Origin: Candidatus Iainarchaeum sp.
GTDB taxonomy: Archaea > Iainarchaeota > Iainarchaeia > Iainarchaeales > Iainarchaeaceae
Length of the DNA: 37,530 nt
NCBI GenBank assembly: GCA_016202305.1
Contig: JACQPB010000022.1
Span: 1 to 37,530, forward strand
Direction of reading: 5' to 3'
This document shows, piece after piece, positions 1 to 37,530 of the stretch. Each line of letters starts with the position of its first letter. Within the stretch, counting starts at the first letter, position 1. A program made the position numbers and the translations under genes. The notes beneath the pieces are model-generated. The model worked only from the letters and a program-made list of their open reading frames with translations. It did no database searches and had not been told where the DNA came from.

Positions 1-454
1 ACAGAACAAGGACTGCAACGTTGAGTTTCGCGCTCTGCTCTTTTGTTAGGCCCGTGTTGCGGGGCCTGAATCGACAGAACAAGGACTGCAACTGTTCGCG
101 CTGGAAAGTGTGGCGTTTCTGACTGTGGTTGCGGGGCCTGAATCGACAGAACAAGGACTGCAACATTTCGCTCGCGCTCAAGTTGTAGTCGAATATTTTT
201 GTTGCGGGGCCTGAATCGACAGAACAAGGACTGCAACTCGCCTAGTTGCGTATAAACAGTGTTATATGCAAAGTTGCGGGGCCTGAATCGACAGAACAAG
301 GACTGCAACTCAATTCCTTCTGCCGCACCCGCAACTTAAGGCTTTGTTGCGGGGCCTGAATCGACAGAACAAGGACTGCAACAACGACTATTGTATCTTC
401 ATCATTGTCGGTGAATTGTTGCGGGGCCTGAATCGACAGAACAAGGACTGCAAC
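1..454 (+). CRISPR. CRISPR array, type V-F (Cas12f)-like repeat
   Basis: Six complete identical 37-nt repeats (56-92, 128-164, 201-237, 273-309, 346-382, 418-454) follow a partial one (1-19), so the array continues left of the window. The six spacers are 35-36 nt and all different. The repeat begins GTTGCGGGGCCTGAATCGAC and ends AAGGACTGCAAC, with complementary ends (GTTGC/GCAAC). Compared from memory with the Cas12f1 (Cas14a1) repeat, about 27 of 37 positions match, including GTTGC, CC-GAAT-GAC and AAGGA-TGCAAC, in this orientation. That suggests crRNAs are read on the plus strand and the leader lies to the left. No effector or clear tracrRNA anti-repeat is visible here. The array is certain; the subtype is inferred from the repeat alone. 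Confidence 0.95.
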
Positions 455-732
455 TACTGTTGGCCAAAAATTACTGAATTTTGGGTAAATGCAACTTTGC
501 TTTTTACAAAGACTTGCCGCCCTTCTTTTCTTTTTGAAACTAATTCTAGGTGGTATAGCTCTGAAACATAGGTTGTACATTTAGTGTAAGCCAACTTGAG
601 TCTTTTGCTTAAGTCCGTGATTGTCATTTCGTTATTTCTAGTCAGCCAAAGAATGGCAAATCGTTTCTTTTTCCCCATTACCCTGAATATCTTGAATAAC
701 TTTTCATCAATAAGTAGCGGGTCTTTGTCCAT
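454..732 (-). CDS. Small winged-helix transcriptional regulator (ArsR-like)
   Basis: A 92-residue protein with the layout of an ArsR/MarR-like winged helix: a first helix (DEKLFKIFRVMGKKKRFAIL), a helix-turn-helix (MTITDLSKRLKLAYTKCTTYVSEL), and a basic wing (LVSKRKEGRQVFVKSK). It diverges from the mod-res-cas operon, and the 105-bp gap between them holds three palindromes, the first overlapping this start codon. Autoregulation and control of the operon are therefore likely, though only inferred. The last base of the final CRISPR repeat (454) is part of the stop codon, so gene and array abut with no gap and are convergent. The short tail may have been trimmed when the array arrived. Confidence 0.8.
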   Translation of the reverse strand: MDKDPLLIDEKLFKIFRVMGKKKRFAILWLTRNNEMTITDLSKRLKLAYTKCTTYVSELYHLELVSKRKEGRQVFVKSKVAFTQNSVIFGQQ

Positions 733-830
733 TTACCAAAAGTGGTTAACAGAATATTAAGGAATAGTTTACCTGTTTGGGTAAACCTTTTAATAGGGCG
801 ATACGTTATCAGTATACCAAAACTGGTAAG
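732..830. promoter_or_regulatory. Divergent promoter with three operator-like palindromes
   Basis: Three inverted repeats lie between the regulator and mod. Site 1 (732-749) is TTTACCA-AAAG-TGGTTAA and overlaps the regulator start codon. Site 2 (767-786) is GTTTACC-TGTTTG-GGTAAAC with perfect 7-bp arms. Site 3 (815-828) is TACCA-AAAC-TGGTA, ten bases before the mod ATG. Sites 1 and 3 share the core ACCAAAA(G/C)TGGT and all three share the half-site TACC/GGTA. This is the pattern expected for a dimeric winged-helix regulator; which protein binds is inferred from adjacency. Confidence 0.65.
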
Positions 831-837
831 GTATTCT

Positions 838-2394
838 ATGCCCGCACTTAATTGGATAGGAAAAGAGCAGGTCGTTAACCATGATAAAGAAGTTCCATTT
901 AGATTACTAAAAAAGGTAAAATCCATATCGGTAGGAGAAAATTCTCAAAATTTAATTATCCATGGAGATAACTTAGAAGCGCTTAAAGCCCTGATGCCAT
1001 ACTACTGCAACAAAATCAAATGTATTTATATTGACCCCCCATATAACACAGGCAACGAAGGATGGGTCTATAACGACAACGTAAACTCCACAAAAATAAA
1101 GCGATGGTTAGGGAAAGTGGTGGGGGGTGAAACAGAGGACCTATGCAGACACGACAAATGGCTCTGCATGATGTATCCGAGATTAAAACTTCTTAAAGAT
1201 TTGTTAAAGGAAAACGGCGCAATATTTGTTAGTATTGACGATGATGAAGCAGACCACGCTAGAGCATTACTGGATGAAATTTTTGGCAGGCAAAATTTTG
1301 TAGCGACGATTATTTGGCAAAAAAAGTTTTCACCACAAAGTGATGCAAAGTTTTTTTCCGATGTGCATGATTACATTTTAGTTTACTCGAAAAATATAAC
1401 TAACTTTAGAGTAAAACTTTTGCAAAGAAAAGAAAGCACAAATGCACGTTACCTAAATCTAGATAATGACCCACGAGGGCTGTGGATGTCAAGCGATTTT
1501 TCTGTAAAGACATATAGCAAAAAATATGATTATCCGATAACCACTCCGAGCGGTAAAATAGTAAAAGCAACAAAAGGTAGGTGCTGGGCTACCTCTAAAG
1601 AAAGATTCAAAGAATTTGTAAAAGATAATAGAATTTGGTTCGGAAAAAATTTAAACGGCGTGCCAAGACTGAAAAGATTTTTATCTGAAGTGAAAGAAGG
1701 CATTGTCCCTACAACGATTTGGTTTTACCAAGAAGTTGGGCATAATCAAGAAGCTAGGCAAGAGCTCAAAAAAATATTTAGAGGAAAAGAACTGCTATTT
1801 GACAACCCAAAACCAGTGAGATTGATAAAAAGAATCATCCAACTCGCCACAGATTCCGATGATTTAATTTTAGACTCATTTGTAGGTTCAGGAACTACTG
1901 GCCAAGCGGTTCTAGAATTGAACAAAGAAGATTCTGGAAACAGAAAATTTATTTTAGTGGAACTAGAAGATGCAGTAGCAAAAAATATTACGGCAGAACG
2001 CATCAAACGAGTAATTAAATCAGAAAAGCTCGATGTTGGATTTGAATTTTGTGAATTGGATAGGCCATTATTCAATTCTGAAGGAGAAATAGAAAATGAA
2101 TGCGTGTTTGAGCAACTAGCCACTTACATTTATTTCACTGAGACGCAAACCAACATAGACAAGAAACAAATAAACAAGAGCTACATTGGCTTATCGCCGG
2201 ATGAAATCAACGAGTATTACCTGATTTTCAAGGAAAAGCACAAAAACAAACTCACAAAGGAATTCCTGAAAAATCTCAAGAAAAGCACAAAGAGAAAAAT
2301 CGTGTATGCTGACTTCTGCCTGATAAGTCAAGACGAGCTCGACAAATACAATATAGAGTTCAAACAGATTCCTTACGAAATAAAGAGGTATTAA
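838..2394 (+). CDS. mod: Type III restriction-modification DNA methyltransferase (Mod)
   Basis: A 518-residue DNA adenine methyltransferase of the beta class: the catalytic DPPYNTG motif (residues 66-72) comes before the SAM-binding FVGSGTT motif (about 348-354), with the target-recognition region between them. In type III systems Mod recognises the site, methylates one strand to N6-methyladenine, and escorts Res. An in-frame GTG at 742 would add 32 residues but lies within operator site 1 and gives an unlikely N-terminus, so I chose the ATG at 838. The res ATG follows the stop by 2 nt. It is AT-rich relative to genes in the right half of the window. Motifs IV and I are intact, so it is probably active. 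Confidence 0.92.
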   Translation: MPALNWIGKEQVVNHDKEVPFRLLKKVKSISVGENSQNLIIHGDNLEALKALMPYYCNKIKCIYIDPPYNTGNEGWVYNDNVNSTKIKRWLGKVVGGETEDLCRHDKWLCMMYPRLKLLKDLLKENGAIFVSIDDDEADHARALLDEIFGRQNFVATIIWQKKFSPQSDAKFFSDVHDYILVYSKNITNFRVKLLQRKESTNARYLNLDNDPRGLWMSSDFSVKTYSKKYDYPITTPSGKIVKATKGRCWATSKERFKEFVKDNRIWFGKNLNGVPRLKRFLSEVKEGIVPTTIWFYQEVGHNQEARQELKKIFRGKELLFDNPKPVRLIKRIIQLATDSDDLILDSFVGSGTTGQAVLELNKEDSGNRKFILVELEDAVAKNITAERIKRVIKSEKLDVGFEFCELDRPLFNSEGEIENECVFEQLATYIYFTETQTNIDKKQINKSYIGLSPDEINEYYLIFKEKHKNKLTKEFLKNLKKSTKRKIVYADFCLISQDELDKYNIEFKQIPYEIKRY

Positions 2395-2396
2395 CC

Positions 2397-4691
2397 ATGG
2401 AACTCAAACAATATCAACAAAAGACTATAGAAAAACTAAAAGAATATTTAGCAAGGATAAAGACACTAAAAGGAGATTACGAGACTGCATTCCTTTCAAT
2501 AATGAACAGAGAAAGTGAACAAGGTGTAAAATACAATGACTCCTTCAACGTACCGTTTGTCTGTGTAAAGATTCCGACGGGCGGAGGAAAAACCTTAGTT
2601 GCAAGCTACTCGATTACAGAAATAATAAGTAATTACTTGCAAGAAAAACTTGACAAGGGCATCATTGTCTGGTTTGTTCCGTCAGATGAGATAAAATCAC
2701 AAACCCTAAGAAAATTGAAAGACAAAAAAGACATGCATCGGACAGTGTTAGATAACGCTTTTGAAAATAACATAAAGATTTTTTCAAACGAAGAAGCCCT
2801 ACTGATTAGAAAGCATGACGTTGAAGACAACCTTTGCATAATAGTTGCAAGCCTCGATGCTTTTAGAAAAGATTCTAAGCTCAGAAACAAATACAAGGTT
2901 TATCAGGAAAACGGGGAATTATTGCAATTCTTTGAGGAAGCTACAAACGATTCAAAATTAGAGAAGGACGAAACTGGAGTAATAACCTCTTTGGCAAATG
3001 TAATCCGGTTGTACAATCCGTTAATTGTGATTGATGAGGGCCATAGAACTAAAACAAAAATTTCAATAGATTTCCTAAAAGACCTCAATCCAAGTTTTGT
3101 AATAGAATATACTGCAACTCCAAGGGAAGGCAGCAATATTCTAGTGGATATCCGTTCACAGGAGTTGAAAAGGGAACAAATGGTAAAAATTCCATTAGTA
3201 CTCGAAAGCAAGCGGGATTGGAGAGAAGTCGTAGATGATGGTTTTGTCCAAAGACAAACATTGGAGGAAATTGCAAAACATGGTGCAGAGTCAATAAGGC
3301 CAATTGCCCTCTACCAGGCAGAAGCTGATAGGAAAGAAACAGAATCCATTACGTTTGAAAAAATAAAGGAATATCTCAGAAAGGAAAAGAAGGTTACTGA
3401 GGAAGAAATAGCAATCAAAATATCTGGAAAAAATGAATTAGAGGGGGTGGACTTATTCAGTAAAAAGTGTAAAATCCGCCACATAATAACAATAAACGCT
3501 CTTGCTGAAGGGTGGGACTGTTCCTTTGCCTATGTTTTGGTTTCCGTTGCAAACCTCGGCTCTAAAATAGCTGTTGAACAGATAATAGGCAGAATAATCA
3601 GAATGCCATTTGCACAGAAAAGGAAAGATGAAAACCTGAACAAGTCTTATGTATTTGCTTCGGCAAAAAACTTCCAAGACGCGGCAGACCAAATCATTAA
3701 AGGCCTCGAAGATAACGGTTACAGCAAAAACGATTTGGTAAATATAACCCAAAAAGATGAAAGTGACTATTTCAAAGCCAAGAAACGGTTCAAAGACGAA
3801 CTCAAAATACCAGTTTTTGCCTTTGAGGAAGAAAAGCTATCCTTCGGGGAGCACTTATTGGGCGAAGATTTTGAACTGGCAAAACAAGACCACAAAATAC
3901 AGTTCGCTTTACCGTTAAGTGAGGATGGAAAAGGCGAAATAGATATTACCGAAGAAGGCAATTGGAAGAAAGGAATGGTAAAGCAATTGAGACTCAGCTA
4001 TGGGCGAAAAGAACAAAACACGGATGAAAAAATACTCACTTTGTGGCTGGACGACAAAATAAGGGCAAAGGAACTTGAAAGAAAAGATAAGCTCATTTTC
4101 ATAAACAAAATCGTCAAAGACCAGCTAAAAGAGCATACAATGCGGGCGCTATCATTGAATAGGCATCCATTAAGGGAAGCAATAAACGATAAGATAACGG
4201 AAATAATCGAAAGCTATGCGCAAAAGCAATTTGAAAAATTTGTGGAAAATGGGAAAATTACGCTTAAAGAATTCAATGCATTCCCAAAAGAAATAGAGCT
4301 TGTAACTGAAGTAAATCAGGATTACAAGAAAAGCTATTATGATAAAATAGAAAAACTCAACAAGGAAGAAAAAAATCTACTCGATAAACTCGACTTGGAC
4401 GAGTTAACCAACATAAGATTTTGGGTAAGGTGTAGAGAAAAGCAGGATGACTCACTCGCCCTGCAAGGCTGGAAAAGAAACAAATATTACCCAGACTTTG
4501 CCGCAGTAACCACCAACGGCACAATTATAGGCATCGAATGGAAAGGAGAAGACCGACTCACCAATGAAGACACCCAATACAAAGAAGCCTTGGGAAAGCA
4601 GTGGGAAAAGCTTGGAAAAGGCAAAACAAAATTTTACCTGGCCTCAAAGCAAAACATCGAAGAAGTCCTAAAGAAAATCAAGGAATTGTAG
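2397..4691 (+). CDS. res: Type III restriction enzyme Res subunit (SF2 helicase-nuclease)
   Basis: A 764-residue SF2 ATPase with a C-terminal nuclease. Walker A is PTGGGKT (60-66), motif II is DEGH (213-216), motif VI is EQIIGRIIRMP, and a PD-(D/E)xK nuclease sits at the end (PD 699-700, EWK 714-716). With Mod it forms a type III enzyme that translocates or diffuses along unmodified DNA and cuts near the recognition site. It is shorter than many Res proteins (often 850-1000 residues), but both active centres are present. It lies 2 nt after mod and 9 nt before cas1, so it is almost certainly cotranscribed with the CRISPR adaptation genes. That placement is unusual and is discussed under findings. 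Confidence 0.92.
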   Translation: MELKQYQQKTIEKLKEYLARIKTLKGDYETAFLSIMNRESEQGVKYNDSFNVPFVCVKIPTGGGKTLVASYSITEIISNYLQEKLDKGIIVWFVPSDEIKSQTLRKLKDKKDMHRTVLDNAFENNIKIFSNEEALLIRKHDVEDNLCIIVASLDAFRKDSKLRNKYKVYQENGELLQFFEEATNDSKLEKDETGVITSLANVIRLYNPLIVIDEGHRTKTKISIDFLKDLNPSFVIEYTATPREGSNILVDIRSQELKREQMVKIPLVLESKRDWREVVDDGFVQRQTLEEIAKHGAESIRPIALYQAEADRKETESITFEKIKEYLRKEKKVTEEEIAIKISGKNELEGVDLFSKKCKIRHIITINALAEGWDCSFAYVLVSVANLGSKIAVEQIIGRIIRMPFAQKRKDENLNKSYVFASAKNFQDAADQIIKGLEDNGYSKNDLVNITQKDESDYFKAKKRFKDELKIPVFAFEEEKLSFGEHLLGEDFELAKQDHKIQFALPLSEDGKGEIDITEEGNWKKGMVKQLRLSYGRKEQNTDEKILTLWLDDKIRAKELERKDKLIFINKIVKDQLKEHTMRALSLNRHPLREAINDKITEIIESYAQKQFEKFVENGKITLKEFNAFPKEIELVTEVNQDYKKSYYDKIEKLNKEEKNLLDKLDLDELTNIRFWVRCREKQDDSLALQGWKRNKYYPDFAAVTTNGTIIGIEWKGEDRLTNEDTQYKEALGKQWEKLGKGKTKFYLASKQNIEEVLKKIKEL

Positions 4692-4700
4692 GGTGAGAAA

Positions 4701-5690
4701 ATGCAGATAATCCTAAACGACTACTCAAGCTTTCTTGGCAAAAAAGGTGAGAGATTCACAATAAAGACCGGGGACAAAAAACAGGAATATGCGGTAAAAG
4801 ATGTTGACCAAATACTCATTGCCGCTGCCTCCAGTGTTTCGGTTGGGGCAATAAAATTTGCCCTGAAAAATGAAATTGATATTGTTTTCCTCAATTCAAT
4901 AGGGCGCCCGCTTGGGCGAGTATTTCCATGCAAGCTCGGCGGCACTACTCTTACCAGAAAAAGGCAATTAGAAGCCTATTACACGCCTAGAGCTGCTAAA
5001 ATTGCTAAAGAGCTTGTAAAAGCAAAAATTGTGAATCAAGCCTACTTCTTAAAATCTCTCTCCAAATCAAGGAAACAAGATTTTACTGAAATCGCTAATT
5101 CAAATATAGAAGTAAGCAAAAGAATAGACTCTTTGACTGGAAATGTTGATTTCATGCGCCAAGAACTTCTCGGCATAGAAGGGGTGACAGCTAGCAACTA
5201 CTTTGGATGCCTCACAAAAATACTGCCATTCAAAGGTAGAGACAAGGATTCGCAAGACCACGTAAACATTCTGCTCAATTACGGATACGGGATACTTTAC
5301 AACCAAACCGAAAAAACTTGTGTGTTGGCGGGACTGGACCCGTATCTTGGATTCATGCACACTGACAGGTACAATAAGCCGTCTATGGTTCTGGACATGA
5401 TTGAAGGCTTTAGGCCAATAATAGTTGACCGGGCAATTGTAACCCTGTTTGCACAAAAACAAGTGAATGGAAAAATGTTCCAAGAGCACCCCGAAGACAA
5501 GCAATTAATCCTGACAAAAGAAGGCCGGGAAAAAATAATTTCAGCGATAATGGAACGACTTTACACAAAAGTAAGTTTTAAGGGAAAACAAACAAGTTTT
5601 GACGATATTATGCTAGGCCAAGCTCGTAGAGTGGCAAATTACCTGCTTGATGAAAACAAGGGGTTCGAGGCTTTTGTCTACCGCTGGTGA
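4701..5690 (+). CDS. cas1: CRISPR integrase Cas1
   Basis: Cas1, 329 residues, the metal-dependent integrase that inserts new spacers as a Cas1-Cas2 complex. The family's catalytic triad is visible: Glu160 (GIEGVTASNYF), His220 (YLGFMHTD) and Asp232 (VLDMIEGFRP). The beta-rich N-terminal domain (1 to about 85) and the helical catalytic domain are both complete. The start ATG is 9 nt after res, and the stop overlaps an alternative GTG start of cas2. The tight spacing with mod-res on one side and cas2-cas4 on the other makes this one transcription unit. With an intact triad it should be able to acquire spacers. Confidence 0.95.
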   Translation: MQIILNDYSSFLGKKGERFTIKTGDKKQEYAVKDVDQILIAAASSVSVGAIKFALKNEIDIVFLNSIGRPLGRVFPCKLGGTTLTRKRQLEAYYTPRAAKIAKELVKAKIVNQAYFLKSLSKSRKQDFTEIANSNIEVSKRIDSLTGNVDFMRQELLGIEGVTASNYFGCLTKILPFKGRDKDSQDHVNILLNYGYGILYNQTEKTCVLAGLDPYLGFMHTDRYNKPSMVLDMIEGFRPIIVDRAIVTLFAQKQVNGKMFQEHPEDKQLILTKEGREKIISAIMERLYTKVSFKGKQTSFDDIMLGQARRVANYLLDENKGFEAFVYRW

Positions 5691-5695
5691 AAACA

Positions 5696-5980
5696 ATGAT
5701 TTACTTTGTAATCTACGATATCACTTCAAATTCAAAAAGGCAAAAAGTCTCCGAACAATGCAAAAACTTTGGCTTAAAAAGAATACAAAAAAGCGCCTTC
5801 TGCGGCCCTCTGACAAAAAACCTCGCCGAAATGCTTGGCATCAAATGCAAAGAAATTATTGAAGCCAAGGATTGTGTTTTTGTGATTCCTGCCTGCACAA
5901 ACTGCTTTAAAGCAAAAATAATTGTTGGCGAATTTGACGAGTCAAAATTTGAAGACAAAGACTTTGAAATAGTTGATTGA
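5696..5980 (+). CDS. cas2: CRISPR adaptation protein Cas2
   Basis: Cas2, 94 residues, the small ferredoxin-fold dimer that bridges two Cas1 dimers in spacer integration. The N-terminus MIYFVIYDI is the family's first beta strand with its conserved Asp in YDI. The ATG at 5696 gives this standard start; a GTG at 5687 overlapping the cas1 stop would add three residues. The cas4 ATG follows the stop by 1 nt. A pair of Cys near the C-terminus (PACTNC) is unusual but does not touch the fold. Confidence 0.93.
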   Translation: MIYFVIYDITSNSKRQKVSEQCKNFGLKRIQKSAFCGPLTKNLAEMLGIKCKEIIEAKDCVFVIPACTNCFKAKIIVGEFDESKFEDKDFEIVD

Positions 5981-5981
5981 A

Positions 5982-6572
5982 ATGGACAACCAAGGCTACC
6001 TCACAATCAAGGACTTAATGAATTATCATTACTGTAACAGACTGATTTACTTTGAAAACGTCCTTCGAATACCGCAAGCCACCACAATAAAAGAATACAA
6101 AGGAAGGGAACTGCACCAATCGTTTACAGAAAAATCCAAGAGAAACAAAATAGTGAAAGAATTTCCCAAACTTCCAAAAAAGTATAATCTGCAACTTCAG
6201 TCTCCGGAGATTAATTTCAGGACCATTTTGGACTGCCTTATTATTGATAAACAAAAAAATCAGGCTTTCCCAATTGAATACAAGGATGCAAAAAAGCCGG
6301 AGAAAATATACAATACCTTCAAAATCCAGTTATTCGCAGAGAGCTTGCTGGTCAAAGAACAACTCAATTATGACGTGCCTGCCGCATTCATAAAATTTGA
6401 ACAAACAGGCGACCTTGTAAAACTAGAAGTTACAGACTCGGAGCTCGGACAAGTCAAAGAAACGATAAAACAAATCAACCTAATAATAGACACAGAAGCT
6501 ATGCCAGAACCAACAGAATTCGTGAAAAGATGCAAAGACTGCTGCTATTGGAAAATATGTAAAAGGGCATAA
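5982..6572 (+). CDS. cas4: CRISPR-associated exonuclease Cas4
   Basis: Cas4, 196 residues, a RecB-type PD-(D/E)xK nuclease with an iron-sulfur cluster that trims prespacers and helps select PAM-proximal ends. Visible nuclease residues are His45 (GRELH), Asp84 (ILDCLI), and Glu99/Lys101 (IEYKDAK). The four cluster cysteines are Cys18 (YHYCNR) and the C-terminal set Cys184, Cys187 or 188, and Cys193 (RCKDCCYWKIC). The ATG at 5982 was chosen over an upstream TTG inside cas2. It is the last gene of the operon; a convergent gene ends 5 nt away. cas1-cas2-cas4 next to a Cas12f-type array fits the published layout of Cas14 loci. Confidence 0.93.
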   Translation: MDNQGYLTIKDLMNYHYCNRLIYFENVLRIPQATTIKEYKGRELHQSFTEKSKRNKIVKEFPKLPKKYNLQLQSPEINFRTILDCLIIDKQKNQAFPIEYKDAKKPEKIYNTFKIQLFAESLLVKEQLNYDVPAAFIKFEQTGDLVKLEVTDSELGQVKETIKQINLIIDTEAMPEPTEFVKRCKDCCYWKICKRA

Positions 6573-6577
6573 CGCCC

Positions 6578-6886
6578 TCAATAGTCTTCTGGTTTCATGA
6601 ACGTCACCCCTTCTGCGTTGGCGACAACCCAGATGCTCCCTGTTTCGATGACACGGAGTTTCATGTAGGGTGTGTCTTCTTCGTCCGGCTTGTTGAGGAG
6701 CTCGAGGCCCGTGGCGATTATTTCTTTGTAGTGGTCTTTTACGTCTTCAAAGAGGTTTGATGTAAAAACTACCGGCAAGCCGCTGGGTTGCAGATGGCCT
6801 GTTTTCACCAGTATGCCGTCGACAAGGGCTTGTTCGAGCGTGTAACTGTAAATGACTTCGCCGAAGAGCTCGGTTAGGGTGTTCAT
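6578..6886 (-). CDS. DUF6573-like small plasmid/phage-type protein
   Basis: A 102-residue acidic protein starting MNTLTELFGEVIYSYTLEQALVDGILV. I recognise this opening as that of the DUF6573 family, which is common on plasmids, phages and integrative elements and has no known function. It is the last gene of a minus-strand operon; its ATG overlaps the stop of the 74-residue upstream gene (ATGA at 6883-6886). It converges with cas4 across a 5-bp gap. Its presence supports a mobile-element origin for this stretch. Confidence 0.8.
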   Translation of the reverse strand: MNTLTELFGEVIYSYTLEQALVDGILVKTGHLQPSGLPVVFTSNLFEDVKDHYKEIIATGLELLNKPDEEDTPYMKLRVIETGSIWVVANAEGVTFMKPEDY

Positions 6887-7107
6887 GCTTTCACCTCCAT
6901 TGTTTCGGAGATTACTGAGACGCAGCCGCCGGTGTCTTCAGCAATGCTCCTGAGAACACGCAGTTGCTCGCGGTTCACGGTTGCAATGTAGTAGACCGTT
7001 TCGTTTACCTGCATTTCCCGAAAGGAAACGCCAAGGTCAATGAGCGCATCGCGCAGCTCTGAAAAGGGCTCCCCGTAAGGAGGGGAAACCTCTACAAGGA
7101 GATTCAT
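6883..7107 (-). CDS. Hypothetical 74-residue protein
   Basis: No family recognised. It is a small soluble protein with a regular alternation of strands and helices (MNLLVEVSPPYGEPF, SFREMQVNETVYYIATV, REQLRVLRSIAEDTGG, CVSVISETMEV), consistent with a compact alpha/beta fold. It is translationally coupled on both sides by ATGA overlaps, with the 35-residue upstream ORF and the DUF6573-like gene downstream. That coupling is the main evidence that it is a real gene. Confidence 0.7.
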   Translation of the reverse strand: MNLLVEVSPPYGEPFSELRDALIDLGVSFREMQVNETVYYIATVNREQLRVLRSIAEDTGGCVSVISETMEVKA

Positions 7108-7211
7108 TGAGAATCCCTTCTTTTCATGGCTGCAAGTATTTTTTGCAGCGTCAAGTCGCCGTCGAAAGGGTTGCCCCCATCGTGAATATTTTTTCTATAA
7201 TGAAAACTCAT
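7104..7211 (-). CDS. Hypothetical 35-residue protein, first gene of operon
   Basis: A very short ORF (MSFHYRKNIHDGG... ending KRRDSQ). Three things support it: a strong Shine-Dalgarno sequence GGAGGTGA just before the ATG (7217-7224 on the minus strand, about 5-6 nt spacing), a stop codon that overlaps the next gene's start as ATGA (7104-7107), and operon order. The Shine-Dalgarno sequence lies in the outer arm of the long inverted repeat 7221-7380, so RNA folding could gate its translation. Function unknown. Confidence 0.6.
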   Translation of the reverse strand: MSFHYRKNIHDGGNPFDGDLTLQKILAAMKRRDSQ

Positions 7212-7220
7212 TTTGAATCA

Positions 7221-7380
7221 CCTCCAGCGGTTAAAACGAGTTTTTTCCTAACAAAAAAGCCGGTTTGCGGGCTTCTGGGCGTATTAAATCCCTCAGCCCC
7301 TCCCCCGCGCATCAAGAGGGGGGAGGGTTTAAACGCACGAAGACCGAGGCTTTTTAGGAAAAAACGAGAGACGCTGGAGG
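7221..7380. repeat. 160-bp imperfect inverted repeat (long hairpin)
   Basis: The two halves are complementary over most of their length. The outer 9 bp CCTCCAGCG (7221-7229) match CGCTGGAGG (7372-7380). Inside, GTTTTTTCCTAA (7240-7251) pairs with TTAGGAAAAAAC, then AAAAGCC with GGCTTTT, and at the centre CCCTCCCCC-like sequence faces GGGGGGAGGG around GCGCATCAAGA. It occupies most of the gap between two divergent operons. It could be a structured leader of the minus operon, a bidirectional terminator-like element, or a decayed MITE. No protein of convincing quality is encoded here. Confidence 0.7.
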
Positions 7381-7472
7381 GGCAAAAGAGTTTTTGAGAA
7401 AAAAGGTTGAGGGGTGAACCCAATGCAAGACTGGCGAATCCGCAATTTTTTATGAAAAATGTTAAAACGAAG

Positions 7473-7481
7473 AAATAAATA
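7473..7481 (+). promoter_or_regulatory. TATA box for the 7504 gene
   Basis: AAATAAATA centred about 27 nt before the ATG at 7504, the spacing of an archaeal TATA box to a leaderless transcript. This favours 7504 over the upstream ATG at 7459 as the start. Confidence 0.45.
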
Positions 7482-7503
7482 CAAAAGCCACGTTAATTTT
7501 CAC

Positions 7504-8058
7504 ATGGCGTTCAGAGTAAAGAGGGGAAGTGTAAGAGTCACTCCAAGCGCTGTTGCCAGAAGGCCTTTGAAGACGATTCAACAGCGGCTAGGGATTGTTG
7601 AAACGAAACGGGAAACGCGACCAAAAAAGGGCTTGCGGGCAGAGGAAGAAAGAAGAGAGTTTAGGCGCAGGCCCCGGCAGACGCACGAAAATAATTTCAC
7701 CGAAAAGGACATCAAAGACGTGCATGATGGAAAATTATTTTTCAAGCATTATGTCAATTCGGAGGCATTATTGCCAGAAACACGAGTTGCCTTAAATGCG
7801 CTCCTGCCTGCAATTACCCGATTCAAATCCCTGCTCCAAGCACAAGTGCCAGCCATAAGAAACCCTGATTATCCACCAGACCGAGTAATAGAACAATACT
7901 TGCAGACCCCCCCCACAGAAATGTACCACGAAGCCTCAATATTGCAACTTCAACTCCAAATGGCAAGGCAGAAAATTGGCGGATTTGAGGATAGGCATGC
8001 CTATGGCATGATAAAAGACATCTGGATGCCACAAAAAATGCGAAAAACACAAGAGTAA
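7504..8058 (+). CDS. Hypothetical basic protein, 184 residues
   Basis: No family recognised. The first 70 residues are strongly basic and apparently disordered (MAFRVKRGSVRVTP... EEERREFRRRPRQ). The rest looks helical (LFFKHYVNSEALLPETRVALNALLPAITRFKSLLQA and YHEASILQLQLQMARQKIGG). The ATG at 7504 was chosen from the TATA spacing; ATG 7459 would add 15 more basic residues. It is the first of four consecutive plus-strand genes of unknown function, all Arg/Lys-rich, between the CRISPR operon and the integrase. A nucleic-acid-binding or structural role in the element is possible but not shown. Confidence 0.65.
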   Translation: MAFRVKRGSVRVTPSAVARRPLKTIQQRLGIVETKRETRPKKGLRAEEERREFRRRPRQTHENNFTEKDIKDVHDGKLFFKHYVNSEALLPETRVALNALLPAITRFKSLLQAQVPAIRNPDYPPDRVIEQYLQTPPTEMYHEASILQLQLQMARQKIGGFEDRHAYGMIKDIWMPQKMRKTQE

Positions 8059-8097
8059 AATGCACTCAGAGCAATTACCATCAGGAAGTGATTTTTT

Positions 8098-8403
8098 ATG
8101 GGCGGAAGCCAAGCAAGAAGAATCGGGCAAAGGAAAAGAATTCAGGCAGAAAACCAGGCGCAAAGAAGAGAAACAAGCCTATTCCTCAGAGCCCACGGCA
8201 TGACCTTGGAACAATACAGGCTGGCCAAGGAACTCAAGGCCCGGCGCCTCGACAAGGAACCTACCGAAGAACAAATGGCAAGAATGACTCCCGAAGAAAG
8301 GGCGACCTGGGAAAATTGGCAGGCACAACACAAACAAAAACCCGCCCCCGGATTCGCCAACATAAGCATCGTGGAAAAGAAGAGGCCGGAACAAAGGCCA
8401 TGA
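8098..8403 (+). CDS. Hypothetical protein, 101 residues
   Basis: No family recognised. A charged, mostly helical protein (QARRIGQRKRIQAENQAQRR, then MTLEQYRLAKELKARRL and PTEEQMARMTPEERATW). It starts 39 nt after the 7504 gene, and its stop overlaps the next gene's ATG as ATGA at 8400-8403. That coupling supports reality and cotranslation. The middle is rich in Glu/Gln/Arg repeats such as PTEEQMARMTPEE, a pattern seen in phage accessory proteins, but I can name no function. Confidence 0.65.
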   Translation: MGGSQARRIGQRKRIQAENQAQRRETSLFLRAHGMTLEQYRLAKELKARRLDKEPTEEQMARMTPEERATWENWQAQHKQKPAPGFANISIVEKKRPEQRP

Positions 8404-8888
8404 AACAAAAAACGGGTTTTTTTATGGACGAGCCAATAATCTTGCCAATCGGAGACGACGAGTTAGAACGAAGGCTACTTGAGATTAGGCAAAAGCACGA
8501 CATAAACGCCACGCTCCTCGTGAACCTCTTGAAAAGCCAAGAATTCACACGCCTCGCCAGTCAAGGGCTCGGCAAGCACGCAATGCGCAGGGCCAGAAGA
8601 ACGCTCACAGGAAGCTCAGCCACTTTCGGGTTCCTCTCGGAAATCATAGAACGGCACAAAGCCTCCTTAGCCGCCCGACACGACGACTACACCAACTCCA
8701 TACTGTCCAAACTTGACCCAAAGCAAAGAGATGCCTACCAAACCGGAAACTGGACACCCGAAATCTTGGAAGCGGTCAGCACTGCACAAAGAAAACACTT
8801 CCCCAAAAGGCCTCCCTCACCCGCAGAAATAGAAAAACGGGTTACATTCAAACCGCACGGCCAATACCGGCGCAGATGGAACAGGTAA
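8400..8888 (+). CDS. Hypothetical protein, 162 residues
   Basis: No family recognised. The ATG at 8400 overlaps the previous stop (ATGA); an internal ATG at 8424 is possible. The N-terminal half is acidic (EPIILPIGDDELERRLLEIRQ) and the rest basic and helical (RRARRTLTGSS, FLSEIIERHKASLAARHDDYTNSILSKLDPKQRDAY), ending with a basic tail. It sits 13 nt before the next gene. The longer frame open from 8088 is only overlap with the preceding gene and is not credible upstream of 8400. Confidence 0.65.
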   Translation: MKQKTGFFMDEPIILPIGDDELERRLLEIRQKHDINATLLVNLLKSQEFTRLASQGLGKHAMRRARRTLTGSSATFGFLSEIIERHKASLAARHDDYTNSILSKLDPKQRDAYQTGNWTPEILEAVSTAQRKHFPKRPPSPAEIEKRVTFKPHGQYRRRWNR

Positions 8889-8901
8889 AAAGTGACGCAA
8901 A

Positions 8902-9291
8902 ATGCCGAGACGTTTAAAACCCACTCTGAAACCCCATATCACTAGGTCAAGAAAGGCTTGGCTTAGAGAAGCAAATAAGGGAGCGCCATTTGACGTTAAT
9001 ATTGCAGGCGCTTCTTCGCTAGCAGAATTAGAGCTAAGAACCCGGCAAAGCATGGCCGGTGCGGGAACATTCACACTCATGCGCTCTAGGTTCAGACAAC
9101 GTGATGGGGAAATAAAGACCGTATTGCAATTGGCCTCAGAAACATTTCCAGGGTCCTTTTCCCCCAAACAGGTTTCAGGAGCAGCATGGTCTAATGAAGA
9201 AGCAGCCCAAATAGCAAGGGGCCTGAAAAGAGGATTCTGGGTAGACTTTATCCTAGGGAAATCAAAAGAACTTTACCACAGGTCATGGTAA
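8902..9291 (+). CDS. Hypothetical basic protein, 129 residues
   Basis: No family recognised. A basic N-terminus (MPRRLKPTLKPHITRSRKAWLREA) is followed by helices (SLAELELRTRQSMAGAGTF, KQVSGAAWSNEEAAQIARGLKRG). It is the last gene of the four-gene plus-strand cluster, 13 nt after its neighbour, and converges with the recombinase operon. The ORF is uninterrupted and keeps the codon style of its neighbours. Confidence 0.6.
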   Translation: MPRRLKPTLKPHITRSRKAWLREANKGAPFDVNIAGASSLAELELRTRQSMAGAGTFTLMRSRFRQRDGEIKTVLQLASETFPGSFSPKQVSGAAWSNEEAAQIARGLKRGFWVDFILGKSKELYHRSW

Positions 9292-9416
9292 CAACACCCA
9301 AAAAATTCAGGTTAAAAACTCTAATTCCCTGCAAACTTTTTCCGTGGAACACGCCCCGTTTGGGCTGTGGAGGGCGCTGGGCGGGTTTCCGTCAATTTTG
9401 TTTGATGGGTTTGCCT

Positions 9417-9557
9417 TTATTTTGGCAAAGAAGTCCATATGAAGACTATCGTGCCGAATATGGCGAATAAGGCGATTGCCGCAAGCACGAGTATCATTAT
9501 GGGCTTCCAGTAGTTGGCTCCGATGAGAAACCATATAGCGTTGTTGTCTTTGCTCAT
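9417..9557 (-). CDS. Small single-pass membrane protein, 46 residues
   Basis: A 46-residue ORF, MSKDNNAIWFLIGANYWKPI followed by one long hydrophobic segment (about residues 19-41: IMILVLAAIALFAIFG...) and a short polar tail. Its ATG overlaps the stop of the recombinase gene (ATGA at 9554-9557), so it is translationally coupled to the integrase. The hydrophobic helix and the coupling together make it a likely gene. Function unknown; it may be a small accessory membrane protein of the element. Confidence 0.65.
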   Translation of the reverse strand: MSKDNNAIWFLIGANYWKPIMILVLAAIALFAIFGTIVFIWTSLPK

Positions 9558-10753
9558 GCCTGTGCGCCTCCTGTTTCGATTAGGCGTATTGTTTCGGCCA
9601 ATCTTTCGGGGTTATCGCGGTACTTGTTGATGAGTTTCATCAGGGCGATGATTCCTGTTTCCTCCTTTCTCTTGTTTTCCTCGGCTTCAACTGCGGCTTT
9701 TTGTGTGAGCGGCAGCCAGCATTGGTCACAGTGGGAATTGTTGGATTCGTTGAGTTTTTTGCACCGCGGACAAGAAACACGTTTGAGTATGTCTTCTTGC
9801 TTGTCCTCTTTTATGAGGCCGTGCATGCGCAGTATCGCATCGTCAACCTGCTTCCCGGATAGATGGACGTAGTTGGCGGCCATCTTGGATTCCTGCACCC
9901 AGCCAAAGTATTCTTTCAGTTGCGCCTCGGTCAAAAACTGAGCCATATAGGTGGCGCGGGAGTGCCGGAACTGGTGCGGATTCACAGGCTTTTTTACCCC
10001 TGCTTTTCGCGCCGAGACTTGGAGAATTTTAACTATGTTCCTGTGGAGCATCCTCTGGCCGAAATTGTCGTAGATGTTGAGGAATATTGGCGCGTTGGGG
10101 TCTTGGTTCATGGGGTGCTTGTTGAGCCATGCCAAGAGTTCAGAGGCTGCGTTGACTATGCGTATTCTCCTCATTCCTGTTTTGCCGTCAAGGCTTAGCT
10201 TGCAGCCCAATTCATCGAACGCGGCATCCTTTATGTCAAGGCCTCCTAGCTCGCCGATCCTTGCGCCTGTTTCCCAGAGCAATGCTATTAGCGCCTTGTC
10301 ACGCGGGGACGAGGTTGCGCCTAATAGCTTTTTCACATCCTCTTGTGTCAAGAGGTCTTCGGGTAGTTTCTTGGATTTCTTGCTATTGCACTTTATCCAT
10401 GACACGCATGGCGGGCATGTTTCTGACTTGGCAACCCACTTATGAAACACCTTGAGAACCTCGCCATAAGTCGAAATAGTGGCTGGACTGAGCTTTTTTT
10501 CCATCTGATGGAGCATAAAGTCCTCATAATCGACGCGCTCGACCTCCAAAAAGCTCTTCTTAACATAATCGACCACGAGCCTCAAAGTACCAAGCTGTTT
10601 GACCAGCCGAGGAATGGAAATGTTGTTGAGCTGGTTATGCCTATAGAACCCCAGCATCAGCTCCCGGTTCTCCTTGGAAATAGCCGGGTCCTCATTCAAA
10701 AGGCACAGCTCGCGCTCCAAAGACCGCTCATACGGATGAATATATTCCCTCAT
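9554..10753 (-). CDS. Tyrosine recombinase / integrase with C-terminal zinc ribbon
   Basis: A 399-residue site-specific recombinase of the XerC/D-phage integrase family. The N-terminal SAM-like core-binding domain is at about 35-110. Catalytic residues are Arg165 (ETGARIGELGG), Lys191, His260 and Arg263 (HQFRHS), Trp285 in the second His/Trp position, and the nucleophile Tyr295 (ANYVHLS). A zinc ribbon follows (Cys328, 331, 342, 345), as in many archaeal integrases. The ATG at 10753 has a good Shine-Dalgarno AAGGAGG; a TTG at 10774 overlaps it and is less likely. The gene starts 65 bp from the 3' end of tRNA-Ser(GCU), the classic layout of an element integrated into that tRNA. All catalytic residues are intact. 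Confidence 0.93.
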   Translation of the reverse strand: MREYIHPYERSLERELCLLNEDPAISKENRELMLGFYRHNQLNNISIPRLVKQLGTLRLVVDYVKKSFLEVERVDYEDFMLHQMEKKLSPATISTYGEVLKVFHKWVAKSETCPPCVSWIKCNSKKSKKLPEDLLTQEDVKKLLGATSSPRDKALIALLWETGARIGELGGLDIKDAAFDELGCKLSLDGKTGMRRIRIVNAASELLAWLNKHPMNQDPNAPIFLNIYDNFGQRMLHRNIVKILQVSARKAGVKKPVNPHQFRHSRATYMAQFLTEAQLKEYFGWVQESKMAANYVHLSGKQVDDAILRMHGLIKEDKQEDILKRVSCPRCKKLNESNNSHCDQCWLPLTQKAAVEAEENKRKEETGIIALMKLINKYRDNPERLAETIRLIETGGAQA

Positions 10754-10782
10754 AAATGGTTCCTCCTTACTCAACCGAAAAG

Positions 10783-10792
10783 ACTATAAAAG
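10783..10792 (-). promoter_or_regulatory. TATA box of the recombinase gene
   Basis: Minus-strand CTTTTATAGT about 30-40 nt before the recombinase ATG (10753), with a Shine-Dalgarno AAGGAGG between. It lies directly beyond the tRNA 3' end. Confidence 0.5.
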
Positions 10793-10817
10793 ACTCCGAT
10801 TGGAACCATTGGGAATA

Positions 10818-10977
10818 CGCGGGGGACGGGATTTGAACCCGTGCACCCTTTCGAGTAACGGATAACTGCAACCAACGGATTTACATTTTTCTTTTCCGTC
10901 AACGCTTTTCTTTTTGTGTCAACAAAAAGAAAAGGGTTGTAGCAGTCCGCCGCATTAGACCACTCTGCCACCCCCGC
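10818..10977 (-). tRNA. tRNA-Ser(GCU) with a 76-nt intron
   Basis: Exon 1 is 10940-10977 and exon 2 is 10818-10863. The acceptor stem GCGGGGG/CCCCCGC with discriminator G, a variable arm ACTC-GAAA-GGGT and a T arm ACGGG-TTCAAAT-CCCGT identify a class II serine tRNA. The spliced anticodon loop reads CT-GCT-AA. Intron 10864-10939 is bounded by an ideal bulge-helix-bulge: the 4-bp helix CTGC/GCAG flanked by 3-nt bulges TAC and TTA, cut after two bases in each. CCA is not encoded. The 3' half is the likely attachment site for the adjacent integrase. Confidence 0.95.
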
Positions 10978-11040
10978 AACCGCATGCTCCGGTTGAAGGA
11001 GCATACGTCGTCCCATCGTGACGGGACATAAATATTGATG

Positions 11041-11052
11041 GCTTATATAGGG
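11041..11052 (-). promoter_or_regulatory. Probable promoter of tRNA-Ser(GCU)
   Basis: Minus-strand CTATATAAGCC lies about 65-75 nt before the tRNA 5' end; a second AT-rich box AATATTTATG lies closer (about 11028-11037). Between box and tRNA are two hairpins (ATGCTCC/GGAGCAT at about 10984-11004, and GTCCC/GGGAC). Confidence 0.4.
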
Positions 11053-11150
11053 TGGCTTGGGTAAATTTAAAAGGGTTTAGAGGGGGAGATTGTCGCTATT
11101 CAAGTGGCCTGGATTTTGTAGCGCAATGCGGGATTCAATCCCGAAACAAT

Positions 11151-11157
11151 TTTATAT
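11151..11157 (+). promoter_or_regulatory. TATA box for the 11180 gene
   Basis: TTTATAT centred 26 nt before the ATG at 11180, predicting a leaderless transcript. Confidence 0.55.
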
Positions 11158-11179
11158 GGGTAAATGCTTAGCAGTTCAC

Positions 11180-11611
11180 ATGAAAAAAATTTGGCCGGTG
11201 TTGATGTCAAAGTTGGTTAGGGCCGAGAAAGGCAGGTTGCCTATACAGATGGAAAGAGAGCGGCTGAACGGGATTGAACTTGTGAGGAAATGGAAGGCCC
11301 ATCTGGAGGGTGAAAAGCTGCACAAGCAGCAGCAATACAGGAGGCTCCTGATTGACATAGAGGGGGAAGGTCAAAGACTGGCTCAAGGCAAAATAACTGG
11401 GCCCGAGCACCAGACACTCTCAGGGGCAAAGTATGGGGAGGCAAGGCTCTTGGACGGGGAAATACAAGCAATTGACCGTTCTATACGTATGTTTGAGGGA
11501 ATAGAGGCAGGGCTGAACAAGCCGGAAGACGCCGCAAAACTCAAGTCGCAAATCGACTTTTTGGAAAATGTGGCCCAAGAGCTCCGAAAACTCTATAAGA
11601 ACAATCAATAA
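11180..11611 (+). CDS. Hypothetical coiled-coil protein, 143 residues
   Basis: No family recognised. An almost entirely helical, charged protein (MKKIWPVLMSKLVRAEKGRL, then RERLNGIELVRKWKAHLEGEKLHKQQQYRRLLIDIEGEG, later EIQAIDRSIRMFEGIEAGL and LENVAQELRKLYKNNQ), likely a coiled coil. The ATG at 11180 was chosen because a TATA box sits 26 nt upstream. The frame is open to 11090, but that part crosses the promoter. The tRNA-dihydrouridine synthase gene follows 11 nt after its stop, so the two are probably cotranscribed. Confidence 0.65.
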   Translation: MKKIWPVLMSKLVRAEKGRLPIQMERERLNGIELVRKWKAHLEGEKLHKQQQYRRLLIDIEGEGQRLAQGKITGPEHQTLSGAKYGEARLLDGEIQAIDRSIRMFEGIEAGLNKPEDAAKLKSQIDFLENVAQELRKLYKNNQ

Positions 11612-11622
11612 AAAAGTCTTGC

Positions 11623-12645
11623 ATGGACTTCTGCGGAATCCGTGTCGACAGCCCTTTCTTCCTCGCGCCGATGGCTGCGATAACCTCGCTGCCTTTCAGG
11701 TTAATGTGCAGGAACCAGGGTGCGGGCCTCGTAATCACGGAGCAAATCAATGCGACGCAAATAGCGCGCAACCCCGACCCTTTCACTAACAACGAGTTTT
11801 TCACTGTGAAAACGGCCCCTGAGGAGAGGCCGGTAGGCGTGCAGCTGTTCGGGGCAGTCGAGAAGGACTTCATTGCGGCGGTTGATGCCGTCGAGCGGAA
11901 CTTCGAGCTCGTGAACATAAACTGCGGCTGCCCTTCGCACAAGGAGGTTTCGATTGGCGCGGGCGCGGCCCTGCTGAAGGAGCCTTCTAAAATAGCAGGC
12001 ATAGTGCGGACAATCAAGGGCGTGTCTTCGAGGCCGGTAACGGCAAAAATCCGCCTCGGATGGGAGGAAAACAGGAGCGTTGCTATTGCAAGGGAGATTG
12101 AGCGTGCCGGGGCTGATGCGATAATGGTCCACGGGAGGACGGCCACCCAGGGTTATTCAGGGATTGCCGACTGGGATGCCATAAGGAAGGTGCGTGAAGC
12201 TGTTTCCGTGCCTGTCGTGGCGAACGGTGACGCGAATTCCGGGGCGAAGGCCCTGCAGATGCTAGAAGCAACCATGTGTGATTTCGGCATGATAGGGAGG
12301 GCCGCGATGACGAACCCTTACATTTTCAGGGAGGCTAGGGAATTGCTGGAAAATTGTGCGGAGTGGAAGGCCTCGCCCTCAGACAAGATAAGTGGCTTCT
12401 TCGATTACTTGGGCGCGTGCGAGAGGCATGACATGGTGAAGCTCTCCGATTTGAAGCTCAAGGCCGTGCAGTTCACCAAGGGCATTGATTTCACGAAGCA
12501 GGTGCGCGTACAGCTTCAGGCGGCGGGCGACGTGGCAACGGTCAAGCGCATACTTGCGGGTTTTTTGCAGGAAACACTGCCAAGGGCGCAAAGCCACCCC
12601 ACGAGAAGTATACATAACATGCCGCGTGCGGCCAAGAGCGTGTGA
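11623..12645 (+). CDS. dus: tRNA-dihydrouridine synthase (Dus family)
   Basis: A 340-residue flavoprotein that reduces uridine to dihydrouridine in tRNA, using NADPH and FMN. The N-terminal TIM barrel starts with the typical FFLAPMAAITSLPFR. The catalytic cysteine is Cys103 in NINCGCPSHKEVSIGAGAALL. FMN-binding stretches (TAKIRLGW, IMVHGRT, VVANGD, GMIGRAAMTNPYIF) follow in family order, and the C-terminal helical tRNA-binding domain is present. Length is normal. It lies 11 nt behind a small coiled-coil gene. It is a chromosomal housekeeping gene and marks the flank of the integrated element. Confidence 0.93.
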   Translation: MDFCGIRVDSPFFLAPMAAITSLPFRLMCRNQGAGLVITEQINATQIARNPDPFTNNEFFTVKTAPEERPVGVQLFGAVEKDFIAAVDAVERNFELVNINCGCPSHKEVSIGAGAALLKEPSKIAGIVRTIKGVSSRPVTAKIRLGWEENRSVAIAREIERAGADAIMVHGRTATQGYSGIADWDAIRKVREAVSVPVVANGDANSGAKALQMLEATMCDFGMIGRAAMTNPYIFREARELLENCAEWKASPSDKISGFFDYLGACERHDMVKLSDLKLKAVQFTKGIDFTKQVRVQLQAAGDVATVKRILAGFLQETLPRAQSHPTRSIHNMPRAAKSV

Positions 12646-13010
12646 AGCACTTCATTTCCGGGAAAAAAAACTTGCAACGCCTGCCGCTTACTCCCCTTGC
12701 AGGAAATGGCCGGGCTTGGCATAGAGGCATGTATGTCCAAGAGGGCTGTGGGACAAACAGCCGGCTATTCCGCAAAATGAGGGGAAGCGGGGCAGACAAA
12801 AATTTATTAATGGCCAATGCGTCAATTAGGCGCTGGCCGAGAAAACCCTATGGGCTTTAGCCCGTAGATGAATTGAGGCTGTGGCACGGGGTTGTTAAGG
12901 GGAGCGGCCACGGAGTTTCCCTTAATTTGTTGTGCCGTTTTTGGTGTGTTTGCACCGGCAATGACCTCTCTCTCAGGGGGTTTATAAGTTTTGGCGCGGA
13001 CTTTTTCTGT
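12646..13010 (+). other. Intergenic stretch with hairpins and left end of TnpB element
   Basis: No convincing gene lies between dus and tnpB. It contains an AT box AAATTTATTAA (about 12800-12810), a strong hairpin GGCCA-AT-GCG...CGC-TGGCC (12812-12838), an 8-bp hairpin CTATGGGC-TTTA-GCCCGTAG (about 12849-12868) like the subterminal hairpins of IS200/IS605 elements, and a stem CTGTGGC/GCCACGG (about 12878-12914). The element's left end is probably near the second hairpin. The tnpB TATA box TTTATAA is at 12981-12987. Confidence 0.45.
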
Positions 13011-14219
13011 ATGTTGAGTTATGTGTTCAGGCTGTACCCTAACAGGGTTCAGGCGCTTGGTTTGGGGCGTTCGCTTGAGCTTTGCAGGCAGGCTTACAAT
13101 TTTCTCTTGGAAAAATTGAACCAGCAGTCACTATCCGGAAAAAATGATGTTGGAGTGGTAAAGCATAGTATTGTGGAATTGAAGAATGCGCGGCCTGAAT
13201 TCAATGAAGTTTATTCGAAGGCTTTGCAGCCTGAGTGTGACAGGCTTTTTTCGAATCTGCGCTCATTGAGGCAATTGAAGAAGAATGGGAAGAAGGTTGG
13301 CGCCTTGAGGTTCAAGGGAAAAGATTGGTTCAAGACATTTTCGTACAACCAGTCCGGCTTCAGGATTGAGATGGTGAAAAGCAAGAAAGGCATTTTGCAT
13401 TTGAGCAAAATCGGTAGCATAAAAATCAAGGTGCACAGGCCTGTCGAGGGGCGCATAAAACAGGTTACTTTGAAGAATCGCTTAGGCAAATGGTTCGCAA
13501 TCCTCATAACCGATGCCAATCCGAAGAGGGTGCATGGTGAGAAGGTTCTTGGCATTGACCTCGGAATCAACAATTACTTGGTGGATAGTGACGGGAATAG
13601 GGTTGCGCATCCGCATAACATTGACAAGCATGCGCAGCGCCTTGCGCTCGCGCAGAGGGATTTGGCGAGGAAGAATAAAGGGAGTGGCAACAGGAAAAAG
13701 GCGAGGTTGGCGGTCGCGAAGGTTCACGAAAAAATCGAGAGGTGTCGGAACGATTTTTTGCACAAGCTTTCCGCAAAATACGTGAAGGGCTGCAGAACCA
13801 TTGTTGTTGAGGATTTGGACATTGTCGGTATGGCGCGCTCCGCTCGGAATGCGCGGAATATAATGGATTCTTCTTGGGCAAGGTTTTTGCAAATGCTCGC
13901 ATACAAGGCTGCAAGCGCTGGTTGCGAGCTAGCAAAAGTAAACCCGAGAAACACCACGAAAACCTGCAGCAAGTGCGGAAACCTGAGAGAAATGCCTCTT
14001 TGGCAACGCATTTATAGTTGCGGCAATTGTGGCGTTGCAATGGATAGGGATTATAATTCCGCCATGAATATATTACATAGGTTTTTGGGCCGGGTGCCGG
14101 CCCTTGCAAGAGAATCACCCTCTACCCTTGTAGGGCAAGGCGGTTCGATGAAGCAAGAAACCACGTTTGTGGAGCGGTTGGCAGTGTCAAGTGACGCCAG
14201 CCCCTTCAGGGGCTGGTAG
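13011..14219 (+). CDS. tnpB: TnpB RNA-guided nuclease of an IS605-type element
   Basis: A 402-residue TnpB, the OmegaRNA-guided DNA nuclease of IS200/IS605 elements. The N-terminal part is the HTH/wedge region (SYVFRLYPNRVQALGLGRSLELCRQAYNFLL). The RuvC catalytic residues are all present: Asp183 (VLGIDLGINN), Glu267 (IVVEDLD) and Asp347 (MDRDYNSAMN). The zinc ribbon is Cys319, 322, 337 and 340. A TATA box (12981-12987) lies 26-30 nt before the ATG, so the message is probably leaderless. No TnpA transposase accompanies it, so the element cannot move alone. The frame is intact to the right end and gives a complete, presumably active nuclease. Confidence 0.93.
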   Translation: MLSYVFRLYPNRVQALGLGRSLELCRQAYNFLLEKLNQQSLSGKNDVGVVKHSIVELKNARPEFNEVYSKALQPECDRLFSNLRSLRQLKKNGKKVGALRFKGKDWFKTFSYNQSGFRIEMVKSKKGILHLSKIGSIKIKVHRPVEGRIKQVTLKNRLGKWFAILITDANPKRVHGEKVLGIDLGINNYLVDSDGNRVAHPHNIDKHAQRLALAQRDLARKNKGSGNRKKARLAVAKVHEKIERCRNDFLHKLSAKYVKGCRTIVVEDLDIVGMARSARNARNIMDSSWARFLQMLAYKAASAGCELAKVNPRNTTKTCSKCGNLREMPLWQRIYSCGNCGVAMDRDYNSAMNILHRFLGRVPALARESPSTLVGQGGSMKQETTFVERLAVSSDASPFRGW

Positions 14220-14224
14220 TTCAC
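14100..14224 (+). ncRNA. Candidate OmegaRNA (reRNA) scaffold at the tnpB 3' end
   Basis: In IS605 elements the OmegaRNA overlaps the end of tnpB and runs out through the right end. Here the terminal hairpin AGCCCCT/AGGGGCT and the GTAGTTCAC end (to about 14224) give the expected 3' scaffold. The start is a guess. The guide would begin at about 14225, in the start codon region of the next gene. Confidence 0.45.
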
Positions 14225-14226
14225 TC

Positions 14227-14739
14227 ATGAAAAGAAAAAACCGCGGGGGCCGGCAGAGAAACAGGGCGCCTGCATTCAGGCCGCCCCATGCACATAATAG
14301 GCCGGCGGTTGCGCCAGCTGGGGTTCCAAGGGCTATGGGCGCCCCAAGAAGGCCGCTGTCAAGAGGCGCTGAGACAAGGCGCTGGGTGACTGGCGTGCTT
14401 GCGAGGCGCAACGAGGTGCGCGGAATGTATTCATTGGCCAAGGCCGCTGTAGGTAGTGCGTTTCCGCCGGGAGGGAGCGAGTGGCAGGCAGCGAGAGCAC
14501 GCACCAAAATGCTTGGCGACAGCATGGCGAAAATTAATTATGACCTGCAGGCAGGACTCGAACATAGGAAGTCGTGGCCTGAAGCGCTCCGGCGGTTAAG
14601 GAGCAGGCCGGTTGCGGGCTTGAGGCTTCTCAGGAAAAAAATAGGGCTTGAGAAGTTGTTTGGCGGGATTTCGCCTGCCGCAAGGGCAAAGGAAAGGCCG
14701 AATGCCGGAAGAGGCAGCAGGGCAAAAGCCGCGCCGTGA
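14227..14739 (+). CDS. Hypothetical basic protein, 170 residues
   Basis: No family recognised. A very basic, Arg/Pro/Ala-rich N-terminus (MKRKNRGGRQRNRAPAFRPP) precedes a helical middle (SEWQAARARTKMLGDSMAKINYDLQAGLEHRKSW cut here for length) and a basic tail (RPNAGRGSRAKAAP). The ATG lies only a few bases after the right end of the TnpB element, so the original promoter has been displaced. The gene may now depend on transcription from tnpB. GC-rich coding style like the chromosome. Confidence 0.55.
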   Translation: MKRKNRGGRQRNRAPAFRPPHAHNRPAVAPAGVPRAMGAPRRPLSRGAETRRWVTGVLARRNEVRGMYSLAKAAVGSAFPPGGSEWQAARARTKMLGDSMAKINYDLQAGLEHRKSWPEALRRLRSRPVAGLRLLRKKIGLEKLFGGISPAARAKERPNAGRGSRAKAAP

Positions 14740-14775
14740 GTGGACAGCTTTGCTCTTAAAGAATTGGACAACGGA

Positions 14776-15186
14776 CTAAAAAGTCGGTTTAGTGAAAAAT
14801 CTTGGGTTCCGATGCTCAATTGGCCCAAAAGGATGAACATCCACAACGCCGTCAGAAGGCATGATTTCAGTTATACAGACTTGAGCGCCGCTTGGATAGA
14901 CACTGTAAAAGTACGCATTTGTATGGTTTCCGTCATTTTTGCCTAAAATTAACACAGAAGCACAACTTTGCGCTACAAAAACTGCCCCGATGTCTGACCT
15001 TGTATCATTTGCAAATAGAATGTTTGGCATATTAGCACACATAACCCCGCTTACCAGCGTGCCCCTGTTTTCCATTAGACTCGTCAGAAAGTCCTGTAAT
15101 TCAGAACCATACACCTTTATTGATTTGCTGTTTTCCTGACGTTCCTTGTAACTATGGCTGAATTTTGGATATCTTTCACCATCCAT
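14776..15186 (-). CDS. Hypothetical protein, 136 residues
   Basis: No family recognised. A mixed alpha/beta protein (SKSIKVYGSELQDFLTSLM, GAVFVAQSCASVLILG, TNAYFYSVYPSGAQVCITEI). A minus-strand box CTTTATTAAT lies about 22-30 nt before the start, supporting a leaderless or near-leaderless transcript. ATG 15186 or GTG 15192 could be used. It converges with the 14227 gene. More AT-rich than its neighbours, which may point to later acquisition. Confidence 0.5.
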   Translation of the reverse strand: MDGERYPKFSHSYKERQENSKSIKVYGSELQDFLTSLMENRGTLVSGVMCANMPNILFANDTRSDIGAVFVAQSCASVLILGKNDGNHTNAYFYSVYPSGAQVCITEIMPSDGVVDVHPFGPIEHRNPRFFTKPTF

Positions 15187-15287
15187 ATGCACTCTACTGT
15201 CGCGGCAATTAATAAAGCTTGCGCAAAGTTGTCAAGCCAAAAAGTCACGTTATGCAACACAGCAACCTGTAGAATATAGTTTATACG

Positions 15288-15599
15288 TCAGAGTATTTCC
15301 TCTATTTTCTGCCTGAATTGCGCCTTGGGCCAAGCGCCATGGATTTCCCCTATGGCTTCGCCGTCCCTGAACATGAGGAACGCCGGTATAGACAGTATGC
15401 CATACTTGGACGCGGTCTGCTGGTTCTCGTCCACGTTCATCTTCGCGAACTCAAGCTTTCCCTCGAAGTCCTTCGAGAGCTCCTCGAACAATGGGGAAGC
15501 CATGCGGCAGGGACCGCACCATTCGGCCCAGAAGTCAATTATAACGGGCTTTTTTGACTTGATGAAGGAATCGAACTCCGAATCGCTGATGGATTTCAT
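15288..15599 (-). CDS. trxA: Thioredoxin
   Basis: A 103-residue thioredoxin with the active site WCGPC (Cys28, Cys31) after the usual strand VIIDFWAEW, a cis-proline loop (SIPAF), and normal length. It supplies reducing equivalents to disulfide-dependent enzymes. The ATG at 15599 is preceded by the Shine-Dalgarno GAGAGGTG at good spacing; the GTG at 15608 overlaps that site. A T-rich TATA region is at about 15647-15656 on the minus strand. It diverges from the ribonucleotide reductase gene, a known physiological partner because reductases are re-reduced by thioredoxin. Confidence 0.93.
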
Positions 15600-15728
15600 T
15601 GCTGGCACCTCTCCGAAAACAAAGGAAAATTATTCTGCACGGAACAATTTAAAAAAAGAAGAGGGCAATTGTTGCATTGTGCTGAATACGCCGCAATAAA
15701 AATCGTACGGATATCAAAAATCTGGCAC

Positions 15729-15828
15729 CCTATTAAGTTAGGAATCACAACAATCGACATAATTTTTAAATTTTTAGGAAGAAAAATCAAATTAATTACA
15801 TTAATAGGTTTATTTTCCGAACCTATTA
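15729..15828. promoter_or_regulatory. Operator-like repeats upstream of the ribonucleotide reductase gene
   Basis: A perfect 9-bp inverted repeat TAATAGGTT-(9 nt)-AACCTATTA lies at 15802-15828, about 17-20 bp before the TATA box. The same half-site CCTATTA recurs at 15729-15735, within CCTATTAAGTTAGG. Three copies of one half-site just upstream of the promoter suggest a repressor or activator site. The binding protein is unknown; NrdR is one candidate by function only. Confidence 0.5.
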
Positions 15829-15844
15829 GGTGTCCGACTAAAGC

Positions 15845-15986
15845 TTTTTATATGCGGAGCTGGTTTAGATTAATTCCTGAAAAACAACCGTTTCGGCGGT
15901 TGGGAGCGACGGCTATCTCAGCTTGGGCCGAGATAGGCCATATAATGAATATTACTATGAAAAAAATGTTTTATGGGGGAATAGGC
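15845..15986 (+). promoter_or_regulatory. Promoter and structured 5' leader of the ribonucleotide reductase gene
   Basis: The TATA box TTTTTATATG (about 15845-15854) predicts transcription from about 15872, giving a leader of some 115 nt, long for an archaeon. It holds two hairpins: CAACCG-TTTCGG-CGGTTG (15885-15902) and GGCTATCTC...GAGATAGGCC (15911-15939, stem about 9 bp with one bulge). A run GGGGGA lies 6 nt before the ATG at 15987. It does not look like a known cobalamin riboswitch to me, but the layout fits a cis-regulatory RNA. Confidence 0.5.
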
Positions 15987-18900
15987 ATGTCTGTAAAGAA
16001 GGCGGTTGCGCACGGGGAGCAAAAAACGAAGAAGGCGGACAAGGGGCTTGCAATACCCCGCATTTTCACGCAAAAGGGCCGTGACCCGCTTGATGCGGTG
16101 GAATACGAGTACAGGACCTCGTCCATAAAAAACCCTGACGGAAGCCTCGTGTTCGAGATGAAGGACATAGAAATCCCCAGGCAGTGGAGCCAGATTGCCA
16201 CGGACATAATAGCGCAGAAGTATTTCAGGAAAGCGGGGGTGCCGCAGTTCGACAGGCGCGGGAGCCCTGTCATGGACGCCGGTGGCAAGCAGAAACTCGG
16301 CCCTGAGACGTCGGCGAGGCAGGTCGTTTCTAGGCTTGCGGAGACATGGAGATGGTGGGGCGAGAAATACGGGTATTTCGCCTCGGCGGAGGACGCCGGC
16401 GCCTTCGAGGACGAGCTCAAGTTCATGCTCATAAACCAGTATGCCGCTCCCAACAGCCCGCAGTGGTTCAACACGGGCCTCTGCAATGCATACGGCATCA
16501 CGGGGCCGGCACAGGGGCACTACTTCGTGAACCCGGATACAGCGGAGCTGGAGAAGTCCGGCGACGCCTATTCTAGGGCGCAGGTGCACGCGTGCTTCAT
16601 ACAATCCCTCAGGGACGACCTCGTGAACGACGGCGGAATATTCGACCTTGCGACGCGCGAGGCAAGGATTTTCAAGTACGGCAGCGGCACCGGCACCAAC
16701 TTTTCCAGCCTCAGGGGGGAGGGAGAGCCGCTTTCCGGCGGCGGGTACAGCTCGGGCCTCATGTCATTCCTCAAGGTGCTCGACAGGGCCGCGGGCGCGA
16801 TAAAGTCAGGCGGAACCACCAGGAGGGCCGCGAAAATGGTTATACTCGACGTCGACCACCCTGACATAGAGAAGTTCGTGATGTGGAAGGTGCTCGAGGA
16901 GCAGAAGGTGGCCGCCATGGTCGCGGGAAGCAGGAGCTGCAGCTATTTCCTCAACGAGATAATGAAGACGGCCTACGAGGGAAAGTCAACCGATGTGAAG
17001 AAGAACGCTCAGCTCAAGCAGAGGATAAGGGAAGCGATGCGCGCCAACGTGCCGCCCAACTACATACTCAGGGTGCTGCAGCTCGCCGAGCAGGGAGAGA
17101 AGAGCCTCGATTTCCCGGCATTCGACACGAACTATAACTCTGAGGCGTATTCGACCGTGTCGGGCCAGAACTCGAACAATACCGTAAGGGTGACCAATTC
17201 GTTCATAGAGGCGGTGCTGAATGACGGTGATTGGCACCTCAAGAGGCGCACTGACGGAGCCACGGCAAAGACGGTAAAGTCGAGGGACCTCTGGGACAGG
17301 ATTGCGTACGCGGCATGGCACAGCGCGGACCCGGGCATACAGTTCGATGACACGATAAACGAGTGGCACACGTGCCCGAAGGAAGGAAAGATAAACGCGA
17401 GCAACCCATGCAGCGAGTACATGCACATCGACGACACGGCATGCAACCTGGCGTCCATCAACCTCATGCACTTCCTCGCGGAAAGCGGCGAGTTCAAGGC
17501 GGAGGAATTCAGGCACGCCACGAGGCTCTGGACAATCACCCTTGAGATAAGCGTCCTCATGGCGCAGTTCCCTTCAAAGGAAATAGCCCAGAAAAGCTAT
17601 AACCAGAGGACGCTCGGCCTCGGCTACGCGAACCTCGGCACCCTCCTCATGGTTTCCGGTATACCCTATGACTCTGAGGAAGGGCGCACAATCGCAGGCG
17701 CCATAACCGCGGTGATGTGCGGCGAATCCTATGCCACTTCCGCGGAAATGGCCGCCACCCTGGGCCCTTTCCCCACTTTCGCCGCGAACAGGCAGGACAT
17801 GCTGCGCGTGATAAGGAACCACAGGAATGCCGCGTACAACGCGAAGCCGTCTGATTATGAGGGCCTCACGGTAAAGCCCATCGGCATCAGCACGGAAAAA
17901 TGCCCCAAGAAGCTCCTCAGCGCAGCAAGGGACGCGTGGGACAGGGCCCTCACACTTGGCGAGAGGCACGGGTACAGGAATGCGCAGGTCACATGCATAG
18001 CGCCTACGGGTTGCCTGACAGGAAACTCGTTAGTGTCAACTGACCTTGGGCTGGTAAGGCTCACAGCTCTGGGAAACAGGGAAGGGGACAAGTGGCAGGA
18101 CGTTTCTTTTACAGCAATGACTGACGATGGGCCAAAGCAAGCAACCAAGTTTTACATCAACGGGGAAGCACAAACAAGGAAAATCAAGACAGCTTCGGGA
18201 TACGAAATTCAGGGAACGGAGAAACACAGGATAAAAGTCGTTGACCCCGAGAATAACAAGTTAATATGGAAAAGGCTTGACGAAATTCAAAAAGGGGACA
18301 GAATACCCCTGGCAATGGACACGATGTTTGGAAACCCTATGGAAGTATTGCTACCGCCACAGCCAGAATTGCATTGGAATACCGATTTCAAGTTAATTGT
18401 GCCCCGGGCAATGGATGAACAACTCTCGGAAGTTGTTGGTTATTTCATGGGCGATGGCAGTTTGCACAGCAAAGGATTGAGGTTCTGCGTTGACAATAAA
18501 GACGAGGACGTTGTTGACCGCCTAAGGAAGCTGATAAAAGAATTGTTTAATCTGGATGCCGCAACAACCCAACAGGAAGGATATAAAGAAGTTGCCGTAA
18601 ACTCTGTGCCTCTGACCCTGTGGTGGGAGGCATGCGGATTCTCCAAGATAAAACCATCCCCAGAACATAAGGGCAAGGGATATTCTCCGTATATTCCCGA
18701 TGCAATATTACATACAAACGACGGGAAAGTCTACGCTGCATTCTTGAGAGGATTGTTCGAGGCTGATGGCACCGTTACCACAGGTGGCCCAAGTTTTTCT
18801 ACAAGTAACTACTATTTTGCCCAGGAGATAAAAACATTACTCCTGGCTTTAGGCTTCCCTACTACCACAAAAATAGACACATCCGGATGGGGGAAATCAG

Positions 18901-20771
18901 ACCTTTATGTTTCAAGGCTGAAAAACGTGTCGTACAATAAAGGGTTTTTGGAGAAAATAGGGTTTATGGGGTATAGGAAAAATGGGGTTGTGCATGTAAA
19001 AAGAATTGCTCAAACAGGAAAGAGAGATTATGTTTTTTTGCCAAGGGAATTGGTTGAAGAAGCGGTGCCCGTAGGTAGCGAACACAGAAATTCTGTGATG
19101 CTTTCTTTGAAGAGGCACCAATCAATTCCACGGGATACGGTAATGCGAGTATATGAAGATACCCGGAGCCAAAGACTGCTGTCAGCACTCCAATTTTTCT
19201 ATGATACGGCGGAAAGCAACGAAGACGGGGGGATACAGCCAACTTTTGACCTTTCGGTCCCGGAGAACATGACGTACATTGCGAATGGTTTTGTGAGCCA
19301 TAACACAATAGGCCTGGTCATGGACTGCGACACGACAGGGATAGAGCCCGACTTCGCCATGGTGAAATTCAAGAAGCTTGCGGGCGGCGGGTATTTCAAG
19401 ATAGTGAACCAGTCGCTGCCGCGCGCGCTGGCGAAGCTCGGGTACAGCGAACAGAAGGCCGCGGAGATAGTGAAGTATGTGAGCGGCCACGGCACGCTCG
19501 ACGGGTGCCCGTACATAAACCGGGAAACCCTGCTCGCGAAAGGGTTCACGAACGAGAAGATAGCCGCGATAGAGGGACAGCTCCCTAATGTGTTCGAGCT
19601 AGGGATGGCGTTCAACAAGTGGAGCCTAGGCGAAGAGTTCTGCAAGAGCATCGGCATCAGCGCGAAGAGGCTTGACAGCCGTGATTTCGACATGCTCGCC
19701 GAGCTCGGCTTCACGAAGCAGGAGATTTCCGCGGCAAACGACTACGTGTGCGGAACCATGACCATAGAGGGAGCGCCGCACCTGCATGAGGAGCATTACC
19801 CCGTCTTCGACTGCGCCAGCAAGTGCGGAAAGAGCGGCAAGAGGTTCATACACCACATGGGCCACATAAAGATGATGGCCGCGGCGCAGCCGTTCATTTC
19901 GGGCGCCATAAGCAAGACAATCAACATGCCGAGCCACACAACAGTGGAGGAGATAAAGGACGCATACCTCCAGTCATGGCAGCTCATGGTGAAGGCCAAT
20001 GCGCTGTATCGCGATGGCAGCAAGCTCTCCCAGCCCCTGAACGCCATTGCAGGCGAGGACGAAATAGCATGGCTCGGGAGCGACAACGACATCGACGAGA
20101 CGATAGGCCCGAGCCATGTCCAGCAAAAGATTTCAGTTAAGCTTGAGAAGCACTCCCTGCCGGCAAAGAGGCGCGGGTTCGTGCAGGAAGCCACTGTCGG
20201 CGGCCACAAGGTGTTCGTGAAGACAGGCGAGTACCCGGACGGCACATTGGGGGAGATATTCATAGACATGTACAAGGAGGGCGCGAGCTACCGCGCGCTG
20301 CTCAACTGCTTTGCCGTGGCCGTCTCCAAGGCCCTGCAGTATGGCGTGCCGCTCGAAGAGTTCGTGGACTCGTTCACGTTCACGCGCTTCGAGCCTTCAG
20401 GACTGGTGAAAGGGCACGAATCCATAAAGAACGCCACGTCGATAATAGATTACATATTCCGCGCCCTGGGGTACGAGTACCTCGGGAGGACAGACTTCGT
20501 GCACGTGAAGCCCTTGGAAGGCGTGGACGAGTCATACGGGGAGCAGAAAAAGATACTCCCGGCGAATGAAACAGCCCAGAAGCCCGCCAAGCCAAAGACC
20601 ATGGAGGAAATTGACAGCGGGCCCGATAGCGAGGAAGAAGTGAAGGTCAGGATGGCGCGGAGCCGCGGATACACGGGCGACCAGTGCGCGGGATGCGGCT
20701 CCATGAAGGTGAAGAGGAACGGCGCGTGCACTCTCTGCGAGGACTGCGGCGCAACGAGCGGCTGCTCCTGA
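15987..20771 (+). CDS. nrdJ: B12-dependent (class II) ribonucleotide reductase with intein
   Basis: A 1594-residue precursor; without its intein the enzyme is 1163 residues. It makes deoxyribonucleotides by radical chemistry from adenosylcobalamin. Family marks include the CFIQS cysteine region, [52 protein letters not shown] and the C-terminal cysteine cluster CAGCGSMK...CTLCEDCG. The frame is open to 15669, but MSVKKAV at 15987 follows the GGGGGA site and structured leader. An in-frame ATG at 15945 is an alternative. The extein is GC-rich with chromosomal codon use. The divergent neighbour is thioredoxin. Confidence 0.95.
18012..19304 (+). mobile_element. LAGLIDADG intein inside ribonucleotide reductase
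   Basis: A 431-residue intein splits the conserved APTG/TIGLVMD motif. It starts with Cys1 ([13 protein letters not shown]), has a block B His (GTEKHRIKV), ends with the block G residues VSHN, and is followed by Thr+1. Between these lie two LAGLIDADG motifs ([11 protein letters not shown] at about 141-151 and [12 protein letters not shown] at about 243-254), each with its acidic residue, so the homing endonuclease may be active. The insert is visibly richer in A/T than the extein, a sign of later arrival. All splice-junction residues are standard. Confidence 0.95.
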
Positions 20772-20811
20772 AGCAGCGGTATGCTGGTGGAGCGAGTTTC
20801 CGCCATGCATA

Positions 20812-20989
20812 GCACGGCTCTCCGCACCCAACCAACCGGAACCTGCGCTGACAATGTGTCTGGATAGGGCTTGGCCAACCCTGCTGAAGCGGAACACACC
20901 CTTCCGAAAGGCCTTTCCGAATCGGGAACTGTTTGCAATGCACATTCCTGGACTTGATTTTGTATAAGGTATCCGGCTGGCAAGCCGTG
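20812..20989 (-). ncRNA. Candidate structured non-coding RNA
   Basis: Minus-strand ends GCACGGCT and AGCCGTGC pair perfectly over 8 bp and enclose about 160 nt. Inside, CCAGCCGGATACC pairs with GGTTCCGGTTGG (12 bp with one bulge and one wobble), then AATGTG with CACATT, then GGGTTGGCCAAGCCC folds locally. A TATA-like TTATTATAATTTTA lies just upstream on the minus strand (about 20999-21013), placing a start near 20985. There is no convincing protein. I could not match it to SRP RNA, RNase P RNA or a box C/D RNA. A further hairpin (ATGC-TGGTGG/CCGCCA-TGCAT) lies beyond its 3' end at about 20780-20810. Confidence 0.5.
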
Positions 20990-21047
20990 CAGGCGAATAA
21001 AATTATAATAACATGGATTGGCCATTTATAGCAGACAGCGAAAATAA

Positions 21048-21115
21048 TTCGGCAAAATTTTCATGTTCCTTGTCCCCCGCGGGGGACGAGGCTTAGCAGA
21101 GCTTCGCTCTGCCAA
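21048..21115. terminator. Tandem hairpins in intergenic region
   Basis: Two strong hairpins: a 16-nt perfect palindrome GTCCCCCGCGGGGGAC (about 21072-21087), then CTT-GCAGAG-CTTCG-CTCTGC-AAG (about 21092-21115). They precede the repeat element at 21117. No T-run follows, so a transcription-terminating role is only a guess. Confidence 0.35.
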
Positions 21116-21116
21116 G

Positions 21117-21168
21117 TGCTATCTATCAAACCGCGTCAAAAACCGAAAGACTTTCGCGGTTTGATATA
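21117..21168 (+). repeat. Dispersed palindromic promoter element, copy A
   Basis: TGCTATCTATCAAACCGC, then about 20 nt containing ACCGAAA, then GCGGTTTGATATA. The outer parts TATCAAACCGC/GCGGTTTGATA form an 11-bp perfect inverted repeat. About 80 percent like copy B at 30648-30698. The right half TTTGATATA lies where a TATA box for the DUF1624-type gene would be. Confidence 0.7.
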
Positions 21169-21217
21169 ATAAACAGGAAGCAGGGCATGGATTGGATTGG
21201 CTGTTGAAAGTGGCTGC

Positions 21218-21934
21218 ATGGGCAACAAAAGGTTCCGGGAAATAGATTTCGCTCGCGGAGCCGCCATTTTGATGATGGTGCTCTTCCATTTCGCATGGGA
21301 CCTGAACTATTTCGGCGTGACGCAGGTTTCGCTCTACACTGGCCTGTGGGGCGTCTTCCAGAAGGCCACTGTTTCACTGTTCCTCTTCATTACCGGAGTG
21401 GTACTTGCAGTGAATCATTACAGGAAAAAGGAAGGATATGCAAGGTATGCCATTGGCAGGGGAGCCAAGATTTTCGGCGCCGGACTGATTATCACGGCTA
21501 TCACGCTCGTGTTTTTCCCGGGAGAGTTCGTCTACTTCGGGATACTGCAGCTGATAGGGGTCTCCGCAGTCATTTCAATACCGATAGCCGGCAACAGGAG
21601 CGCGGCCTTCGCGACCGCATTGGCAGCCTTCGCTCTCCCCGCACTTGTGGACATTAGGAGTATGGGTATAGTGCCGCTTGTGTGGCTCGGCTTTGCAGTG
21701 CCTTTTCCGACAATTGATTTCCAGCCCGTGTTCCCCTGGTTCGGCATGGTCGCGCTCGGAATATCTGCCGGCACGCTCATTTACGAAAACGGCAAGAGGA
21801 AGTTCGCGCTCGAAGTAGGCAATGGAAGAATTTCACGGGCCATCCAGGCGCTTGGGAGGAACTCACTTGGGGCATATATCATGCACCAGGGAATCCTGTT
21901 TCCCGCCGCATACATCATTTCGCTGATGCCATGA
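21218..21934 (+). CDS. DUF1624-type polytopic membrane protein (acyltransferase-like)
   Basis: A 238-residue membrane protein. The opening RFREIDFARGAAILMMVLFHFAWDLNYFG is the signature of the DUF1624 / heparan-alpha-glucosaminide N-acetyltransferase family, with its conserved Arg and His in the first segment. About seven hydrophobic segments follow, and it ends SLGAYIMHQGILFPAAYIISLMP. Such proteins are thought to acylate surface sugars; the substrate here is unknown. The ATG at 21218 is preferred over a TTG at 21197. The promoter is probably the TTTGATATA at the end of the palindromic element 21117-21168. The short-chain dehydrogenase gene follows 56 nt later. Confidence 0.85.
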   Translation: MGNKRFREIDFARGAAILMMVLFHFAWDLNYFGVTQVSLYTGLWGVFQKATVSLFLFITGVVLAVNHYRKKEGYARYAIGRGAKIFGAGLIITAITLVFFPGEFVYFGILQLIGVSAVISIPIAGNRSAAFATALAAFALPALVDIRSMGIVPLVWLGFAVPFPTIDFQPVFPWFGMVALGISAGTLIYENGKRKFALEVGNGRISRAIQALGRNSLGAYIMHQGILFPAAYIISLMP

Positions 21935-21990
21935 AGATATGAAGCTATACAGCGCAACCAATAAAACCGTTTCCGCCCAATTCCAATCAC

Positions 21991-22803
21991 ATGGATTTCG
22001 GAGGAAAAACAATCGTAATCACCGGCGCCAGCTCCGGGATAGGCAGGGAAACGGCCATCCTCTTCGCTTCCACGGGAGCAAGGCTTGCGCTTGTAGGCCG
22101 GAACAGGAAGAGGCTGTCCTCCGTGGCGCTGGAATGCAGGAACGCAGGCGCGCACGAGGCAATGGAGCTGGTTTGCGACGTCCGGGATTATGGGCAGGTG
22201 AAGGGTGCGTGCGCTGCCATAATGAAAAGGTTCCGGGAGTTAGACGTGCTTGTCAACAACGCCGGCTTCGGGGCGTACCATGCATTCAAGGAGCAGGAAA
22301 TAGGCGAGCTCGAGGACATGATGCGCACGAATTTCTTTGGCACTGTTTATTTCACGAAGGAGCTGCTTCCCGCGCTCGCGCGCGGCTCGCACATAGTCAA
22401 CATCGGCTCGATGGCCGGCAAGCTCGCGTTCCCCAACTATTCAGGGTACTGCGCCTCGAAGTTCGCGGTGTCTGCATTCACGGAAAGCCTGTACCACGAG
22501 CTTCTGCCCGAAGGCATCGGCGTGCACCTCATATGTCCGGTGGGAACGAAGACAGGATTCTTTGACAACCCATCGTTCGAAGGCCACCCGCACAGGATAA
22601 GGTATGACAGCATGATGCTGGCGTCTGCGGTAGCGGAAATGGTGGCCGACGCCATCCGGAAGAACAGGCCGGAAACTGTGCCCACAATTCGCGAGCGCGC
22701 CATCCTCCTACTCAAGTACAATCTGCCGTGGCTCTACCGCAGCATAATGCAGGGCAACTACCTCAAGAGGAAAACATGGAAAACTGGCCAGCAGGGGAAA
22801 TGA
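21991..22803 (+). CDS. Short-chain dehydrogenase/reductase (SDR family)
   Basis: A 270-residue classical SDR. The Rossmann cofactor motif TGASSGIG is at 11-18, NNAG at 89-92, and the catalytic Ser140, Tyr153 and Lys157 (YCASK) are in place. The basic residues after strand 2 (VGRNRKR) favour NADPH. The C-terminal region (KTGFF, then LLKYNLPWLYRSIMQGNYL) resembles SDRs that act on lipids or long-chain substrates, but the substrate cannot be read from sequence. It follows the DUF1624-type gene closely and may share its promoter. It converges with the helicase gene. Confidence 0.9.
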   Translation: MDFGGKTIVITGASSGIGRETAILFASTGARLALVGRNRKRLSSVALECRNAGAHEAMELVCDVRDYGQVKGACAAIMKRFRELDVLVNNAGFGAYHAFKEQEIGELEDMMRTNFFGTVYFTKELLPALARGSHIVNIGSMAGKLAFPNYSGYCASKFAVSAFTESLYHELLPEGIGVHLICPVGTKTGFFDNPSFEGHPHRIRYDSMMLASAVAEMVADAIRKNRPETVPTIRERAILLLKYNLPWLYRSIMQGNYLKRKTWKTGQQGK

Positions 22804-22819
22804 CAAGGCCGGAATTGCC

Positions 22820-22905
22820 ACGAAAAAAAAATGGGCCGCGCAAAAAAAAAGGAAAAAAGGAAAACGGCAAAAAGCACGCGGAAAAAATACTGTTCGCTTC
22901 CGGCA
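22820..22905 (-). terminator. Poly-T terminator region of the helicase gene
   Basis: On the minus strand, downstream of the helicase stop (22919), several T-runs occur (TTTTTT, CTTTTT, CCTTTTTTCCTTTTTTTTT and CATTTTTTTTTCG). Archaeal transcription commonly ends at such U-runs. A lysine-rich reading of the plus strand here (48 residues from 22776) is only the complement of these runs. Confidence 0.55.
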
Positions 22906-22918
22906 GGCACTGGTGCGG

Positions 22919-24430
22919 TTAGCGCCTTCCTGAACGCATTCCGCGGCCCCTGTGCCTCGGACCCGAGCTTATGTCACGGAAATTGTCGCCTTGGGAGCCG
23001 TGGCCGGAATGGAAAGAATGCTGGTGCGGCGAAGCGCGCCTGTGCGGGCCGAGGCCGCTTTCATGGCCGTGGCTGCGGCCGTGGAAAGCGCCTCCCTGCG
23101 CGCCGCCACCGGCATGCCTTGGCCCATAGCGCGGACCGGAGCCGCGCCCTTCGCCATAGCCGCTTCCGGAGGCGTGCCCACGGCCCCGGAAATTGCGGCC
23201 TCCATGGGAACTGCCCCTCCCGTGCCCGCCTCCACTGCTGCGGCCGCGGAAACCATAGCCCGTTCCGCCGCCCATCGGGCGGCCATGCATGGGCCTTGAG
23301 CCAGTGTGCCTCTGTATCTGTATGAACTCGGCGTCAGGAGTGGGCTCGCGCCTTATCTTGAGCGAGGAATTCAGCAGCACGCTCCTGAAGTTCAGGTGGT
23401 CGTGCGGGGACAGCAGGGATATCGCGCGGCCGTTGGCGCCTGCACGGGCCGTCCTGCCTATGCGGTGTATGTATTCCTCCGAAGTCGGGGGAACGTCATA
23501 ATTGTAGATGAAGTTCACGCCCTTGATGTCGAGGCCGCGCGCGGCGACGTCAGTGGCGACGAGTATCGCGATGTTCTCGCTCTTGAGGGAATCAAGCGCG
23601 CGCATCCTGCTCGCCTGCCTGAGGCCGCCGTGGATTGCCAGCGCGTCAAGGCCGGCCTTCTTGAGGTTATGCGCGACGACATCGGCCTCGCGCCTCGTCC
23701 TGCAGAACACCATGGAAAGCCCGACGCTGTTCTTCTTCAGCAGGTGCACGAGCACGGAGAACTTGCCGGCAACGGAAACGTCATAGTACTCCTGGTCGAG
23801 CAGGGCCGGGTCGACATAGGCGCCGGCCTTAATGCTGACCGGCGACTTCATGTACTGGCCCGCGAGCCTGTCCACGTCGCGCGTCATCGTCGCGCTGAAA
23901 AGGAGAGTCTGCCTCTTCTCGGGAACGGCCTTTATTATCGACTCGACGTCCTCGTAAAAGCCCATGTCGCACATCCTGTCGGTTTCGTCGAGCACGAAGA
24001 ACCTGACCTTGAAGAGGTTTATTGAATTGTTCCGCATGTGGTCAAGAACCCTTCCCGGCGTGCCCACCACTACCTCGCACCTGCGGAGCGCATCCTTCTG
24101 CGGATTGATGCTCACGCCGCCATAAACGTCCGCCACCCTGACGCCCAGATGCTTCGAAAAGTCCCTGAGGGAGCCGGCTACCTGCACGCACAGCTCGCGC
24201 GTGGGAGTGAGTATGAGGGCCTGTATGCCTCCGCCGGGGCTGACCTTTTCGAGCATGGGGAGGCCGAAAGCAGCCGTCTTGCCGGAGCCCGTGCTGGACT
24301 GCCCTATCACGTCCGCGCCGCGCTGTATCTCCGGAATGCACTTTTCCTGTATCTCGGTCAACTCTGTGAAGCCGAGGTCATTCACCGCCTTGAGCAGCTC
24401 CGGCTTCAACACTATTCCTTTCATGTCCAT
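22919..24430 (-). CDS. DEAD-box RNA helicase with Gly/Arg-rich tail
   Basis: A 503-residue SF2 RNA helicase. Core motifs are the Q-motif region (FTELTEIQEKCIP), Walker A STGSGKT (46-52), PTREL (76-80), TPGR, DETD (148-151, in place of DEAD), SAT (179-181), and HRIGRTARAG in the second RecA domain. From about residue 378 the tail is extremely rich in Gly, Arg, Ser and His with RGR/GGR repeats, a typical low-complexity RNA-binding tail. It probably remodels RNA or ribonucleoproteins. A TATA box GTTATAATAG (about 24453-24462 minus) lies some 25 nt before the start, so the leader is very short. ATG 24430 or 24424 could be used. Confidence 0.93.
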   Translation of the reverse strand: MDMKGIVLKPELLKAVNDLGFTELTEIQEKCIPEIQRGADVIGQSSTGSGKTAAFGLPMLEKVSPGGGIQALILTPTRELCVQVAGSLRDFSKHLGVRVADVYGGVSINPQKDALRRCEVVVGTPGRVLDHMRNNSINLFKVRFFVLDETDRMCDMGFYEDVESIIKAVPEKRQTLLFSATMTRDVDRLAGQYMKSPVSIKAGAYVDPALLDQEYYDVSVAGKFSVLVHLLKKNSVGLSMVFCRTRREADVVAHNLKKAGLDALAIHGGLRQASRMRALDSLKSENIAILVATDVAARGLDIKGVNFIYNYDVPPTSEEYIHRIGRTARAGANGRAISLLSPHDHLNFRSVLLNSSLKIRREPTPDAEFIQIQRHTGSRPMHGRPMGGGTGYGFRGRSSGGGHGRGSSHGGRNFRGRGHASGSGYGEGRGSGPRYGPRHAGGGAQGGAFHGRSHGHESGLGPHRRASPHQHSFHSGHGSQGDNFRDISSGPRHRGRGMRSGRR

Positions 24431-24556
24431 GCTTTCATTCCCATGATTACCCTACTATTATAACCCTTCGGAGATGGTTTTTAAAACGATTGCCGGGCAG
24501 GGCACCGGGAAAAAACGGTTTCGCGTACCGCTTTTCCGGAAAAATCGGGCAAAAAA

Positions 24557-24609
24557 TTTTTATATCGCGCCGACAGCATTCCGGTAAAACGTCACTTATC
24601 AAAGGAGGT
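24557..24609 (+). promoter_or_regulatory. Promoter and ribosome binding site of the VirB cluster
   Basis: TATA box TTTTTATATCG at about 24557-24567, predicted start near 24590, then the strong Shine-Dalgarno AAGGAGGT (24602-24609) 6 nt before the virB2 ATG. Confidence 0.6.
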
Positions 24610-24615
24610 AAGAGA

Positions 24616-24918
24616 ATGAGGAAAATACTGGCAATGGCTTCACTGCTGCTCCTCCTGTTCCCCGCGGCATTCGCGGACACAACAGCGACAGTGGACACGA
24701 TAAAGGCGCCGCTGGACAGGATATACGGGCTCATGAAGGGCGTGCTCTCCGTCCTCGGCGCGATAGCGCTGACGGCCGCGGGCGCGATGTACATGTTCGC
24801 AGGCAACAACATACAGGCGAGGGAGAACGCGAAGTCGATGTTCACGTACTCGATTGTCGGCCTGGTGCTCGTGTGGGTAGCGCCGCTGGTGGTCAGCTAC
24901 CTCACCGCGCCGGCCTGA
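24616..24918 (+). CDS. virB2: VirB2/TrbC-like pilin subunit
   Basis: A 100-residue protein. A signal peptide (MRKILAMASLLLLLFPAAFA) is followed by a short polar stretch and two hydrophobic helices (VLSVLGAIALTAAGAMYMFAG and YSIVGLVLVWVAPLVVSYL). This layout is that of the TrbC/VirB2 pilin family, the major pilus or pore subunit of type IV secretion systems. It is followed by VirB6-like and VirB4-like genes, so the assignment is supported by context. The Shine-Dalgarno sequence is stronger than at most genes here, consistent with an abundant product. Confidence 0.82.
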   Translation: MRKILAMASLLLLLFPAAFADTTATVDTIKAPLDRIYGLMKGVLSVLGAIALTAAGAMYMFAGNNIQARENAKSMFTYSIVGLVLVWVAPLVVSYLTAPA

Positions 24919-25084
24919 GGCCAGCACGCCGAATACCGGCAGGCGCTTCCGCCGACAGCCCCGGAGGGGAGAACCTGCCTGCCTCATAATCATGGCCAGC
25001 GGAATGCGGGGCGGGCAAAAAGCAGCTGAAGCAAGTGGGTCAACGCCCGGCGCGAGAATGCAGAATGCAAACTGGAGTGGAAGC

Positions 25085-26137
25085 ATGAGCATGGATGGGA
25101 AAATGCCGAGGCCGTACGAAACCGCGCTGCTGATGGCCGCGGGATTCCTGCTCTATGCGGGCCTCGCAAACGCCGCTGGCACGGAGCCAATAGCAGTGAA
25201 CATAGACCTTGAAGGCCTCGTCAGGGCGATAAACGAGTCAGCGAACACCGTGAGCGGCAGCATAGGGCAGAGCGGCATCGCCATGCAGGGAAGCATAGGA
25301 GCTGTGCCAAACGCCCTGCTCGGAGCGCTGGCGGCTTCCCTGAAAGGCGCATTGGATTCCTTCAACGCCCCGGTGGCGGACTTCGCCGCGCTACTCGTGA
25401 CCTCGAACCCTGACGTCACGGCAATGAGGCCCGCGTGGGAGTCCGTGACGCTGCTCGTGTCCTCGCTTTACCTGCTTTTCTTCATGCTCGTGGGATTCAT
25501 GTTCCTCGTTTCAGGGATTGACCGCGAGAAGAGGTTCATCGCGAAGGACTGGCTCAAGAACGGCTTCATGATGGTCGTCGGCGTCGCGGCATCATTCGAG
25601 ATTTACAGGCTCGTGCTCGCACTGTCCGGCGCCGCCGCGGAAATGCTGCTCGGCACAGGCTCGGAAGCGCTCTTCGGCAGCCCGGGGCCAGCAGGAGGCC
25701 TGCTCGGCGCCGTTTTCCTAGGCGCCGCCTCGGTGTTCGCGTGCTTCACGCTCTTCGCTAGATACATGCTGCTCATGGCAGGGGCCGCGATTTTCCCCCT
25801 CGGCGTTTTCATGCATTTCGTGCCGCCGCTCAGGGGATGGGGCAACGCGGTGTTCAGCGCGATAGGCACCGCAATCGGCATGCAGCTCATTGACGCCGCG
25901 ATATTGTCGGCCGCCGGAATCGCGCTGGGAGACACTGCGCTGAACCGGGGGCATCTCCTGGTGCCGGCGTTCTCGTTCCTCCTCATCGGGTTCGTCAACA
26001 TGGCAATGCTCGGAAGGGCGGTTTCATCAGCAGTCACTCCTTCCCCCGGCGCTGACATGATGCTGGCCGCCAGGATGCTCGGCGAGCAGGTAGGGGAGCT
26101 CGCCACTGCCGCTGGCCGCGTGCAGATGAGGAAGTGA
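25085..26137 (+). CDS. virB6: VirB6/TrbL-like polytopic membrane protein
   Basis: A 350-residue protein with an N-terminal signal or membrane segment (YETALLMAAGFLLYAGLANA), an extracytoplasmic stretch of about 100 residues, and then six or so membrane helices (LLVSSLYLLFFMLVGFMFLV, GFMMVVGVAASFEIYRLVLA, and others). This matches VirB6/TrbL, the inner-membrane channel component of type IV secretion. The start is uncertain: ATG 25085 was chosen, but the frame is open to 24992 with other Met codons. It lies between virB2-like and virB4-like genes. Confidence 0.75.
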   Translation: MSMDGKMPRPYETALLMAAGFLLYAGLANAAGTEPIAVNIDLEGLVRAINESANTVSGSIGQSGIAMQGSIGAVPNALLGALAASLKGALDSFNAPVADFAALLVTSNPDVTAMRPAWESVTLLVSSLYLLFFMLVGFMFLVSGIDREKRFIAKDWLKNGFMMVVGVAASFEIYRLVLALSGAAAEMLLGTGSEALFGSPGPAGGLLGAVFLGAASVFACFTLFARYMLLMAGAAIFPLGVFMHFVPPLRGWGNAVFSAIGTAIGMQLIDAAILSAAGIALGDTALNRGHLLVPAFSFLLIGFVNMAMLGRAVSSAVTPSPGADMMLAARMLGEQVGELATAAGRVQMRK

Positions 26138-26171
26138 GGCCAGCAACCCGGACTCCACCAGGGGGGCCCAC

Positions 26172-29015
26172 TTGTCGTATGAAATACCGCGAAACCTCAA
26201 GTATGAGGAGAAGGTGCTGTTCAACCTTTCCATCTGGCAGGCGGCGTGGCTCGGCTCCTTCTCGCTGGGAGGCGCAGCGCTGTTCATGAAAGCGGCGATT
26301 CCGCTCGAGGCGCGCATCCTCGCCGCGCTCGCGCTCGCCCTCCTCGGCGCGGGATTCGCCTTCTTCGGCCTCAAGGAGCACCTGCTCACTGCGCTCGCGT
26401 TCGCATCCGGGCCGAGAAACGTGACAAAGCCAGGGCAGTGCGCGAGGAAATTCGTGGGAGTGAAAGAGGTGCGGGGCGACTGCATGGTGACGGACAGCGG
26501 CTCCATGAAGGCAGTCATCAGGGTGTGGGCGCTGAACTTCCACATACTGTCGCGCATGCAGCAGGAGGCCGTGATATGCGCCTACAGGGATTTCCTGAAC
26601 TCGCTTGACTTCCCCATACAAATAGCCGTCAGGACAGTGCCGCTCTCGCTCGAAGCATACCTTCGCAGGATGATGGAAAACGCGGAGGCGAGAAAGGATG
26701 AGGCAGCATGCTCGCGTACAGCACGGTTCGGCTCTTTCATAAACGGATTCATCACCGCGAACGCCGTCAAGGACAGGCTTTTCTACGTTGTCGTGCCGGG
26801 CCCGCCTCCCGGCACCGAAAACGGAAGCGGAAACTGTTACACGGAAAGGGCGCTGGATGCGAGGGCTGGCCTTTGCATGGACAAGCTCCGCAAATGCGGG
26901 GTGAAAGCCGCAAGGCTCTCTGGCGCGGAGATTGCGGAAATGCTTTCAGGGTGTTTCGGCGGGGCCGCGGAAGGGTTCGCATGGCATGAAGAATCCGGAA
27001 GGCCGGGAAAAATCCGCGGAAGCGCGGCGGCAGCGGAAAACTGGCCGCGGAACCCGGACGCGGATGCATCTGAGCATCGCGGGCTGAAGCCCGCGGGGTC
27101 TCACAAGCTGCCGTCAACGGAAAATGACCCCACGCAAAACCCCGCCATGAATGGCGGAGGGCCATTTTGGGTTGCTGAGCACCACAGGTTAAAGCAGGGC
27201 ACAGCGACGACACAAAAAGCCGCCGGAGCCGGCGGCGCCCTGCGCTGGCCCTTGACCGGCCACGCCCATGTGCGGCGCGGCGGCAACGAAACCGGCAGGA
27301 CATGCAAGGGGCGTGCAGCAGTGATGGCCGACAGGCCGCGGCACCTGGAACTGAACGGCGAGCTCAACCGAGTGATAGCGGCTTCCGGGTACCCGAGGAA
27401 CATACGCGAAGGCTGGCTCGACGCCATTGTTTCCGCAGAGGGGAACTTTGACATCGGCATCCACATAAAGCCTTCCGGAATAGAGGACACGATGACGCGG
27501 CTCAACATGGAGCTGGTGAGGCAGGAAGCGGACCTGCTTGCAGCGGAGCTGAAGGGGATAGTGAACCCGTCGCTGAGGCTGCAGCACCGAGACACCATGA
27601 ATGTTCTGGAGAAGCTCCAGAACGGTGAGGACAAGCTCTTCAACATCGCCCTTTACCTGAATGCGCGCGCCGACACGCCGGAAAGGCTCGAACTGCTTTC
27701 GGGAATGATTTCTTCCGAGCTGAACTCCATAATGGTCATCCCGAAAGTGCCTTACATGAGGATGCGCGATGGCATAAGGTCCGTTTTCCCTCTGCAGGAG
27801 GACAGGCTGAAGGCCGACAGGAACATCCCTGGAGATGCGCTCAGCGCGTGCTTCCCCTTCACCACCGCTTTCCTCAATGCCGACGAGGACGGCATACTGT
27901 TCGGCGTTGGCACCGCAAACAAGGTGCCCGTGATAATAGACCCTTTCAGGCTGCCGAACCACAACGGCATAATACTCGGCACCTCCGGCGGCGGCAAGAG
28001 CTTTGCGGCGAAGCTCTTCATAGGAAGGAGCCTCCTGAACGGCGTGAAGACCGTCATAATCGACCCTCAGGGCGAATATTCCGCGATGACACGAAAACAC
28101 GGCGGCCAGGTGGTGGAAATAGGGGCCGATGGGGGCGCTTCCATAAACCCGCTCGACCTCATGGGCATGGGCCTCGGGGAAAAGATGCTTTCGCTGCAGG
28201 GCGTTTTCGGCATACTTCTGGGAGAGCTGACGGAGCAGCAGAGGCACATACTGGAAATGGCGTGCGAGGCGGCATTTGCGCGAAAGGGCATAAGCATGGG
28301 GGACAGGGAATCCTGGCGCAAGGAGCCTCCCGTGCTTTCTGACGTGCACTCCGAAATAGCGAGGGCGAGGTCTTCCGCGGCAAGTGGCGAGAGGCAATTC
28401 TACGAATCGCTGGGGAGCAGGCTCCGCATCTACTGCGCTTCCGGGCAGTTCTCGTGCATCAACAGGCAGACGCACGCGGATTTCAAGGGCAGCCTCATAA
28501 GCTTCAGCATATCCTCCATGCCGGAAAGGCTGAGGCCGGCGCTCATGTACCTCATAATGGAGTACGTGCAGGGCAGGATGAAGGCCGACGGGGAGAGGAA
28601 GCTGCTCGTGGTAGACGAGGCATGGAGCCTGCTCAGGCACGGAGGCCACGCACAGCACATGTTCGAGATGATAAAGACAGCGAGGAAATTCAACATGGGC
28701 ATCGTCGTTATAACGCAGGAAGCCGAAGACCTGCTCTCGTCGCAGGCCGGGAAGTCGGTGCTCGCAAACACTTCATGGAAATTCCTCGCGAGGCAGGACC
28801 CTTCAGCCATGGAACTGCTCGCACAGAAGTTCGGCCTCAACCGCAGCGAGCAGGGCTTCCTGATGTCCGCGAATCCCGGGGAGGGCCTCCTCATGGTGAT
28901 GAACGACAGGGTGACGCTGAACGTCATTTCATCAGCGGAAGAGTACGGGTTCGCGACCTCCAAGCCGGGGGAAATGTCGGGGGACGGAAAAGCCCTGCAG
29001 CCGAAAGACTTTTGA
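26172..29015 (+). CDS. virB4: VirB4-like type IV secretion ATPase with fused VirB3/PrgI-like N-terminus
   Basis: A 947-residue ATPase. Residues 1 to about 85 form a PrgI/VirB3-like domain (YEIPRNLKYEEKVLFNLSIWQAAWLGSF, then two membrane helices). The VirB4 body has Walker A GTSGGGKS (603-610) and Walker B LLVVDEAW (Asp815, Glu816), and later the HerA/VirB4-type VITQEAED. It powers pilus assembly or substrate transfer. Residues about 276-395 are a Gly/Pro/Arg-rich insertion not expected in this family, encoded by DNA with three perfect hairpins. The TTG at 26172 is the likely start, since it gives the standard PrgI opening. An IS110-family gene follows 53 nt after the stop and may have cut off further secretion genes. 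Confidence 0.88.
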   Translation: MSYEIPRNLKYEEKVLFNLSIWQAAWLGSFSLGGAALFMKAAIPLEARILAALALALLGAGFAFFGLKEHLLTALAFASGPRNVTKPGQCARKFVGVKEVRGDCMVTDSGSMKAVIRVWALNFHILSRMQQEAVICAYRDFLNSLDFPIQIAVRTVPLSLEAYLRRMMENAEARKDEAACSRTARFGSFINGFITANAVKDRLFYVVVPGPPPGTENGSGNCYTERALDARAGLCMDKLRKCGVKAARLSGAEIAEMLSGCFGGAAEGFAWHEESGRPGKIRGSAAAAENWPRNPDADASEHRGLKPAGSHKLPSTENDPTQNPAMNGGGPFWVAEHHRLKQGTATTQKAAGAGGALRWPLTGHAHVRRGGNETGRTCKGRAAVMADRPRHLELNGELNRVIAASGYPRNIREGWLDAIVSAEGNFDIGIHIKPSGIEDTMTRLNMELVRQEADLLAAELKGIVNPSLRLQHRDTMNVLEKLQNGEDKLFNIALYLNARADTPERLELLSGMISSELNSIMVIPKVPYMRMRDGIRSVFPLQEDRLKADRNIPGDALSACFPFTTAFLNADEDGILFGVGTANKVPVIIDPFRLPNHNGIILGTSGGGKSFAAKLFIGRSLLNGVKTVIIDPQGEYSAMTRKHGGQVVEIGADGGASINPLDLMGMGLGEKMLSLQGVFGILLGELTEQQRHILEMACEAAFARKGISMGDRESWRKEPPVLSDVHSEIARARSSAASGERQFYESLGSRLRIYCASGQFSCINRQTHADFKGSLISFSISSMPERLRPALMYLIMEYVQGRMKADGERKLLVVDEAWSLLRHGGHAQHMFEMIKTARKFNMGIVVITQEAEDLLSSQAGKSVLANTSWKFLARQDPSAMELLAQKFGLNRSEQGFLMSANPGEGLLMVMNDRVTLNVISSAEEYGFATSKPGEMSGDGKALQPKDF
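27077..27237. repeat. Three consecutive perfect hairpins inside virB4
   Basis: CGCGGGC-TGAA-GCCCGCG (about 27078-27095), CCGCCAT-GA-ATGGCGG (about 27142-27157) and GCCGCCGG-AG-CCGGCGGC (about 27219-27236). The first is followed by GGGTCTCAC, which resembles the end of an IS605-type element. They fall in the stretch of virB4 that looks least like protein. Confidence 0.6.
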
Positions 29016-29068
29016 TGACATGTTTGAAATGTCGCCTCTGACGTAATAGCTACGGAGGTGGCTTTGCC

Positions 29069-30055
29069 ATGGATTCAACTGCTATTGATACGCATAAGGA
29101 AAGTGTTGTGGTTCACAGGATTGATGAGAACACCAATCCTGTTTTGAGGGAACGATATTTGACTACTCAAGAGGGTTTGGAGAAGCTTCTTGTTGGTGTT
29201 CGTGGTTCGGTGTGCGTTTTGGAAGCTTGCACCACGAGCTATCCGATATACGATTTTCTCACGGGCAGAGGTGTGGAGGTAAAAGTTGCTCACCCGCTGC
29301 TTTTGAAATCGATTAGTGGTTTGAAGAAAACCGACAAAGTTGATGCGGAGAGAATGGCTCTCATGCTGAAAGCGGGAATTATTCCCTTGGCTCATATACC
29401 TTCACAAGCGGTAAGGTTGAACCGGGATTTGGTGCGCCAGCACATCAGTCTTACACAACAAAGAACTGCAGAAAAGAATAGGGTTCAGGCCTTGCTTCTC
29501 AGGTATAGGGTAAAGGTTGGAAAGAATTTGTTCAGAAAAAAGAGGGGCTGGCTCAACGAGGAAGTTCCTGTCGAAGTAAAACCTGTTTTGGAGCAATGTT
29601 TAGAGCACATTGATTACCTAAATAGGTTGCTCTACCGTGCGGATAAACAGATTAAGCAAAAAGCTTCGGAAAACCCGGGTGCGGTGCTTTTGACTACAAT
29701 TCCGGGGGTGGCGCATTTCTCCGCTCTGCTCTTGGTTTCCTTTATTGATGGGGTTGAAAGGTTCCATTCTGCCGAACAGCTTGTTTCGTATGCTGGCCTA
29801 GCTCCAACAATTTACCAGTCCGGAGAGAAAAAGATTCTTGGGCATATTAGCAAGCGTGGAACAAAAGAGATGCGTTGGGCACTAACTCAGTGTGCTTGGC
29901 TTGCTGTTCGGCACAGCAAAAAATTCAGGAGGTTTTACCTTAAAAAGAAGAGGAAAATCGGGAAGAAAAAAACAATCATTGCGGTAGCAAGAAAAATGTT
30001 GACGGCAGTGTATTTCATGCTCAAGAGGGGGGAAGAATTTCGGGATGCTTGTTAA
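29069..30055 (+). CDS. IS110-family DEDD transposase
   Basis: A 328-residue transposase. The N-terminal RuvC-like DEDD domain shows Asp7 (STAIDTHKES), Glu near 52 (VLEACTTS), and Asp residues in KKTDKVDAERMA. The C-terminal Tnp_20 domain has the helix-hairpin-helix TTIPGVAHFSALLLVSFIDG and the conserved YAGLAPTIYQSGEKKILGHISKRGTKEMRWAL, with its serine. Such recombinases use a bridge RNA to pair donor and target. Shine-Dalgarno GGAGGTG lies 8 nt before the ATG. The frame is complete, so the element may be recent and active. More AT-rich than virB4. Confidence 0.93.
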   Translation: MDSTAIDTHKESVVVHRIDENTNPVLRERYLTTQEGLEKLLVGVRGSVCVLEACTTSYPIYDFLTGRGVEVKVAHPLLLKSISGLKKTDKVDAERMALMLKAGIIPLAHIPSQAVRLNRDLVRQHISLTQQRTAEKNRVQALLLRYRVKVGKNLFRKKRGWLNEEVPVEVKPVLEQCLEHIDYLNRLLYRADKQIKQKASENPGAVLLTTIPGVAHFSALLLVSFIDGVERFHSAEQLVSYAGLAPTIYQSGEKKILGHISKRGTKEMRWALTQCAWLAVRHSKKFRRFYLKKKRKIGKKKTIIAVARKMLTAVYFMLKRGEEFRDAC

Positions 30056-30208
30056 GGAACAAGTTGGGGGGTGAGAGAGCAGAGACGCTCTGCAAACCGT
30101 GCGGGTTTTAACCCGCGTCTTTCGATTAGCGCATTGCTCTCCTCCAAACCAAATGTTCCTAGTGCAGCTCGAACAGAGACTGCGGATAGACGCTTCTGTT
30201 GGAGGCAC
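30055..30208 (+). ncRNA. Candidate bridge RNA of the IS110-family element
   Basis: Downstream of the transposase the plus strand folds into two domains. Domain 1 is closed by AGGAACA/TGTTCCT (30055-30061 with 30154-30160). It contains GAGAGCA/TGCTCTC (30075-30081 with 30135-30141) and the local hairpins GCAGAG-ACG-CTCTGC and GCGGGTT-TT-AACCCGC. Domain 2 is closed by GTGC/GCAC (30162-30165 with 30205-30208) and contains AACAGA/TCTGTT around a 17-nt loop. Two domains with large internal loops recall the target- and donor-binding loops of bridge RNAs. Assignment is by analogy. Confidence 0.5.
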
Positions 30209-30274
30209 TCCCCAAAACTTTATAATGACGATGGAGGTAAAAATGGTTACTCAAAGCGGCATTTCAACATAGAC

Positions 30275-30287
30275 GCGGTTTGATATA
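30275..30287 (+). repeat. Dispersed promoter element, half copy C
   Basis: GCGGTTTGATATA, identical to the right half of copies A and B, without the left half. It sits just beyond the IS110-family element, in front of a structured stretch without a gene. The left half may have been lost with the insertion. Confidence 0.5.
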
Positions 30288-30305
30288 ATTCGGCGATAAA
30301 AGACT

Positions 30306-30600
30306 GGCCTGGAGCGTTTTTGTGCATTGGCCGCCCGCAAAATTCCAGAAAGAGCGCGCAAAAATGCCAGGTTGATTTCGCCGTTAGACGGACAAGCCCC
30401 CAAAAATCTTCGTTCCGACTCATCAGGAGGCCAAAAGACAGCGAATGGCCTCCGGCAGAATCGGTTGATGGCAAATTTGCCCTGCTTAATGTCTTGAATA
30501 CCGGCAAGACAGGCCGTTTGGGCGATTGTAAAAATCACTGGCCGGGTTTGCTGGCAGTTTCCGCGGATTTCTCTCGGAAAGCATTTTAAACCTTCCCGAT
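30306..30600 (+). ncRNA. Candidate structured RNA region
   Basis: About 26 nt after the TATA-like TTTGATATA the plus strand can form GCGTTTTTGTGC/GCGCAAAAATGC (about 12 bp with two wobbles), extended by CCTG/CAGG. Further on come GGAGGCC/GGCCTCC, the palindrome GGCAAATTTGCC and CCGGC/GCCGG. Reading frames in either direction are open but do not look like protein. It may be a non-coding RNA or a decayed element; I do not recognise a family. Confidence 0.35.
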
Positions 30601-30647
30601 TGTGATTATAGCAGTCCAACAAAATGATTCGGTGATTTTTCATGGCC

Positions 30648-30698
30648 TGCTATCTATCAAACCGCTGGAATACCGAAAAACTTATGCGGTTTGATATA
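30648..30698 (+). repeat. Dispersed palindromic promoter element, copy B
   Basis: TGCTATCTATCAAACCGC ... ACCGAAAAACTTAT ... GCGGTTTGATATA, near-copy of the element at 21117-21168. The TTTGATATA lies about 35-40 nt before the eL42 start codon and is probably its TATA box. Confidence 0.7.
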
Positions 30699-30732
30699 GT
30701 AGTTTAAAGTCCTTTTTTTTGAAGGTGCTTTT

Positions 30733-31020
30733 GTGAACATTCCCAAGGAACAGAGTCTGTACTGCCCCAAGTGCAACACCCATACGGAGCACAAGCTCAA
30801 GGCATTCAAGCCTGGCCAGGCGAGGGCCCTTTCCATAGGGACGAGGAGCAACATCCGCAAGCACAAGAAGGGCTATGGCGGAAAGGCCAAGTTCACCGCA
30901 ACGGTCAAGAAGCAGACGAAGAAGCCCACTTTCATAGCGGAATGTTCGGTATGCGCGAGGAAGGTCTATTTCGTGATTCCGAAGCGCATGAAGAAGGCGG
31001 AGCTGCAGGCGAAGGCGTGA
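30733..31020 (+). CDS. rpl44e: Large-subunit ribosomal protein eL42 (L44e)
   Basis: A 95-residue archaeal/eukaryotic ribosomal protein that binds near the E site of the large subunit. It starts with GTG (MNIPKEQSLYCPKCNTHTEH) and has the zinc-binding pairs Cys11/Cys14 and Cys71/Cys74, with the basic middle (RKHKKGYGGKAKFTATVKKQTKK). Length is normal. In many archaea rps27e follows directly; here the next gene is a convergent HicA toxin, so that pairing is broken. The promoter is probably the palindromic element copy B. Confidence 0.95.
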   Translation: MNIPKEQSLYCPKCNTHTEHKLKAFKPGQARALSIGTRSNIRKHKKGYGGKAKFTATVKKQTKKPTFIAECSVCARKVYFVIPKRMKKAELQAKA

Positions 31021-31180
31021 GGCTTTCACGGCAACTCCGTGAGTTTTCGTGCATTTCAATTTTCTTTCCATCTGCCACTGTTTAGGGCTTGCCGATAAAT
31101 AAGGTGCCGGAAAATCTCTATCGCCCCCTTAACAACCATGCCAAAATTTCGGCAAATTAATTCACGTCAAGCCCCTACCT

Positions 31181-31408
31181 TCAAATCAGCCTGTAAAATT
31201 CCTCGACACCAAGCCCAAAGTCTTCTTTGATTATTTTCAGGAGCAGCCCTTTCCCTATATGCCTTCCTTTGTGGACGGGAATCGAAATGCGTTTTCCTGC
31301 CGCATTTTTGAATATGTGGTGGGAGCCCTTTACATGGACCAACTCGAAACCTAGCCTTCTGGCAAGGCGCAGGAGTTTTTCTGGCTTGATAGGGGTAAGG
31401 TGTGTCAC
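31181..31408 (-). CDS. hicA: HicA-family mRNA interferase toxin
   Basis: A 75-residue double-stranded-RNA-binding-fold toxin that cleaves mRNA. The catalytic histidine is in VKGSHHIF (His30), followed by the family's RISIPVHKGRHIGKGLLLKIIK. Its ATG overlaps the hicB stop (ATGA at 31405-31408), with antitoxin first, toxin second. Confidence 0.92.
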   Translation of the reverse strand: MTHLTPIKPEKLLRLARRLGFELVHVKGSHHIFKNAAGKRISIPVHKGRHIGKGLLLKIIKEDFGLGVEEFYRLI

Positions 31409-31626
31409 TGCAATGCCACTTCGACTTTCTGCATTTTGAGGAATTTTGTAACCGGCCGCTCTTCGTTGTCAATCGATTCGAGGTAAGCCTCAATCGCCTC
31501 AACAATGTTTTCATTAAGCTCCTTGAGTGTTGCCCCCTGCGTGTGGCAGCCTGGCAGTTCGGGGACGGAGCCAACGTAAATGCCGTCCTCATCCTTTTCA
31601 ATCACAACATTAAAGGTTTTCTTCAC
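31405..31626 (-). CDS. hicB: HicB-family antitoxin
   Basis: A 73-residue HicB antitoxin with the degenerate RNase H-like fold: FNVVIEKDEDGIYVGSVPELPGCHTQGATLKELNENIVEAIEAYL is the family core (here split from the basic tail). No separate DNA-binding domain is evident. It starts with GTG behind GGGAG, and a TATA-like TTTAATAG lies at about 31661-31670 on the minus strand. It is coupled to hicA. The pair stabilises genomic regions or responds to stress. Confidence 0.92.
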   Translation of the reverse strand: MKKTFNVVIEKDEDGIYVGSVPELPGCHTQGATLKELNENIVEAIEAYLESIDNEERPVTKFLKMQKVEVALQ

Positions 31627-31742
31627 GAAATCTCCCTGAATAGGAAAGCCTCCAAGTTTCTATTAAACCTTTTGTTCGGGCTTGGAATTGGCACTGTAAC
31701 TTTTTTCGTGTCTCGCAAACCCACCCCCCAGTTTAACGCCCC

Positions 31743-31750
31743 CTTTAAAT
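31743..31750 (+). promoter_or_regulatory. TATA box of the 31776 gene
   Basis: CTTTAAAT centred about 29 nt before the ATG, predicting a leaderless message. Confidence 0.5.
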
Positions 31751-31775
31751 CGTTTTTCCTGTTAATTCTTGCCTG

Positions 31776-32597
31776 ATGACCACAAAAAACGCGATTCTCC
31801 TGATTGCCAAGCAGAACCCCGGCATCGACTACAATTCGCTCCTCACGAAGTTCTCGCATTCCTACTCCAACCCGAATTCGGCGCGCGCGGCGCTTTCGAG
31901 GAGCCTCAAGGACCTCACGACGCTCGGCTACCTCGTGCGGAAGGAGAACAGGTACAGCCTTCTCGAGAAGGGCGAGGCGGAAATCTACTCGGAGATAAAG
32001 AACAAGCTCGTGCTCGGCCTCAACATGGAGGTCGGGCAGAAGCGCGCAGTCGACGCAATCGACTCGATTGTGGCCAAGCTGCAGGTGCTCATAGAGCGCG
32101 GCCGGCAGGACCGGGATCTGCTCAAGACATCAAAGGGCTCTCTGGACTTTCCCGTGTCGGAGCTTGACGCGATTTCCGAGAGCCTCGACAAAAAAGTCAG
32201 GCACCTGGAATACATTTCACGCGTGTTCTCAGAGCAAGTGAGGGCGATGAAGGAGCTCGGCTTCAACGATTCGTTCGCGAGGGCGTTCGACGAGCATTCC
32301 GTGTCCTCGCTTCTCCTCGTTTTTTCCGGGCAACCGGACCAGGAGTTCATAATCGAGGCCGAGCCGCAGGCAGTGCTGGGCGCGATTTGCGAGAAGGCAT
32401 CCGCAAAGGCGAGGCCGGGTTCGGTAGCTGTCGCGAAAGATTCCTTGCGTGCAGCACTCGCAGTCCTTTCTGAAAACAAGGGCCTCTTCAACGCAGGGCC
32501 CGCGAGGCTGTTTTCTTCCTCGCTGAGGGCGGAGTTCTTCCCGGACAGGGTGGTTGTTTCGGGCCCTTTCAACGAGGTTTCCAAGTGGAAGCAGTGA
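31776..32597 (+). CDS. Winged-helix protein of unknown function, 273 residues
   Basis: The first 75 residues form a winged helix (NAILLIAKQNPGIDYNSLL, ARAALSRSLKDLTTLGYLVRKENRYSL). The middle is helical, possibly coiled coil (VDAIDSIVAKLQVLIERG, KKVRHLEYISRVFSEQVRAM). The C-terminal half looks like an alpha/beta domain (SSLLLVFSGQPDQEFIIEAE, RAEFFPDRVVVSGPFNEVS). I do not recognise the family. The GC-rich codon use is that of the chromosome. A HAD hydrolase gene follows after 28 nt, so they may share an operon. Confidence 0.75.
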   Translation: MTTKNAILLIAKQNPGIDYNSLLTKFSHSYSNPNSARAALSRSLKDLTTLGYLVRKENRYSLLEKGEAEIYSEIKNKLVLGLNMEVGQKRAVDAIDSIVAKLQVLIERGRQDRDLLKTSKGSLDFPVSELDAISESLDKKVRHLEYISRVFSEQVRAMKELGFNDSFARAFDEHSVSSLLLVFSGQPDQEFIIEAEPQAVLGAICEKASAKARPGSVAVAKDSLRAALAVLSENKGLFNAGPARLFSSSLRAEFFPDRVVVSGPFNEVSKWKQ

Positions 32598-32625
32598 TTG
32601 CGCTGGTGCTCCGGCAGTGATTTTG

Positions 32626-33216
32626 ATGTTCAAGGCATTGGTTTTCGACTTCAACGGGATTTTCGTCCAGCCCATAGAACAGCGGATTCTCGCTGAGGTG
32701 TGCAAGGCCACGGGCTTCGGCAGGTGGCTCGCGCTTTCCAACTACTTTTTCCTGCTGCCGGACTTACAGCAGGGGCGTTTATCCCCGCGCGAATTCTGGA
32801 AAAGGGTTTTCCCGCAGCTCACGGAACAGGAATACATTGAGATGGTGGAGCTGGAGTACGAGAAGCCATTCGCGCGCAACGAGGACGCGTATTCGCTTGC
32901 ACAGCAGCTCTCCGGCAGGATGCAGGTGCACGTGCTCTCGAACTCGAACTTCCTGCAGGGCAAGGCGTACCGCAAGCAGAAGCTGTACAGGCATTTCACA
33001 GGGCTTTTCCTCTCGCACGAAACAGGCGCAATGAAGCCTTTCCCCTCGGCCTTCAGGCATTTCCTAGCTCAAACAGGCCTCAAGGCGGGGGAATGCGTCT
33101 TCGTGGACGATTCCGCAGTGAATGTCTTTGCGGCAAGGGCCATGGGCTTCAGGTCGATAATGTACAAGGGCAACAGGCAGCTCGTGGCCGAGCTGAACAG
33201 GATTGGCATTGTTTAA
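32626..33216 (+). CDS. HAD-superfamily hydrolase
   Basis: A 196-residue HAD phosphatase-like protein. Motif I is VFDFNGIF, with nucleophile Asp8 but Asn10 where the second Asp is usual; DFNG variants occur in active relatives. Motif II is VLSNSN, motif III the Lys in GAMKPFPSAF, and motif IV VFVDDS. The cap is of the small helical C1 type between motifs I and II. The ATG at 32626 was chosen since upstream frame overlaps the previous gene. Substrate unknown. Confidence 0.88.
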   Translation: MFKALVFDFNGIFVQPIEQRILAEVCKATGFGRWLALSNYFFLLPDLQQGRLSPREFWKRVFPQLTEQEYIEMVELEYEKPFARNEDAYSLAQQLSGRMQVHVLSNSNFLQGKAYRKQKLYRHFTGLFLSHETGAMKPFPSAFRHFLAQTGLKAGECVFVDDSAVNVFAARAMGFRSIMYKGNRQLVAELNRIGIV

Positions 33217-33246
33217 GGCTTTGCGGAGAAATTCCCGCTAACTTTA

Positions 33247-33801
33247 TCAGCCAGTGCGGCGCGCTGAGGACAGGAGCAGGAGCGCCGAGAGGGCGACAAG
33301 GATTGCGCCCAGGGGCGGAACATCTGGGACGGGCGTGCGGTTCTTGTAAACCGTCATGGAAACCGAGGCGCTGTTGTTGCCGAACTCGGTTTCGGTACTG
33401 CCCGAAAATGCCTGGGCGCTGAAGGTGTAGACTCCCGGGGCGAGGCTCCCTGTCGGCACCCTTATTGGTTCAGCGCCGCCCGTGGCTGGGAAATCAATCG
33501 ATTTGTTTTTCGGCAGCAATGACGGCGTCACTGTAGGAAGGTTGCAACTGCCAAGCTCTTTTTTGCACTCCACTGTCAGGGTTGCGCTGGCCCCCGAAGA
33601 GAGCTGGTTTACCTTAACCGCGAGGACTATATCCGTGCCCGGCTCCGCTTTGTACTCCTTCCGGTCAGCCGATATTTCAGCGCTGACAAGGTCAACAGGC
33701 GCGGCGGAAACAAAGGGCGAGATTGAAAGCACGGCTATGATGATGCACGCAGGGAAAATCCTGAAAAGCCGCGAAGCGTTTTTGGGCCGCATTTGTATCA
33801 C
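33247..33801 (-). CDS. Secreted surface-anchored protein with CARDB-like domain
   Basis: A 184-residue protein (181 from a second Met at 33792). A signal peptide (IFPACIIIAVLSISPFVSAA) precedes an immunoglobulin-like, CARDB-type domain (DLVSAEISADRKEYKAEPG ... GVYTFSAQAFSG ... NNSASVSMTV). A proline-rich linker and a C-terminal membrane helix (LGAILVALSALLLLSS) with Arg-Arg end it. Two Cys (ECKKELGSC) may form a disulfide outside the cell. Probably a cell-surface protein. Confidence 0.75.
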   Translation of the reverse strand: MIQMRPKNASRLFRIFPACIIIAVLSISPFVSAAPVDLVSAEISADRKEYKAEPGTDIVLAVKVNQLSSGASATLTVECKKELGSCNLPTVTPSLLPKNKSIDFPATGGAEPIRVPTGSLAPGVYTFSAQAFSGSTETEFGNNSASVSMTVYKNRTPVPDVPPLGAILVALSALLLLSSARRTG

Positions 33802-33929
33802 TACTGCGCAAGTGGAATAAAAAGCATGCTGGCAGAAACGGCTTTCCGGTAGCTGTTTTTTCCCGGTATTTGGCCCTTATGGCGGCCGAAGCCATCTTCA
33901 TGTCCTTGCTCTCAAGTATCAGGTTCTGG

Positions 33930-34013
33930 CGCAGGGGACGAGATTCGAACTCGCGCTCCCTTTCGGGAACCCGGTCTCAAGCCGGGCGCATTTGACCACT
34001 CTGCCACCCCTGC
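33930..34013 (-). tRNA. tRNA-Ser(UGA)
   Basis: An 84-nt class II tRNA: acceptor GCAGGGG/CCCCTGC, discriminator G, anticodon stem CCCGG/CCGGG around CT-TGA-GA, variable arm TTCCC-GAAA-GGGAG, T arm GCGAG-TTCGAAT-CTCGT. No intron. It shares GGCAGAGTGGTC in the D-arm with tRNA-Ser(GCU) at 10818. CCA is not encoded. Confidence 0.96.
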
Positions 34014-34154
34014 AACCCTTTCGCCAGCCGTGAGCCGTGCTTTTGCACGAAGCTGGCTTCGCGGCCCGCAGATTCACGAGACATATGTTTTGTGGGGCCA
34101 GCAGATTTAAAACATGCCGTGAAAAAAGAAAAGCAAAGAAGCGAGGCAGGGGCC

Positions 34155-34652
34155 TCACTTCTTTATCGCCGTGTATATTATGCCGCCGACAAGGGCTATC
34201 ACTGCGCTTATCGGTATTCCCACGACCGCGCCTATCAGCTGCCCTACTATCACTGCCGCGAGGCCGAATGCCTGTGAGGCGCCCGTGGTGTAGCCTAGCG
34301 CCACGTTCAGGACGCTGAATATGGTGTTCAGCACGAACATGGCCGCGCCGAAGACGACTCCTCCAAGGAGGCCGGCTATTGCGGCTTCGCCCATTTCAGT
34401 GCTGCCGTTCTCCTTTGCCGCGAGGTAGCCGGTAATCAAATTCACGAGTATCCCGAGGCCCAGCAATGCGAAGCCTATTATTACCAGTATGCCGGCCTTT
34501 CCAAGGGCTTCCGCCGAGTTGGCGGCCGCGAGGACTTCCGGCCTGAACATGGCCACTGTGCCGAGGCTTATGATTCCGCTGACCAGGCCCCATCCCGCCC
34601 CTATCATGGCTGATTTTTTCCACACTTTGCCGAATGTTTCATTTGCACCCAT
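34155..34652 (-). CDS. Polytopic membrane protein, 165 residues
   Basis: Four or so hydrophobic helices (SAMIGAGWGLVSGIISLGTVAMF, GILVIIGFALLGLGILVNLITGYL, AIAGLLGGVVFGAAMFVLNTIF, GLAAVIVGQLIGAVVGIPISAVIALVGGI, here abbreviated ends). The ATG at 34652 is preferred because GGGAGGGAG lies just before it and a TATA box (TTTTTATATG, about 34704-34713 minus) lies upstream. The frame is open to 34853 without support. Gly/Ala-rich helices recall DUF5518-type archaeal proteins, but I make no firm assignment. Confidence 0.75.
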   Translation of the reverse strand: MGANETFGKVWKKSAMIGAGWGLVSGIISLGTVAMFRPEVLAAANSAEALGKAGILVIIGFALLGLGILVNLITGYLAAKENGSTEMGEAAIAGLLGGVVFGAAMFVLNTIFSVLNVALGYTTGASQAFGLAAVIVGQLIGAVVGIPISAVIALVGGIIYTAIKK

Positions 34653-34897
34653 TTGAAAACTCCCTCCCATCGCAAAACTTGATATTGACATATTATCGCC
34701 GTTCTCATATAAAAACAAGTGCTGTGCCATCCAATTGAGGAAAATCGGCGAACCGGCTTCCAAGGATTCTATCTGGCCATTATGAAGGCCCAAAAGCCAG
34801 GGCCAGAACAAAATGGCCATTTTTGGGGAGTATACGATAGGGCGAAAAAACACGATAACTTCTGCAATTGACGTAAATGTGTCCGTCTAAAGCCAAA

Positions 34898-34939
34898 AGT
34901 TATTTAAATAACCTGGCGGTAGGGGTTCTCAAGGAGGTG
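34898..34939 (+). promoter_or_regulatory. Promoter and ribosome binding site of the 34948 gene
   Basis: The TATA-like TTATTTAAATAA (about 34898-34909) and the Shine-Dalgarno AAGGAGGTG (34931-34939), 8 nt before the ATG. Confidence 0.55.
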
Positions 34940-34947
34940 CTTTGAAA

Positions 34948-35334
34948 ATGGCATCACAACAGATGATAGGCGGCTATGCCTTCATAGTCGGGGCGATAAT
35001 CGCGCTGATAGCGGGCTTGCTCGCAGGCTTCGGAAGGTCAGGGCTGCTCGGCGGCATCGAAGGATGGGTTCCTTTGGTACTAGTAGTGCTGGGCGTAATA
35101 GTCGGAATCCTGAACGTAAAGGATAAGGAAATCACCAACTTCCTGATAGCTGCGATAGCACTGCTAGGATTGGCAGGCACCGCAGGCGGACTTGTCACCA
35201 TCGACACGGTAATCAAGCCACTTGGTTCAGTCCTCGCGGCAGTAGTCCAGAATGTAGCCGTGTTCGTTGCGCCGGCAGCACTCATAACTGCGCTGAAGGC
35301 AGTCAAGACGCTGGCAGCAGAACAGGTAATGTAA
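34948..35334 (+). CDS. Small polytopic membrane protein, 128 residues
   Basis: Four hydrophobic helices (YAFIVGAIIALIAGLLAGFG, WVPLVLVVLGVIVGILNV, FLIAAIALLGLAGTAGGLV, VLAAVVQNVAVFVAPAALITAL) with very short loops. No family assigned; similar small proteins are widespread in archaea. The ATG at 34948 follows a strong Shine-Dalgarno, and TTG 34942 is too close to it. It diverges from the other membrane protein at 34155. A hairpin and T-rich terminator follow. Confidence 0.78.
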   Translation: MASQQMIGGYAFIVGAIIALIAGLLAGFGRSGLLGGIEGWVPLVLVVLGVIVGILNVKDKEITNFLIAAIALLGLAGTAGGLVTIDTVIKPLGSVLAAVVQNVAVFVAPAALITALKAVKTLAAEQVM

Positions 35335-35361
35335 AAGCCTATCAAAAAATCTCAATTAATG

Positions 35362-35408
35362 GAAAGGGGGCCAAATGGCCTCTTTTTCACTGTTTTTCTT
35401 TTTTTTTA
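35362..35408 (+). terminator. Hairpin plus T-runs after the 34948 gene
   Basis: GGGGGCC-AAAT-GGCCTC followed by CTTTTT, GTTTTTC and TTTTTTTTTT. Typical of archaeal termination at U-runs. The remaining stretch up to 35647 (about 240 bp) shows no gene I can support. Confidence 0.6.
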
Positions 35409-35647
35409 CGGAAACACCGGCATATGCTGTTTTGCGTGTCCCCCTCCATTTCTCCGGTATCGGTATTAAGGGCCATTGCCAATTGCCACTTTGTCGCCCT
35501 TCCGCCGGATGGTGGCATTTTTTGTTTTTCAGCCCTCACTCAGTGAGACTCTGAAGGCAGTGTGTAAGGGCCTTCGCCTTCAATCGTCATGTGCCCGGGC
35601 AGCACAAAAATCCGGTGCCTGCACAAACAGCCGACAGGGCTTCCAGG

Positions 35648-35932
35648 TCAATCGCCGGCCTTCTCTACCAGCCTTTTGGCAATCCTGCGCGCCTCGCCTT
35701 CATGATTCGTTGACTTCACTATTATCTTCCCGCTCTTGAACAGCGAGACATCATGGCCGCCGAGTTTCAGCATCAGCAAGTATGGAGTCTCAATCTCCAC
35801 GAACACTTCCCGCGAGCGCAGCAGCCTCGCGGTCTTCCCCATGTCGAGGCCGTAATCCTTTTTCGGCACGAACTCGTAGGCAATGCGCGACCTGCACGGC
35901 TGGCCGACAAAAGAGCTTAGCTCAAGCTTCAT
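35648..35932 (-). CDS. Conserved-looking hypothetical protein, 94 residues
   Basis: A small alpha/beta protein (MKLELSSFVGQPCRSRIAYEF ... VFVEIETPYLLMLKLGG ... VSLFKSGKIIVKSTNHEGEARRIAKRLVE). The pattern LFKSGKIIVKST-EGEARRIAKRL resembles the strand-helix unit seen in TBP-like and other archaeal small proteins, but I cannot assign a family. The promoter is element copy D (minus-strand CGCAGTTTGATATAAATA, 35957-35974). Confidence 0.65.
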   Translation of the reverse strand: MKLELSSFVGQPCRSRIAYEFVPKKDYGLDMGKTARLLRSREVFVEIETPYLLMLKLGGHDVSLFKSGKIIVKSTNHEGEARRIAKRLVEKAGD

Positions 35933-35960
35933 AACGTGAAAGAATGGGCTATGGTGTATT

Positions 35961-35974
35961 TATATCAAACTGCG
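35961..35974 (-). repeat. Dispersed promoter element, half copy D
   Basis: CGCAGTTTGATATA on the minus strand, one base different from the GCGGTTTGATATA of copies A-C, 28 to 42 nt before the start codon at 35932. Only the TATA-side half is present. Confidence 0.5.
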
Positions 35975-36033
35975 AAATTGGCTTTGCTCTTTAATTCGGT
36001 TCTGCTCCTAAATTCAGAAACTTGCTCCTAAAA

Positions 36034-37125
36034 CTAAAAGCCATTGTTAGTTGCTTTTTTAATTATTTTTGTCAAGTTTTCTAAAAATTCTTTACTGTCT
36101 ACAAAATAGTTTGGATACGCTTTTCTTAAGTCCCCTATTGTATCTACCCCAACAAGAACAACATCATATTCTTTCTCCTTACTTTTTTTTTCAGCTTCTG
36201 CATAATCAGAAATTGCTTTTTGTTCTTCGTCTTTTGTATAGGAACTGAGTTTCATTTCACCACCTGAAATGTCCAGTTGTAGTAAAAAAAATTGGGGTTT
36301 TTCTTTAGAAGATTTAGCTGTGTACTCTTCAAAAAATTTTATAGCTGATGTCCACCCAGACATTATCTTTATTACATTTAATTCATTTTCCTTTTGTTTG
36401 ATTTGCGAGTATAATTCTTTGTCATCAGTCGGGGTGTTTGGAACAGTAGGGCAATTTTCTATTTTAGCGAAAGCTGAACTTACCAGTTTAAAGAAATTCA
36501 TCCACTCTTTTTCCCCTTCATTAGATTTAATAGCTTGGCGAGTAAAAAAATCCACGGTTTCAATGGCGGTAGCCCAATAGTGCTGCAATTTTGTTCTTAA
36601 CTGAATTTCAATAAGTAAACCATTATATTCCTTTTTTCCTTGTCTTTTGCTAAAAAATTTATAAATTATATGGGTGCTTCTATAACCATCTTCTTTTGGG
36701 GCTGCAATGTAATCTTTTATTCCAACTCGTTTATGTTTTAAATCTCCTTTTAAGTAATAATCCTCAAAAAGTTTTTTTACTTGGGGAATTGTTGATACAA
36801 CCGCTCTACATCCCCCAATGTCTTGCATTTGACTCAACCTCATTGTTGGTTGTTGCCCCCCATATTTCCTCTTTAGTTTTTTAATAATCGCAGGAACACG
36901 CTTAAGACGCTGTGCAGTTAGCGCGCTTTTATCAACTTTTTCCGTTGACACATCTTTTAGTCTTTTTTTAAATATGTGCAGTGGATAACTATGAATTGCT
37001 CTCCAGTTATCTAATATTTCAAGTGCTTTGTTTTTTTCTTCAACAGTAGCCATATCACTAATTAGCGTATCCCCTGCCCGATTAACCTGCTCTTTTGATT
37101 GGTGAGTTGGTTTTGCCCAGCGCAT
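36034..37125 (-). CDS. RelA/SpoT-domain nucleotide pyrophosphotransferase-like protein
   Basis: A 363-residue protein of the RelA/SpoT synthetase family (PF04607). Motifs are RLKRVPAIIKKLKRKYG (73-89), QDIGGCRAVV (101-110), KDYIAAPKEDGYRSTHIIY (137-155) and IEIQLRTKLQHYWATAIETV (172-191). A C-terminal domain of about 150 residues follows (FFLLQLDISGG ... DVVLVGVDTIGDLRKAYPNYF). It should make or bind (p)ppGpp-like alarmones or pyrophosphorylate another target; there is no hydrolase domain. This family is mainly bacterial and common in accessory regions, and the gene is very AT-rich, so transfer is likely. ATG 37125 was chosen because it abuts a palindromic operator; the frame is open to 37218. 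Confidence 0.88.
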   Translation of the reverse strand: MRWAKPTHQSKEQVNRAGDTLISDMATVEEKNKALEILDNWRAIHSYPLHIFKKRLKDVSTEKVDKSALTAQRLKRVPAIIKKLKRKYGGQQPTMRLSQMQDIGGCRAVVSTIPQVKKLFEDYYLKGDLKHKRVGIKDYIAAPKEDGYRSTHIIYKFFSKRQGKKEYNGLLIEIQLRTKLQHYWATAIETVDFFTRQAIKSNEGEKEWMNFFKLVSSAFAKIENCPTVPNTPTDDKELYSQIKQKENELNVIKIMSGWTSAIKFFEEYTAKSSKEKPQFFLLQLDISGGEMKLSSYTKDEEQKAISDYAEAEKKSKEKEYDVVLVGVDTIGDLRKAYPNYFVDSKEFLENLTKIIKKATNNGF

Positions 37126-37144
37126 ACTATACAGAATATAGTAT
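37124..37144 (-). promoter_or_regulatory. Palindromic operator at the RelA/SpoT gene start
   Basis: A perfect 8-bp inverted repeat ATACTATA-CAGAA-TATAGTAT that overlaps the start codon. It probably overlays the promoter (minus-strand TTTAAAAATTGTATAC just upstream), so a bound dimer would block transcription. Confidence 0.55.
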
Positions 37145-37156
37145 ACAATTTTTAAA

Positions 37157-37317
37157 TCTTCATTTTGGGCGGCTAGTATATTAAATTTATTTTGGCTATA
37201 AATAGTTAGATAATGCATATATTAGCTATTTTGACAATATAACGAAAATTGATAAAAGTCCAATTCTTCATTTTGGGCGGCTAGACTGCTCATATATTAC
37301 CTTTATTTTGACTATTT
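37157..37317. repeat. Imperfect direct repeat of about 45-50 bp (two copies)
   Basis: Copies at about 37157-37200 and 37265-37317 share an exact 20-bp block (TCTTCATTTTGGGCGGC, then TAG; 37157-37176 and 37265-37284) and, past an 8-nt indel, TATATTA and TTTATTTTG with few changes. The right copy is the 3' end of the truncated gene 37268-37425. The left copy lies just upstream of the RelA/SpoT gene. Confidence 0.7.
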
Positions 37318-37425
37318 TCCCTATGTGTTTGGCTAATTCTGGGCTTCTGATGTTAATTGCCCCGTATTCGTATTCTTTTGTTTCATTGAGGAAGAGTTTT
37401 TGGCGGGCACTCCTGACAAATTCGG
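37268..37425 (-). pseudogene. Truncated small gene (DUF2080-like tail)
   Basis: A reading frame without a start codon: PTEFVRSARQKLFLNETK, then EYEYGAINIRSPELAKHIG and KIVKIKVIYEQSSRPK, stop at about 37268. The alternation and the ending GAINIRSPELAKHIGKIVKIK recall the small DUF2080-type transposase-associated or AbrB-like proteins of archaea. The frame is cut at its N-terminus where the next insertion sequence begins (stop codon TAA from the flank at about 37430), so the gene was probably broken by that insertion. Confidence 0.5.
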
Positions 37426-37469
37426 TGGGTTAATATAGCGGGCAAACCTCGAAACATTGAGGTGATTCG

Positions 37470-37530
37470 TTGGCTTGCCCATTTTGTAAGGCTCAAACGC
37501 CTATAAATGGGTGGGGGTATAGGCAAACAA
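37470..37530 (+). CDS. Start of a transposase-like gene with zinc ribbon (partial)
   Basis: Runs off the right edge. The visible start, (M)ACPFCKAQTPINGWGYRQT, has the CPFC knuckle and following basic turn typical of the N-terminal zinc ribbon of IS1-like transposases. The TTG at 37470 is preceded by GAGGTGA (37459-37465) at proper spacing. The sequence GCGGGCAAACC... just upstream could be the left terminal repeat. Only 20 codons are seen. Confidence 0.5.
   Translation, partial: MACPFCKAQTPINGWGYRQT

What the first reader, a model, noticed from the sequence alone, without database searches (positions are those of the whole stretch)
838..6572. Type III restriction-modification genes fused into the CRISPR adaptation operon
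mod, res, cas1, cas2 and cas4 follow each other with gaps of 2, 9, 5 and 1 nt on one strand. A type III RM system is normally a separate locus. Cotranscription suggests coordinated defence: Res cleavage of unmodified invading DNA could make free ends that Cas4-Cas1-Cas2 capture as spacers, while Mod protects self DNA from both cutting and acquisition. This functional link is my inference; the gene order is seen directly. I know of no described system with this exact arrangement.
Basis: partly seen in the sequence, partly recalled or inferred. Interest (0 to 1): 0.88.

Follow-up and report, generated by a model that had tools for sequence, protein, structure and literature searches.

The report
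Restriction cassette spliced before CRISPR genes
In one uncultivated archaeon, a mobile restriction-modification gene pair with its own repressor gene sits between a CRISPR array and the CRISPR memory-making genes, so the two immune systems are probably transcribed together; no relative examined shares this, so a working link between them remains unproven.

Summary
The gene order is real: mod (838-2394), res (2397-4691), cas1 (4701-5690), cas2 (5696-5980) and cas4 (5982-6572), with gaps of 2, 9, 5 and 1 nt, intact motifs, and a CRISPR array (1-454) just upstream. The two nearest Cas1 relatives (68% identity, same order) have the array directly before cas1-cas2-cas4 and no mod-res. All 40 nearest Res relatives in GTDB contigs have no cas1/2/4 within up to 10 kb and nearly all sit beside mod. 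No second case turned up in the archaeal genomes compared for both genes or in viral contigs. A divergent winged-helix gene (454-732) faces mod across 105 bp that hold the only three WWACC-N6-GGTWW palindromes in the 37.5 kb window; no promoter-like sequence precedes cas1. Best reading: a regulated type III RM cassette landed in a CRISPR locus, probably within a tRNA-linked, low-GC island, and placed the adaptation genes under RM control. Co-transcription is likely but unproven. Res cuts feeding spacer capture is plausible, with a precedent for restriction cleavage and type II CRISPR-Cas, but untested here, and lack of conservation argues against an evolved joint system. An unusual, apparently one-off defence-island arrangement made of known parts.

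The parts
1..454 (+). CRISPR array, 7 repeats of 37 nt (first cut by contig end), spacers 35-36 nt; repeat orientation (compared with G150) suggests transcription left to right, so the old (trailer) end faces mod
454..732 (-). winged-helix (ArsR-like) regulator, 92 aa, divergent from mod; its stop codon overlaps the last base of the last repeat
   Evidence: weak Pfam HTH hits, NCBIfam HTH_metalloreg E 2e-9 (below curated cut-off), weak PADLOC Csa3 hit
733..748 (.). palindrome TTACCAAAAGTGGTTA at the regulator start: predicted operator 1
769..784 (.). palindrome TTACCTGTTTGGGTAA: predicted operator 2
788..795 (+). TATA-like box TTTTAATA, predicted promoter of mod
   Evidence: inference
814..829 (.). 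palindrome ATACCAAAACTGGTAA, about 25 bp after the TATA-like box: predicted operator 3 over the mod start site
838..2394 (+). mod: type III beta-class DNA methyltransferase, 518 aa
   Evidence: PADLOC MTase_III E 2e-186; PDB 6k0w (Mod) E 1e-61, 4zcf (EcoP15I Mod) E 7e-48
2397..4691 (+). res: type III restriction helicase-nuclease, 764 aa
   Evidence: PADLOC REase_III E 2e-84; Pfam ResIII; helicase motifs and C-terminal PDF..EWK
4701..5690 (+). cas1, 329 aa, Cas1b-like
   Evidence: Pfam E 3e-74; PADLOC Cas1b E 1e-96
5696..5980 (+). cas2, 94 aa
5982..6572 (+). cas4, 196 aa
9554..10774 (-). tyrosine integrase beside the 3' end of tRNA-Ser: possible edge of an integrated island
   Evidence: Pfam Phage_integrase E 1e-18
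10818..10977 (-). intron-bearing tRNA-Ser, possible integration target
   Evidence: Rfam RF00005, 47 bits

Best explanation
A mobile, self-regulated type III restriction-modification cassette (winged-helix regulator, mod, res) landed between a CRISPR array and its cas1-cas2-cas4 genes, in place of the array-cas1 spacer seen in relatives. Shown: intact genes, tight same-strand packing, array directly before cas1 in the two nearest Cas1 loci, and mod-res without cas genes in all 40 nearest Res loci. Inferred: the regulator binds the three palindromes around the divergent start sites and represses itself and a mod-res-cas1-cas2-cas4 transcript, so the adaptation genes are now expressed together with the RM enzymes. 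The RM part most likely restricts unmethylated DNA by itself and Cas4-Cas1-Cas2 most likely adds spacers by itself; Res-made ends may raise spacer capture as a by-product, not as a dedicated pathway.
For: Exact gaps and intact motifs. G023 and G040 (Cas1 68%) have related 37-nt repeats ending about 100-170 nt before cas1-cas2-cas4 and no Res in the genome. 40 of 40 nearest Res relatives, in archaea, CPR, Ignavibacteria, Bacteroidales and others, lack cas1/2/4 within up to 10 kb and nearly all lie next to mod. Mod/Res nearest relatives are a different, widely scattered set (Mod up to 67%, Res up to 57%) from the Cas1 relatives, so the two halves have separate histories. WWACC-N6-GGTWW occurs three times in 37.5 kb, all in the 105-bp wHTH-mod gap; none of 20,000 simulated 110-bp stretches had two (motif chosen after seeing the sequence). 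TATA-like box before mod, none found in the 200 bp before cas1. Block 457-6572 is about 35-41% GC against about 54% for most of the contig; integrase beside a tRNA gene.
Against: No transcript, binding or cleavage data. The regulator has no relative in any locus fetched, so it cannot be shown to travel with mod-res. No att repeat was found, so the island boundary is a guess. The other end of the array is missing from the MAG, and a mis-join of the contig cannot be tested. Shared low GC of mod-res and cas genes also fits joint arrival.
Confidence: 0.7

Rival explanations
1. A dedicated joint system: Res cuts unmodified invader DNA and the ends are passed to Cas4-Cas1-Cas2 from the same operon, while Mod shields self DNA from cutting and from spacer capture.
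For: Tight operon with a predicted shared promoter; restriction cleavage stimulates type II CRISPR-Cas spacer acquisition (Maguin et al. 2022, cited in PMC13192584); a Cas4-like nuclease fused to UvrD recurs beside type III Mod-Res (PMC5704561).
Against: Not conserved in any relative examined; mod-res relatives occur without cas genes nearby and cas relatives without mod-res.
Confidence: 0.17
2. Pure defence-island stacking: adjacency is accidental, cas1 has its own start site inside res, and there is neither shared control nor function.
For: Single occurrence; archaeal integrated elements are known to carry CRISPR arrays, some with cas genes, and RM genes (PMC6563490); integrase and tRNA nearby.
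Against: 9-nt gap with a Shine-Dalgarno-like GGGTGAG and no TATA-like box found in the 200 bp before cas1, so shared transcription is the simpler reading.
Confidence: 0.1
3. Assembly artefact: two unrelated loci joined in a metagenome contig.
For: Single MAG; the contig starts inside a repeat array; not seen elsewhere.
Against: No repeat family was listed across the res-cas1 junction; res and cas1 have similar low GC (37% and 41%); res ends in its normal stop and cas1 begins at its conserved start.
Confidence: 0.03

Closest known systems
Type III restriction-modification systems (Mod-Res, e.g. EcoP15I)
   Same: Mod and Res intact, in the usual mod-res order, gap 2 nt; Mod matches EcoP15I Mod and 6k0w Mod
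   Different: Followed directly by cas1-cas2-cas4 and faced by a winged-helix gene not found beside the relatives
CRISPR adaptation module (cas1-cas2-cas4, Cas1b/Cas2b/Cas4b-like) with array, including stand-alone adaptation modules (PMC5704561)
   Same: All three genes intact beside an array; same gene order in G023 and G040
   Different: mod-res and a regulator replace the array-cas1 spacer; effector genes not found, but the array side is cut off
UvrD-Cas4 fusion loci with type III Mod-Res (PMC5704561)
   Same: Cas4-family nuclease beside Mod-Res
   Different: Here a CRISPR-type Cas4 without UvrD, with Cas1, Cas2 and an array
Archaeal integrated mobile elements carrying CRISPR arrays and RM genes (PMC6563490)
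   Same: Integrase, CRISPR and RM genes close together
   Different: In the passages read, CRISPR and RM are not described as one operon; boundaries of the present island are not proven

Membership tests
Type III restriction-modification | Beta-class Mod with motif IV (DPPY) before motif I (FxGSG) | tested here: met
   DPPYNTG at residue 66, FVGSGTT at 348; PADLOC MTase_III E 2e-186
Type III restriction-modification | Res with SF2 helicase motifs and C-terminal PD-ExK nuclease | tested here: met
   PTGGGKT, DEGH, TATP, QIIGRIIR, PDF..EWK; PADLOC REase_III. By sequence, no solved Res structure matched
Type III restriction-modification | ATP-dependent cleavage 25-27 bp from paired sites | not testable with these tools
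   needs biochemistry
CRISPR adaptation module | Cas1, Cas2, Cas4 with catalytic residues, next to an array | tested here: met
CRISPR adaptation module | Active spacer acquisition | not tested
   three spacers scanned by 24-mers against IMG/VR gave no exact match
Complete CRISPR-Cas system | Effector genes | tested here: inconclusive
   none between cas4 and the integrase by Pfam; one Cas10/Csm1 model found nothing in the MAG; array side off contig
UvrD-Cas4 / Mod-Res defence locus | UvrD helicase fused to Cas4-like nuclease | tested here: not met
   Cas4 is 196 aa without a helicase
tRNA-integrated genomic island | Integrase beside a tRNA 3' end and an att duplication | tested here: inconclusive
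   integrase and intact tRNA-Ser met; no second att copy in the window

The most novel reading that the evidence does not exclude
A single repressor-controlled operon in which an RM system and the CRISPR adaptation genes are switched on together, so that restriction fragments of unmethylated invaders are turned into spacers while methylated self DNA is spared.
Probability: 0.17. Interest if true: 0.78.

Novelty: new variant of a known kind. Interest (0 to 1): 0.42.

Why it matters
It offers a natural case in which innate (restriction) and adaptive (CRISPR memory) immunity appear to share a promoter and a repressor. If the link works, it would show how self/non-self marking by methylation could steer spacer choice. 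Even if accidental, it illustrates how a mobile RM cassette can take over transcription of CRISPR adaptation genes.

Tried and rejected
Conservation of the block: rejected in the same order and phylum, in 30 Cas1-bearing genomes searched for Res, in 28 Res-bearing genome handles searched for Cas1, and in viral contigs. The Res profile was also run on 228 genomes (no hit, no positive control) and on 301 genomes of the phylum that holds Micrarchaeota (8 hits, carried into). att duplication: none. Regulator as a standard companion of mod-res: no relatives in the fetched loci. Spacer targets in IMG/VR: none for three 24-mers. Other end of the array in the MAG: none. Best-scoring plasmid and phage records: no record listed for Cas1 was also listed for Mod, only the best 60 rows of each plasmid search being seen.

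Full report
What is there. The window is contig C7 of an archaeal MAG of 1.04 Mb, 79.7% complete. It is placed in Archaea because the genome of a named Micrarchaeota locus (L058 = G716) gives the same Cas1 place as G476, which is listed as 'same domain'. The five genes are present exactly as described, with gaps of 2, 9, 5 and 1 nt, and all carry their catalytic motifs. Upstream lie a CRISPR array of 7 repeats of 37 nt and a divergent winged-helix gene whose stop codon overlaps the last base of the last repeat.

Control region. The 105 bp between the winged-helix gene and mod hold three palindromes of the form WWACC-N6-GGTWW at 733, 769 and 814. This form occurs nowhere else in the 37.5 kb window, and none of 20,000 simulated 110-bp stretches had even two. 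The motif was defined after looking, so this is strong but not blind evidence. A TATA-like TTTTAATA at 788 lies about 25 bp before the third palindrome; no such box was found in the 200 bp before cas1, whose only upstream signal is a Shine-Dalgarno-like GGGTGAG in the 9-nt gap. I infer that the regulator represses itself and a mod-res-cas1-cas2-cas4 transcript. This is not shown.

Where the parts come from. The nearest Cas1 relatives, G023 and G040 (68% identity, same order), have an array directly before cas1-cas2-cas4 (about 170 nt in G023, about 100 nt in G040 after a degenerate last repeat) and no mod-res. Neither genome has a Res match. Their repeats are also 37-38 nt long and begin and end alike; by direct comparison the G023 repeat matches the window's at 27 of 37 positions (sequences). 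In contrast, the 40 nearest Res relatives, found in Woesearchaeota, Altiarchaeales, Micrarchaeota, CPR bacteria, Ignavibacteria, Bacteroidales and others, have no cas1, cas2 or cas4 within the up to 10 kb held on each side, and nearly all have mod just upstream. Some of those loci are short because the contig ends. So the cas half and the RM half have separate histories and meet here.

Search for a second case. Res was not near Cas1 in 30 Cas1-bearing genomes (the two cases on one contig are about 80 and 118 kb apart). Of 28 further Res-bearing genome handles, 6 matched the Cas1 family (two of these six, G476 and G716, are the same genome), none close to Res. Only one other Res match was found in viral contigs, and none for Cas1. 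The wider Res scans were of 28 genomes (one hit), 228 (no hit, so uninformative without a control) and 301 (eight hits). Metagenomes could not be searched.

Setting. The block 457-6572 is 35-41% GC while the contig from about 11.6 kb on is about 54-57%. A tyrosine integrase (9554-10774) abuts an intron-bearing tRNA-Ser (10818-10977). This suggests an integrated island, but no att duplication was found.

Function. RM and adaptation most likely work as they do elsewhere, now expressed together. Restriction cleavage stimulating CRISPR spacer acquisition is on record for a type II system (Maguin et al. 2022, read here only as cited in PMC13192584), and Cas4-like nucleases recur beside type III Mod-Res in UvrD-Cas4 loci (PMC5704561).

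Verdict. Observation confirmed; interpretation partly supported. Known parts in a new order, seen once.

Noticed in passing
window 10818-10977 (-): tRNA-Ser gene interrupted by an intron; Rfam finds it, ARAGORN with default settings does not.
   Followed up: partly
window 15669-20771 (+): Class II ribonucleotide reductase (1700 aa) carrying an intein with a LAGLIDADG domain.
   Followed up: no
window 12873-14219 (+) and 29069-30055 (+): TnpB-like OrfB (IS605) and an IS110-type transposase.
   Followed up: no
window 26172-29015 (+): TraG/PrgI-type P-loop ATPase, a conjugation-like gene.
   Followed up: no
window 36034-37218 (-): RelA/SpoT-domain protein in an archaeal contig.
   Followed up: no
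L004 / G040:C89:355-1348: cas1 in this relative is split between two frames, so it may be a broken gene or a sequencing error.
   Followed up: no
L058 from about 12262 to 12511: In a Micrarchaeota contig, res is followed within about 200 bp by a tRNA-like 3' end at the contig edge; that genome also has a separate cas1-cas2-cas4 module (Cas1 46%).
   Followed up: partly
window 7459-9291 (+): Three ORFs between cas4 and the integrase with no Pfam or PADLOC match.
   Followed up: no
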